A model generated the notes under the pieces. The model made no database searches and had not been told where the DNA came from. It saw nothing but the letters and a program-made list of their open reading frames with translations. From contig JARYHS010008074.1 in the NCBI GenBank assembly GCA_031002005.1, forward strand, positions 352,494,932 to 352,558,931: a DNA stretch of 64,000 bases, in the 5' to 3' direction. This stretch comes from Vandiemenella viatica (lineage: Eukaryota; Arthropoda; Insecta; Orthoptera; Morabidae). Below, in pieces: positions 1 to 64,000 of the stretch. The position numbers and the translations under genes were made by a program. How positions within the stretch are numbered: position 1 is the stretch's first letter; each line of letters opens with the position of its first letter.

Positions 1-560
1 AATTACAGAACGAGCTGCCCATTTTATGTAATAAGGCAGATTCAGCAGTATTTTCTGTAGCACCCAGTTTTTGTAACAAAATTCACTTTGTAAGCAGTTT
101 AGTAGAAGTATTATTAAGTTATTTTTTTATATAATGTACAGTAATCAAAAGGTAGGAACACAGATGCCGGAAACAACTTAAAATTTCAGACTGATCAATG
201 CACAATGGTTGAAATGTACCAATCTTTTTTTTAATTTATAATCAGTAATTAATAATACTGTTGTACATCTCATATCCTTATCAGCTCATTTCAGAAACTT
301 TTCAGGTAATAATAGACAAACAATAATATTCTGGAAATATTTTTTCCTTTTAATTAAAGTATATTTTTTCCATTTCTGCTGATAAAATAGAAAATAGGTA
401 AAAGGCAAATTCTTCCTTATTTCTGAAGGAATGCATATATGGCTCAATTCTGCCTTTGGCTGTATTCTTTTATCAACTAAACCAAGACTTCCACGAATCT
501 GTGAGGGCTGATAGTTCAGTTACAAGCAGAGTTACAAAATAATTAATAATTCTCATAATA
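1..560. other. unassigned AT-rich sequence
   Basis: I see no exon, RNA gene or recognisable repeat here. By position it is probably intron of TXNDC15, whose visible coding exons begin further right on the + strand. Confidence 0.4.
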
Positions 561-590
561 TCCACACTCACGTTTAAGTCGACCAACAAA

Positions 591-1070
591 GTGTACACAA
601 TTGTGAATGTTCATGCCCCTACAAACATTGACAACAAAAAGAATAAGGAGAAGGTGGAACTATTCTGGGAAAAACTTGATGACACGATTCAGAAGATCCC
701 TGATAAACATAATGTCATCCTTCTAGGGGATTTCAACGCCCAGGTGGGGAGAGAGAAAAAGTTCAGGCATATAGTAGGGTGTTACCCAGCACACAAGAGA
801 ACGAACCAAAATGGTATCAGGCTAATTGAATTATGTCAGGCACACAATTTGATCCTGAAGTCAACTAGCTTTAAGAAATTGCCAAGAAAGCAGAAGACGT
901 GGATATCACCTAACCCTCTATTGGGAGAGTTCCAGTTAGATCATGTTGCGGTAAAGCGGAAATTTCATAAAGAAATCCAAAATGTTAGGGTTCTCAGAGG
1001 GGCCAACCTCGACTCGGACCACTACCTATTTAAAGTGAAATTTAAGATCATCCCTAAGAGTAACTGTTAG
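591..1070 (+). pseudogene. endonuclease domain (C-terminal part) of RTE-like element
   Basis: The open frame shows exonuclease-endonuclease-phosphatase hallmarks: VNVHAPT near its start, LLGDFNAQVG about 45 residues in, and a closing SDHYLF motif that carries the catalytic Asp-His pair. In the intact enzyme this domain nicks the chromosomal target to prime reverse transcription. The frame has no real start codon: it opens on a GTG at the truncation point and the first ~70 residues of the family are absent. A TAG at 1068-1070 ends it, and homologous text resumes in the same frame. Confidence 0.8.
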
Positions 1071-1175
1071 AGGAAAAACTGTGCACGAAGGAGATATGAT
1101 CCAGAGAAAATAAAGGAGAAGAAGGAAGAATGGAGTCAGTTAACCAGCGAACTAGAAGGCCAGGGCTGAAAACAG

Positions 1176-2706
1176 TTGGAGAAGAGTCTTATAACTAAGG
1201 CAGAAGAGTTTGCTCCTGTCTCCAGGATTAAGAAGCACAGGTGGTGGAACGAGGAGTGTGATAGACTACTTGATCTGAGAAAGAAGGCGTGGCACATCTG
1301 GCAAACCAAAAAGGATGAAAGTTCCTGGCAGCACTTTGTGGAAACTAGGAGGATAGTGTCCAAGGAGATCAAGAAAGTAAAGAAGGTTCAAGAAGACCAA
1401 ATACTCACTAAGATTAATGACGACTTTACTAAGAACAACATGAGAAACTATTATCGGATCTTCAGAGAGAAGCTCAATAAATACAACCCCCGAACCCTCC
1501 AACTTCAGGATAAAAAAGGGAACATGGCATATAGTAATAGGGGGAACTGCAAGATACTGGCAAACTACTTCAAGGAACTCCTAAATTGCGAAGAACCACT
1601 CCAAAAGATGGTGTTCGATGGTGGAAAGAAATCCACCAACCCTGACTCTAAACCCCCATCTATAAGTGAGATCCAGACAATTCTGACTCACATGGAAAAT
1701 TATAAGGCATCAGGGGAAAATCAGATAACAGCCGAATTATGGAAATATGCTAGCAAAAATGCAATTATCTCACTCCAGAAATTTTTTGAGGAGATATGGA
1801 AGAAAGAAGTGATTCCAGAGGAATGGAAAATGGCCCTGATACACCCTCTACACAAAAGAGGCTCTAAATCTGATCCGAACAACTACAGAGGGATTTCTCT
1901 GGTGGATGTGACCTATAAGATATTGTCCAGAGCATTACTTGAACGAGCAGAATCCCAGTTGGACTGCCAAATCGGGGAGTATCAAGCAGGGTTCAGGAAA
2001 GGAAGGTCTTGCCCTGAACAGATCCTAAACCTCAGAAACATTTTAGCATACCAGAAGCAGAGGGCGAAACCATATATAGTGACTTTTGTGGACTTCCAAA
2101 AAGCTTACGATTCCATAGACAGAGGATCGCTATTCAATATTTTGGAGGAATTTGGCTTGGACAGGAAAACCCTGAATATCATCAAAGAAACCCTCACAAA
2201 TACGACCTCAAAAGTTAGATTCATGGGTGAACTGTCAGAACCTTTTGAGATCAGAACAGGGGTCCGGCAAGGGGATGGCCTCTCCGCCCCTGTTGTTCAA
2301 TTGTGCACTCGAAAAAGTTGTGAGAGAATGGAATGCAAGAACCAGAGGAGGAATTAGACTTGGAACAAAAAATAAAGGAGTTACGATTAAGTGTTTGGCA
2401 TTCGCTAACGATATGGCGATGCTCGCAGAAGCATGGGAGGAAGCCAAAGAACAAATCGCCAAATTACAAGAGCAGGCAGGGAAAAAACAAAGATTATGAC
2501 AAATATACCAGACACTCCTACGAGAGTCCGAGTAGGAGCTCATAAAATAGAGGTGGTTAGGAGTTTCAAGTACCTAGGAGAATGGATTGAATGGAACAAC
2601 CTTGAAGATAGAACAATGGAAGCGAGAAGGACCAAAATGGAACTAGCCTTCCAGAAGACCAAAAAAAAACTTACAATAAGAAAAGCCTCTCTTGGAACAC
2701 AAAGAT
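1176..2706 (+). pseudogene. reverse transcriptase of RTE-like element, frameshifted, catalytic Asp changed
   Basis: The frame up to about 2280 carries non-LTR reverse transcriptase blocks: WKMALIHPLHKRG, NYRGISLVDVTYKILSR, EYQAGFRKGRSC, a TFVDFQKAYDS catalytic Asp block and GVRQGDGLS. After a one-base shift at about 2280 it continues with LLFNCALEKVV and the palm motif, which reads FANDMAML where the family has FADD, so the first metal-binding Asp is now Asn. A second shift near 2470 leads to the FKYLGEWIE thumb region, ending at 2706. These lesions exclude activity. Confidence 0.82.
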
Positions 2707-3020
2707 AAGACATTACAACACAGTAATTAAGCTGGAAGCACTCTATGCAACAGAGACACTAGTCATGGGGAGGAAAGGACAAATGGAGAAATTGGAAATC
2801 AAAGAGAGGAAAATTTTGAGGAAGATCATGGGACCCAAATTCCAGAATAACAAACAAGTTTTCTACAGAACGAAGCCCTCTACGAGAGACTCTCGGAAAC
2901 CATGAGAAAAAAAAGGATTGATTTCTATGGACACACATTCCGAATAATCCTAACAGACTAACAAAAAAAATCTTTGACTTCTTTTATAAAAAAAAGACTA
3001 AGCCCAACTGGTTTAAGGAA

Positions 3021-3230
3021 GTGGAAAAGGATCTGAGAGAACTCCAGATTACCGAAGTGATGTTAAAGAATGGTACAGCCAAGACCGTGACCAAAGACAA
3101 AAGTAAGAGGTTCCAAGTTGCGATAAACACCAGAAAACCAATTCAAATATCAGAAGAGGAAAGAAGGAAGAGATCAGATAGAATGAAGAAATACTGGGAG
3201 AAGAAGAAAACGCAAGCATCCAAGAAGTGA
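3021..3230 (+). pseudogene. basic C-terminal domain of RTE-like element
   Basis: A 69-residue lysine/arginine-rich frame ends with RRKRSDRMKKYWEKKK. A similar basic tail follows the thumb in related insect endonuclease-reverse transcriptases and probably binds nucleic acid. It lies just before the A-rich 3' end of the element. Confidence 0.55.
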
Positions 3231-3394
3231 TTGATCCCAAAGATGGGTGATTCGAAGAAAAAAAAACAAGAAAAAAAACTAGGACGTAGAAGAAGTTTAG
3301 ATTGGCCTATAAACAGCAGAATGGGACCTATAAACACTAGAATGTAATCAAGTAGAAAACTTAGACAGGTGATTGAGTGAGCAGTGAAATCTGG

Positions 3395-3500
3395 GATAGG
3401 GAGCTGAAACGATATGGATTCGATCTCTGTTCAGGCCATTCAGATTTTGATGTTCTCTGTAATTACTCCAGATTAATGCTATTTTGATACAATTAATTCA
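3395..3500 (+). repeat. degraded SINE fragment
   Basis: The stretch around GGATTCGATCTCTG, then CCATTCAGATTTTGATG and ACTCCAGATTAATGC, resembles the box B and central part of the SINE family seen better at 10508, 38101 and 57254. The similarity is weak. Confidence 0.4.
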
Positions 3501-3716
3501 AAAGTCCATACCCCTTATCCTCTTCCAGTTCTTAATTACCTCGATATGAACTGTAAAATCAAAATAGTAATAAAAGAAGAAATAATAAAAATAAAATTTT
3601 GTTATATTTAAATTCTTATTATTTGATTTTTTTAATCTTACAGTAGCTTACTCTTTTTAGTAGGTCAATTGTTATTTGTACCTGTTTGGCAGACATTACT
3701 GCAGATTTTCGTTAAA

Positions 3717-3824
3717 ATTTGTCAGATTTGTTTTTAGCTGTATAAAACAATTTAATATCAAAATGTTCAAATTTGTCAGATTTGTTTTTAGCTGTATAAA
3801 ACAATTTAATATCAAAATGTTCAA
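3717..3824. repeat. tandem duplication, 2 x 54 bp
   Basis: A unit containing GTCAGATTTGTTTTTAGC at 3721 recurs at 3775 almost without change, followed by a partial third start. Period 54 bp. It is non-coding, AT-rich and presumably intronic. Confidence 0.85.
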
Positions 3825-4218
3825 ATTTGTGATCTTAAACTGAGGAGACAAATTTGAATCTGTAACACACGTGTGTGAAATCTTATTCAAGTTGCATCCT
3901 TATTATTTAAGTTGCCACATTTTAAGTAATCAATTGGGGCCTCGTATACTGGTTATTACCTTACAGAAAACTGCCAGAATAGCTGATATATTTTTATATT
4001 TTATGCAATAATTATACATTGTTATGTATGCAGAAAAACAAATTTTTATAACCCATTTCTATTGTAATATCTAACAGGATTAAAAACTAGATAAATTCTT
4101 TTTACCTTCACACATACAATACTCCTTCCTCTGTTGTTAAATTTAAGTATTTTCTCTTCAGGTTTTTAAATTTAAATATAGTAAATCTCATTGTGGTGAT
4201 TTTTCTTTTTTAAACTAG

Positions 4219-4258
4219 GATTTTAAAACTAAAGTTGCAGTTGGAGGAGGAAGTGTAT
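4219..4258 (+). CDS. TXNDC15: possible 40-bp exon of TXNDC15
   Basis: The segment is bounded by an AG at 4217-4218 and a perfect GTAAGT donor at 4259. Its 40 bases give one base completing an upstream codon plus 13 codons, ending in phase 0, which fits the phase-0 start of the exon at 4455. The translation is short and not diagnostic, so this could be chance. Confidence 0.35.
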
Positions 4259-4454
4259 GTAAGTTTATAGTATGTTTCATCAGTAATTTTTAAAGTGGAA
4301 TGTCTTTTTTTTCATTTGTTCAAGTCAAGAATTCCTTCCTCAGCAGGAATCTATGGAACAAGATTAATTTAAAAAATTATAAAAATTCAATGAAAGATGC
4401 AATTAAGGATTTTTTTAATATAATATTGAATTTCAAACCTTCTTGTTATTTCAG

Positions 4455-4657
4455 TTGGTGAACTCAACACGGTTGCTAAACTTATTAGTTAGTGATGGCA
4501 ACATAACAAATCGACGAATGCCTGCTGAGTGTGTGTTGCTCTTATTCTATGCACGACACTGTCCTTTCAGTAGCCTAGCGGCACCACACTTTAATGCTCT
4601 TCCAAGAGCATTTCCAGATTTAAAAATTGCTGCTATTGATGCTATGAAGTATCACAG
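4455..4657 (+). CDS. TXNDC15: TXNDC15 exon with thioredoxin-like active-site region
   Basis: This 203-bp exon follows a TTTCAG acceptor and ends at a GTAATT donor. It encodes the N-terminal half of the thioredoxin-like domain of TXNDC15, an ER/ciliary single-pass membrane protein; loss of the vertebrate gene causes a ciliopathy. Diagnostic text includes LLLFYARHCPFSSLAAPHF and NALPRAFPDLKIAAIDA. The active-site motif is C-P-F-S, not the C-x-x-C of redox-active thioredoxins; the same substitution is typical of this family, so disulfide exchange is not expected. The exon ends after two bases of a codon, which the exon at 22909 completes in frame. Upstream exons with the signal peptide are outside the window. 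Confidence 0.88.
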
Positions 4658-4804
4658 GTAATTAGATATAACACTATTTTGTTAGACCATTTGTCTGTTT
4701 CTCTTTTTTTAATCAGTATCCAGTTGCTGAAGTTTTTCCTTCATAACAAGTATTTTTCTTATAAATGTTTGGTGCAATGCTGTCTGAAATCAGGAATAAA
4801 ATAA

Positions 4805-5068
4805 TTAAACATAAATATAAATCTTGTGAGGAGAATCATAATTATTTAAGTTGCTTAAAATACTATTACTACTAGCAACTAAATATACACCTGCTTCAAT
4901 AACAACAAAATCTTCTCGGGTGTCCAGCTGGATGGTGGTGTAAAAACACGACGTTTCGACAGCTGACTCTACAGTCTTCATTATCACCTGCTTGTTGCTC
5001 TCAAGTTCACATAGTTCAGAGTGCCTAAGGTCACTTTGCACCAAAAATATTCCCATGCGTGCATTCAA
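4805..5068 (-). mobile_element. Penelope-like element tail fragment
   Basis: On the minus strand the text AGTCAGCTGTCGAAACGTCG, preceded by TGATAATGAAG, resembles the terminal non-coding repeat seen at the ends of many arthropod Penelope-like elements. An 87-residue open frame here shows no reverse transcriptase motif. The assignment rests on the short conserved motif only. Confidence 0.4.
4950..4990 (-). ncRNA. hammerhead-ribozyme-like motif (degenerate)
   Basis: Read on the minus strand, TGATAATGA is followed by a short potential hairpin and then CGAAACGTC. This recalls the hammerhead core CUGAUGA...GAAAC, which is known in Penelope-like elements. Box 1 has extra bases, so a working ribozyme is doubtful. 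Confidence 0.25.
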
Positions 5069-6160
5069 TCCCTTAACATGAGATGAAAGGCATCTTATTG
5101 TACATTCTTAAGTATCGCTTTGACTGAATTGTATTTGATGATTGAAGTATTTCATTCCAATCAGAAATTAAAAAAGGTAACTGCCCAATGCTGCTTAATA
5201 AATTGTGGTGGAAATTATATCATTTGTTAGATCCACCCAGCCCAAAAATTGGATTAAATATTTTAAACTCATTTTGTGTAAGGTCCATAACAACCAGTAG
5301 CAAAAATCTCTTGTGATCTGGATTCAAAATAGCACCACAATACTGAAAGAAAAGATGTGCGAGAATTTTAATTGTAAACATTATGGCGTTTACTTTCTTT
5401 ACAACAAATATTGTGAGCTTATACTTAATGTTCTGTAATTTTACAACTAACTGTTTCGTGGAATCAGTTATTTCAAAATGCTTACATTATACTTGTAACT
5501 CTTTTTGTATTTCTTGTAAATTAATTTAAAAATTGCCACTATTTACACCATATTGAAATAATTTTAAGATTTTGTTAACATCTATACATAATGGCATAGG
5601 CACTCGATTTCAGGTGCAAGGGTGTGGAAGGATTTTCTATCGTAGGTATTGGTTTCAGGGATTGGAATAAGTTAACAAGAAAATTGATGAATATATTATC
5701 AAAAATGCTAAATGAATTTAAAGTTGAAATTTGGAGAGGGCAAAGTAGGTGGGTACAGGAAAGAGGAAGAATGTGTGTGTAGGCAAATTGCCACCAGAGT
5801 GTGCTCAGTCACAATTAAATTAAATGAATAATGTCAGAATGTTGTTCTCCCAGTATCTATATATACTATTATAAGTCTGTAAGGGAGCTGTATGTTTCTG
5901 AAGACTGAAACAACAACAGGCACCTAGTTTTGGTATTAATGGAAAGCCAGCATCATGCCAAGATTTTTTTTTTTTTTTTTGTATGATGGTACATAAATTG
6001 AATTTGCACAAGTAATTTTTGTTGGCACTATTAAGTGGGATGGAGGCGACAATCATTGATTTTGTTTGCGTATAAGATGAAATGCAGTATGGTCATTGTG
6101 AAACTTAACAACTGGACATAATATTTCTATCTCCATGTTATACGTGTTATTATCACTACT
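5069..6160. other. intronic sequence, mostly unassigned
   Basis: There is no coding signal. A run of 17 T lies near 5965. The stretch ACTATTATAAGTCTGTAAG near 5866 is closely matched near 60577, so it is probably the edge of a dispersed repeat. Confidence 0.4.
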
Positions 6161-6393
6161 GAGCATGGTGAGTTTGTGGTAATGCTCTCTTCTTGTAATC
6201 GGCAGGAGTTGGGTTCAAATCCCTGTTCGCCATCCAGATTTGTGATTTCCATGGTTTCTCCAAATCACTCCAGTTGAATGTCGAGATGGTTCTTTGAAAA
6301 GACCGTGGCTGAGTTCCTTTCCTTTCTTGGCCCCCAATCATTTCCCAACTCTAGTGACATTGATGGCAATGAGGTGTAATGCCATTAGGAAGA
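6161..6393 (+). repeat. tRNA-derived SINE copy
   Basis: A polymerase III box B (GGGTTCAAATCCC) lies near 6209. It is followed by the central sequence shared with the copies at 10508, 38101 and 57254: CATCCAGATTT, CCATGGTTTCTCCAAATCAC and a GGCTGAGTTCCTTTCC block. Plus orientation, diverged, no clean poly(A). Confidence 0.7.
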
Positions 6394-7315
6394 AAAACTG
6401 TCACTGTTTTCCCAGGTGCATTACAACCTAAATGCAATCAAATTACATTGAGGTTACTGTCCTGTGAGGAGTGGTATCAGCACAGAACCATTAGTTCAAA
6501 ATGAACGAAGTAATAATCATATGGGGAGTAGTGTTAGCCTTGGACAAGTTGGATATAAAATTACTACAAGGTCTACATTACAAGCTATTAATAGAGCCCT
6601 TCATCATGGAATTATATTTTACACATAATGGTCCAGGGTACATTACAGTATAAGCTCAGAGTTGTTTAGTATGAATTATATTTTATATTTATTGGTTCGG
6701 GACACTATACAACCTAAGTTAAGAGTCCATAAGCATGACATTATTTTTCATTTGATATGCATAACATTACTACCAATTCTTGCAATACAAGGAAATACAA
6801 TATATGACTAACAGACTATTGGAATTAGTCAGTTACTAGTAAATAAAAATGTGAATTAATAAATAAAAACTGACACTTATACCTCACGGATGAATGGAAA
6901 ACCAATCACAAGTGGGCATTAAAAATGAATAGGTCTTTGTCCATCTCAACACTAAACGGAAATTAATACTGCTAATTCCGTTTATGGAGGGTTCTTACAA
7001 AATGAAAAATATATATATTGGTGTAATATCTGCTTTCAGTTGCTACCAAAATAGGCATTATTCATGCGTATTTATTGTTGTGTCTACCAATATTTACTTC
7101 ACTGTTAAAGTTACGCAATCTGAATGGATAGGCACCCCCTTTTTTTGCACGTTTGTTATAATAATAATGCAACTAAGGAAAATGGAAGCGGCTTCTAGGT
7201 GATATAAATAAGGGAAATTAACCCACCACATACCAAAGTGGACGGATGCGATGAGAGGGATCACTTATGTTGACAAACAACTACACAATATTTCGGCATC
7301 TGCCTTGTAAGCACC
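6394..7315. other. unassigned intronic sequence
   Basis: AT-rich, with no motif or exon recognised. It ends at the GCCT that precedes the LTR-like repeat. Confidence 0.4.
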
Positions 7316-9774
7316 TTACTATCGAAGAGGTTAGGAAAAGGGAAGCTCAGTTCACCATACCGATACCGATTCTAAAAATAACTAAACAAACCATTTTTAA
7401 AGCAACAAGAAATAAATACCAGATAGCAAAGCACATAAATAAACCTTACATTGCAATAAAGCAATGATATTCCAGCAGAAAATAGGTTATTCCAAACAAA
7501 AGTAAACTTTCACTACCAGATCCTAATATTGGTCAGGGAGATATTTTGAACAGATTTTAAGGAAGTAAATGTTAAATAACCGTAAATATAGTAACTAAGC
7601 AAACCTTTTATCATAACTACTAAGCATTATTCCAGAGGGAAATAGGTAATTTCACTATAAAGCAAACCTAACCCTTAAATTTTGCCATATACCAGATTTA
7701 GGTACTTCTGAATAGATTTGAATACAGTAAAGACTGTGAGAAGCTAATAAAAGCCAGGCCTAAACTTGCAATAACAGTAACTTCACAGTAAAATATAGTT
7801 CCGAAGAGATTTTAAAGAAATAAATACGATTGCTGGATAGCAGACTGAAGCAGGATGACAATAACAGATTGTGATGTAATTTGACCATTTAAAAGCTCCA
7901 AAAGCAAATGTAATAATGCCTGAGACAGTTTAAAAGAATAGCTGATAAGTTTCTGATAATTTCTAACCACTTAATAATAACATGAAGTAGTTTTGGGAGA
8001 AATTGATAACTCATTTGCATAAGCAGTTTCCAGAAACGATTTTAGGCCTTTTAAGTAATTTCAGGAGTTAAAAAGTAGACGAAAAGGCATTAAATAATCA
8101 CCCCTTTCAGTTTTAATAGGTTCCAAGTAGTTTAAACCTGGAGAAATATGAAAAGTCAGTAAAACTAGGAAGCCAGTATACAGACGTAAATAATCAAACT
8201 TTTCAGCATTAATTCCAACATTTTTAAACCATTTTGAAAGCGATGAGAACAAGTAAAAGCTAGTAGATATACGTAATTAATTTTCTATAAAAATTAAAAG
8301 ACATTTTACTAACCTGCTGTTTGTTAATCCAATTTCGAAATAACTCGCAAGTGGCACCGTACACAAAATATGCTTTTACACTAATTTTAAACACTGCCAC
8401 ACGATATAAAGTAAATAATAAATTAAGACAGTCCGGAAGAGAATTAAATTCATCTAAATCTCGTAGTTTACAATGGTTTCAAGAGCTTAAATGGTTATTC
8501 GAACACACAAAATAGTTCACTCAACTTTACCATTTTCTTATTCAAAAGCATACCAAGATTTTGAGATAAAAAGTAGTTTTCCTTAAAGACCAACTCTTCT
8601 AGTTTCACATACCTTAATTTCATGTCATTTAACGCAATAGAACAGATGTTAGAGAATTTTCAAATTCACACGACAACAGCCCACATGGTCTGAATAGAAC
8701 ATTTTTATTGTGCAGAAGATATCGCACCCACGAAGATGGGACAACTTTCAAAACACAATTTGATACTGGCTACACTTTAGTAATTTTTCCGGTTTGATAA
8801 ATCACATACCTTCAGAGTTATACATAAAAATATATACACAATTAAATGGCGAAGGTGTGAAATTTCTGTTTTTAGTGATAACTCCATCAATTCCTAACCG
8901 ATTTGAATAAAATTTACACTTTTAAGCGGTTAAAATTTGGGACAACACTTTGATTATAGTTTCATGTTTATAACTTATGCCATTTGTAAATCCTTAAAAT
9001 TTCTGAACATGTCGCAATCAGGCGATGATTTGAATTTTGCCATGACGTCATATTAAAAATAAAAGTTAAGAATAAATTAAAATTTTGCCATCCAACATGC
9101 CACACATAAACTCCCATAACTAGTAAACACTTTAGATTTTAAACTAACCACCTTTGAAGAAAGTTGTAAAAATAAATGTGAGGGATTATTTTAGACCGCG
9201 GCAGAACACCGCCGGAGGGTAGCGTTCTTGAACCACTCCTATATAAGCCCCGGTGAGGGAGGGGGTAACAGAGTCCATCAGATCGCTTTGACGAGATCAC
9301 ACGTACTTGATGTGTGCTCAAGTTTGAGAATGCCGGCTCCGGTGCGCGGTGGCTTATGGTCAGGGCAGGTCAAAAACATCATGGCCGACCGGCGCCATTT
9401 CTAAAATCGGCGTGACCAACGTAACATTTTCCGACATGTGTTCGTAACAGATTTCAGTTTCATTTTTGGGGTGGTGCGGTCTGTTTTGTTTCATGATCTG
9501 TGATCTTCGGCTGATGATTTTCTCCGATTGCCATTGCTAACTGTGACTTTTGTAACTTCTGTGAACATTTTCAAGAATATATAATTCAGTTATCCGGATT
9601 CAGACTTTTATTTCTACTTTAGTACCTTTCTTACCACAGTAAATTTTACAGTTAGCATTCTAGATGGTTTAACACGGTTATAGAACTTTTTAAGAACTTT
9701 GACAACTTTTGGATGACTTTGAGTGTAGGTGAAGAAGCCGATACCTAACCTTGTATCCAGCTTATTTCCTAACA
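7316..9774 (+). mobile_element. solo LTR-like repeat, copy 1 (2459 bp)
   Basis: The repeat begins TGTAAGCACCTTA and ends CCTAACA, and is flanked by a perfect 4-bp direct repeat GCCT (7312-7315 and 9775-9778). Two other copies (12258-14022, minus; 55216-56969, plus) share both ends and many interior blocks. The first two thirds are AT-rich. A GC-rich part follows, with a TATA box CTATATAAG at 9239, about 535 bp before the 3' end. This U3-TATA-R-U5-like layout, TG...CA ends and target duplication indicate a solo LTR. No internal region with gag or pol is in the window, so the parent element is unidentified. It is about 700 bp longer than the other copies. Confidence 0.72.
9236..9250 (+). promoter_or_regulatory. 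TATA box of LTR-like repeat copy 1
   Basis: CCTATATAAGCCCC stands at the switch from AT-rich to GC-rich sequence. Its distance to the repeat end (about 535 bp) is similar in copy 3 (TTATATAAAAG at 56400, about 568 bp) and copy 2 (minus strand, about 12826-12836), so the position looks conserved. Promoter activity is inferred. Confidence 0.5.
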
Positions 9775-9904
9775 GCCTTGTTCACAAGTAGAAAAATTGG
9801 TCATTAGGCTCGGAACGTGTGTACACAACGAACGTTACCTAATGACTAACCATGTAGTGGGGGAAGGGGGCGGGGGATGGTTAAGGAGTAGACTATTGAA
9901 AACG

Positions 9905-10247
9905 GTATGCAATGTCTGAGATAAAATATTTACTATATTGCAGGTGATGGTAAAATGAGCATGTGTAGTAAGGGTACAGTATAAATACGGAGAAAAAAAA
10001 AAGGTAGTGATGGGTTAATTGGATTTTAACAGTGGTTAAGTCCAGGTGGGTGTCTCGTATCCAGGCTATCCAGCGTACCAGAATATCCTGGATACGAGAC
10101 ACCCACCTGGACTTAACCACCGTTAAAATCCAATTAACCCATCACTACTTTTTTTTCTGTGTTTATACCGTACCCTTACTACATATTCTCATTTTATCAT
10201 CGCCTGCAATATATTAAATATTTTAACTCAGACATTACATAATGATA
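9905..10247. repeat. long near-perfect palindrome / fold-back MITE
   Basis: A left arm of about 160 bp (9905-10065) is repeated as its reverse complement at 10087-10247, with only about 20 bp between. The inner 60-70 bp of the arms are almost identical (for example GGGTGTCTCGTATCCAGG against its complement). Divergence rises slightly outwards. Transcription would give a long hairpin RNA. No transposase or clear target duplication was seen. Confidence 0.9.
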
Positions 10248-10507
10248 TCGATGTTATAATAATAAAACATTTTTGTTTGCCATCTTTAAATAGATCTTAC
10301 CTGTAGCCTTCAGCTACACAGAATTGTTATGTCTACTTTACCATAAATATTACTTAACCAGAACAAAGATTCTTAATACATTCTTCACTAGATATTGTGT
10401 TACTGTTCACATGATGAAGCATTTCACTGTAATTTCAATGTTTTAAAATTTGGGATTTGACCTAAAGTTTGCTGCAGTAATTTCTTTTACAAATATTTTT
10501 CCATATT

Positions 10508-10737
10508 TGGTACGCTCTGGTCTCAGATTTGGGAGAATATGGGTTCAAATCCCCATCTGGGCATCCAGATTTTGATTTTCTATGGTTTCCCCAAATCTCT
10601 CCAGGTTAATGCCAGGATACTTCCTTCAAAAGGCCATGGCTGCATTCCTTGTCCCCAATCCTTTCCCGCCTCTAATGACCTCGACAAAGCATAAACTCAT
10701 AAGCAGATGCCAGAAAACTAAAAAATTAAAGATAAAA
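10508..10737 (+). repeat. tRNA-derived SINE, nearly full length
   Basis: The head TACGCTCTGGTCTCAGATT, box B GGGTTCAAATCCCC near 10545, the shared body (CCAGATTTTGATTTTCTATGG, then AAAAGGCCATGGCTGC) and an A-rich end near 10720-10737 match the minus-strand copy at 57254-57500. Confidence 0.75.
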
Positions 10738-11089
10738 TCCTGCACAAATTAGTATAATTTTTCATTAAATGCTATTTACACAAAACCTACTTATCAGGTT
10801 TTAATGGGGGTTTTGATTAATGTGCAGCCTATAGTGTTGAGGGTAAAAAAGGGTATAATGTTTTTGATGTCATGTGGAAAAGCCTCGACATGAGAGGCAA
10901 GCGAGAGTAATAAAGAAGTTGATAAACTATTCCCTTATCCCTGAAATTGTCAAATACATTATAGCATCAACACTTTGAATTAATTGGGACCAAGAGTGTC
11001 TTGCATTTTCAATTTGTCCAGATACAAAATATGCTACATTATAGTGTTTATTTTGCCTATAAAATCATGTAATATTTTTAGATACGCCT
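10738..11089. other. unassigned, possible Tigger 3' non-coding end
   Basis: No gene seen. It adjoins the C-terminal end of the minus-strand Tigger pseudogene, so part of it may be that transposon's non-coding end. I could not identify the terminal inverted repeats. Confidence 0.35.
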
Positions 11090-12257
11090 AAAAAGAAGTC
11101 TCTTATTATCTTCTGCTTTGTTTTAGAGATCTTCTTTGCTAATAAGTCCCTCGTTCTCTTCAACAAAAGAAGTTGGATTGGATTGCTGCTCATACCATTC
11201 CATGGAAGTCTTTAGTGCAGTGAATATTGCAGCATCCATTGATCAAATGTTGACATAAGCTTTATTGGTGTGATATAGAGGAACACAAGTTACTCTAGTA
11301 GAATTCATAATTGCCCTGTCATCCAAGATTGGGAATCCTAAAGCATCACCATCATTTTCTAGTGATGCTCTCTTGCCATATCTATCACAGTCTCCAAATC
11401 CAGTGGTTGTCGTAAATAACTCATGTCATCTCATCCAATATTTGAGGCTTCCTCTCCTTCAGCAGTAAGCATCACAGTTTCACTTTTTACTGCAACAGTA
11501 CACAGTTGATTTGATGCATCTGTTAAATATTCCTCAGTAATAGAATTCCATGAATCAACTAATATATAAGAGCATGCCTAGAGAATAAACTTTTTTGAAA
11601 CAGCAGTGACACTTTTTCATTGGTATCTTTGGAGGGCAAATGACACAACACTTGTTTTCTGTAGATTCTTTTCATTTTTTTTTTTTTCTATAAATCCCTA
11701 GTGTATTGCTTGGAGAATTGCTAGCATGTTCATTGGAAGGAACATCACATTGAAATTGTCATCTATCATGTTTAGTTTTTCAGCAGAAGGGAGCATTAGC
11801 CAGAATAAGTAACACCTCACCAACTTTGCCTCTCTCTTTTTGATGACTTTTGACATTAGAAATTATTTCATTAGTAAACCAATCGGTAAACATTTCATCC
11901 ATGCTTTTTTCTGTGTTCTGTAACACACGGGAATGTAGGCGAAATTATTGGAATGTCTCACTTTCTTATTCTTTCCTATGATCAATAATGGCAGTGCATG
12001 ATTCCCACTAGCATTAGCACAGACCATAGCAGTAACTCTTTCCTGCTCACTTTGAAACCTGGAACCATTGTTTCATGTCTAATTGCAAAAAAATTTCCAG
12101 CCAATGTTTTCTTGTTTACCCCAGTCTCATCGGTGTTGTAGATGTCTTCTCTAGAATATCTTTTACTTTCTATATGCTTTGAAAACTCTTCTTTATATGA
12201 TCATGTTGTAGCAGGAACATTGGATCAAATTTCTTCTTCACTTTGAAGTTCTCCGAT
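11090..12257 (-). pseudogene. pogo/Tigger-like transposase, catalytic and C-terminal part
   Basis: On the minus strand, broken frames read in order EEFSKHIESKRYSREDIYNT then DETGVN (first catalytic Asp block, plus 12122-12143), EQERVTAMVCANASGNHALP, a WFTNEIIS block, LLILANAP (plus about 11789-11808) and FNVMFLPMNM. These are hallmark segments of the DDE domain of pogo/Tigger (Tc1-mariner superfamily) and CENP-B-like proteins. The second catalytic Asp (normally LDNAP) is Ala, and stops and frameshifts are frequent, so it is dead. The reading stops at 12257, where the LTR-like repeat begins, and resumes on the far side at 14023. Confidence 0.82.
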
Positions 12258-14022
12258 TGTAAGGTGCTAAACCAGTATACCGGGGTGTAGTATTAGTTTA
12301 GTCACCTTAACTGAGTTTTAACTTGCTGAAAGTTCTCCTAAATTTGCATTAATAAATTTACATGACCATGTATTAGCCTGGATGGTTCTACTGTAAAGCT
12401 GATCAGTCACCACAAAGCTTATTTAAACCAAAAGCTGAGGAAAGGTTAGTGTTCACTATGAAAGCATGTAAAAATCCACTTGATGAAAAATTTTAAGTTT
12501 ATTTCACAGTCAGATCTGAAAATAGCATTTACAGTCGAATTGGCAATCGAACTAAACGTCTCCAAAAATCACAAGTCATGAAGAGGAAGAAGTTCCCAAC
12601 TAAACCCCATTAGGTAATTTATAAGTCCATAGTCAATGCTGAGCAAAAGTTCATATGGAGTATCTCAAAGTTCAAACCGACCGGAAGTCAGCCTGGCTGA
12701 CCGACAAACACATTACTTGACAAAACACATTACGTCATGATTACCCCGTGGCTGGATACAAAAGGCCAAAGACCAAAATATAAAGACGACTCCCGTATAC
12801 AAGACAGCTAGACAGCCTGAGCAGCTCAAATATATATTCCCTCAGCCACATGCTAATGGTGACCTACCGCTTACCAAAAAATAGTCTAGGAAAGTTTAAT
12901 TATCGTTAGTGTTCAAAGTTTAACGGTGTGAAGCCTGGCCCTTAAGATTTATAAAAAGTATGATGATTATAATCCCAAATTAATGTGTCTTCTTGTAAAT
13001 GATTTAAGTGTGCGAGCACAGCGGTAACGAATTTTCTAAAAACAGTTGGTGTACCCCCATATATATGTCTTGGTTTGTGCAATTTTTAGACGTCCCCGCT
13101 GGATTGCAAATTATCATGTTTAAATTAATGTCATTGTGTTCAGTGCTTGCTCCTGATTTCCAAGGTGTAACTTTTATTATTATTGGTGGTGATTTAGCAG
13201 AGTTATTTATTTACCAAGACTGAGGTTGAGATTGCCTTGAAGCCATGTTGGAAAAAATTTGGTTTCTGATTAACAATTATTAAAGTATTGTTTATATCAA
13301 AAAAAGTGTTATTCTCTGAATCTTCCTTTTATTTAGTTACGTGTTTTAAAACTTGTTTTGTTTATGGAAATGGTCTAGTTTAATTACAGTTTAATTTCGA
13401 AAACTGCCACGTTTACGACATCATAACTTGAAAATTGATTTAATATTTATTCTACTGCATGGAATGTTTTGAAACTTTAATATAATATACTAGATTCTTT
13501 GCTCTTTCAGGAAATTTACTTTTTAGTTCGAGAAATTATCGAAAATGTGAGGTTATTTATTGCTGAAACTGCAAGTGTGTCTAACAGAGTGTTTAAAATT
13601 TTATTTACTCTATTTACATGGCCTGAAACTACTGAATTTAACTTTCTTTCTGGTTATTATTATTATTATAAAATTACTTTACTGCATGAAAAGAGTTGAG
13701 AATTAGTGAAATTATCACGTAACCCAAATCGATTGTTTACAAATTGGATAATAATGGATTACCCTGTTTCAGGTTAGTTTAAAGGTTACTTACTTTTATA
13801 AATTGTTTATTCAGGACCTGTATTGTATGTTGAGTGACTTTACTGTTTTTAAATCGGCTTATTTACTGAGTTAGGTTGCAGTATCGGCTTCTGCATGAAA
13901 CGTGTCTCTCATGTCTGGTAGTTACAAAATGAAAAATTTTATGTTTACTGGAAAGCTTATTCCCTCCCTTATGCTCTATAGCCAAGAAAACTAGAATTTA
14001 CACAAATTCTAAGGTGTTTACA
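12258..14022 (-). mobile_element. solo LTR-like repeat, copy 2 (1765 bp), inside the Tigger pseudogene
   Basis: Read on the minus strand it starts TGTAAACACCTTAGAATTTG and ends TTTAGCACCTTACA, matching copy 3 (55216-56969) over its whole length. Examples are ATAAGGGAGG, AAAGTCACTCAAC, AATCCATTATT and AAACTTAAAATTTTTC. The minus-strand TATA-like TATATATTTG lies near 12826-12836. Flanks are CGAT and TGGT, with no matching target duplication, so the junctions may have mutated or the copy may have recombined. The host transposase text is interrupted exactly at its ends. Confidence 0.75.
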
Positions 14023-14330
14023 TGGTTCTGTGAAGTGATTTGAAATTTTTGAGCCAACCTGTTTTGGCTTTGAAGTCAGGAGGGTCCTCAAATTTTCTGT
14101 TATAATCCAGTGCCTTTTCACATGCTAATGGTCCAGATATTGGTTCTAAGCCAAGTTTCTGAGTGAACCACACAGAAACAGCATCATCAACGTGAGTGTA
14201 ATTAGTAGTCTTTAAAGTTTTTCTTTTCTTTCAACCATCACATGAATCCAATTTTAATGCAAAATTCAATATGCTTTCCTTTCTATTCAATGTTGTCTAT
14301 GGCTGCCTTTCTACATCAGCTAACCAGTTG
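14023..14330 (-). pseudogene. pogo/Tigger-like transposase, N-terminal HTH part
   Basis: On the minus strand the frame reads KRKTLKTTNYTHVDDAV, VWFTQKLGLEPISGPLACE and FEDPPDFKAKTGWLKNFK, the CENP-B-type helix-turn-helix found upstream of Tigger DDE domains. Weak text before it (about 14220-14320) probably holds the first HTH. The frame breaks at the LTR-like repeat and continues at 12257. Confidence 0.82.
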
Positions 14331-15117
14331 CTTTTGAGCATTATTACAATCTGAATGCATTTCAAACGTGTCTCTTCAATATGTCCAGAAATCTGAAGTA
14401 ATAATTAATCAAAGTTATGTTAAAGTAGAGATAAATTAGCCAAACCAAGAAAAGCTAGATGTCGACAATCCAAAGAGCAAAATTGAAAGTCCATTATTAC
14501 AAAAAATTTGATTTAATTACGTAGTTGTTGTAATAATAAATCTGTAATGCCACAAACATTGAATAGAAAGCACACATATGAATAGGGGTGTGTAGGAGAG
14601 AATTGTCTTGGCCAGTTATTGAACTTTCAACCTTTGGTATGGGAAAATATATGCCTTAATGGACATAGCTAATCAGGTGACATGACAACCTTTTCTACTG
14701 GTATCCATTCAACAAAATTTTTAATTTATGGTTTTTAAGCTTCAGTTTCTTCTAAATGGAGGTTCACCAAGATGGACGGCATTAGCATGAGAAAAGTTTA
14801 AGATTACATTTACAGTTCTGACGCTAGATCACCTAGAATCATATGACATACTGCAGATTTTAAGCCAGATCCTAAGCTTTCAAACTGAAAATTTCATCAA
14901 AACCTCTTTGGTGGTTTTTGCATGCTGCCATTAAAAAAAAACAACATGTGACCTGTTACAGAATCATGTATAAGAAAAAATGTTTGTTATGCCTTTAGTA
15001 AGCAATTCCTCCTCCAAATTTTAACCATACAAAAAAAAAAAAACTGTTTGTGCATCTAACAAGCCCATCTTCATTGCATGTTATATGCCAAATTTGAAAT
15101 AAAATACTCTTCTGTTA
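14331..15117. other. unassigned intronic sequence
   Basis: No coding region or RNA gene is recognised. A few A runs occur (14934, 15031). The Tigger 5' terminus may lie in the first 200 bp. Confidence 0.4.
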
Positions 15118-15489
15118 GTAGAAATTGCAACACCCAGGAGGAATGGTCTGAATCACTCCAAAATCAGAGGATGCGTAGAGCAGTGGAATAATAATATATG
15201 ATTAAGATTGCTGAGAGATGGTGTGCTCATGTGACCAGGTCACCATGATACACCATGCTCAGTGAGTACAAAGCTGTCAAACGAAATGGAAACTTGCAAG
15301 AAAAGCTGGTATGCCTTGTTGATGTCAAAGGGCATGGTATCAATCAGCATGTGAGTGAGTTCAAATGTGGCAAAATGATTGGCCTCTGGGAAACAGGTTT
15401 GTCATACCATAACATTGCAGTTTGTACAGGGCAAGCTGCTTTAAAAATGGTGGGTAAAGAGGATCATACACAGTGCCAAGTTGACCATA
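15118..15489 (+). pseudogene. Tc1-like transposase remnant (HTH part)
   Basis: The text GAAATTGCAACACCCAGGAG resembles a Tc1-type terminal sequence. After 15255 a frame reads VSEFKCGKMIGLWETGLSYH, then NIAVCTGQAAL, which lines up with the paired-like HTH of Tc1 transposases; compare LTEFERGRVVGLREGGFSFR in the intact element at 53388. It is cut at 15490 by the BEL insertion, and I could not find the rest after 22250. Confidence 0.7.
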
Positions 15490-15494
15490 GGGGG
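15490..15494. repeat. BEL target-site duplication, left (GGGGG)
   Basis: Five G precede the 5' LTR and five or more G follow the 3' LTR at 22246-22250, the 5-bp duplication expected for BEL integrases. The low complexity weakens it slightly. Confidence 0.7.
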
Positions 15495-16063
15495 TGGTTG
15501 AGAGATTTCTTATTTTTCTTTCCGTCGGCCGCGGGCATCTTATGTTCGCGGCGGATTACAGGTCAGCTGGCGTAATTCAGATATCCACTGGCCTATGCAA
15601 TATTTGCTTGCCTTGTTCCACAAGGAAATTATATATGTGTGACTTTTCTTTTTTTATTGAGTTACTATTGTTGTTACGCTCACGTCCGTGACGATTAAGT
15701 TTGCGTGTAAATCATCGTAGCGAATTATGCTACTTATTTGACTGTCGGCGAGTTATGCCAAGTTCCAGAGGAAAGAGTGTTTTACAACTCAGATTTCGGT
15801 GCATCCTGGTTGCATCTTGCTGGAAATAATAGCTGGTGTCATGTTATAGCATTAACATGCCAATCGACGCTACAATCATAAGGTGAGTGGATCTCTGTTT
15901 TTTTGCGCTATTACTGGCCGAATCGCTGCTGCCGAATTTCGGGTGCTTGTGGTCGGCGGGAGTGAGGAGAGAAATCGCTCACCAATTAATTAATCACGAT
16001 TACGTTCCCTGCGGGAAGTCACTATTTATACGTGGCTTTCCCAAAATAGATAACCATCATCTA
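15495..16063 (+). repeat. BEL 5' LTR (569 bp)
   Basis: It begins TGGTTGAGAGATTTC and ends CCATCATCTA, matching 21673-22245. Differences include TTACAG versus ATAAG near 15565 and a few single-base indels. Confidence 0.9.
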
Positions 16064-16232
16064 TTTTTTGGTCCTCCTGGGGTCGGATATTACACGATCA
16101 GTTTGATTAATATAATCTTTGTATAAGCCAGTTACGCTATACATCAATCATATTTTACAATATGGCTTTCTGGACAAATGTTGATTCTGTAAAATTCAAC
16201 GGAAGCTAGCGTTATTAACTTCAAAGTCGGAT

Positions 16233-18452
16233 ATGATTTTTGAGAGGGTTAATAAACTGTGTAAGATTTCTATGAACATCTCTTCGTTTGATTCCCGGAC
16301 CAATGAAAGTTTTAAGACTGATTCTGAAACAATTGATGATCTTCAGATCAAGTTTGAATCTATGATAGATCAGATTAATGATTTACATTTGACTAAAGAT
16401 CCTGAATATACACCTGATTATACCCCATTGGCTGCATTTGAGGATTTGTACAAGCGTATTAAACGAACTCGCAACAAAATTAGTGCCTCTACCGTTACAT
16501 TGTCATCGCGTCCGAGTGACCGTGAACACATTAAATTACCTCCTATAGATATTCCTAGCTTTGATGGTAGTATGGAGAAATGGCCAGTATTTTATGAATC
16601 TTTCAAAGCTAATATTCATAATAACGACCAGTTAACTAACTCACAGCGTGTGCAATATCTTGTAAGCAAGCTAACAGATAATGCATTGAAGATAACGGCG
16701 GGTATTGTACCTACAGCAGAAACATACCAAATAATGTGGGAAAATCTAGTAAATAGATACCAAGACAAGCGCCTGTTAGGTACTCACTATTTAAATATCA
16801 TTTTGGATATAAAGCCTAGCAACAATAATCCAAACAGCTTGGATACATTTATAGAGAAATATTCAGCAGCAGTTGCAGCTTTGAAACAATTAGGCATTCA
16901 TGATCTTACAGATTTTATTTTATTTCAATGTGCATTGCGTAAGATCGATGCTCAAATTTTACAAGCCTTTGAAATGTCAGTACGCGATAAAGAAATGCCC
17001 ACTTACAACGAATTAACTTTATTCGTGAAATATCAGGTTAAAATTTCTAAACGTTCAAGCAATATGAACAGTGCAAGTTCGGGATTATATTCTCGCGCTT
17101 CAGATAACATGAACAAGCGACTGACAGAAAATGTGACGCGCGGGCGTACTTCCAAAGCATTTGTTTCTAAAGAAGATAACGCAATAGTCAGAGACAATAT
17201 GGCAACTAAGCTTATCTCTGGATCCTGTCCTTATTGCAAGCAAATAGATCATACATTACTCTATAATTGCTCATACTTCAAATCTTTGGGTTCGCCACAG
17301 AATAGATATGAATTTGTAAAATCAAAAAGAGGCTGTGTGAACTGCCTGGGAATTTCTCACACTGTTTCCAACTGCAAATCGTCGTCTGTTTGTAAGTTAT
17401 GCAAGAAACGACACCATACTCTCTTACATTTTGATAGGAAAAATACGCAGACTCATTCCACTCGTCTCAATAAGAGTGAGAATTGCGCGTTGCAAGCCAT
17501 TTCCAACAACAGTGTAAAAACAGACCGCGCCAAAACTTGCTTACCTTGCCGTACTGATGTAGACACCAACTGTTCTGGTCCAGTGGTCGCATCATCGGCT
17601 CATATAAATAAGGCTTCACATAATGAATCTCCGCTTTCCTTGAGCGTTAGTGTAAAGACTAATTTTCATATATTACTTTCCACAGCTCAAGTGTATGCCA
17701 AGTCTACTGATAATAATTATCAAATAATTAGGTGTCTAATTGATAATGGATCACAAAATCACTTAATTACCATCGATTGTTGTAAGTCATTGAACCTACA
17801 GATAATTCCATTAAATAATTCCTATGTGAAGGGTATAGGTTCGAGTTCGCGACCGATTTATGGTTATGTGAATATCGAAGTACAATCCCGTGTATTTAAA
17901 AGTAACAAATATTACATTCAAGCTCTAGTTGTTGATTCTATTAGGCCTACAGACCAATTACCTTCTCATTTTATAGAAAAGTGTGACATGTCATATTTGT
18001 ACAACCTACCTTTAGCTGATTTAACATGGAATATTCCGGGTAAAATTGATCTTGTGTTGGGTGCTCAGCTTTTTCCGTATATTTATTTCGGAGATAGAGT
18101 TGAATCAGGTACTATGGCACCACCTGCTTTACTGACCGCCTTCGGTTATGTGTTGATGGGAGAATATTCTAGTATTCATACTCACCCTACATCTTTTACT
18201 GCTCTAGCACTCAATGAATTGGTGCAAAAATTTTGGGAATTAGAGGAGATATCTCACAAAAAATTCCTAAGCCCTGAGAATACAGAATGTGAGAATTTAT
18301 ATACTTTATCAGTGAGTAGGAACAGTGAGGGTAGATATACTGTGGCTTTACCATTCCTTTCAGATCCTAATGAGCTTGGCAATTCTCGTTTCAATGCTTT
18401 ACGCCGATTTATGGCGCTCAAAAGGAAATTTAATCTATGTCCCACACTCTGA
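16233..18452 (+). CDS. BEL gag-protease, ended by an in-frame TGA
   Basis: This 739-residue frame starts at ATG 16233, about 170 bp after the 5' LTR. Residues ~100-270 are a Pao-type gag (KLPPIDIPSFDGSMEKWP, YLVSKLTD). Residues ~331-395 hold Cys/His zinc-knuckle segments (CPYCKQIDH, GCVNCLGISHTVSNC, CKLCKKRHH). Residues ~500-650 are the retropepsin-like protease with LIDNGSQNHLI. The reverse transcriptase N-terminus begins before the stop. The TGA at 18450 stands where a CGA codon would keep the text running, and the next frame (18579) is in the same phase, so this is a simple nonsense change, plausibly CpG deamination. Confidence 0.88.
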   Translation: MIFERVNKLCKISMNISSFDSRTNESFKTDSETIDDLQIKFESMIDQINDLHLTKDPEYTPDYTPLAAFEDLYKRIKRTRNKISASTVTLSSRPSDREHIKLPPIDIPSFDGSMEKWPVFYESFKANIHNNDQLTNSQRVQYLVSKLTDNALKITAGIVPTAETYQIMWENLVNRYQDKRLLGTHYLNIILDIKPSNNNPNSLDTFIEKYSAAVAALKQLGIHDLTDFILFQCALRKIDAQILQAFEMSVRDKEMPTYNELTLFVKYQVKISKRSSNMNSASSGLYSRASDNMNKRLTENVTRGRTSKAFVSKEDNAIVRDNMATKLISGSCPYCKQIDHTLLYNCSYFKSLGSPQNRYEFVKSKRGCVNCLGISHTVSNCKSSSVCKLCKKRHHTLLHFDRKNTQTHSTRLNKSENCALQAISNNSVKTDRAKTCLPCRTDVDTNCSGPVVASSAHINKASHNESPLSLSVSVKTNFHILLSTAQVYAKSTDNNYQIIRCLIDNGSQNHLITIDCCKSLNLQIIPLNNSYVKGIGSSSRPIYGYVNIEVQSRVFKSNKYYIQALVVDSIRPTDQLPSHFIEKCDMSYLYNLPLADLTWNIPGKIDLVLGAQLFPYIYFGDRVESGTMAPPALLTAFGYVLMGEYSSIHTHPTSFTALALNELVQKFWELEEISHKKFLSPENTECENLYTLSVSRNSEGRYTVALPFLSDPNELGNSRFNALRRFMALKRKFNLCPTL

Positions 18453-20222
18453 GAGAGCTATAATAAAGTTATTGAGGAATATATTACAAATGGTTACTTA
18501 ACAGAAGTTCGTGAATCGGAGGTTAGCGATGACGGGTATTATATTCCCCATCATGCAGTCATCCGCCCTGATAAACCCATGCCTCGCATTGTATTTGATG
18601 CAAGCGCTAAAACTCATACTGGTTTGTCATTAAATGACATTTTGCATACCGGTCCTAATTTACAGGCCAATTTATTCTTGCTTTTATTAAACTTTCGGTT
18701 ATTCCCGATTGCTATTACAGCGGATATCAAGCAAATGTATATGCAGATTGGTGTTGTTAATGACCATCGCAGATTTTTGCGAATATTATTTCGTTTTGAT
18801 GATAGCGAAATAGTTCGGACATTTCATTTTAACCGTATTCCTTTTGGATTAAAATCGAGTCCTTTTCTAGCTATGCGCACTTTGCGACAGCTGGCGGCTG
18901 AAGCGAGTTCTCAGTTTCCTGAAGCCTCTGAAGTCGTCGAGACTAAAATGTATATGGACGATTTGGTTCATTCTGTTCCTGATGAGGAAACAGCTTTTCG
19001 TTTATCCCGAGAACTAATCTCATTATTGAAGTCTGGAACTTTTGATTTAGTAAAATGGTCCAGCAATTCTTCTGGCTTACTCGATAGTCTTCCTGATTCT
19101 CATCGAAGCCCAGTAAACTTTTCAGAAGGAAACGTAGTGACGTCAGCTAAGGTTCTGGGGCTAGCATGGAAACCTTCAGACGACGTTTTCTACTTCACCA
19201 CGACCCAAGTCTGCGAAAAGTGCACGAAGCGGAACATATTATCTGTAGTGGCTCGTTTGTTTGATGTTTTGGGTCTGGTTGCTCCGGTTATTTTGTTAGC
19301 CAAGTTGTTAATTAAAGAACTGTGGCTAAGTAAAATTGATTGGATGATACCCCGCCCGAGAAGTGTGTTACGCCGATTTGCGGCGCTCACTCAAGAATTA
19401 CCTCTTCTTTCCACTATGGAAATCCCTCGTCATGTAGGTGCATCAAAGGACTGCAGCCAATATTGTTGCCTTTGTGACGCAAGTATGAACGGTTATGGTT
19501 CTGTTATATATTTACATACTACTGATGCGTCTGGCATATCTGTTCGACTATTATGTGCTAAGTCCAAGGTTTCACCTACCAAAATAACGACACTTGCGCG
19601 TCTCGAGTTATGCGCCGCGCTTCTGATGTCGAAATTAGTTAAATTAGTTAATGAAACCTATCGAGATCGAGTCCATATAGTAGGCACCTATGCCTTTTCA
19701 GACTCTACGGTAGCTTTGTCCTGGATTCATTCTTCCCCGCATCGTTGGTCTGTTTTTGTGAGTAATAGGGTCGCTCAATGTCAAGAGAACCTTGCTCCGC
19801 AGAACTTCTTTCATGTTGCGGGAATCGAAAATCCAAGTGACTGCCTCTCTCGAGGTATGTTACCGTCACAATTAGTTTCTCATAGCTTGTGGTGGAATGG
19901 ACCGTCTTGGATGCATCGTCCCACTTCTGAGTGGCCCATTAAAACGTTTTCTCCGGGTGATTGTAAGGAATTACCGGAACACAAGACGAATGTTTTCACC
20001 ATTACTACCACTCAACCTGAACCTTCCGTGCTGTATGGTTTATCTCAGCGCGTGTCTTCTTGGGACAAATTATTGAGAGTTGTGATTTACATTTTTAGAT
20101 TTATAAAGAAGATTACCCCTTCTGGTGGGGTAAAGAATTTGTTCTTTGCTGAAAGGGCAATAATTCGTGCGGTACAAGATGTGCACTTTGCAGTAGATAT
20201 TGCTCTTCTGAAAAAAGAATAA
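18453..20222 (+). pseudogene. BEL reverse transcriptase-RNase H
   Basis: The same phase as gag continues after the TGA. The ATG at 18579 is an internal methionine of the polyprotein. Seen in order are PRIVFDASAKT, AITADIKQMYMQIGV (first catalytic Asp), NRIPFGLKSSPFLAMR, the palm motif YMDDLVHS near 18951, and RNase H blocks CDASMNGYGSVIY, ARLELCAALLMSKL and FSDSTVALSWIHS. All catalytic acidic residues I can see are present. The frame runs out at TAA 20220 after a run of A, where a one-base shift puts the integrase in the next frame. Confidence 0.88.
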
Positions 20223-20223
20223 C

Positions 20224-21457
20224 TTGCCTTCCAAGAAGCTGCGGAATTTGTCAGTATTTCTTGATGAAGAAGGTATTTTACGAATTGGTGGACGACTGTC
20301 TAAGTCGGACTTACCCTTCGAAGCTAAACATCCAGCGCTACTTCCCAAGCATGACCATGTTGTGCATCTTATTATCAGACATTACCATGTTTTGAATTGT
20401 CATGCAGGGGCTGGTCTGTTAATATCGATTTTGCGGCAGCGCTACTGGATTTTAGCTGCGAGGATTGTTGTTCGGTCCATGGTACGTAAATGTAATTTTT
20501 GTTTTAGAGTTAACCCTACTCATCCTACTTCCTAAGATGGCAGATTTGCCTCCATGTCGCATACAGGAAGCTAAGGCTTTCGTTCATACTGGAGTAGATT
20601 ACGCAGGTCCGATTCCTATAACCCTTACACGACGCCGTGGTCAACACTCTCAAAAGGCGTACATTTGTCTTTTTGTGTGCCTAGTCACTAAGGCTATACA
20701 CATAGAGCTGGTCTCAGACTTAACGTCTGATACATACTTAGCCGCATTCAAGCGCTTTATTGCAAGACGAGGACCTGTTTCTTGTCTATATTCAGACAAT
20801 GGTACCAATTTTGTAGGTGCCAAGGCTCAGTTAGAAGAGTTGAACAAAGCTCTAAAACCTGAATTAAGTAGTCGCCGTATCGAGTGGAAAATGATTCCTC
20901 CGCGTGCTCCGCATTTCGGAGCATTGTGGGAGTCTAATATAAAGAGTTTGAAGACCCATTTATTTAGAGTGATTGGAAATCAACTTCTCACTTATGAAGA
21001 ACTGCAAACGGTTCTAGTTCAGATTGAATGCGTTATGAATTCGCGACCTTTAAATGTAGTGTCGTCGGATCCATACCCAGAAGTTATTACTCCTGCACAT
21101 TTTTTGATGTCAACTCCACTACAGTACTTACCGGCCGCTGACATGTCTTGTTCGAATCTAAACCAACGTAAGAAGTTGTTAGATCAGATGGTCCAGTCAT
21201 TCTGGAAAAAATGGCGACTTGAATATTTGCACACCCTGCAAGTTAGACATAAATGGTCGACACCGGATAACCCTGTTCAAGTGGGTACAGTTGTAATCGT
21301 GGGGCAGGATGATTCTCCCCCTTTGAACTGGCCCTTAGGAGTGATTATTAAAACTTATCCTGGTTCAGACAATGTCACTCGGGTGGCGATGGTGAAGACA
21401 CGATTCGGCACTTTCAAGCGTCCAGTGGTTAAACTTTATCCCATACCAACACAATAA
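20224..21457 (+). pseudogene. BEL integrase, one internal frameshift
   Basis: The first part (to about 20525) has the zinc-binding H-H-C-C region, with HYHVLNCHAG and CNFCFRVNPTHPTS. After a one-base shift the core continues with GVDYAGPIPI (Asp), YSDNGTNFVGA (Asp) and HFGALWESNIKSLK (Glu), and a C-terminal domain to the stop at 21455-21457. Integrase joins the cDNA to host DNA. The core triad looks intact; only the frame is broken. Confidence 0.87.
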
Positions 21458-21672
21458 TATTTTTTTCTTTCATTCCTTTTAATGTATCAAATTTATTAAT
21501 AGCCTTTTAATTTAATCTTTCGTCAATCCTACTCTCAACCCCTATCTTCATTATTGCTTTAAATCAGCAAAGTTACTTTAATTTTTATGTCACAACTTAG
21601 AATATCCCATAATGTGAGGGAAAATTATTTTTATTTTTTGAAAGTCCTAAGAACTTTCAAGGGGGGGGAGCA
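21458..21672 (+). promoter_or_regulatory. BEL 3' untranslated region with polypurine tract
   Basis: A 200-bp AT-rich spacer ends in a purine run AAGGGGGGGGAG just before the 3' LTR, the usual plus-strand priming site. Confidence 0.7.
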
Positions 21673-22245
21673 TGGTTGAGCGATTTCTTATTTTTCTTTC
21701 CGTCGGCCGCGGGCATCTTATGTTCGCGGCGGATATAAGGTCAGCTGGCGTAATTCAGATATCCAATGGCCTATGCAATATTTGCGTGCCTTGTTCCACA
21801 AGGAAATTATATATGTGTGACTTTTCTTTTTTTATTGAGTTACTATTGTTGTTACGCTCACGTCCGCGACGATTAAGTTTGCGTACAAATCATCGTAGCG
21901 AATTAATGCTACTTATTTGACTGTCGGCGAGTTATGCCAAGTTTCCAGAGGAAAGAGTGTTTTACAACTCAGATTTCGGTGCATCCTGGTTGCATCTTGC
22001 TGGAAATAATAGCTGGTGTCATGTTATAGCATGAACATGCAAATCGACGCTACAATCATAAGGTGAGTGGATCTCTGTTTTTTTGCGCTATTACTGGCCG
22101 AATCGCTGCTGCCGAATTTCGGGTGCTTGTGGTCAGGCGGGAGTGAGGAGAGAAATCGCTCACCAATTAATTAATCACGATTACGTTCCCTGCGGGAAGT
22201 CACTATTTATACGTGGCTTTCCCAAAATAGATTATCCATCATCTA
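21673..22245 (+). repeat. BEL 3' LTR (573 bp)
   Basis: It starts TGGTTGAGCGATTTC and ends TCCATCATCTA, followed directly by the GGGGG duplication at 22246-22250. Confidence 0.9.
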
Positions 22246-22250
22246 GGGGG

Positions 22251-22908
22251 GCGTGCATTAATTACATGATCTCAAATGGGGGGGAGGGGTGGAAGTGATG
22301 GAAATCTCAACTTTTTATTTCAGATTGCCACCCTTCAAACAACAGTAGGGCTAAAAAATATATTACATAAAAACTTACAAAATTAATGGACACCCCCTAG
22401 CTTACAAAACAGCTTTGTCTGTCTGTGGTGTATAAAATTTCATGAAATATGTGTCATTATGATACAAATTACTATGTTTGAAAAATTTATCATAAGATTG
22501 CTGTTGAATAAGATGGGAACATTTTGAAAGAATCTTGTAGATTATCACCCCCAGGGAGTGGAAAATTGTTAATTACTAATCAGTTGTTAGAATATTGAGT
22601 TGAAACATAACTTACTTAATCAAATATGGTGAGACATCAGAATTTGGTAGTTAATATAAATTTTCATATTAGTTATAACTTGTGTTGATTGAACGAAAAT
22701 CCATCAAAAAATTTAAATGGCTTCAGGATATGATGATTTGAAATCAAATCTGTGATTCTCTCATTTAATTTTTGGCAATCATACTCAAATGAATTCACAT
22801 TTATTGTTACAGGAGAAAAGAAGAAATATCCACACAAATTTATCTCTTTGAATTAGTAACTTTTTTAATAAATAATATTTCAAATTTGCTCTCTTTTCTT
22901 CTTCATAG
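22251..22908. other. unassigned end of the TXNDC15 intron
   Basis: No repeat identified. The last 25 bases before 22909 form a pyrimidine-rich tract and acceptor (CTCTTTTCTTCTTCATAG). Confidence 0.6.
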
Positions 22909-23039
22909 CTTTAACACACAGTTTGGAATTGTTGGCGTCCCGACAGTAATGCTGTTTCATAATGGTCGGCCAGCAGCAAAATTCAATGATTCTGATTACA
23001 CTCTTGAAATGTTTGGCAGATTTATAACCAAATACACAG
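22909..23039 (+). CDS. TXNDC15: TXNDC15 exon, C-terminal half of thioredoxin fold
   Basis: This 131-bp exon completes the split Ser codon left by 4657 and reads FNTQFGIVGVPTVMLFHNGR, then AKFNDSDYTLEMFGRFI. The GVPT segment contains the cis-proline loop of thioredoxin folds, and the FN-D-TLE text is typical of TXNDC15. It ends with one base of a Gly codon before a GTATGC donor; the next exon supplies the other two. Upstream intron 18.25 kb, downstream intron only 79 bp. Confidence 0.9.
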
Positions 23040-23118
23040 GTATGCACAATTTTACAACTTTAAACAAGTTTTAAATTATATATTATGTTTATCTTGATAG
23101 ATATTTATCTCTTTTCAG

Positions 23119-23342
23119 GTCTGGAGCCAAGAAACAAGTTGTTTGTCATGTCAGCTGACTTTGGTGGACCTGTCCCCAGTGTACCTGTGAGAGAAACTGA
23201 TCACTGCTTAGTACTGTCTTGCATGTTTATTGTTCTTTGTGCGGTATATTATTTTAGCAAATCTGCCTGGTGGCAGTGGATTGTTGAGGCAATACAAAAC
23301 ACATGGAGGGAGGCAGAAGCTCAACATGAACATGCGGACTGA
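23119..23342 (+). CDS. TXNDC15: TXNDC15 last coding exon with transmembrane segment
   Basis: After a TTTTCAG acceptor the exon encodes a lumenal linker (LEPRNKLFVMSADFGGPVPS), one hydrophobic helix (CLVLSCMFIVLCAVYYF) and a short tail with WWQWIVEAIQNTWREAEAQ, ending at TGA 23340-23342. Position and length of the helix fit the family's single C-terminal membrane anchor. No lesion is visible in any TXNDC15 exon, so the gene looks functional despite the transposon load. Confidence 0.9.
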
Positions 23343-24250
23343 GAATATTGTTGTTGAGCTATTAACCTATATTGAAGGCTGTGATAATGACATTACTTAT
23401 CTTAAAACTACCAGTGTTAATGAGAGTAAAATGGTAGCATTTTCTCAGGCAAATGTAATTTGTGATGCTGAAGACATATTTGGATTTAATTCACATTTGT
23501 TGACAACTTATTACATATTTTTAATGTTTTATTTTTCTACTGCGTTATTTATCACGTGCAAAGGGGAAAAATCCAACAGCAATGAAAAAAATCCTTAAAT
23601 GTTATAAGCAACTTATAGAGTTCTTCACATCTTTGAAGCATTTCATTCAGGTTAGCCCCCCCTCCCCCCCCCTCACCGCCCATCAGAACTGCCTCAAATT
23701 TTCTTGTTCATTGAACTTTGTAAAAGGTTTGTAAACCTGAATTAAGAAATTACAGACACATATGAACTGAACATTTACAGCAGTATTACTTAGCTTTGAG
23801 TTACTTTGTTACTTGATTCATTACTATTATGTATTGTTGAGAAAAATAAAATAAACAGAATATTGGTTCTGCTTGCTTTATCCTTAATGCCACACTGTTA
23901 CATAATAGTAATCCAATGTCATAAGACACATAACAAACATGAAATTGATAACTATGCAAAATTGGAAGCCCAAAATAAAGCATGTGGTAACATTAGATGC
24001 CATTTTGTTACAAGTAACTGTGGTCAATATAACTTCATAGCTATTATTGCTCAGTTGCATAATCACAAGATCTGATGTTTCATATAACAAGTACATAAAA
24101 ATGTACAAAAAATGATGGTATGGAAGAGTGATAATAGCTGAAAATGGAGGGTTCTGAATCTACATCTACACTCTGAAATTCACAAATATTGTGGGTGGCA
24201 GTGGCTGCTAAGTACCAATCCTAATTCTGTGCATTCCTATCCCAAATAGC
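23343..24250 (+). promoter_or_regulatory. TXNDC15 3' UTR region with candidate poly(A) signal
   Basis: An AATAAA at 23845-23850 (within AAAAATAAAATAAACAG), about 500 bp after the stop, is the best polyadenylation signal; another AATAAA lies near 23974. A C-rich run sits at 23655-23680. The text near 24155-24240 resembles a degraded retroposon tail. Nothing else seen. Confidence 0.5.
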
Positions 24251-24283
24251 CCAAGGAACGAAAAAAACACACAAAAGCATCCG

Positions 24284-24790
24284 TTTATTTTATTTATTTA
24301 TTTATCAATCTTGTTTCATGGATCCCTGCAGAGGAAGGATCTCTAGGATGTGAAACATGTCATGGTTAATACACATACATACAATAAGAGTCATAATCAT
24401 AGTAAAAACAAAGACAAATAAAGAGAATAACAATAAACATTAATTTTTACAACTGAATTTTGCAAAAGTCATATTGAATACAATTAATTAATTTGTTCAA
24501 ATTCTTGAATGTTGTAGGAGTTGCCAATAAGATAATTTCTCAGTTTTTCTTTAAATATATCTTTATGATCTGCAGATTGTTTTATACTCTTCGGAAGTTT
24601 ATTAAACAGATGTATGTGTTTTGTGCAAGTTATTTCTGTTTCTTGTATTGAAATTGTGTACCTGTGAATTAGAAGTAAACAGTTTAAAATGATCTATGAC
24701 AAAGCACATGAGAGAATATATATACTGAGAAGTCATTGTAAGAATATTGAGTTTTTTAAAAAAGTATGGTATCATATTTCTCTAATCTTA
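24284..24790 (-). mobile_element. 3' end of a Jockey/BS-like non-LTR element
   Basis: On the minus strand, broken frames read KLNILTMTSQYIYSLMCFV and HNFNTRNRNNLHKT, matching the C-terminal region of the element at 31407 (VLTMPAQYVYSVLSFVV, HNTRNKYNIHK). It ends in a short AAAT tandem tail (24284-24305), typical of a non-LTR 3' end. Its junction with the next element is near 24790-24830. Confidence 0.65.
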
Positions 24791-25150
24791 TCCCTCCTGT
24801 TATTGGGACCTAAATAGGTTGCTTGAAGAAGTATTACATTGCACTTTTAAATCTAAGAATTTCATGTATTCTCCATCGTCTGTCTGCCAAACAACCCAGC
24901 CCAACCTACGTATCAATTCTGTGAAGCTTTCGTAAGGGCTCTAGTAAGCAGTTACGAATTGAGCAGCTCTCCTCTGTACTTTCTCTAATGCATCAATCAA
25001 TCCCTTGTGATATGGATCCAAAGCTCCACAACAATTATACAAATGTGGACGCTCTGTATGCTATTTCCTTTGTAGGAGCATTACAAGTCTTCAAAATATG
25101 ACTATGAAATGTAATCTAGAATTAGCTTTACCTACAATGCAAGTTATATG

Positions 25151-25435
25151 TTAGTCCCATTTCATATTGCTTTGTACTAGTATGCCCAGATACTTTGGAG
25201 AATCAACCATGTCAACAAATGAATTGGTTACTTTGTACTTGTGAACAAATATAATCTCTTTGTTATTTATTTGCATTGCCTTGCACTTTTTGCAGTTAAG
25301 TCTAAGCTGCTGTTTATGGTGCCATTCCAAAATAATATCCAGATCATGCTGAATTTCTAAGCAGTCGTCAGAGCACTTCCCTATAGATAAGTGCATCATC
25401 AGCAAACAATCACAACTTGCTATGAACATTGTCAC
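25151..25435 (-). pseudogene. reverse transcriptase palm/thumb fragment of CR1-like element
   Basis: The 94-residue frame has the text that follows the catalytic motif in non-LTR reverse transcriptases: CLEIQHDLDIILEWHHKQQL, then RLNCKKCKAMQIN and VDSPKYLGILV. Its start is frameshifted relative to the catalytic LFADDALIYRE, which can be read intact in a neighbouring frame just upstream on the minus strand (plus 25398-25432). Confidence 0.78.
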
Positions 25436-25618
25436 TCAGATTATTCATAAAAATTAGGAAAAGAAGTGGTCCTATTACACTTCCCTGTTGAATGCCTGAA
25501 GTGACATCTAGATTAGAAGAAGCTTCCTGATCAACAACGACATACTGTGACCAATCAGTTAGAAAAGTATGTATCCACTCAAAAATCTGATCCGATATAC
25601 CAAATGCTCGAATCTTTG

Positions 25619-25900
25619 CTAAAATTCAGTTGTGTACAATACAATTACAGAGTCAAAAGCTATCTCCAAGAAAATTGCATCAACTTGTGAACCTGCATCG
25701 ATAACTTGCATAACGTCATGGGAAAATAGAGCAAATTGTGTTTCACACGATTTTTTCTTCTGAAATCTATGTTGGTACGGTATAAGTAACTTGTTTTCAT
25801 CTAGAAACTTCATAATGATAGAGGATAAGACATGCTTCACCCACAATTCTACTGCAAACAGATGTTAGATATATGGGTCGATAATTCCTAGGGCCTCTCC
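25619..25900 (-). pseudogene. reverse transcriptase fingers fragment of CR1-like element
   Basis: The frame reads IMKFLDENKLLIPYQHRFQK, then KKSCETQFALFSHDVMQ and DAGSQVDAIFLEIAFDS, the blocks just before the first catalytic Asp. In the family the last block is LDFAKAFD; here it is damaged by a deletion. Confidence 0.78.
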
Positions 25901-26749
25901 AATCTCCTTCCTTACCTGGCCACTTTCCAGTTGGAAGATACTTTTTCTCTTCTAAATATTTACAGAATATATCTGACAGAAATGGTTCTATTTCCTTCGT
26001 TTATTCTGAAAATACTCATACTGGTATACCAACAGGACCTGGTGCTTTCCCCCACTTCAAGATCTTTAATTGCTTTACAATACCTACACTACCAATTTGT
26101 ATCCATCTCTAATTCAACACGATGTGGAAAAGTGGGAATGTTTCCCTCAGTGAAACAATTTTTAAATTTAGTGTTGAATACGGTAGCCTTGTTGTGGCTG
26201 TCATCAACTTCCTGACTGTCTTATATTAGAAATGGCAAATTGTTGTCACTACAGTTAACTTTGTTTATGTATGTCCAGAATTTCTTTGGGTTTTCGGTGA
26301 TGCTATTAGAAAGTCAATTGCAATGAAAGTCATTAAAAGCCTCACGCATCACAATCTTAACATGTCCTCTTATCTCATCTAACTTTAATAAATCACCCTG
26401 ATATGTCATCCTTCTTGAGTGCACATGATCTTCCTTTACTTTTTGAGTATCATTTTAACTTCATATGTGTACCACGGGGGATCATTCCCTTCTCTGATTG
26501 TCCGTTTAGGTATATGTAAGTTCACACCTTCTCTGACTATACACATGAAATCTTAAACAGAGCGTCTTGCTCCCATGAATCCCTCAAATATGTTCTAAAA
26601 TACTACTTTGGGACCTTTTTCAATCTGTAAATGATCCTTTCTTTTTGTGTGCAGTTGTTAACTTTACTGCAGCAATTACAGCTTTATGATCGCTTATTCC
26701 CATGGTGTTAGAAATGTCCATGAATAATTCAGGCCTACTTGTGATGAGA

Positions 26750-27300
26750 ATATCTAAAATGTTTTTGTTACCATTGTGGCACCGTATGGGTTAAGTGTCG
26801 AGCTGCTTAAGATTATGATCTGAGGAGAAAGGTCTAGAATGATTTCGCAAGCAGCTTTATCCCTGCCAGCAGTAGCATGAACATAGTTAGTTCAGTCGAT
26901 ATGTGGCAAGTTGAAGTCACTACCTAGTATTACTGTAGGATCCGGAAATTGACCAATTATATTATTTACACTATTCCTTAAGGCCTCGGCAATAATTGTG
27001 TCTGCATTTGGTGGATGATAGAAGGAGCCTATCACAAGTTTTGTCCTAGCTACATTGAGTTTATTCTATAAGATTTTTCAGATCATATCAAGATCTGCTT
27101 CGTTACATGGGAGGTACTTATTGACAGCTATAAATAAACCACCTCCATGGAAATGCAGTATATCCTTACAGAAAATGTTCATGCTGCCATTAAAGATTTC
27201 TGTGGAACTTATAACAGGCACAGAAAGCTGGTTAAAACTGTTTATATCATCAGCTTCTGTACTACAAATAACGTTTTTGACTTCAGGCTGTTTGTTACAA
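26750..27300 (-). pseudogene. endonuclease domain of CR1-like element
   Basis: Minus-strand text reads FHGGGLFIAVNKYLPC (about 27150-27100), FYHPPNADTIIAEAL, then TVILGSDFNLPHID with a stop replacing Trp, and ending in a region before SSTL where the SDH motif is damaged. These are apurinic-type endonuclease blocks. Confidence 0.75.
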
Positions 27301-27556
27301 TCAGTTTTATGTTTAACCACGAGAACTTTTAATGGTTGAGATTCTTTTGAGCTACTCCTAAAATACAGTGTTGAATTAATCTGGGTTGCCCATAACTGGA
27401 TCATCCTCCATAAAAACCTCCCAATGCCCTCCACATGGACCCTGCCTGCCACCCGTGTAGTTGATTCATGTGTGTAGAGCACACTTGATCAATTCAAGGG
27501 GCCCTACACGACTCAACCCCAAGGCAAAGAACGAGAAATCTGCAGATAAGACAATC

Positions 27557-28292
27557 TCAGAAACGCCATAGTCTCTGGTTCAGCCCATAAACACGGCTCT
27601 GAACCAAAGGTCCAGTCAGTTCTATTGACAATGCTGCAAACAGCTCAGTCAAAATCTTGCCGCCAATGGCCACAGACTTGACCCTTTCAAAGCCGCTGGA
27701 AAGACGAGAGGATAACCTCTTACCCAAGGTAGCAAGCATCATTGGTGTCGATATGAGTCACAATCCGCATCTGGCTACCCCTCCCACTCCCCCCATCCAT
27801 TCAATGGACATCTCGGATTAGACCCCTGGAATACACAGTGAATGGATACCGTAATTCATTCCCGACTTTTTTGTCATTTCCCTATGGGACTCTATAAGCT
27901 GCCTAACATTGGAGCTTCCGACTACTAGAATCCTTTTCTGTAGTTGCCCAGACCTGGGAGGCTGCTAACTCATAGGAAGTCAATTGTGAGACTGAATCAG
28001 TCCTAGACAATACACTAAACAAAATGGACAGTGGTACCAGCTCGCATTACTATGAATCACACTTGTACGACTGCCACCACATGCGACATCGGCATCCAGA
28101 AACCACACACCAGTCACCATGAGGTGACTGCCGCACAGATTTCAACATCTGTGCCTGGACTGCAGGTACAATGACTGGTAGGGGAGAACCTGCGAGAGGC
28201 TTATCTTCAACAGGGTCACCAATACCACATCTACTGCACTCACTTGCAGCAGCTTTCTGCTGTGTATGTTTCGTTAACAAAACTGCAAGCAC
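27557..28292 (-). pseudogene. ORF1 (esterase-like) of CR1/L2-like element
   Basis: Broken minus-strand frames read RILVVGSSNVRQLIESHREM (about 27960-27900) and HIDTNDA (about 27750). They resemble the GDSN and GTND blocks of the SGNH esterase domain in ORF1 of CR1/L2-type elements. FERVKSVAIGGKILTELFAA follows. The region 28050-28292 adds an 80-residue Cys-containing frame (ECSRCGIGD) of unknown role. ORF1 proteins bind element RNA. Confidence 0.55.
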
Positions 28293-28644
28293 AGATCAGC
28301 CACCGCAGCTTGTGTGTGCATACAGCAACCAGAGTCCTTACACCAGCTAACTTTCAAAACATGAAGAGAAACTGAGAAGTAGACGTAAAAATGAACTGCC
28401 CAAGTGTCCTGAATAACAGTCTTTTCTCATGCTCTAACCTCAAGGGCAAAGACGAACTTCGCTAATTACTCACTACCAAACTCACAACTCAAATGAAATC
28501 TGACTATGGTGGAATCATCATCACCTTTAAAACTATCTGTAGGATGTATGTAGATTTTGTCTGACCTTTATTTATTGCTGTGGATAGCTAGTGCATTTTA
28601 CTGTTCTCTGCTACTATTCAAATAACACAAATTAAACAAAACTT

Positions 28645-28930
28645 TCTACACACTTCAAATTAAATTAATACAGAAAATGGCACCTATTGTAATGGTTGCT
28701 GACAGCTGCTGCAGGAAACAGAAATATGCAAAGATGAAACAAAAGCTGTCCACACACTTTAAATTAAACTAACACTGAAGGTAGCACTTATTGTAATGGT
28801 CGCCAACGTTCGACTGACTGCTGCTGCACAAAAACAGTAAACATGAAATAAAAGCTATCTACACACTTTAACTTAAATTAACACTGAAGGCAGCATTTAT
28901 CGTAATGGTTACTGATGAATGACTGAATCA
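28645..28930 (-). repeat. three tandem ~105-bp repeats upstream of CR1-like element
   Basis: Units start at 28645, 28749 and 28858 (TCTACACACTTCAAATTAA and variants; spacing 104 and 109 bp). Each contains a TATTGTAATGGTYGC-like core and a CTGCTGC block. They lie directly 5' of the element on its strand, so they may be promoter monomers of the kind known in the 5' UTRs of some LINEs. Confidence 0.75.
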
Positions 28931-30449
28931 GTGGGTATTAAAAATAAATAGAAATTTGGAAAAGAGCCACCATCTACCAGTAGATGGCAGAAAAAATAAT
29001 GTTGGGTACTTGTCTTGTTGTTCTGCCAGCAATGGATTCTTCCAAGAAAAATTCATGTACCTGTTTTCATCTGTGTTTACCCCTGTATGTATTTCTTTAT
29101 TGTCAATCAACTGCGACAACTGGGGGTTCCTTTTATTTTTGTTCATGTGTTTATATCCATGCCATCTTCCATGACTAATCATATCAGGTTTAGTTAATTT
29201 GAAATGCAGTGATCTAAAATAGCATTCAAATTACTCTTTTTGATAGAAAGAGATATTTCAGATCAATGTATTGATACAAGTGACAGTGGTTTATTTAAGC
29301 TATGTATAAATTAAATTCTTTAATTTTGAGGGGAAGCAAAAAGCATTTATTAATAAATACAAAAAAAGGGAAAGTGAAAGGCACCATTTCTTATAAGAGG
29401 TTAATACTCTGTGGTTTCTTTACTGGACTCACAGCTTCCTTTGCTTGATAGCTCTTTTTTATGGGTTACCAACTTCTAATAAGATATAATTTTTTCTTAG
29501 CATTTTATACATTACCTTAACTTTAAACTACTAAATGCAGTTGAACCTGTTTTATTAACTTACCAACTGTGAATCCATGTAATATACCAATTAGCTGGCA
29601 ACCACTCCCAGCTTCCTAAACATGTTGACCACCAATCCCCTAGTCATAAGAATGAATGGCCACAAACATACAGTATCTACCCAGTAGCTGCCCATGCCTT
29701 CTCCAAATATTTTTAATCCTTGTTTTTCAGTCTATACTGCCAGAGTCCTCCCAAACAGCAACAGTCTTCTGAACTCAGAAGTTGAGCGCTTGTTAACCAG
29801 TACAAACTAGGCACCAGGCAACCACTTAATCTCATCTTAAGATAATACCCATTATCCTTCTTTCCTCTCTGTCCCACAAACTAACTTCAGCCACTGCTAA
29901 CAAGAAGTGATGTTGAACTTCATATTTTTTAATTTAATGTTCATGTTTGTTTATATTTTGCTATTTGCACTTTCTGTCTGTCCATGACTAGTTTTAATAT
30001 TTTGTAATGCTCAGGTATTCCTTCAAATTACTACCTCCCTCTCTATCTCTTCTGAATTTCCCCACACTATGGACCATATTCCTTGCTCAGAAGTAACTAT
30101 TTGAGGCAGTACCCTTCAGCACCTTACGATGTTCTATTTGTGATGAAAGGCTAAGCCCTTAAAATTGCAATATCTCTCGTGTTCACGTCCATTACATGTG
30201 TTTATGCTGCCCAACCATCGTCTAAGCCAAACACCGGTTCATTTCCCAATCATTTTATATATATTAATTGCCGATTATTCTGCCAGCAGGCAGCTGTTTT
30301 GCATCTGATTCATCAGACATATCAATAGCTGCTGGGAAAACTAGATTTTCTCCTGTCCTGTGTAGTTTTTTTACACTTCGAACATTGTAAGAAACTTGGT
30401 ACAACACTAGCAATATATTTGATGAAACGATTGTCTGAATGATTGTTGT
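28931..30449. other. intergenic, unassigned
   Basis: No convincing gene. The stretch 29580-29930 is GC-richer and reads like worn-out coding or repeat sequence in several frames, but I recognise no domain. Confidence 0.4.
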
Positions 30450-30461
30450 TATTAAACTCGA

Positions 30462-30680
30462 CTAATTTTCTTTTGGCACAGAATATTCAGGATGCATAGT
30501 TTCAAGGTGCTGTTTTAATCTGGTTGGTCTTGTACTATCTACAGCCAAAACGTTCTTACATAACAAACACACTGGTTTTTCCAAGTCATCTAATCTCTTG
30601 TAAATCCTAATGATAAATGTGAACAATATTCTCATGTGTTTGGATTTATGCCTGCTTGTTCCCTTTTGCTTTATTCTCAC
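30462..30680 (-). pseudogene. hAT transposase BED zinc-finger fragment
   Basis: The frame contains KPVCLLCKNVLAVDS and RLKQHLETMHPEY, a C-x2-C...H-x4-H BED-type finger typical of Buster/ZBED-like hAT transposases, where it binds the transposon ends. The N-terminus is poorly conserved and the frame stops right after the finger. No DDE part was found nearby. Confidence 0.65.
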
Positions 30681-31089
30681 TAACTTGTATCAGCAACAGT
30701 AAATGCATTATTAGCTTTTTTTCTCTAATAACCAGTCAAAAATTTATTCATTGGATTGAAAAATTCAGCTTCTAAATTACTTACGATTCTCCATAAGCTA
30801 TCACATCAAAACAATAAAACTACACACACACAATAGCATGTTTCTGTTAGCAATAGATATGATTGTCATTTGCATTTGAGATTGTTTTGATTGTAGCTGC
30901 AATCAGCTACTCTAACAGCAGTTTGTTTATAAAGTATGCATGATGCTGATATGCCTCTGTTCACAGTTATGAATGACATTTGAATTTGAGTTTCCTGCAT
31001 CTAGCAGTTCTAGAGACTGTTTTGTTAATGATATAATTACATACTACAAGTCATGCAAACTGCCATCTGCTTTCCAATAACCAGCAGTT

Positions 31090-31270
31090 AATTTGGTCTG
31101 GTAGCTCAGTGGTTAAAGCACTTGCTTTCAGAAGTTTGGGCTCTGGATCAAATCCCAGTGGGGCCATGAATTTTTTTTCAGAGTTGTATTTGATCATATG
31201 AGTTACACCAGGATGTTGTAAATTTCAAATTAACCTGTAGGCCCCAAACGAAATGAACTGGCCATTCCAT
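31090..31270 (+). repeat. tRNA-like SINE head and body
   Basis: TGGTAGCTCAGTGGTTAAAG (31100) is a good polymerase III box A/D-arm, and CTGGATCAAATCCCAG (31143) makes a T-arm-like box B. The region between can be drawn as a loose tRNA fold, but the rest is not tRNA, so I read it as a tRNA-derived SINE. A degraded relative lies at 48715. Confidence 0.6.
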
Positions 31271-31406
31271 CTATGACACTACAGCTCAGTATGCCTTCTT
31301 CAGCAGAATGCAGTCAAGCTTCAGGTTGTTGACTAAGGTAGTTTTTAGAATAAAATTATAGCTCATGATGTTCAATATCATGTTGTGATATTTTTGTTAT
31401 GTACGT

Positions 31407-32000
31407 ATGAAATATTATGAAAATTACATTTCTACATTTTCACTTAGGGTAATATCTAGAATAGATAATATAGAAACCAGAAAGTTAGTATATTTTGCAT
31501 ATTTTCATTCCCTGCTCACTTATGGCATCTCATTCTGGGGAAACTCGTCACAAGCACAGAGGGTATTTAAATTGCAAAAACGTGCTATAAGAACTATTTG
31601 TGGAGCAAGCCCACAGTCGTCGTGCAGAAATCTATTTAAAAACCTGTGTGTACTAACAATGCCAGCACAGTATGTATACTCTGTACTATCATTTGTAGTG
31701 GAAAATCCTGAACACTTCAATCTTAATGCTGACATACATAACCATAATACTAGGAATAAATATAATATTCACAAGGATTACAAATCACTGTCAATTGTAC
31801 AGAAAGGGTTAACTTTTACTGGAGCTTCCTTATTAATTGTCTTACCAACAGAAATTAAATGTTATCTACAAAAACCCAACTACTTTTAAGTCCAAACTGA
31901 AAGAGTTTCTGCTTCAGAATCCATTTTATTCTGTGAAAGAATTTTCTTCTTGGAATTTGGTAACTAAGAATGACTGATAAAATAGTATATATGGTGTATG
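31407..32000 (+). pseudogene. Jockey/BS-like reverse transcriptase C-terminal fragment
   Basis: The 160-residue frame reads LVYFAYFHSLLTYGISFWGN, then VFKLQKRAIRTICGAS, LFKNLCVLTMPAQYVYSVLS and HNTRNKYNIHK, the region after the thumb in Jockey/BS-type elements annotated in many insects. It is truncated at its 5' end and stops at 31889, with weak homologous text to about 31980. It belongs to the same group as the fragment at 24284. Confidence 0.75.
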
Positions 32001-32100
32001 GAAGGGAAAGGTGACAAAGTTGTCCACAATTACTAAAATGATATATGGTTTTTCTTTCTGTTGAAACTTTTGACAAATGAAGTAATTTCACTCATATATA

Positions 32101-33020
32101 GTAACTAACATGGGATAGCATGCACTCAAAAACTGCTGCAAAAAATTGTGATACTAACAGGTTTTTAAGTAATTGACTGCTTATGAGTTGTGGTAACTGG
32201 TTGGTAAGAAAATAACTGGTTGTTAGATGCTGGTAACAAGTTTATACACTGTTCCACATAATAAGTATTAACTAACTCGGGATTGTATTTGTAGATTACA
32301 GGAAATATTGGTTATACTAATGGGTCATAACTAACTTCTTGTCAATATATAATATTATCAATTATATAGTAATATTGACATTACTAATAAGAGTATGTAC
32401 TGTTCCACATCCCCGAGATTATTCTCACATGGGATCAAAGTGAACATATCTATCTATCTATTAAACTTTTTGAACCTGCTCAGGGAGGCACTCCTTCCAG
32501 TCTGGAACTACTACCCTCTGGTCAACAGGGAGCAAAAGGAATTAGTCTTTCTGATCTCCAGTATGGATGCTTCTCAGGGAATAAGTAGTCAGTAGAATTG
32601 ATAGAAATATGTACAGGTTGTAGCCTGGCATATTATGATTTTGAATAAGCCAGGAAGTTTAGACAGTGTAAGGCAGGAGTTGGAATGACCTACATGTGCT
32701 AGCAACTGGAACATTGTAAAAAAAAAAAAAAAAAAGGAAACTTTTCAATCGATTAATCCATTAATGGAGATCAATTGACACCCAAGAAAATATCTTGCAT
32801 TTTTAACTGATTATTTGAAATACCCTGATTTTAAAACATTTCACCTGATAAATGGCATAGTAATAGTAACTACTACTATATTGTGTAAAGGGTGATGAAA
32901 TGTGTGCAGCAGCAGAGATGCAGAAAACGGGATATTATGAACTGGGTCAAGAGGCCTCTCTTCCCCTCTCCATTACCTAAGATTTCATGATATCATATAT
33001 TGTTAACTGCTTGTTGTTTA
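32101..33020. other. intergenic, unassigned
   Basis: Only a poly(A) run near 32720 stands out; it may mark the end of a retroposed sequence. No gene seen. Confidence 0.4.
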
Positions 33021-33156
33021 CCTTTAGCATCCCAAGAGAAGATTACAAGAATCTTCCCAGCAGACAAACAGGATTTCATCAGAGTTGCCCTTTAGCATCC
33101 CAAGAGAAGATTACAAGAATCTTCCCAGCAGACAAACAGGATTTCATCAGAGTTGC
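33021..33156. repeat. perfect tandem duplication, 2 x 68 bp
   Basis: CCTTTAGCATCCCAAGAGAA at 33021 recurs at 33089, and the two 68-bp units appear identical. The perfect match points to a very recent duplication or an assembly artefact. Confidence 0.9.
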
Positions 33157-33229
33157 TTCCATTTTATACTCCATTCCATTTTCTTTCGACCTTTGTATTT
33201 AACCATAGTTGTGTCATGTTTCATGTGAA

Positions 33230-34115
33230 AATTCAAACTGAAAATGAGTCTGTTTTCTCTTGCCTCTCCAGGTGACACCATGTCATGGTGTGTGCAGCCA
33301 ATGTTTTGAATGTCATACTGCAGTCTTCTTTTTGGGCAGAGATGCATCTTCTATCGATTCTGGTTGCTGTTATATAGCTATGGCCCATAATTCCACTAGA
33401 GAATTCGGTCCACCTGGACAATCGGGATGCCTGATCCATCACGTGTTTCATTGCCCAGGAGATGTGCGCCGCAGTTTCGTGGGGGGCGACAAGTGACTTG
33501 CTCCATCCGCACTAGTGACAGCCATGTGTCTTGTAGTTTAAGCCTTTTGTATTCATTTATATTGTCTGGACATTTGGCAATTTCCAAATCCTCCTTGACC
33601 CTTCTTGGCCACCATTGATCTTTGCACTATCAGGGTGGTGTTTTTTAAGTTTATGGCGTGATTGGTTTTGGCTGCATGCCATGCAATAGCGGACCTCTCG
33701 GTGTTATTGGATGTAAACATGCAAATATGCTAATGCAGCTGTTCCTAATTGTTGAAGTGATGCCTTCTGACAAGGGTTTTAATTTGTTGGCAACATAGTA
33801 GGCAAGTGGCTGAGTCAGAGAGTTGATCACGCTGATATTTAGTGGCAAAGGAACTTCTACTATTTGTATTTCATAGAAACGAGGAGTAGAGGTGTTGTTT
33901 CTCTTTGGTCTAGCTTTGGTTTCTTGTTTGATTTCTGAAGAATTGTTGACAAGAGATTTTTACTTAAGACCTCAGTTTTCATAGAGGGTTTATATCTAGC
34001 AAAACATACATCATGTCTTTCAGAAGACTCGCAACTTTATTGTGGTAATCTTCAGATTTAATCAGTGCCGTTGCATTTTCATTATCTGCTGGCACTAAAA
34101 TAATCTGTCTCAGAT
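33230..34115 (-). pseudogene. Penelope-like element: RT fingers joined to GIY-YIG C-terminus
   Basis: Minus-strand text begins QIILVPADNENATALIKSED, then YHNKVASLLKD (the N-terminal RT block of Penelope proteins), and NSLTQPLAYYVANKLKPLSE. After an abrupt jump near 33730 it reads TERSAIAWHAAKTNHAINLK, then IAKCPDNINEYKRLKLQDTW, the C-terminal half of the GIY-YIG endonuclease. The RT palm and the start of GIY-YIG are missing. Several stops are present. Confidence 0.75.
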
Positions 34116-34920
34116 CAACATTCTTTCAATATGATGGAAAATTTTACACCCAGGTGGAAGGAGCTGCCATGGGTTCTCCACTTTCACCGAGAGCAGTGAA
34201 CATCTTTATGGAGACAGTGGAGAAGGAAGCTAAGGCTACACTTTGTGGAAGACACTTTCATTGTGTGGCCCCATGGATGAAGTGCCCTTGACAAGTTCCT
34301 GGATTATATAAACAAAGCATGTCCTAAAATCAATTTTACCATGGAAGTGTAGGAACAAGTACAGCTGCCATTCCTATATGTGCTAGTAACCAAACGTGAT
34401 GACGGGAACCTTGGACACATGTCGGAAGTTGGTTCATACAAATAGATTTACAGGTTGCATCGCACCATCATCCAACAACAAAAAGAGGTATCCTCACAAC
34501 CTTATGTACAAGTGAGATTAAAGTGTGTGATGCTAAAAGTTTGCTAACAGAGTTAGAGGCACTGCAACACACATTCAGGTCCAATGGCTACCACAACATT
34601 TTTATTTAACAGGCATTGCATACTGCCACGACAGGAAGAGACACCAATTTAGCATCAAATCAACCTAGCTCTCAGGAACGCAAAATAGTAGTCCTACCCT
34701 GTATAAGAGGTATTACTGACAGAATTGGAAAGCTATTTAAACAAGTTGACATAAAACCTGTTTATAAAGCGCACAGCACCGTCTTATCAAGGTTAAGGAC
34801 AAGCTGCCCCTATTACAGTTTGTTGTGGTCTGTGAGATTTCATGCATCTGTGGCCAGGTGTATATAGGAGAGAAATATGTTCTCTATCATCCCGATCAAT
34901 GAAACAATTAATATCATACA
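34105..34920 (+). pseudogene. Penelope-like element: RT palm to GIY-YIG start
   Basis: Plus-strand broken frames read FFQYDGKFYTQVEGAAMGSP (RT palm block), a thumb/linker region with RSNGYHNIF, then VLPCIRGITDRIGKLFKQVD (34691 onward) and CEISCICGQVYIGE near 34833-34874, where the GIY-YIG nuclease begins. It ends soon after. It starts essentially where the minus-strand fragment starts, so the two lie head to head. Confidence 0.75.
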
Positions 34921-35038
34921 AACATGACACAGTTCCAAATACACACACATCAAAGAGATAATAGAAATATCACACCTTAAAACATCACACAACTATTTCC
35001 AATTCAGTGACAAAGACTATATCCAAAATGAAGGTCTA

Positions 35039-35242
35039 ATGAGGGGCTCTGCGGTTTCTGTAATCATGACAAATATTTATGGACCCCATGAAACACCACA
35101 TATTCACAAACAAAATATACTTTACTGGCACAGATATGTAGATGACATTTGTTTGATAGATGAATCTCAACATAGTATCTCCATATTCCATGAAGAAGTT
35201 AATAATATTCACAGTAATATAAAATTTAACATAGAAAAATAA
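35039..35242 (+). pseudogene. RT palm fragment of second Penelope-like element
   Basis: A 67-residue frame includes NILYWHRYVDDICLIDES and FHEEVNNIHSNIKFNIEK. YVDD is the reverse transcriptase catalytic motif. The text continues past the TAA with the YRKPTHTD block. Confidence 0.72.
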
Positions 35243-35593
35243 AAAAACACACTCAACTACCTTGACATAGCAATAACCAAAAAAGGCCCATTACACTCCT
35301 GTAGAATATATAGAAAACCCACACACACTGACAGCATAATACACAACACTTCTAACCATCCAAACAATCACAAACAGGCAGCACTCAGACACATGCTAAG
35401 CAGACTAAATACAATTCCCCTATCTCAGAAATACTGCAGCCAGAAAATATCACTCAAACGATGATCGGTACTCAGAAAAACTTATTGAACAGCACAACAA
35501 CGAAAAAAATACAAATAAACAAATACTATCTAGGATACAACACACCAGCACAATGAACCAAACCAAAAAACAATGGTATACAACAATACACAC

Positions 35594-35822
35594 CAGGGCC
35601 GGATTAAGAAAGCGCGAGGCCCGTAGCAAATATGAAGAAGAGGCCCTTAGCAAATATGAAGAAGAGGCCCTAGATTGTTGCTGTCCGGGGAAAAATTGTG
35701 GAGCTAAAAAAAAAAAAAAAAAAAAAAAAAAAGTCGCCAGCTAGCCTAGGTGCGGAGACCCACTAGGAGGCGCGAGGCCCGTAGTATTTGCTACCTCATG
35801 CTACGTGGTTAATCTGATACTG
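35594..35822 (+). mobile_element. 229-bp hAT MITE with 8-bp target duplication
   Basis: It begins CAGGGCCGGATTAAG and ends GTTAATCTGATACTG, an imperfect inverted match. It is flanked by a perfect 8-bp direct repeat ATACACAC (35586-35593 and 35823-35830), the target-site length of hAT transposases. Inside are two 24-bp direct repeats around AGCAAATATGAAGAAGAGGC and a run of about 29 A (35706 onward). GCGAGGCCCGTAG occurs near both ends. Confidence 0.85.
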
Positions 35823-36003
35823 ATACACACAGATCAGCAATCATATTGAAGAAACAAGGAATACAAATTGCTTAGAGGACAAACAACACACTACACAAGC
35901 ATATGAACTCCAACACTGAAAGTGACCTATATATATATATAAAGATTTGTACCCTAGATAGTAATTGTAATAACACACATGAAAAAACATGCATTTATAG
36001 TCA

Positions 36004-36042
36004 CAGATGATGCCCTACACAACAAGGGCAAAACATGTCTGG
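36004..36042 (+). ncRNA. hammerhead-like motif in Penelope tail (degenerate)
   Basis: CAGATGA (36004-36010) is followed by a perfect 6-bp stem TGCCCT/AGGGCA (36011-36016 with 36025-36030, 8-nt loop) and then AAAC. That is the order of the hammerhead core CUGAUGA-stem II-GAAAC, with one change in the first box and one in the second. Hammerheads are established in Penelope-like terminal repeats. Catalysis by this copy is unlikely. Confidence 0.4.
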
Positions 36043-36094
36043 GGAATAAAATAAAATTCACAAAAACAGTTGATGGAGTTATTTATAAAATTAT

Positions 36095-36240
36095 ACTGAA
36101 CCCAGTTTCCCAGGGTTTTCACTAAATCACTCTAGCTTAATGCAGGATGGTTCCTTCAAAAGGCCATGGCTGACTTTCGTTCATTTTCTTAGCCAACATC
36201 ATCTCCCAACATTGATGAGCTGTAAAACCTGAAGAAAATT
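36095..36240 (+). repeat. SINE fragment (body only)
   Basis: CCCAGGGTTTTCACTAAATC, then TTCAAAAGGCCATGGCTGAC, matches the body of the SINE at 10508. The tRNA-like head is absent. Confidence 0.65.
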
Positions 36241-36384
36241 CACAGAATTTCTTTTCATGCCTGGGTCTTACCTAAAAAGTAGATGCATGAGCACTGATTA
36301 ATTCCACCCTTTTAAGTTGTATCTTTTCCAGACTGATTTGGATTAATGGATGGAAGATAATACATGCTAATCGTCATACAAATT

Positions 36385-36560
36385 ATAATCAAGGTTCTGC
36401 ACTCACATTGGGATGACACAGGTTCAAATTTACATCCAGATTACAGTTTCCCATGGTTTCCTGAAATTATTCCAGGGAAATTCCTGGATGGTTCTTTTTC
36501 CTTTCCTGCTTATGACATCAATGTTGATGAAGCATAAAGCCATATGGAAATGAACTATAT
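36385..36560 (+). repeat. SINE copy, diverged
   Basis: A box-B-like CAGGTTCAAATTTACATCC at 36419 is followed by CCCATGGTTTCCTG and further body blocks of the same SINE family. It begins about 150 bp after the previous fragment. Confidence 0.6.
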
Positions 36561-37100
36561 GATCAAGGTTTCTGGAGTGGAATAATGAACAACAAAAGAA
36601 AATAAGAGCTTTTATGAATAGATTAGTAACAGAAATATTTTGTTGTGATAGATATTAGGCAGGCCCACAACCACACCAATAGTAAAAACACAAAGCTGTC
36701 TTGTATATCTTGAATTGTCTCATAATTAAGAACAAAATCAGAAACAGAGTTCCCGAGTATAGCTTACTAGAGAACTGACGGATTATTGACACATTTACGT
36801 AGTAACGACATTCATTTTGAAGGAAAAAAACACACACACAAATGGGAAAATGGAAACTAATCTCAAGTCCCACTGAAAAGTTCAGAGAGTAAAAGAGGTA
36901 ACATACAGAAAATGAAATGCACTGAACAGAAAAAAAAATGAAAAACCTTGATATTGACAAGGTGTAAAGCACAAAGCCTGTGCACAACATTGGTATTTCT
37001 ACCCAAAAAGTAATAGTACTTTCTGATCTGATAGCCAAAGCCATAATGAATCTCAGTTCCAGTAATGATGAGGTTAGGACAGTACCATTTGTATGTAAGA
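36561..37100. other. intergenic, unassigned
   Basis: The 129-residue minus-strand frame at 36655-37044 is hydrophobic and low in complexity (AT-rich antisense). I do not accept it as a gene and see nothing else. Confidence 0.4.
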
Positions 37101-37199
37101 GGTGAGAGAGTAAAAACAGATGACCAATGGAGTACTGGTTACAGATCCATGGTAAGACAAATTGTAAATATAAAAGAAGTGAAGTTGATGAAATGAAGG

Positions 37200-37680
37200 C
37201 AGAATTGCAGAAGAGACAGGTAAAAGGTAAAAATGATGACTAGCCTATATGTCAAAGCAAATTATCAGACTTTCATTAGTGAACTGCAGAAGTATAATGA
37301 ACAAAGAAACAGAATTTGACAACTCACTAGAGATACACAAATCATAGAATGCTGTGAGAGTAGTATCTTGGTTAAAAGTAGTAGTACTAGGCAAATAGGT
37401 TTTCCTGGAGGCTCAAAGAGAGTATCACAAAGATAGAGGAGTAGTTGCTAAGGAGTACTACAACAATTCACTGGTATCCATAGATAAAATTCATGGGTTA
37501 TAAGGATAGAGAAATCTGGGGAAATGTAAAAGAAAATGGAGAATCTATGATACTTAACATAGTACAAGAATAAATTATCAAGAGAAGGCCATCCTGAAGA
37601 AAAGATAAGTCATAATTGGTGGGTACTTAAATTTACCATGTTTGGAATGAGAAATAAATATAAATAGTACAAAGGAATAA
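37200..37680 (+). pseudogene. decayed non-LTR endonuclease fragment
   Basis: Plus-strand text such as GVVAKEYYNNSLVSIDKIHG near 37439 and VIIGGYLNLPCLE near 37612 resembles endonuclease blocks (family text GGDLNLP, with Asp changed to Tyr). Stops are frequent. The assignment is tentative. Confidence 0.4.
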
Positions 37681-37829
37681 AAATTTTAAAACATCTTACA
37701 GGATTATAGAGGCTTTTACCATGTGCAAGGTAAAGAATAAGGGGCTGAACCAAGTTGGATAGCATGCTAATAACTGTATGGGACTTATTTAGTTATTGTA
37801 TGATATTTCACAAGATTTATCAAAGATGA

Positions 37830-38099
37830 ACATATCACAAGCTTGTACAATTTTATTTGTCTAGCTCTAGTGTTTGTATCCAATTAACTGCACTGAATGT
37901 CGCTTCATGTATTTCCGCAACTGTTCCTTTGTATACTCAAAAAGGACAGTCAGAAATGACATGCTGGATTGTCTGTGTGGTTGCTCCACAGTTGCAATTT
38001 GCAGAGTCTACCCAGCCTCATTTGTGTAACAAGTAGCCGCATCTGCCTTCTCCTGTTCGAATCCGATTGATGATTCTCCATACCCATCTGGGGAGATCA
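37830..38099 (-). pseudogene. Jockey-type RT C-terminal cysteine motif
   Basis: The minus strand reads RIINRIRTGEGRCGYLLHKW, then GWVDSANCNCGATTQTIQHV with ISDCPF, the terminal Cys-His region common in Jockey-type non-LTR elements. It continues on the other side of the SINE at 38308. Confidence 0.72.
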
Positions 38100-38100
38100 A

Positions 38101-38299
38101 TTTTTTTTACATATGGCTTTACGCCTCGTCGATGTCGAGATAATTAGAGGCGGGATGGGACGGGGGACAAGGAACGGGAAGGAATTCGGCCGTGGCCTTT
38201 TTGAAGGAAGCATCCCAGCATTCGCCTGGAGTGATTTGGGGAAACCATGGAAAACCCAAATCGGGATGCCGGGACGGAGGGTGGGGGGGGGGAGGGGGA
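38101..38299 (-). repeat. SINE insertion with 8-bp target duplication
   Basis: Minus-oriented copy. The poly(A) appears as TTTTTTTT at 38101, the body shows AAAAGGCCACGGCCG in reverse, and the 5' end is cut within a G-rich run. GAGATCAA occurs at 38093-38100 and 38300-38307, the duplication from LINE-mediated insertion into the Jockey-type pseudogene. Confidence 0.82.
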
Positions 38300-38307
38300 G
38301 AGATCAA

Positions 38308-38780
38308 ATCCTTGTAACTGTACTGAAGGGTCTGCAACTAGATTTTTACTGGTTACTGATGATTGCTACCACTGAGCTATTCACAGCTTGTTGATGTTGA
38401 AAGAGGACTCTGAAAGATTGATTGCTGTGCACCACAGCAGTTTCCTCGATTTCAAGCTTTGGTGTTTTGGATGAACAGGCAGCTGAGGTTTCTTCAGAAT
38501 GTTTCTTCCACACCTTCAGGAGGGCTTCTGATTTTCTTAGTGCTGGAGGTGGATTGTTTACATAACTCTGGAAGCCATACCGTGTTTGTAATCTGAATGC
38601 ATAGCATAATTATCAGCACTGCCTGATTGAGTTTTAAATCTACCTTCTTCATCTGGGCACCAATGATCCATGTCACACAGCAGTATTAAGCAACAGAATA
38701 TCACAGAGCTAAGGCTGTAAATCTTGGGATATGAGCACTGGCTTCCAATGAAGTACATGCAAGCTTTTGAAGAATATTAT
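38308..38780 (-). pseudogene. Jockey-type RT C-terminal fragment
   Basis: The minus strand reads MKKVDLKLNQAVLIIMLCIQ, then NTVWLPELC, matching the VDLQLN...TGCL...LPVLSGI region after the RT in Jockey-like elements, followed by further worn text. It is the upstream part of the fragment at 37830-38099. Confidence 0.65.
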
Positions 38781-39961
38781 TTCTTCTTTTGACTTAAGCA
38801 GCCATGTTTTAGAGATGCTGCTCGAAAGTACTGTGTGGTATCATGGAATAAATAAATAATAACAAAATTGTGATAGATAATAAAGACTGATAAGTAATGG
38901 ATGACATAATTGATTAGACATTTCATGTAAAGATAGAGTATGACATAAGGATTGACAAGATGATATGGTTTATTACCCAATTATGTTTGGATCATGCCTG
39001 ACCTGTTCATCTGTAATAGAATGAGAAATCTGTGGAGGTGGAACGCAGTAGGATGGCGTAGGCACATGGATTCAGAGTCAATGCCATGTCCCAATTCAAG
39101 GCTATCATGTTTGGCAAGTGGTTGTTTATTTCTCTATACTTATTTTGCTATAGAGCATGTTTTATTTCATAGTAATATGTAGGGAAATAAATAAATATAT
39201 ACTTTATAAAGAAAATTATATGTGAAGATAAAACAAACAATGAAATTATAAAAATCAGGTTTTTAATTATTATAATGAGATAAAAAAATGTTAGTATGCT
39301 AATAATACTGGCAACTTAAAATCTTTTCTGGTAACATTCTGATGACAATAACAGGTAACTGCAATCACTTCTTATATTACACTAACTACTAAACTTTCAA
39401 AGTTCATAGACTGAAAATAAGATCATATCTTGTTTTCAGTGCTTAACAGCAATTACATTGTCACCATTATCCAAAGTTCATATTAATAAAGTACTCTCAG
39501 ACTTTCCACCTGTGTCAAGATGTTATGAGAGAGACAATTTCTATACAATACATTCTTTTTCAATTGATCCCAATATAAGAGACTGGCTCTGTGGGATGTG
39601 GAAAGTTGTCAATTCTGCCCTCATTTTCACCAACTGAAGTCTCACAGACATAGTATAATGCCATTGTTAATCCAATTGTTTGAAAATGAGATCAGAGATT
39701 GTGTTCCTCGAAACATCCTAATAGAATGAAATTTTGATGCAGCTGGAAGTCCTAGTGTATTTTATTAATTTACAATGGTGTAAAACATTTCAGTTTCAAA
39801 TAACAGTTCATATGTCAAAAAGTACAAGTTAAGAAATAAATGTTATTTTTGGCAATGGTAATATGCACAGCATTCTTGAATGATGAATTATTTTGTTTAT
39901 ATTGGAAATGAAGCTACATTTTCAACCAGTAAATGCCAGAAGTAACCAAATTCTTGAGGTA
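38781..39961 (-). promoter_or_regulatory. MTHFD2 3' flank with candidate poly(A) signal
   Basis: An AATAAA on the minus strand (plus TTTATT at 39761-39766) lies about 200 bp after the MTHFD2 stop. The rest is AT-rich with no recognised feature. Confidence 0.45.
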
Positions 39962-40131
39962 TTATGGTGTCAACTGTGATGCACTCTTTTGTACTACTGC
40001 TCCAGGTTCGAGTATATTGTACACCACATCCTTCTTGGCTGCCAAGACTGTATTCTTCATTAGCATAGCTACAGTCATTGGACCTACACCACCTGGTACT
40101 GGTGTAATATATCCAGCTACCTCACTTACAC
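39962..40131 (-). CDS. MTHFD2: MTHFD2/Nmdmc last coding exon
   Basis: On the minus strand, after a CCCCAG acceptor, the exon reads [20 protein letters not shown], then [16 protein letters not shown], and ends at TAA (plus 39962-39964). PGGVGPMT is the signature of the bifunctional methylenetetrahydrofolate dehydrogenase/cyclohydrolase family. The enzyme oxidises methylene-THF to methenyl-THF (NAD-dependent in the MTHFD2/Nmdmc branch) and hydrolyses it to 10-formyl-THF in mitochondria. The exon starts with two bases that complete a Gly codon from 52324. The C-terminal 20 residues are variable, as usual. No lesion seen. Confidence 0.92.
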
Positions 40132-40249
40132 CTGGGGGAAAAAAGAAGAAAAAAATATTGCTACAAAAAAAACTGCACTTTCCACTCTCTCTATGTTTGA
40201 TTGACTAGTACTCTTGCTAAAATTAAAATTTGAGATTTCAAGAAGGCTT

Positions 40250-41754
40250 CAAAATTCCAGTGGCAGCAATATACCAATCTGGCAAAACAACTTCCTGGAA
40301 ACCTCATATCCCTTCACAATATACTCATGTTATCATTCCCACAAGTAATTCCATTTGTACAGCAGATTCTACAGCAATCGGTTAATTCCAGCAGCTGGCA
40401 TGCACAGAAACATTTACGTAAGTTGTCCAAATTGCTGAAATCCCATTTTGCATTGTGGAAGTTTCTTTCCTGCCAGCCAATGGTCAACCAATCAAAACTG
40501 CAGCCTCCCAATTTCCTCAAAACCATCCATTGCCCAGCTCCTCAACATACCTCAATCTCCCCTTTAAAACCTCACATACATACACCTCACTCTCTGCACT
40601 CAAGCCCTACTCCCAAGCCTAAACTGTCAGTTGTAAACCTGTCCTCTTCACCACTATCTGAATCCTAACTCTCCATACTCTCCAAAAGACTCACCTTTTC
40701 ACCTACCCCTATATTTGACCATGCCAGCCTAGTCAGTGACTCTCTATTATTCTGCCATACCCTCTGCTAGTGGTATCACTTTGTAACTCATGGCTGAGAA
40801 CAGGAGCCTCAGGACCGTCTGGAACCCAGTCTTCTGAAATTCAAACTATCATCCACACATGATCCTACCCAGAACCATCAACTCCAAATTTTCAAGGATT
40901 TCCTCCTGCCCACTAGTTTGGCTTCTTCCACTTTCCTTAAATCCTTGGCAAACACCAGTAATCTTAGGTCAGGTGAAACAACTCTCTACCAACCCAGATC
41001 TCATCATCCTTACTGCTGACAAAGGTTCAGCCACAGTAGTCATGAATTGGAGTGACTACGTGGCTGAAGTTCTACACCAGTTATCAGACACCAGCATTTA
41101 CTGCCACCTATCCAAAGATCCGACACCTGCTGTCAATAAGAAAATACAGGAATGTGTACAGTTCAGTGGGCACAACCAAAATTTTACCCCACAAACATTT
41201 AACTTCTTAAGCCTAGCAATCCAGAACACCCTATTGTTGCAGCTTACGGATTGCCTACTGATCGCATCTCTGCCTTGGTTGACCAATAACCTATAATCTT
41301 CCAGCTCCCCTCACATATCTAAGACACTCAACACTTTCTCTTCCAGCTTTCTACTAGACCCACACCTCTTCCTTCCAACTCTATACTGGTAATAATTGAC
41401 ATCACGTCCTCATACACAAACATTCCACACTGGCGTGGCCTCAGAGCCATGGAACATTTTCTGAATCAGTACCCACCTAACAGCCTCCCTATAAAATCCT
41501 TTTTCATCAAATTGGCCCATCTGATTCTCAACAACTCCTTCGAAGGCAACATCTATCACCAAACCTGTGGCACTGCCATTGGCACCTGCATAGCCCCCTC
41601 TTATGCTAACCTGTTCATGGGCCATTTGGAACAGACATTTCTGGAGGCAATCCCTCTCAAACCCCACATCTCACTTAGATTCATAGATATCTTTATGATT
41701 TGGACCTATGGTGAAAACGACCTTCTAAGTTTCCTGATCCATCTTGATACCTTT
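40250..41754 (+). pseudogene. Penelope-like element, 5' portion to RT palm
   Basis: Plus-strand frames read LIILTADKGSATVVMNWSDY (41007 onward), the N-terminal Penelope RT block, then a region with IDITSSYTNIPHW (frameshifted near 41395-41430). From 41449 follow IYHQTCGTAIGTCIAPSYAN, LFMGHLEQTF and RFIDIFMIWTYGE, where the catalytic RFIDD has lost one Asp codon. The part before 40850 is non-diagnostic. The text stops at the Gypsy insertion and continues in the same frame at 46966. Confidence 0.75.
41750..41754. repeat. Gypsy target-site duplication, left (CCTTT)
   Basis: CCTTT precedes the 5' LTR and recurs at 46961-46965 after the 3' LTR. Removing the element and one copy leaves the Penelope frame continuous (DTF then NMLKFTW). 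Confidence 0.88.
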
Positions 41755-42249
41755 TCTGGTATCCCGTCCTGATATTGCGGCATGCCCGGTAGGTGGCATG
41801 GAAATCGACATAGTATAGACGGCGCTGGCATCAGGCCAACCAGCGCCACCGCAGCACAGTTTCCGCCACGGCCAATCAGAGCCGACCCGGCTCGGATATA
41901 AATAAGCCAGCGCAGCTCCATTCATCCAGTTCGTTGTTCGCTGCGCTTTCAGTCGTGTCTCCGTCAACTGTGCTTCGTCTCTTGGACTCTCGACAGTGTT
42001 TTGTCTCGGCTATGTCTACGGTACTCTCTCTCGGACTCAGTGAATCGCTTCTTGGACTCGTGACTGTGCTTGTTCTCGGTGACGTTCGGTACGCTCTCTT
42101 CGGACTCTGTAAACCTCACGTCGGATACAACCAGTGCACGTCTTTGGATTCCGTTCGGCCTGCTCCTTGGACTTGTTCGGGTTCTTCGTGACCATCTTCT
42201 GCGGACTGCCCCTCCGCCGTTCGACGTCGGCCGCCGCACGGACATAGCA
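41755..42249 (+). repeat. Gypsy 5' LTR (495 bp)
   Basis: It begins TCTGGTATCCCGTCC and ends CGGACATAGCA. A TATA-like GATATAAATAAG lies near 41894. It contains about 62 bp (approximately 42099-42160) that the 3' LTR lacks. Confidence 0.9.
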
Positions 42250-42284
42250 ATTGGCGACGAGGAAAAAGGTTATCAGCTGGCATC

Positions 42285-45200
42285 ATGGACACCATGACTC
42301 GTATTCTGGAGCAACAACAACAGCAGACAGCGCTGCTACAGCAAACGCTCCAAGTAATACTCGAGAAACTGTTAGCACAGGAGGCCAAGTCAGTCCAGGC
42401 CTCGGAAAATTCACACATCCGGCCGCCAGCGTTTCCACCATTTAATGACGCTAAGGAAGACTGGGACACATATTTGCATCGGCTCAAACAGCATTTCTCG
42501 GCATTCCAGGTGACGGACGATGCCTTACAGCGCTCGCTGTTTCTGTCGTGGGCATCACCCGACACGTTCTTCCTCCTGAAGAAACTGGCCCCATTATCAG
42601 ATCCGGTCGCCCTCACATTCAACGAAATGTGCACTCTGCTAACAAGCTACTACTCTCAAAGATACCACGTGGTGGCCTCCCGCCTTGAGTTCCATCAGTA
42701 TCACAAACAACCGGGACAATCATACCGGTCATGGGTGACTGATCTCCAAGGTCTTAGCCGTAAATGCGACTTCACTTGCTCAAACGCAAAGTGCAGGGCT
42801 TCATATGCAGACTCCCTGATCCGCGACGTCATAGTGCAGCTAGCTCCAGACCCAGAGGTGCGCACAGCGGCACTGAAGCTGGACAACCCATCACTCGAGG
42901 ACATTCTACGCATCGCGCACTCGCATGAAATTGCGCAAGCAGCGAACGAGCGCCACATGGCTCGCCCACAAGTAGCAGCGGTCAAACCATCACAACACAA
43001 CTCCCGCGCACAAGGCAAACCCATGGCGCGCTCCAGACACCAACAAAGCAGGATGCCATCGCTGTCCAACGTATCTATGACGTCCGAACCCCGACCCCCA
43101 CCCCGCCGACGATTCCAGAGGCCCCTGCCGTCTTGCCCACAGTGCTTCACTTCGCACTCACGGGCAGATTGCCCCGACCGTTGGGCACATTGCACACGCT
43201 GCGGTAAAGAGGGACACTTGCAGGCAGTCTGCCGAACCCGGGCACCTCGCCCCAACCCGATAGCCCGCATGCAGCAAGAAACGGTCAATACACTACAGAC
43301 CGCAGCTCATACTGGCGACCCGCTCTCACAGAAACTATTCTTAACTCTTAGAGTCGCCAACCAGGACATCCGTTTTCAAGTGGACACGGGGGCAACCGTC
43401 TCGCTGATAAACCAAGCCACCTACGCTCAACTAGGCTCACCACCGTTGTCTCCACCTTCACGGCGTTTGGTATCGTACGGGAATAGAGACATTCCCCTGC
43501 GGGGTCAGGTCTGCATCACGGCCGCCTACAAACAAGTCACCAGACCAATCACCTTTTTTGTGGTGGATCAGCCCTCGGCTACTAATATTTTTGGGTTAGA
43601 CGCATTCAACAGATTCGGATTCTCAATCGTGGACGAAGTCCAGGTCATATCGGACTTGGTCCCATTCCAGGACCTAGAGGACCTCTGTACTCAGTTCGCA
43701 CCCATCTTTACGCCAGACTTAGGGTGCGCCTCAGATTTCGAGGCTCACATCGCCCTCCGGCCCAGTGCAGTACCTCGCTTTTGTCGTGCCAGACCTATTC
43801 CGGTCACCTTACGTGCAGCAGTAAAACAGGAACTTGACCGGCTTCAGAAGATTGGAGTAATCGAACCTGTCAAATCCAGCGCGTGGGCTACACCACTGGT
43901 CATCATCCGGAAACCCAATGGCACCCTCCGGTTATGTGGAGATTTTAAGGCTACGATCAACGCCCAGTCTCAAGTCGAGACGTATCCAATCCCACGACAA
44001 GAAGATCTTCTCACTAAACTTGCGGGCGGCGAATATTTCTCCAAGATTGACCTCGCAGATGCATACTTGCAGCTTCCACTAGATGAGGAATCGCAAAACA
44101 TCGTCGTCATCAACACACCGTTTGGACTCTACAAATACAAGCGCCTCCCGTTTGGCATCGCTTCTGCACCGGCAATATTCCAAAGATACTTGGAGCAGCT
44201 ATTGCGACACATCCCGGCATGCGCAAACTACCTGGACGATATCATTGTCACAGGAACCACTCGCCAGGAGCACCTACAAAACCTGCGCACGCTATTTGCA
44301 GCATTACAAGAGACAGGGCTGAGGTGTCGCCTCGAGAAGTGTCGGTTTTTTCAAGAGGAAGTAGAATATCTCGGCCATTGGCTCAACAAAGAGGGAATTA
44401 GACCATCAGACCGCAACGTGGCCGCCATAGATTCCCTACCCCGCCCAAAGAATCTGCCAGAACTACAAGCCTTCCTCGGGAAAATAAATTACTACTCAAA
44501 GTTTCTGCCACAAGCGGTACACATCTCACAACCCCTCAACCAGCTCCGGAAAAAGGGCGTTGCCTACAACTGGACCCCTTCTTGTCAACGGGCCTTCGAC
44601 CGGCTAAAGCGCATGCTAAGGTCTGCTCCTTGTCTGATGCCATTTTCTCCTACACGGCCCCTAGTCGTGGCAGCTGACGCCTCAGCATATGGAATCGGGG
44701 TGGTACTCGCACATAGGAATGAAGACGGCTCTGAACAACCGATAGCGTTTGCTTCTAAGACATTGACGCCAGCACAACGCAACTACTCGCAGATCGAGAA
44801 AGAGGCATTGGCAATAGTCTTCGCTATCAAGAAATTCCGTGTATATCTATTTGGAACCAAGTTCTCCCTCATCACCGACCACAAACCGTTGGTGGCAATA
44901 TTTGGACCCCGCTCCAGCCTCCCAGAGCGAACGGCCCAACGCCTACAACGATGGGCGATGTTTCTGAGTGCTTATAATTATACAATCCAATATAAGCCAA
45001 CAGCACAACACTCCAATGCCGACGCCCTATCACACCTGCCTGCCGGCCCCGATCCGGAATTCGACCAACAGGAAGTACTGTGTTTTCATATCGACACAGA
45101 GAGGAAGCAGACAGTGGACGGGTTCCCCATTACAGCAGCCCGAATCGCCTCCGCCACGCAGCGGGATCCAATCTTGCACCAGGTCCTGCGCTATATCATT

Positions 45201-45602
45201 CACGGGTGGCCAACATACTTCACACGCAGAATGGACAACGAGTTGAAGACATGGCGCCACATATCTGACAGACTCTCGGTCACAGACGGCGTCATCCTTT
45301 TGGACGCAGAAAACGACACACATCGTGTGGTCATCCCAGTGGAATTGCGCTCACAAATTCTAAAGCTCCTGCATCGAGGACATTGGGGCAGGTCCCGTAT
45401 GAAAAATCTCGCAAGAAGACATGCTTATTGGCCAGGAATCAACCAAGACATCAAGAAGATGGTACGCAGCTGCACAGCCTGCGCCCAACATCAGGCAGCG
45501 CCCCGCAAGCTTTCGCCCCCTGGCCCACACCCCGCCAACCATGGGACCGTATTCATCTGGATTTTGCAGGCCCATTTTTGGGAACTATGTGGCTACTTAT
45601 AA
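42285..45602 (+). CDS. Gypsy gag-pol polyprotein, frameshifted before the integrase core
   Basis: The 1105-residue frame opens at ATG 42285 with a Gln-rich coiled-coil-like start. Gag follows to about residue 280, with Cys-rich knuckles CPQCFTSHSRADC and CTRCGKEGHLQAVC (residues ~283-315). Then come protease FQVDTGATVSLI (~365), reverse transcriptase with LPFGIASAPAIFQ and catalytic YLDDIIVTG (~648), RNase H with AADASAYGIG (~793) and DHKPLVAIFG, and the integrase zinc region (H-H-C-C, ~1027-1066, ending CTACAQHQ). Text after about residue 1075 is out of frame. All visible catalytic residues are present, so only the frameshift disables this copy. Confidence 0.92.
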   Translation: MDTMTRILEQQQQQTALLQQTLQVILEKLLAQEAKSVQASENSHIRPPAFPPFNDAKEDWDTYLHRLKQHFSAFQVTDDALQRSLFLSWASPDTFFLLKKLAPLSDPVALTFNEMCTLLTSYYSQRYHVVASRLEFHQYHKQPGQSYRSWVTDLQGLSRKCDFTCSNAKCRASYADSLIRDVIVQLAPDPEVRTAALKLDNPSLEDILRIAHSHEIAQAANERHMARPQVAAVKPSQHNSRAQGKPMARSRHQQSRMPSLSNVSMTSEPRPPPRRRFQRPLPSCPQCFTSHSRADCPDRWAHCTRCGKEGHLQAVCRTRAPRPNPIARMQQETVNTLQTAAHTGDPLSQKLFLTLRVANQDIRFQVDTGATVSLINQATYAQLGSPPLSPPSRRLVSYGNRDIPLRGQVCITAAYKQVTRPITFFVVDQPSATNIFGLDAFNRFGFSIVDEVQVISDLVPFQDLEDLCTQFAPIFTPDLGCASDFEAHIALRPSAVPRFCRARPIPVTLRAAVKQELDRLQKIGVIEPVKSSAWATPLVIIRKPNGTLRLCGDFKATINAQSQVETYPIPRQEDLLTKLAGGEYFSKIDLADAYLQLPLDEESQNIVVINTPFGLYKYKRLPFGIASAPAIFQRYLEQLLRHIPACANYLDDIIVTGTTRQEHLQNLRTLFAALQETGLRCRLEKCRFFQEEVEYLGHWLNKEGIRPSDRNVAAIDSLPRPKNLPELQAFLGKINYYSKFLPQAVHISQPLNQLRKKGVAYNWTPSCQRAFDRLKRMLRSAPCLMPFSPTRPLVVAADASAYGIGVVLAHRNEDGSEQPIAFASKTLTPAQRNYSQIEKEALAIVFAIKKFRVYLFGTKFSLITDHKPLVAIFGPRSSLPERTAQRLQRWAMFLSAYNYTIQYKPTAQHSNADALSHLPAGPDPEFDQQEVLCFHIDTERKQTVDGFPITAARIASATQRDPILHQVLRYIIHGWPTYFTRRMDNELKTWRHISDRLSVTDGVILLDAENDTHRVVIPVELRSQILKLLHRGHWGRSRMKNLARRHAYWPGINQDIKKMVRSCTACAQHQAAPRKLSPPGPHPANHGTVFIWILQAHFWELCGYL

Positions 45603-46591
45603 TTGATGCCTATTCAAAGTACCCGTACGTTGTTCGCATGGCATCCACAACGACGGAAGCCACACTAAATGCATTAAGCCAGGTTTTGGCCATCGAGGGG
45701 TTACCACGCACCCTCGTCTCAGACAATGGGCCCCAATTCACAGCATCGACATTCGAAGAATTCTGCATGGCTAACGGCATCAAACATATCTTCAGTCCTC
45801 CATTCCATCCCGCCTCAAATGGCGAAGCAGAACGGCTTGTAAGGACGTTCAAGCAACAAATGCTGAAAGAGGTACAGTCAGCTACGACGTCTTCTGCCCT
45901 CACCCTCTTTCTCAGCACATACCGGACAACACCAATTAATGGTCGCAGCCCAGCAGAACTGCTCCATGGGCGACAACTACGAACGATGCTGCACCTCCTG
46001 GCACCATCACCGGCAGAGCCCCGGTCCAGACCGTCCCATCAGTACACGCCAGGCAGCGCGGTGTGGGCACGCGCCTACGGAGGGAACGCTAATTGGGTGC
46101 CAGCAACAGTAGTGGGGACACACGGACGCCATGTCGTCTCAGTACAAACGCCACACAGAATAGAACGCCGTCATCAAAACCAGCTGCGTCCTCACATCAC
46201 AACAGGCCCATCACCATCACAACAATATCAGGAAGAATACAGTATACCACCATCAGCACCATTAGCAGAGGTCCCACACCCACCCTCCCCACAACGACGA
46301 TACAACTTGCGCCCAAGAAAGCCAGCAGTGCCGGACGAGAGTGACGTCGAAATGGACACATCCATCAACCATCCAACAACCACATCGGCACCGACGTCAC
46401 AACGTCCTCAACCATGGAGTACGTCGGCGCATGATGCGGCCGGGATACCACAATCATTCCAGCCTCATCACCCCAAGCATCGTCCAGGGCGCTTCCGTCC
46501 GTACGCGCCAACTTCAGGGGGGAGGGATCTGGTATCCCGTCCTGATATTGCGGTATGCCCGGTAGGTGGCATGGAAATCGACATAGTATAG
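45505..46591 (+). pseudogene. Gypsy integrase core and C-terminus (shifted frame)
   Basis: The frame, open from 45383, becomes homologous at about 45505-45530. It shows LDFAGPFLG (first Asp), TLVSDNGPQFTAST (second Asp) and HPASNGEAERLVRTF (Glu), then a basic, Pro-rich C-terminus with RRYNLRPRKP. It ends at TAG 46589-46591, inside the 3' LTR, as in several compact Gypsy elements. Confidence 0.9.
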
Positions 46592-46960
46592 ACGGCGCTG
46601 GCATCAGGCCAACCAGCGACACCGCAGCACAGTTTCCGCCACGGCCAATCAGAGCCGACCCGGCTCGGATATATATAAGCCAGCGCAGCTCCATTCATCC
46701 AGTTCAGTGTTCGCTGCGCTTTCAGTCGTGTCTCCGTCAACTGTGCTTCGTCTCTTGGACTCTCGACAGTGTTTCGTCTCGGCTACGTCTACGGTACTCT
46801 CTCTCAGACTCAGTGAATCGCTTCTCGGACTAGTGACTGTGCTTGTTCTCGGTGACATTTGGTACGCTCTCTGCTCCTTGGACTTGTTCGGGTTCTTCGT
46901 GACCATCTTCTGCGGACTGCCCCTCCGCCGTTCGACGTCGGCCGCCGCACGGACATAGCA
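46528..46960 (+). repeat. Gypsy 3' LTR (433 bp)
   Basis: It is near-identical to the 5' LTR but lacks about 62 bp between GGTACGCTCTCT and GCTCCTTGGACTTG. A TATA-like GATATATATAAG lies near 46668. It is followed by CCTTT. Confidence 0.9.
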
Positions 46961-46965
46961 CCTTT

Positions 46966-47350
46966 AATATGCTAAAATTCACTTGGACACCCAGGCCACA
47001 TTCTTGGATGTGGATCTGTCCCTCTAGAATGGCTACCTCAACTCCTCAGTCCACATCAAACCCACCATCCTTCAACAGTACCTCCATTTTGACAGTTGCC
47101 ATTTGTACCATACCAAACATTCCCTCCCCTACAGTCTTGGTATTAGGGGTAGTATTATAAGCCCCAACCAACAGTCCCTCTTGCGTTATTCAAACAACAT
47201 TTCACAAGCATTGATATCTCGCAACTACCTTCCGGCTTTGGTTAACAAACAGCTTTTGTGGGCAACTTTACAACCAACTCAGCCCATCAATCATCCTGAA
47301 CCCACAAAAACCAACCACAATCCAGTCCCAGTCACACAATATTTACGAAA
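46966..47350 (+). pseudogene. Penelope-like element, 3' portion after the Gypsy insertion
   Basis: The frame resumes with NMLKFTWTPRP, and worn text in neighbouring frames includes HTKHSLPYSLGIRG (47106 onward). It matches the block that follows the palm in Penelope RTs (FTW, then SxPYS). The GIY-YIG part was not found before the next element begins near 47360. Confidence 0.68.
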
Positions 47351-47359
47351 CTTCGTAGT

Positions 47360-48285
47360 TATAATATATCTAGACAAATATGTGACTGGGTTGCAAAGTT
47401 TCTGAAGGTTTGAACACAGTGTGTAGTTCTCGACAGTGAGCGTTCATCACTGACTGAAGAGGGGTTCCTCAGGAGAGTGTGATAGGGTCTCTATTGTTTC
47501 TCACATACATTAATGATTTATGTGACATAATAAGGGGAGAAACAAAGACTATTTGCCAATGATGTTATTATTTATTGTGAAATAAATACCCAGGAAGACT
47601 GCACTTTCTTACAAGCCGATGTTATGAAAATAATTGTTTGGTTCAAAGATTGGCAGCTGGAGTTAAATGCTAAAAATGCCAAGTAATACATATAAGTAAA
47701 AAAGCAACATTATTTATCTCTGAATATAAAATTAATGCCACTGTTCTTAGAATTTGTTGTGGAATGAACATACTTCAGAAAGCAAATCTTATGCTCAGAT
47801 TTCTAGGTAGTAATTTAAAACAATGTACACCGGAAGTTAAATAGATTGCATACAGAGCTCTGGTGCGTCCTCACTTAGAATATTGTTGTTCTGTATGGGG
47901 TCCCTATCAAAAAGGTGCATTGGAGAAGGTCCAAAGAAGAGGCACCTAATTCGTGACACAAACATATAGCTGGAGGAAAGAGTAAGTGTAATGTTGAATG
48001 AGTTATGTTGCGAAGACCTGGAACACTGAAGGCATTGCTCTCGGCAGAAGCTGACTGAAAAATTCACGACTGACCTATTTCAGGATGATGGCAAAATCAT
48101 ATTACTACCAGCTACATTCATATCTAGGAATGACCAAAAAATAAGATAAGAGAAATCGGGGCCAGTACCGATTCATTTCTATACTGTTTTTTTTTTTTTT
48201 TTTTTTTTTTTTCCACGAGCGATTGGGGAGTGGAATAGTAAGGAGTTATCAAGCAAGAAAACTTAAGATTCCGATAGGAGTAGGT
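47360..48285 (+). pseudogene. CR1-like RT fragment, catalytic Asp changed
   Basis: Broken plus-strand frames read FLTYINDLCDIIRGETK (47500 onward), then a catalytic block that reads LFANDVIIY instead of LFADD (47551-47577). IAYRALVRPHLEYCCSVWGP and YQKGALEKVQRRGT (47847 onward) follow, then a tail region that includes HERLGSGIV after a 30-nt T run (about 48187-48212). Confidence 0.72.
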
Positions 48286-48400
48286 ATCTATAAACCCCTC
48301 TGGCCATCCGGATCTGGGTTTTCCGTGGTTTTCCCAGATCGCTCCAGGTGAATGCTGAGATGGTTCCTAAAAATAGCTCTCCTGCCATATCCTGTATATC
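48286..48400 (+). repeat. SINE fragment
   Basis: CTGGCCATCCGGATCTGGG, then TTTTCCCAGATCGCTCCAGG, is the SINE body shared with 38101 and 57254. The head and the poly(A) are missing. Confidence 0.65.
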
Positions 48401-49079
48401 CCTACTACCAATGCACAAATGGTTACCAATTAGGATTGATGCAATGCACCCGCCACCACCAACTTTTAGTGACTCACAGACTCCAAAAATAACTAATTAA
48501 TGTAAAAATATCAATGACAGTAATGTAAAATATTGTCCATTTAGATTTACTTTATCCTAAGCAAGGTATAAAGTTATTTTAAAATTTTTAGTGTTTTTTT
48601 TTTTTAAGGCGGTTTTTATGTTTTTTTAAACAATTATTTTATTTTTAAATTTTTAGTGATATTATAGTTTGTTTTGTATTTTAAATATGCCACTGTGTTT
48701 CCATTTTAAGAACTTCTTGGTAGCTCAGAGATTAAAATGCTTGCTTTCAAAGAAGAATTCTGTCTTTATATAACACACCAACTTCCAGAACGGGGTGAAT
48801 TGGGTGTTGTGATAAGGAATGTCAGTTTACATTTTTGTCCATGCTATGTTTCGATCGCATCATAACATCTGTTAAAGCTGCTGGTCGATAACCGAAACAT
48901 GTAACATCTGGGCATTAATACATCCCACATCTGTCTCTGGAATATATCTGTCTGCTCCGGCATCACACAGAAAATATAGATTTTTAATTGGTTTTCACAA
49001 CGTGAAAGCTTGGGATCAAAGTTGAAATCTGAAGTAAATGTTGAGACATTATGACACATTTATTTTATAAATACTATGC
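48401..49079. other. intronic, mostly unassigned, degraded tRNA-like SINE
   Basis: TTGGTAGCTCAGAGATTAAA at about 48717 is a degraded relative of the tRNA-like SINE at 31090. Nothing else recognised. Confidence 0.4.
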
Positions 49080-51330
49080 CATGACTTAAAAACAGCTTAA
49101 CTGATTTTGACGGGATTTAAAGCTGTTGATTTTTGTAAAGAACATTGGAAATTAAAAGGGGTGAGGGTAAAGGGGAAGTGTGATTGGGCTTATGTATGCC
49201 AAATGTAGACTGCCTTTTCAGATTGATTTAAAGTATACGTGTGTAAATTTCTATTGATATCAGATAAAACTGTAGGTATGTATAAAAAACAATTAAGGGG
49301 TGTGGAGATGAAGAGTAGTTTGGTTTTTGTAAAGCTAGTGTGGGCAGTATTTTTCTCTTTGTTTTAAAGTATACATGTGCCGTGTTCAATGAAAATCTGA
49401 TAAAACTGTGGGTATCTATAAAGAATATTGGAAATTAGGAGGGGTGGGGGTAGAAGAGAAGAGGGGTTGAGCGTCTGCAACCTAATTTAAACACAATTGT
49501 TCGGTATGTTTTAAAGTATACGTGTGCAAATTTCCTTCAGAATCGGATAGAAATTGTAGAATAAAGGATGGAAAGGAAGGAGTGTAGTTTGGACTCTCGA
49601 AACCAAATGTAGACAGTATTTTTCTGTTTGTTTTGCAGTATACATGTGCATACTTCCTTCAAAATCAGAAAGAAATGGTAGCTTTGTATAAAGAACATTG
49701 GCAGTAATTAAAGGATAGGGTTTGCGTTTTTGTGAAAGTTATGTGGACAGTATTTTTCTGTTTCTATTTGTTTTAAAGTATACACATGCGAAGTTCCACT
49801 GAATCGGATTAAAATGTGGTTCTGTACAAATATTAAGGGAAGCGGAGCCAGGATAGTTTTTTTGATTTTTTGGTCAGAAATCTTATTCATAAAAAAATCC
49901 ATATATATGCACCAACTTTCATAAAAATTGGTCAAATGGTGTCGACTGTAGCTTTCTAATAAGAAATTGACAAAAACCAAAGGGGTGGAAACGGGGAGAG
50001 GGGTTCAGTTTCTGCAAACCAAGAGTTGGCATTATTTTTCTCTTTGTTTTATAGTAAAAATTTGCCAAGTTCTGTCTAAACCGGATAAAAACTGTGGTTG
50101 TGTATAAAAATTAAGCGGTTTGATGGGGAGAGGGGGTGGTTTTTAGATCTTTTGGTCAGACTCCTTTTTCGTGAAAAAATACATACAAGCACGAACTTTC
50201 ATGGTAATCGGTCAAACGATCATGAGTGTAGCTTTTTATAAAGAACATTGACAAAAGTTAATGGGGTTGAAGGAGGGAAAGGGGTTGAGCATTGGCAAAC
50301 CAAATATTGACAGGATTTTTCTCTTTGTTTTAAAGTATACATAGGCAAAGTTAAAAAAAAAAAAAAAAAAATCAGATAAGAAATGTAGATTTCTATAAAA
50401 TTAAGGGGTCAGAAACCTTCTCCATGAAAAATTACATGTATATGCCAACTTTAATGGAGACCAGTTAAATGGTGTCGACTGTAGCTTTGTATAAAGAACA
50501 TTGGCAAAAATTTAGGGGGTGGATAGGGGAGAGGGCTTCAGTTTTTTCAAACCAAAATTTGACAGTATTTTTCTCTTTATTTTTGACTAAACATGTTCAA
50601 AGTTTCATCGAAATCGGATAAAAATGTGGGTTTGTATAAAAATTAAGGGGTGTAAAGGGGAGAGGGGTGGTTTTTTATTTATTTATTGTTTGGTCAGATT
50701 CTCCATTAAAAATTAAATGTATATGCCAACATTGATGATAATCGGTCAAATGGTGTCGAATGTAGCTTTTTATGAAGATCATTGAAAATAATTAAAGGGG
50801 CGGAAGGAGGGAGGGGGTTGAGCTTTGGAAGACCAAATGTTGACATGGGCAAATTTCAATAAAAATCAGATAAGGTATGTAGGTTTCTATAAAATTAAGG
50901 GGTGTAAAGGGGAGAAGGGGTGGTTTTTTATTTTTTTGTTAGAAACCTTCTCCATGAAAAATTACATGTAAGTGCCAACTTTAATGGAGATCAGTTAAAT
51001 GGTGTCGACTGTAGCTTTGAATAAAGAAAATTTGCAAAAATTACGGGGGTGGATGGGGGAGAGGGTTTCAGTTTTTTTTAACCAAAAGTTGACAGTATTT
51101 TTCGGTTTATTTTTGACTACATATGTCCAAAGTTTCATCGAGATCGAATAAAAAATGTGGATTTGTGTAAAAATTAAGGGGTGAGTGGGGGTAGAAGGGG
51201 TGGTTTCTCAATGAAATTCCCTAGCCACTAAAAAAATTTCATTGAAATCGGTTCAAAATTGGCGAAGATATCACTGAACATACATACAAAAAAATACAGA
51301 CGAATTGAGAACCTCCTTTTTTTGAAGTCG
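49080..51330. repeat. diverged G-rich tandem array
   Basis: About 2.2 kb of related ~130-bp subunits. In the right half, the landmark TGTAGCTTTNTATAAAGAAC recurs at about 49945, 50229, 50479, 50758 and 51008, with alternating spacings of about 284, 250, 279 and 250 bp. Each unit pairs an A-type half (CATGAAAAATTACATGTATA, GGTGTCGACTGTAGC) with a B-type half (TTTCATCGAAATCGGATAAA, AATTAAGGGGTG). Every subunit carries G-tracts such as GGGGAGAGGGG. The array ends with GAACCTCCTTTTTTTGAAGT and CGGTTAAAA near 51310, which looks like a transposon tail common in arthropods. The family is not identified. Confidence 0.8.
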
Positions 51331-52323
51331 GTTAAAAATGCCCCACATCGACCACATTCAATTTTTTTTCATGTAAATATTAGGCTCCCTTTTTTGTACC
51401 GCCCGGAATATGTATATAATATCTCAGGCATGCCTGACATATCAATAGTCCATTTCTTAATAGTTCATCCTCACCACTCGCTTCCCCTGCCCTTTCTCCA
51501 ACAACCTCACCAGTCTTGGGGTAACCTGGGGTAACCTTTGGTGCCAAATGACTTATTCTCTAGTGCATGAATAAGCTCTCATACTGAAATATTGTAGTGT
51601 TTTGTATCCGCATTTTGTGTTATTCACTCGTCGCAGTCTTATCCTTTGTTATGTATATCCCCTAAAAGCTGCTTGCTTTTTCCTTAGTATCATTATAGCA
51701 CACTTTTAAATTAATTCCTTTAAACAAAACTTACAGATATGCAAACTTTAGAGTCTCTGATACTGTTCACCAAAATCTAAACTGCATTTTGTGAAAGAGT
51801 AACACATCAAATAAACAATCTATATTTAAATATCTGCCATATTCTCAATTACAGATGTCAAAAATCAACTGATGATATGATTTCAATATCAAAATCAGAT
51901 GAATTCAGTTTTTACTGAAATTTCCTTGTAATTAATTTTCACATTCAAAACAATAATTTTCCTTGCTAATCTCCTTTGCCTCAGTCTCATTTTCAAACAT
52001 CCTGTAGTCCCAGAATTCAAAATACATTACATGTAGATATTCTAGATGTCTAGACATGTGTGGAGGGGCATAATATAACTGATAATGTCTTTTCATGAAT
52101 GAAGATTGGAGAAAAGATACCTTTGTATTTTTAATTGCTTCTTGAAGAATACCTTCATTGCTATCACTTCATTGCAATATTTGTTTAACATATGTGATAA
52201 TTCTAATAAGTGTTAAGCTGATTCACATTTGATTAAATCAATACAAAACTGATGTGGAATAAACTCTATTATTGATGTGTACATGAGTGAATGGAACAGA
52301 AAAATATCTAATTTCAGATATAC
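51331..52323. other. intronic, mostly unassigned
   Basis: The stretch 51640-51710 (CCTTTGTTATGTATATCCCC...) resembles text beside the fold-back element at 58985-59035, so it is part of a dispersed repeat. No gene seen. Confidence 0.4.
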
Positions 52324-52449
52324 CTTCAAAATCTACATCACCAACTAATTTTGATTTTCCTGTTGTTGCATCTTTGATTCTCGAAATTCCAACATCAATT
52401 ACACAACATCCTTCTTTTACCATTTCAGCACGTATCAAGTTTGGAACAC
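52324..52449 (-). CDS. MTHFD2: MTHFD2/Nmdmc penultimate exon
   Basis: On the minus strand this 126-bp exon begins after TTACAG and ends before GTATAT. It reads VPNLIRAEMVKEGCCVIDVG, then ISRIKDATTGKSKLVGDVDF. This is the Rossmann-fold end of the NAD(P)-binding domain, which in the family runs straight into the PGGVGPMT signature of the next exon (39962-40131). It starts with two bases and ends with one base of split Gly codons; both phases fit. Earlier exons, with the substrate-binding Lys and the mitochondrial targeting peptide, must lie right of the window, since I could not find them up to 64000. Confidence 0.92.
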
Positions 52450-52528
52450 CTGTAACATATTTGAATGAAACAAAACAGATAGTTACAGACCGAATATATA
52501 GGATAATGGTGACAATGAAATAAGAATG

Positions 52529-52690
52529 GGTAAGGAAAATAACCAGCTACTTACCACAGATGAAGGCAGGTAGGCCAGACAACAAAAAACAACACAATTC
52601 ACAATAAACCATAATATTGTGAATTGTGTTTTTTGTGTTCATCTGGCCTTCCTTCCTTCATCTGTTGTAAGTGATGGGTTATTTTCCATA
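52529..52690. repeat. fold-back element (short palindrome)
   Basis: Arms 52529-52605 and 52614-52690 are inverted copies (GGAAAATAACC..., ACAGATGAAGG, CACAATTCACAAT) around an 8-bp spacer. The outer arm text resembles the larger fold-back at 58713-58998 (GGAAAATGACTCATCACTCA). Confidence 0.82.
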
Positions 52691-53146
52691 CACTATCATA
52701 TATAAAAGATTGAGAAAGTAATCATCACTTACTTCAGCTTTGGTAGGACAGTGCAGAAACAGAAAAAAAAAATGTGGAACACGAAATATAACTCTCAGCA
52801 GGAGAACATGAAATGTACAGAGTGATATACATTATATATGTTTATAATGAAGAGGATATGCTTTTAGGCAATAAAAATTGTTAAAGAAAGTAATATCATC
52901 ACCTACCAGAGATGACAGTATAACCTTATTCAAGTAAAGAGACAAAACACATCATGTCTTGCCACACATATAAATCAGTATTGTAGACAGAATTTGGGTG
53001 ATCCTGGAGAAGGGTGGTAGTGGTGACAGATAAAAGTAGACAAATAACTATGGAAAACTAATATAATTGGAAATAGAAGTACATAGTTAATGGTTATAAA
53101 AATACAATAAAATAATTTTCTTCTTCACAGATTAAACCATCTACTA
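52691..53146. other. intronic, unassigned
   Basis: The segment near 52850-52920 again resembles, in inverted sense, the flank of the 58.7-kb fold-back family (TTTTAGGCAATAAAAATTG). No gene seen. Confidence 0.4.
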
Positions 53147-53180
53147 CACAGACGGAAAAAAAAATCCCAACACCAAGAAA
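53147..53180 (+). repeat. Tc1-like left terminal inverted repeat
   Basis: Reverse complement of 54541-54574 with no mismatch, including a run of nine A. Confidence 0.92.
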
Positions 53181-53387
53181 GACTTGTGTTAGATAAACGA
53201 AATTTGGTAGGCGTGTTTATACATCTGAAAGATGACATCGATTCAAATTTCACGCTTCGCGCATAAGTGTGGCGCTAGTAGCGCTACTCAGAGCTTGCAA
53301 ATCAGGTTTGCTTTAAATACGCGATGTAAAGTTTGTGAACGTTATTTACCGCTGAGATTTGACATAGTGAGTTGATGTTAGCCAAGA

Positions 53388-54410
53388 ATGCCTTTAAGAA
53401 GACGAAGAAGCCATTATCAACAGCTCACCGAGTTTGAACGAGGTCGTGTAGTAGGGCTACGAGAAGGTGGATTTTCTTTTCGCGATATTGCAGAAAGACT
53501 TGGCCGGAATGTATCCACTGTGCATGATTGTTGGGTGCAGTGGTCAAGGGATGGTACTGCCTCAAGAAGACCGGGTTCCGGGAGGCCACGTGGCACTACT
53601 GAGAGGGAAGACCGCCGTATTCGGCGTACAGCTGTGGCGCATCGTAATGCGTCTGCGGCAGAAATTCGAGCTGCAGTTGGTACCACAGTGACACAACGAA
53701 CTGTTAGAAATCGGTTACTTCAAGGACAGCTCCGAGCCAGGCGCCCTGTAGCGTGCATTCCACTGACTACAAGCCATCGCCGTTTGCGACTCCAGTGGTG
53801 TCAAGCCAGAGCTCATTGGAGGACGGAGTGGAGATCTGTTGTGTTTTCTGATGAAAGCAGGTTCTGCCTTGGTGCCAGTGATGGCCGAGTGTTGGTCAGA
53901 AGGAGGCCAGGGGAACGCCTGCAACCAAACTGTCTGCGGCCTAGACACACTGGACCTACACCTGGAGTCATGGTCTGGGGAGCAATTTCCTATGACAGCA
54001 GGAGCACTCTTGTGGTTATACCAAACACACTGACTGCAAATTTGTACGTCAGTCTGGTAATTCAACCTGTAGTGCTGCCATTCATGAACAGCATTCAAGG
54101 GGGAGTTTTTCAACAGGATAACGCTCGCCCTCATACCGCTGTTGTCTCGCAACGTGCTCTACAGAGTGTCGACATGTTACCTTGGCCTGCGAGATCACCA
54201 GATCTGTCTCCAATTGAACACGTATGGGATATCATTGGACGACAACTCCAGCATCATCCACAGCCAGCACTGACCGTCCCAGTATTGACAGCACAAGTAC
54301 AACAAGCATGGAACTCCATACCACAAAGTGACATTCGAAACCTGTATGACACAATGCATTCACGTTTGCAGGCTTGCATTCAAAATTCTGGAGGTTACAC
54401 CGGCTATTAA
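53388..54410 (+). CDS. Tc1-like transposase, 340 aa, intact
   Basis: The frame starts at ATG 53388 (GAATGCC context). Residues ~10-65 form the first HTH (LTEFERGRVVGLREGGFSFR). A GRPR hook (SGRPRGTTER) is at ~63-72 and the second HTH at ~75-125 (NASAAEIRAAVGTTVTQRTV). The DDE domain follows: VVFSDESRF (first Asp, ~153), VMVWGAIS, FQQDNARPHTA (second Asp, ~243) and SPDLSPIEHVWD (Glu, ~276). Length is normal for Tc1 transposases. Between the second Asp and the Glu there are 32 residues by my count, two fewer than the canonical DD34E. It cuts and pastes the element at TA sites. No lesion is visible, so it may be active. Confidence 0.94.
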   Translation: MPLRRRRSHYQQLTEFERGRVVGLREGGFSFRDIAERLGRNVSTVHDCWVQWSRDGTASRRPGSGRPRGTTEREDRRIRRTAVAHRNASAAEIRAAVGTTVTQRTVRNRLLQGQLRARRPVACIPLTTSHRRLRLQWCQARAHWRTEWRSVVFSDESRFCLGASDGRVLVRRRPGERLQPNCLRPRHTGPTPGVMVWGAISYDSRSTLVVIPNTLTANLYVSLVIQPVVLPFMNSIQGGVFQQDNARPHTAVVSQRALQSVDMLPWPARSPDLSPIEHVWDIIGRQLQHHPQPALTVPVLTAQVQQAWNSIPQSDIRNLYDTMHSRLQACIQNSGGYTGY

Positions 54411-54540
54411 TTTAACAGTATTTCACATTTGAAATGCATTTTCTTGAGCTTAAATTAACCTGTGATCTTGAAAATTTAATCAATTAAACATGTTAACTTG
54501 ACAAATGCATTGTCCAAATTTCATTACTCTACAATAATTT

Positions 54541-54574
54541 TTTCTTGGTGTTGGGATTTTTTTTTCCGTCTGTG
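54541..54574 (-). repeat. Tc1-like right terminal inverted repeat
   Basis: It starts TTTCTTGGTGTTGGG and ends CCGTCTGTG, followed by TA. It is the exact inverse of the left repeat. Confidence 0.92.
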
Positions 54575-54576
54575 TA

Positions 54577-55215
54577 TTATTCTACTTCTAGGCTTATAAA
54601 TTTATTTCTGCCTTATTACTACACCGTGTATGTGGTCTGCTTTGCTATACCCTATAAAACTTCTTGGGAACTTCATGTTTTGGCTTGCATTTAGCTTATA
54701 TCTTTAATCCTAAGGAACCATATTTCAATTCCATACTGTTGGAGTTTCCATCATTTTATAGAAATTCATTTGAGTTCCACTAAGTTTTCTCAGAGCCCTT
54801 TTAACCATTCCACACATCTCTGAAAAATAGGGAAACATATATTCAAAGTTCCTCATGTGTTGGTGCATCTTTACATTCCAAACATTTAAATTAACCTTCC
54901 AAAAATAGTTTTGACCTTGTTATTTCATAAGTCTGAATTAGACTACAAGCAAGCATGTTCTATTGAGAAGTGATAGAAGGATATCACATGCAAAGGCAGT
55001 TAACAAGCACTGAGATACAACTTGTCACAATGACAGTGTCAGGCACTCCAGTGATTGGGTTCAGTCCATTACAATGCCTCTTTAGGCAGAATGGGGAGAT
55101 TTGCACTAAACAACTGGTTAATATCATCCCTCAGACTATCTCTCTCATCATCTCCATCATCATCATAGTCGCAGCTGACAGTAAGCAGGAGGCATCGACC
55201 ATGCTCACCAGACAT
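54577..55215. other. intronic, unassigned
   Basis: A low-complexity ATC-rich stretch (about 55140-55170) is the only notable part. No exon seen. Confidence 0.4.
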
Positions 55216-56969
55216 TGTAAGCACCTTAGAATTTTGGTAAATTCTAGTTTCTTAGCTTCAAGTATAAGGGAGGAAGGAAGCTTTTATTTAAACATATAGT
55301 TTTCATTGCATACACACGTTATGGGAGGAAAGTTTCATATAGAAGCTGATACCACAACCTAACTTATTAAATAAACTATTTTAAAAGCAATAAAGTCACT
55401 CAACATTTAATAAAAGTACTAAATAAACTTTTTATAATAATAAAGAAACTTTTAAACCAACCTGGAATAGGATAATCCATTATTTTACCATTTGCAAATA
55501 ATAGATTTTTGCTACATGAGCATTTCACTATTTCTGAACACTTTTAAGTGAAGTAAAGTAATTTTTTATTAATAATAAGAATTCAAAAGAAAGCTAAATT
55601 CACTAAAATTCTGTAGTTTCTGATCGTGTAAATAACTTAAATAAATTTTTAAACACTTTGATAAATGCACTTCCCTTTTAACATTTTTTATCACATGTTC
55701 CTAGTAATTTCCCGAAATAAAAAGTAGATTTTCTAAAAGAACCAAAAATCTAGTATCACATTTTCAAATTTCAGAACATCTGATGCAGTGGAAAAGATTT
55801 TATATAGGTTTTTTAAAATTATTTCGTCACTAAACACACGTGGCTTCGCTTAGGAATTATTTGCGAGTGAACCAGACCATTCCCATAGAAAAAACAATTT
55901 TCAAAACACGTAATTAAATTCAGAGAAAATTCTGGTAATTTTACCTTTTTGATAAAAGCAATAGAAGAATAATTATTACCGTAAAACCATATCACTTCTA
56001 AATAGTTAATTTACCAAATCTTGTCTAGCTGTAATTTCATTATACTGCCACCAATCACGTATAATTTACATCCTTAAACTCAGGAATTTTTGGAGAACAT
56101 TTTGACACTAATTTTATCAATGTAATTTGCAATTCAGCAGAATTTCTAAAAGATTGAATAAATTCAAACGTTTAGGTAATTCCCCAATTGCGTAGGAGGT
56201 CATATCACTATGCAAAAATAAACAAAAATTAAACCTAATCACTCGAAATTTCCCACTAAACATCCTTTAGGCTTCTAGCAAATAAGACTAGACACTGTTA
56301 AAGTTTGAACGCTCTCTATACCTTCAATCACTGGGAATATTTAGTAAATCGGAAGCAGAAAGGTGCTGTACAGTTGCTGACGTCATTGGTTCGGGGGAGT
56401 TATATAAAAGATCGTGCAGAAAGCTCACTTTGTCTTTCTTTTGGTTTCGTCTTGTCTTTACTCCGGGAGCGTTATGTGAGGTAATCCGTACTAGTTTGTT
56501 TTGAAGCAGGGAGGCGTCGGTTGGAAACTTGCACTCAATGTCGGCCATGTTGGGTGTCGTCGTAATAGACTGCTACTTTAATGACTACTAAGAACTTTTA
56601 AATTTTCTAAACGGGCCGTTCGGTATTATTTCTCTCCACAACCTACAATTTTCTGGGAACGAGTGTTCAATCGCCTACTCAACTGTTTAATGCAATATTT
56701 CATGAATGTGACTTTGAAAATAAACTTAAAATTTTTCTTGAAGTGAACTGCTGGGATTTCGTACTAAAACTTTTCCTCAGCTTTGGGTTATAAAGCTTTG
56801 TGGCGGCCGTTTAGCATTTCAGTTGAGTTTCTAAGTAGGCATCATGGTCATTTAAGACTATTAAAGTCAGTCAGAACCTTTTCATCAGAGAACTTTTCAT
56901 TTTAAGTGAACTGCTAGTTAAGGCACTAAAGCGATAATACCACCCCGGTATCAGGTTTGTGTCCTTACA
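55216..56969 (+). mobile_element. solo LTR-like repeat, copy 3 (1754 bp)
   Basis: It starts TGTAAGCACCTTAGAATTTT and ends GTCCTTACA, and aligns with copy 2 along its length and with copy 1 at both ends. The TATA box TTATATAAAAG lies near 56400 and is followed by GC-rich sequence. A conserved AAAATAAACTTAAAA block near 56717 could serve as poly(A) signal. Flanking bases are ACAT and ACAG, so a 4-bp target duplication would need one mismatch. Confidence 0.7.
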
Positions 56970-57242
56970 ACAGTGGCTAATACCAGTTGAGCTTCTCAAA
57001 ATATGGTTAGAGATGGATTTAGTTAGCATTAGAGATATGTTTCCTATTCCTGAAAATAAATAGGTTTAAATTGGGCCCATCATTCAATAATTTAACTACT
57101 GTTCATCATTCAATAATTGGATTATGGTTAGTCGCCACTTAGCTGCATATTCATTGTTCAGTTATTAGCCAAAGATAACTTAGCCAAAGATAACTTAAAT
57201 GTGACAGACAAGTGCATATCAATCACTGTGTATATATACCCT

Positions 57243-57265
57243 TTGTAAATACTTTTTGTTTTACT

Positions 57266-57323
<58 letters not shown>

Positions 57324-57511
57324 ATCATTAGAGGTGGGATGGGACTGGGAACAAGGAATGGGAAGGAATTCGGCGATGGCCTTTTGAAGGAAGCATCACG
57401 GCATTTGCCTGGAGTGATTTGGGGAAACAATGGAAAACCCAAATCTGCATGCCCGGACAGGGATTCGAATTGGTGTCCTCCTGAATGTGAGACCAGAGCG
57501 TTGTAAATACT
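57243..57511 (-). repeat. young tRNA-derived SINE with poly(A) tail and 11-bp duplication
   Basis: The SINE (57254-57500, minus) is bounded by an 11-bp direct repeat TTGTAAATACT (57243-57253 and 57501-57511). Read on the minus strand it has the head AACGCTCTGGTCTCACATTC, box B ATTCGAATCCC, and the body CCCAAATCACTCCAGGC, ending in a run of 49 A (plus 57271-57319). The intact duplication and long tail indicate a recent insertion. Confidence 0.9.
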
Positions 57512-58712
57512 GTTTAAATTCGTATACATTACTTGTGCCACACTATGATGTGATAATAAATATGTAAATATTGGCAGCTACTGGCATAATTTCCTCTTCA
57601 TAATTCTAAAGCATGCACTCGCATACAAACCATGGATGTTCTTATTTGAAAATGACCCACAGGCACCCAATAGTCTACCTGTCAGCTGCTACAACTCTGC
57701 TTACAACAGTAAATTGGTGGTTGGTGCCAGCTCTCACAGCAGTTTCCCCAACCCACTACAGAATATGGATTCAGGGTAACTTTCAGGTAAGTTACACCAT
57801 GAAGGAAAGTTTTTTAATTCATGTGCAGAAGTGAATGTTGGGTTTCTTAAAGGATCACCGAATACTGGTCAAAAGAAGTTTCAGTACATCATTGCAAATT
57901 TCTGTACCAGATTGCCCTGCATCAAATCAGACATTACTGCTTGAATGAATAGGGGTAACAGGTGAGCATAATAAATTTACTGTCCAACCATCCAGTATCC
58001 CTCAAGAGATACATCATGGGACAGCAATACGATGTTGAGAACAGCAGTACTATTTTGTATCACCATTATTGGGGTCATTGGAATAATAGGCAGCAAACAC
58101 AGCAGTCTAAATCAGCAAAAAGTTGAAGCATGCATGCATGCACACGCACGCAAACACAGAGGTGCAGCATACATACCAGTTTATGTTGTCAGCATTTCCG
58201 AAAGCAGTACATAATTTACAGTAAGGGATCCCAGTAAAGCAGAGATCGAAAGAGCCAGCAGATGTAAGGAATCTGATACTTAAGAAATATACATTATTAT
58301 AAATTAATTTAGTGCTCAAGGGAAGCACAGCAGGTGAATGGGTAAAAAGATGTGTAGGGTAATTGCAAGGCAAAATATATGTTAAGTTTCAAGTTCCAGG
58401 TAAACATTTTCATTGGGATAAATGAATTAAATATAAAAGAGAGAAACCGTTACCAGGTTACATATATTAAATTGGTCATAACAGTAACTGAATAGAAAAA
58501 CTGAGTAATGAGATATATAAGAATAATGAGAGAGAGCTTATTAATTTTTGTGCAGAAGTAATAGTACATACATACTAATAATAGTTGGATTAAATTTGGA
58601 TCATAGCAAAATAAAAACATATGTGTATAAAGAACTAGGCCAGGAATACATAGAAGCGGTTGGAACCAGAATAGTATATAATTTTAATTAAGAATATTAC
58701 ATATTTTATTTG
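57512..58712. other. intronic, unassigned
   Basis: A CATG/CACG-rich microsatellite-like bit lies near 58128-58150. No exon or repeat family identified. Confidence 0.4.
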
Positions 58713-58998
58713 TAAATAACAAAGGATAGGCAAAATGACTCATCACTCACTAAAGTTGAAGGCTGTGATGGGTAAAAAACATATGAGACAAACAAAAATA
58801 TATACAATAGTTTGGTTTTACACCTTATTCATTTTATTGGGACTGAGTCATCTGGTTCGGGAGGTGTGCATATGCTGAAGTATACCACATGACTCATGAA
58901 TATTGTATATGTTTTTGTTCATCTCATATGTTTTCCACTTGTCGCATCCTTCAACTATGGTGAGTGATGAGTCATTTTCCCTGTCCTTTGTTATTTAT
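58713..58998. repeat. fold-back element (~100-bp arms)
   Basis: Arms 58713-58812 and 58898-58998 are inverted copies (AAATAACAAAGGA, GACTCATCACTCAC, AACATATGAGA) around an ~85-bp centre. Outer parts resemble the fold-back at 52529. Confidence 0.82.
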
Positions 58999-61455
58999 AT
59001 TGCCTAAAAGCAATTTCCTTTTTCCTTAATATCATATTATTTGTAAAAGTGTTGACTTTTTTTGGTGATGAGCCATCTTTCTCCCTTCATACTTAGCCAA
59101 AATCAATAAATGAGGTATCAATAAGGAGTGATCACAACTGCTATATTGCAGCACCACATATCTCACAGATATAGATTAGCTGAGTGCATTTGCTACAGAA
59201 GGGAGCTTTTTGGGCATTTGTTTCTGTTACAGAAACATTTAATCATTTTTAAATGATTCATAAGATGTTGTGTTTTGTTACATACCTATTTCAGTTGACT
59301 AATAAACAATTGCTGCAAATGAGCTGGTTATTCTTTCATCTACTAAAAACCACCAACCTCACTATTCATCATATATCATTCGGTAAATTTTCACACGGGG
59401 CACCTAGTATTCCATTAATCTTCTGACTAAATCAGTAATATTATATTATGTATAACAGAATTTATATATTACGCAATCAATAATATGGAACAGTAGCAGA
59501 AAAGTGTATTTATCACCATACAAGAGAGTTGTTCAAATAAAATACACCTGAAATTAGAAATGTCATAGTGGAGTAAAACTTGACACTCAAAATAATGTTA
59601 GTTAATATGCAGTAATTATTCAAATTGCAAATGGATCATTTAGTTAGCTGCCCTTTCAAGTAGATGCCTGAATTAGTACATGCTGAAATATTAATCAGTA
59701 ACAAAAGCCTTAATACTATCAGCTGGAAATGGAAAATTATGACCAGAGAAGTCAAAAAGAAACCTAGTAAACAACAAGCATACACAAATGGTAGACTGTA
59801 ATTAAATTAATTATACTCCCTCAATGGTACTAGAAACAATTATATCAATGCAATATAGCCAAAGTTTTATCATTGTTCCAAATATTACAGTTAGTATAAA
59901 AGCATGACGTTGCTGAGAGAAAAAGTATTCACTATATTTGTGGACTTCGTTAAGCAAGAAATGCAACAGATTTCACACGATAAGAACTAACTGAGAGTAG
60001 CTGAGCAATAAAAATAATCATTAACCAGAGACAAAAGTTCAACCTAAACTCATTTGGCATTTCAGGTTATACAAAGCAAATACCACAATAAATTATAGCT
60101 TTCACAGGAAAAGTGATGAGGAGAAGTCCTCATTAAAGTCAGATCATCAAAGCACATAACTGATTCAATTAAGCACTATTTTAATAAAAGGCTAAAATAA
60201 AAATTCTGAAATAATCAAGATATTTTGAGTTAAAATATTGACATTCTATTCTTTGCTTAGAAAATTTACTTATAATTGTAAGCTATTACTCTCTATAATA
60301 GATACATTTTAAATCTAATAATGCACACTAAAAAAGAAACATGTCCCCACTGAAACTAAATTCACCGTATTCAGGGATAAAACATGATTATTAAAGAAAC
60401 ATGAACACCAATTAAACAAAGAAGTAATTTTAATATGTAAAATCCAAAGTGTCACATGTTTGTGATAATAACATTACTGAAAATATCCCAGCTGTCCGAA
60501 AGGTGTATACAAGTACAATATAATGTGATATCCGTAATTTAATAAATGATGTGTAAAGTGTTGGAGTCTTCTATACTATTATAAATCTGTAAGCAAGCTG
60601 TGTGTGTCTCTTTATTTGAATGGGTACCGCGCAATGTGTACCACAGCAATTTGGATGGAGTTTTCAAATTTTTAGAGCGAATGGTCCGAATCAAAATCTG
60701 TGGAAATAACTAATGAGTTATATGTACCATATAAAGAAGCAAGAGATTAAAAGCCTTTATATACTGAAAATTGTTGGCCAGGGACCATTATTCACTTCAG
60801 ATGCACTCCTTACGCAAAAATCAGACAAAACTTAGGATTCCGTTTTAGTTTTGTTATTTAGATCTCTGGACCGCAGTACTTTAAAATAAATGGAATATGT
60901 GAATCAAAGGTAATCAGCATTGACATGCATCCTAACAGGTAAGATGTCATGTGAAATGCATTAGATTACTAATGTGGTAGACATAATTGTCTCTGGTAGA
61001 CAGTTAAACAGTTTGTCTCTGGTACAATATGTCTCATGTGATCACTATAGGAAGTACAATAAACATTATCACAGCAATATTTCTTCCTTATGGATACGAA
61101 AGACAGCTTTTTTTTCCTAGAAAAAAGATGTCTGAGAAACAACTACCATAAATATCAACAGGTAAAAATACATACTTTTTTCCATAATATGTACAGAACT
61201 GCCCATATTTCGATGTAGTTTACTCATTTAATACATATTTGGTGGCTATTATGTACAAATATTCTTGAACAAAATTGGCCAAAGAACCTGTGTACAAATT
61301 TTTGCTGTTTTTCAAACCATGGCCAGTAAAATAAACTGTTATTTCTATTAAATACCTCTTATAATCTTGAATTCATAATGTTTATCATCATACTGAGTTA
61401 GTGACGTCAGCAACACGCAACCAATGAAACAAAAAATTAACTAGGCATCCTTAAA
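58999..61455. other. intronic, unassigned
   Basis: The edge of a dispersed repeat is near 60573 (CTATACTATTATAAATCTGT), shared with 5860. No MTHFD2 exon, RNA gene or transposase found. Confidence 0.4.
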
Positions 61456-62005
61456 CCTTATGCTACACCATATAAATTATAAAACTAAATCCGTGCTCTA
61501 ACAAAGTATGTTAATCATCAGTCTGGTCCAGGCTGCATTTCAACCAAACCACAAAGTTTGCAATTGATTGTATTCGAAAATCGTAGCTTCTGCCACATGC
61601 ACAATAATAAAGTCACCGTTTCACTATAGCATCTTGGTCTGCTGGAAGTACTTATATGCGACTGAAATAATGGCATCAATAATATGGGTTTATTGAAAGC
61701 AAAGAGAATTAAAAATAATTTATATCCTAATGCTACACCATGTACATTATGAAGCTAAATCCATTGCCCCTTATGGTTTAACAAAGCATATCAGCTGTCT
61801 TCATGCTCCAGGCTGTATTTCAGCTGAACCACAACCTCCAATAATACTGCTGTTCAAAAATCATAGTTCCAATCACATGCACATTAATACATACACTGCA
61901 TCGTGATCAAATCTTGACATTTTGGAATTACTTCTATGTGGCTGAAATAATGGAATCAGTAATACGGTGATTTGAAAGCGAAAGAAATTAAAAATAATTC
62001 TTAAC
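61456..62005. repeat. diverged tandem duplication, 2 x ~270 bp
   Basis: CCTTATGCTACACCATATAA at 61456 and CCTAATGCTACACCATGTAC at 61726 start two units that share many blocks (TCCAGGCTG, AATTAAAAATAATT, CTGAAATAATGG). Similarity is moderate with indels. Function unknown. Confidence 0.75.
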
Positions 62006-62389
62006 GTGTGATACCACGTAATACTAGTTTCATTCCACGTAAATTGCTATTTTAAAGCAAAAATAATTGATCGTCAAAATATCCTAACAGCAAAAAGAAA
62101 AAATTCTGTTTCATAGGTTAAACATTATTGATTTTTTTATATACAACATTAATAAGTTTTTATTATTACACTGAAATATTTATTACTATTACTGTTTTTA
62201 TTAATAAAGAAAACTCTTACATTAAATACTCATCCAAGAGCACGAAGGAGCAGGTAACTGCTATATCGATTTAATTTGCGGTACCACAGTTATTGTGCAC
62301 CTCTGTATCAGAATTTAAAAATGGTACACAGAGGTGTTACAGTGACCGACCTACCAAGTAAGGTAAAGGTAACATCTTATTTCCTTTAT

Positions 62390-63134
62390 GCCCCGTTTAC
62401 ACGATGTGAGTTGACTGGAACTAGTGTACTGTCTTATTGCGTGTGCAGCACTGGGTAGTCCACTCTCCTCGTGTAAACAGGTACAAGACAGACAGTTGAC
62501 TCAGGATAGTGGACTCGTTTCATGACCAACTATTTGGCGTGCGAGTTCAGCAATCAAGATGATGACAACTAACAAGTCGCGTAAGTGTAGTAAAGCAGAG
62601 GCATTAAAATCTTTAGAATTGCATGAAAGTGAGGAAATTCCTTGGAATTTTAAGAATAAAAATTATAAAAAGGATTTTAAAGACTCTGATATCAAAAAAT
62701 TGCTTCATAGCGGTGTCATTTTTTATGTTTCAGAAAAAATATTTCACAATAGCTCTTAAAATTGAGATACAGTTGGCCTTAAATGATGCAACTCTATATC
62801 TTCACATTCAACTTTATATTTCTAAAAAGGCCCTGAAGCATTTAAAGCATTTCTTTTTAATATCCACTCTTTTAACGTTTTTCTGCGTTTTATTTTATTA
62901 TTCTTCATATCATTCAACATTATAATCAACAGATTAGCTATGATGTTAATTCATTTCTGTAATATGGACATACTATTTTCAATAAGATCACATATATGAG
63001 TAGAGAACTGTCCTCACAGTGGACAGTGCACTGTCTTCTAATTACGATCAGCATGCTAGTCAATTCTCATACCCCCTCCACCGACGGCCCAGCCAACTGT
63101 CATTCCCGTCAACACGCATCGTGTAAACGCAGCC
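62390..63134 (+). mobile_element. 745-bp TIR element with small frame (DNA transposon derivative)
   Basis: The ends GCCCCGTTTACACGATG (62390) and CATCGTGTAAACGCAGCC (63117-63134) are inverted copies with a perfect 13-bp core, extending to about 35 bp with mismatches (GAGTTGACTGGAA versus its counterpart). Inside are a GC-richer leader and a 66-residue frame (62559). The TIR text recalls PIF/Harbinger-type elements, but I could not see a clear target duplication. Confidence 0.65.
62559..62759 (+). CDS. 66-residue frame inside the TIR element, possible transposase remnant
   Basis: The frame begins ATGATGACAACTAAC after a GTTCAGCAATCAAG leader and encodes a Lys-rich, charged peptide (KNKNYKKDFKDSDIKK). 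I recognise no domain. The position just inside a TIR suggests the truncated start of a transposase or accessory protein gene, but it could be chance. Confidence 0.3.
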   Translation: MMTTNKSRKCSKAEALKSLELHESEEIPWNFKNKNYKKDFKDSDIKKLLHSGVIFYVSEKIFHNSS

Positions 63135-64000
63135 TAAAACATTGCTTCAATTACTTATATCAAAAAAATATAATATATATTTCTTTTTTACTTCGCACAA
63201 TAATTATCTCTATGAATTAGAACAAATTATTTTTCAGATAGCTTTTCTACTATACCATAAATTGTATTACATTAAAAAATTAATGGAAAAAAAACAAAAT
63301 TCCAATATAAAACCGAATCTAAGATAATAACTAAAACAAAGGAAAGTTTTAAGAAGACATTTACAATTCATGCCTCTCAGTGTTAATATTTGGTAATAGA
63401 ATAAAATCGGTAAAGAATTTTTACACATACTCAAGCAAACGTGCATGAAGCAGCAGGCAAATGCTAGTCAGGTAATAAAAGTATTGCTACTGAAGTGGTG
63501 CATAGCTAAGAAACAGTAATCAACCATATGGAGAGGTACAAAATCTAACAACAGCATGAAATACACACTGATTGTTTTGGGGTGGAATGCTTGTAAGTAG
63601 GGTTGTAACAGATGTCATCTCTGCGGATGCGGGTGCTGATGTGGATGCTCAATACTTGTTTTGCGGATGCAGATGTGGAAAAATTAATTTATAATTATTC
63701 AGATTTTAATATTTAATAAACTTAAAATCAAAATAAGTATATTTTTTATGCCAAATTCTACAATTTTCAGAAGTCATGTCTATTTCCATATAATATTTAT
63801 TTTTTGCTTCATCTTTCAACAACAAAACACATCGGATGATTTCACTAGTGAATTAAATTATTTACATAACGATCCACACATCTAAAAAAAAAAAAATCAT
63901 TGTCATGTGAACTTTGTGGAGTTCGCGGCTCGACTAATTCAAGCATCAAGCACAATGCCATGCAATCATACATCTCCGTGCCCGCCACCTGCCTTTCCAC
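63135..64000. other. unassigned right end of window
   Basis: A GCGGATGC-type imperfect repeat occurs at about 63623-63672. No exon seen. Confidence 0.4.

Follow-up and report, generated by a model that had tools for sequence, protein, structure and literature searches.

The window analyzed here is a stretch of 64,000 nucleotides from the genome of Vandiemenella viatica, and three long segments within it have the terminal features of retrotransposon long terminal repeats (LTRs). The first, copy 1, is an LTR of 2,469 bp on the forward strand (positions 7306–9774) that ends in CCTAACA and carries what we refer to below as an A-type R-U5; its target-site duplication, GCCT, which has no strand, occupies 7302–7305 on the left and 9775–9778 on the right. 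Copy 2 (12258–14022, reverse strand; 1,765 bp) is an LTR of a related family, and its flanks, ACCA and ATCG, form no target duplication. Copy 3 (55216–56969, forward strand; 1,754 bp) is also an LTR, with flanks (ACAT and ACAG) that match at three of four positions. As the initial annotation had reported, all three segments start with TGTAA(G/A)CACCTTA and finish with CCTTACA or CCTAACA, and GCCT is present and perfect on both sides of copy 1. Each segment also has a TATA-type box, for which that annotation gave a distance of 535–570 bp from the 3′ end; the measured distance is 535 bp in copy 1, 579 bp in copy 2, and 569 bp in copy 3 (TATA boxes at 9240–9245 and 56401–56406 on the forward strand in copies 1 and 3, and a TATA-like box at 12831–12836 on the reverse strand in copy 2). 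The start of copy 1 had been placed at 7316, which is 10 bp inside the LTR; the true start is 7306, at TGTAAGCACC preceded by GCCT.

The window holds other features as well. A BEL/Pao element (15495–22245) has LTRs that are 97% alike and matches to DUF1759, Peptidase_A17, RT, and integrase in three open frames. A Gypsy element (41755–46960) is flanked by repeats that match at 97% over 345 bp; it has a long frame for gag-pol and integrase in a second frame, and its RT matches that of a gypsy piece elsewhere in the genome (L072, described below) at 40%. A Tc1/mariner-like transposase of 342 aa lies in one open frame at 53382–54410, a long palindrome is found just downstream of copy 1 at 9877–10270 (96% complementarity between its inner arms of 74 nt and 80% between its 122-nt outer arms), and a tandem repeat at 49295–51218 has a spacing that alternates between approximately 250 and 280 bp. 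Rfam and tRNA scans of the 64-kb window gave no match.

The three segments had been described as copies of one family with many interior blocks in common. For copies 2 and 3 such blocks do exist, as 776 alignment columns covering the first 750 bp of the two are 73% alike, and a further 253 columns close to the 3′ end are 70% alike. Copy 1, on the other hand, has in common with copies 2 and 3 a single block of approximately 90–100 bp, at 71% (E = 6e-6 and 2e-5), and relatives of copy 1 match copy 3 over 286 bp at 66–67%. Because copy 1 has only this small block in common with the other two, the segments are better described as members of several related families than as copies of one family.

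Copy 1 itself has many close relatives. A search of the V. viatica genome (3.72 Gb, 8,965 contigs) found at least 39 other places that match it at 85–94% among the best 40 of 3,509 candidates scored (42 matches that, by reading, correspond to 40 distinct places including the window, which makes this count a lower bound), and the similarity is thus not a matter of chance. Twenty of these 39 places were examined, with 9.5 kb of sequence each. No second close copy was present within 9.5 kb at any of the 20 (0/20 with an inside), and at one of them, L023, a 71% relative lies some kb away. Family-type ends with exact 4-bp duplications were found at 13 of the 20 (L009, L010, L012, L013, L014, L017, and L021–L027, the last of which carries an insert), which are accordingly single LTRs; several candidate starts and ends were allowed at each locus, such that the chance of an exact duplication is somewhat greater than 1 in 256 for each. 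At the other seven (L011, L015, L016, L018, L019, L020, and L028) an exact 4-bp duplication was not found. In addition, 47 exact copy-1 starts were counted in the genome versus 0 for the control, and no two of them form a same-strand pair within 10 kb. Copy 1, a single LTR between target duplications and without an inside, is certainly a solo LTR, as had been proposed, and so are its close relatives, while relatives with the same ends are paired around a primer-binding site (PBS) and a purine tract. The expectation that the LTRs occur in pairs with constant ends is borne out for the wider group, in which pairs are found and ends are nearly constant, and not for LTRs of the copy-1 type, for which no pairs were found.

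The complete layout seen in these relatives consists of an LTR, a PBS (TGGCGACCGTGACAGGAC), approximately 0.7 kb without genes, a polypurine tract (PPT), and a second LTR. An LTR end followed by TGGCGACC occurs at 264 exact sites in the genome, versus 3 for the reversed pattern; 100 of the 264 were listed and 41 inspected, namely nine in the ladders L029–L031, the loci L032, L033, and L034, and further sets of 10 and 19. Where the LTR ends in (C/T)CCTTACA, 21 of 23 sampled sites continue into the same non-coding module, and for two of these 21 (L062 and L064) only about 100 bp are covered, so that the start of the module alone is seen. The exceptions are L060, which departs after approximately 35 bp, and L061. 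Among 18 sites with CCTAACA ends, assigned by reading, 11 are of the gypsy type represented by L032, three (L046, L047, and L056) have a module-like start, and four are of other kinds. L046 and L047 (C1:66366098 and 66367457) are two identical LTR-end/PBS junctions in opposite orientation, 1.4 kb apart. No copy of the exact copy-1 subfamily with an inside was found, and the nearest such element is L056/L065.

The internal landmarks are those of an LTR retrotransposon. The complement of the PBS was found in a tRNA-like T-arm context at 72 places in the genome versus 0 for the control, and 71 of the 72 match all 15 bases preceding CCA; the search pattern was built from the PBS complement and tests only for existence in a tRNA-like context. 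The PBS thus fits a tRNA ending in GTCCTGTCACGGTCG-CCA, which we take to be tRNA-Arg. At the other end of the module, the tract CTTCAATCTTC(N)(A/G)GGGGCA is joined to the LTR start TGTAA at 895 sites, versus 0 for the control, placing a purine tract directly before the 3′ LTR, and the elements are bounded by direct terminal repeats of the form TG...CA with target duplications.

In the elements measured, what lies between PBS and PPT appears to be non-coding. Twelve insides measure 679–743 bp, and their longest open stretches in six frames are 60–103 aa; in 50 shuffles of one inside, the longest open stretch averaged 60 aa with a maximum of 91, a value exceeded by three of the twelve (95, 98, and 103 aa). 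None of the 12 encodes a pol of its own, as a Ty3/gypsy element would. Module families diverge down to 57%, with length and both ends constant, and one inside (L036) is shorter, at approximately 0.58 kb, as implied by the distance between its PBS and PPT sites. The view that a coding part is absent here was correct, and also too narrow, as the insides sampled in the relatives nearly all consist of a non-coding module.

A very different reading of the ends, namely that TGTAAG...CTTACA represents the short inverted termini of a DNA transposon, draws on the short inverted repeats in which copies 2 and 3 end. Copy 1 ends in CCTAACA, however, which is not the exact inverse of its start, and the same sequence forms direct repeats at both ends of elements that have a PBS and a PPT. 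This reading is refuted by the ladders and by a complete element with direct LTRs, both described below, and we consider its likelihood negligible.

The complete element, L067/L033, is young. It measures 4,755 bp (2,031 + 693 + 2,031 bp), has TCCT on both sides, and its LTRs are identical at 2,029 of 2,031 positions, with two differing sites. Two further elements link this layout to the segments of the window: L063/L066 has a copy-2-like LTR end followed by the PBS, 718 bp of non-coding inside, and the PPT, after which comes an LTR start 88% like copy 2 over 156 bp; in L056/L065, a copy-1-like LTR end and the PBS precede an inside of 743 bp and the PPT, and the LTR start that follows, broken by a SINE-like insert, is related to that of L026, a C-type relative of copy 1 (84% over 134 bp). 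Across the group, LTRs are 1.3–2.5 kb long, two to three times the length of the inside. LTR-module ladders were read at three loci (L029, L030, and L031), where the spacing of successive PBS is mostly 2.0–2.7 kb, with one pair at 3.4 kb. The LTRs of L029 and L030 are 93–95% alike, but approximately 518 bp of U3 is absent in one form, and both sizes occur within one ladder.

It could be argued that nothing here is non-coding by nature, and that an ordinary coding gypsy family has merely lost its inner parts by LTR recombination. The lack of an inside at all of the copy-1 relatives examined would fit such an account, as would the abundance in the genome of gag and pol from related elements. At 21 of the 23 sampled C/TCCTTACA sites, however, the inside that is present is the non-coding module, and the very young complete element is likewise non-coding; we therefore regard a merely eroded coding family as improbable.

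Some LTRs of the copy-1 group are composites. Seven of the 20 relatives (L020, L021, L022, L024, L025, L027, and L028) are chimeric, in that their first 1.95 kb is as in copy 1 and is followed by a different stretch of approximately 530 bp that is common to the seven (B-type, as opposed to the A-type of copy 1). Six A-type LTRs, copy 1 included, and six B-type LTRs were compared, with L012, L015–L019, and L027 left out. In U3, the 36 pairs of an A with a B copy have an identity of 93.9%, and the 15 pairs within each type have 94.6% (A) and 96.1% (B), whereas R-U5 identity is 50.4% between A and B versus 92.5% within A and 94.1% within B. For one A-B pair, the R-U5 identity is 48.7%, while shuffled sequences gave 44.2% on average and at most 50.7%; at the level of sequence the two types of R-U5 appear not clearly related at all. 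The C-type LTRs L023 and L026 side with A, their R-U5 being 85.2% like A and 52.7% like B.

The two types part between GGGAGGGGGTAA and (G)(T/A)(C/G)AGTC, approximately 30 bp past TATATAA, where transcription would be expected to start; in copy 1 this point lies at 9266–9277 on the forward strand, and its position suggests that it is also the U3/R boundary. In a tree of U3, the six B copies form one clade with a support of 1.000. A break approximately 30 bp past the TATA box is what a template switch would be expected to leave, and the simplest reading is that B-type LTRs originated by a single switch at the first strand transfer of reverse transcription and then spread. The two parts could also have been joined on the chromosomes, by gene conversion or by unequal exchange between copies, and with all six B copies in one U3 clade a single event of any kind would be enough. 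Yet no more than about 10 nt separate the break from the point where transcription presumably starts and the first strand transfer takes place, and conversion tracts would have no reason to stop at that point, so that a chromosomal exchange seems unlikely to us. A comparable role of the first template switch has been proposed elsewhere. In Onsen of Arabidopsis, most LTR recombinants are reported to fit such a switch (PMC5668417), and LTR variants of crapaud from Podospora are explained in the same way, with the difference that in crapaud variation is described as residing mostly in U3 while the rest is common (PMC10787394), whereas here U3 is common and R-U5 has been replaced.

A B-type LTR end joined to the PBS was found at a single site, L024 itself, and so no B-type inside is known. 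At L024 and at L061, which have different LTR types, the LTR end is followed by TGGCGACC and by 13 nt of the LTR end repeated, and then by flanking sequence; this odd extension is the same in both, and L024 has an exact ATAG on both sides.

Some sites of the 895-site PPT pattern lie 7–13 kb apart on the same strand, and two stretches chosen for that spacing, L069 and L070, contain the module and the PPT and extend 9 bases into an LTR, which is as far as the LTR of a coding element was read; the L070 unit is a putative coding unit. In these stretches the module starts with a degraded PBS (TGCAACCGTTACAGG or TGCGACCGTGAAAGG), and upstream of it lies, instead of an LTR end, other non-coding DNA with palindromes and TATATAA. 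The palindromes include CAGCAGTGTACTGCTG, and TATATAA is found approximately 33 bp ahead of the degraded PBS in both stretches. The pattern of degraded PBS joined to module has 181 exact sites in the genome versus 0 for the control. Upstream in the L069 unit is a gag piece of 220 aa (L071) that is 28% like the gag of L032 (E = 1e-23), and in the same cluster, approximately 40 kb away, is a gypsy RT piece (L072) that is 68% like the RT of L032. Each type is abundant, with at least 150 matches in the genome (the best 150 of 8,349 candidates for gag, and of 12,306 for RT).

The position of the module relative to RT was compared by script on contigs numbered below 4538, for which every junction is listed (98 of the 181), together with all 79 RT matches listed there. 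For 12 of the 79, the same strand carries a module junction 2.7–5.4 kb downstream of the RT, versus 0 in the upstream control and 0 and 0 in the controls on the other strand; judged by their letters, these 12 junctions comprise nine L070-type, two L069-type, and one mixed. Gag precedes RT by 1.71–1.75 kb in 10 pairs. Among pairs of gag and junction, drawn from a selection of 21 of the 150 gag positions, 9 of 11 are just 2.3–3.1 kb apart, which is too small for a full pol, and forms without pol therefore exist as well. For the PPT, 20 of 100 listed positions, picked for their proximity to a junction, RT, or gag, give a purely descriptive picture without a control: the module junction lies 560–698 bp before the PPT in 15 cases, and the PPT lies 4.3–5.7 kb downstream of RT in four. 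The RTs with a module junction (12) and those with an exact PPT (four) belong to different elements. Within 10 kb of coding elements, no exact LTR-PBS junction was found among the 100 sites listed.

The modules on the coding side resemble those of the non-coding elements. That of L069 is 80–81% like those of L030 and L033, and that of L070 is closest to the copy-1-like L065 (64.6%, versus a shuffle mean of 47.1% and maximum of 50.8%), while L069- and L070-type modules are 57% alike. Gag and RT of elements with this common 3′ module are of gypsy type; L032 has RNase H and integrase in addition to RT. The likely helpers of the non-coding elements are thus coding gypsy elements that match them in 3′ module, PPT, and LTR start. 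We also considered whether L032-type gypsy elements are the family itself. No similarity was found between their LTR, approximately 0.7 kb long by reading, and copies 1–3, and only the PBS and the end motifs are common to both, so this candidate was rejected.

Taken together, these observations make it very probable that the three segments are LTRs of a diversified, non-autonomous group of Ty3/gypsy type, probably copied by coding gypsy elements. RNA would start approximately 30 nt past the TATA box and run through R-U5, PBS, module, and PPT into the 3′ LTR. It would then be packed and copied in trans by proteins of the coding elements, and the product would insert with a 4-bp duplication. Recombination between LTRs could subsequently give rise to solo LTRs, such as those in the window, and to the LTR-module ladders, both of which would form readily given LTRs two to three times the length of what they enclose.

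How helpers and dependents came to have the same 3′ end is more speculative. The coding lineages may have acquired their 3′ ends, possibly on two occasions, from the elements that parasitize them, with the partners recombining at the start of R and at the PBS, rather than the parasites being deletion products of the coding elements; we offer this as a tentative possibility that is less likely than not to hold in full. Exchange at the start of R would yield a B-type LTR, in which the U3 of one family is joined to the R-U5 of another. For exchange at the PBS, minus-strand synthesis on a non-coding RNA would run to the PBS and then jump to a coding RNA packaged with it in one particle. Such a jump would fit the way in which coding elements carry the whole non-coding 3′ half (module, PPT, and LTR start), from the degraded PBS on, downstream of RT. 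Alternatively, the non-coding form may have arisen through a deletion between two copies of the PBS in a coding element, but this requires the PBS duplication to have been in place already, whereas a switch at the PBS explains the relic of a PBS at the boundary in two lineages that are only 57% alike.

The working principle of these elements is that of TRIMs (terminal-repeat retrotransposons in miniature) and LARDs; by size they are neither, and we do not class them as members of either group. LARDs, or large retrotransposon derivatives, have long LTRs and a non-coding inside of several kb. The present elements are like them in having long LTRs and a non-coding inside, and unlike them in that the inside measures about 0.7 kb (0.68–0.74 kb in twelve) rather than several kb. 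The lack of coding is equally a feature of TRIMs, whose sizes do not agree with LTRs of 1.3–2.5 kb and insides of 0.68–0.74 kb in twelve. The TRIMs compared were Wukong from maize (PMC4528315), PbTRIM from an ant (PMC3532108), and Helenus of animals (PMC10886601). TRIMs are described with LTRs of 100–250 bp and insides of 100–300 bp, and Helenus with LTRs of up to 323 bp, insides of up to 621 bp, 4-bp duplications, and a PBS common with Gypsy elements. TRIMs resemble our elements in their non-coding inside with PBS and PPT and in their solo LTRs, the animal TRIMs also in their 4-bp duplications, and Wukong in its ladders; they differ in having far shorter LTRs. LARDs are named in the PbTRIM paper as well (PMC3532108).

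Literature searches found neither this family nor, among the papers listed, one with the letters of its PBS, and we make no claim that it is unpublished. Non-coding LTR families of Culex are likewise insect LTR elements without a coding part or a known coding master, and are unlike ours in having tandem repeats inside and LTRs of 208–315 bp in three table rows (PMC3286476). We are dealing with a known kind of element in unusual proportions. Non-coding LTR elements are often without a known helper, and for PbTRIM no coding partner was known at publication (PMC3532108). In this genome, each of two non-coding lineages has its closest module on the coding side (L033/L030 with L069, and the copy-1-like L065 with L070), and junctions of the two types are both present downstream of RT; borrowing and exchange between non-coding and coding elements are therefore testable. 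An LTR two to three times as long as the inside is also a possible reason why many solo LTRs can exist in a genome without a coding part being found for them.
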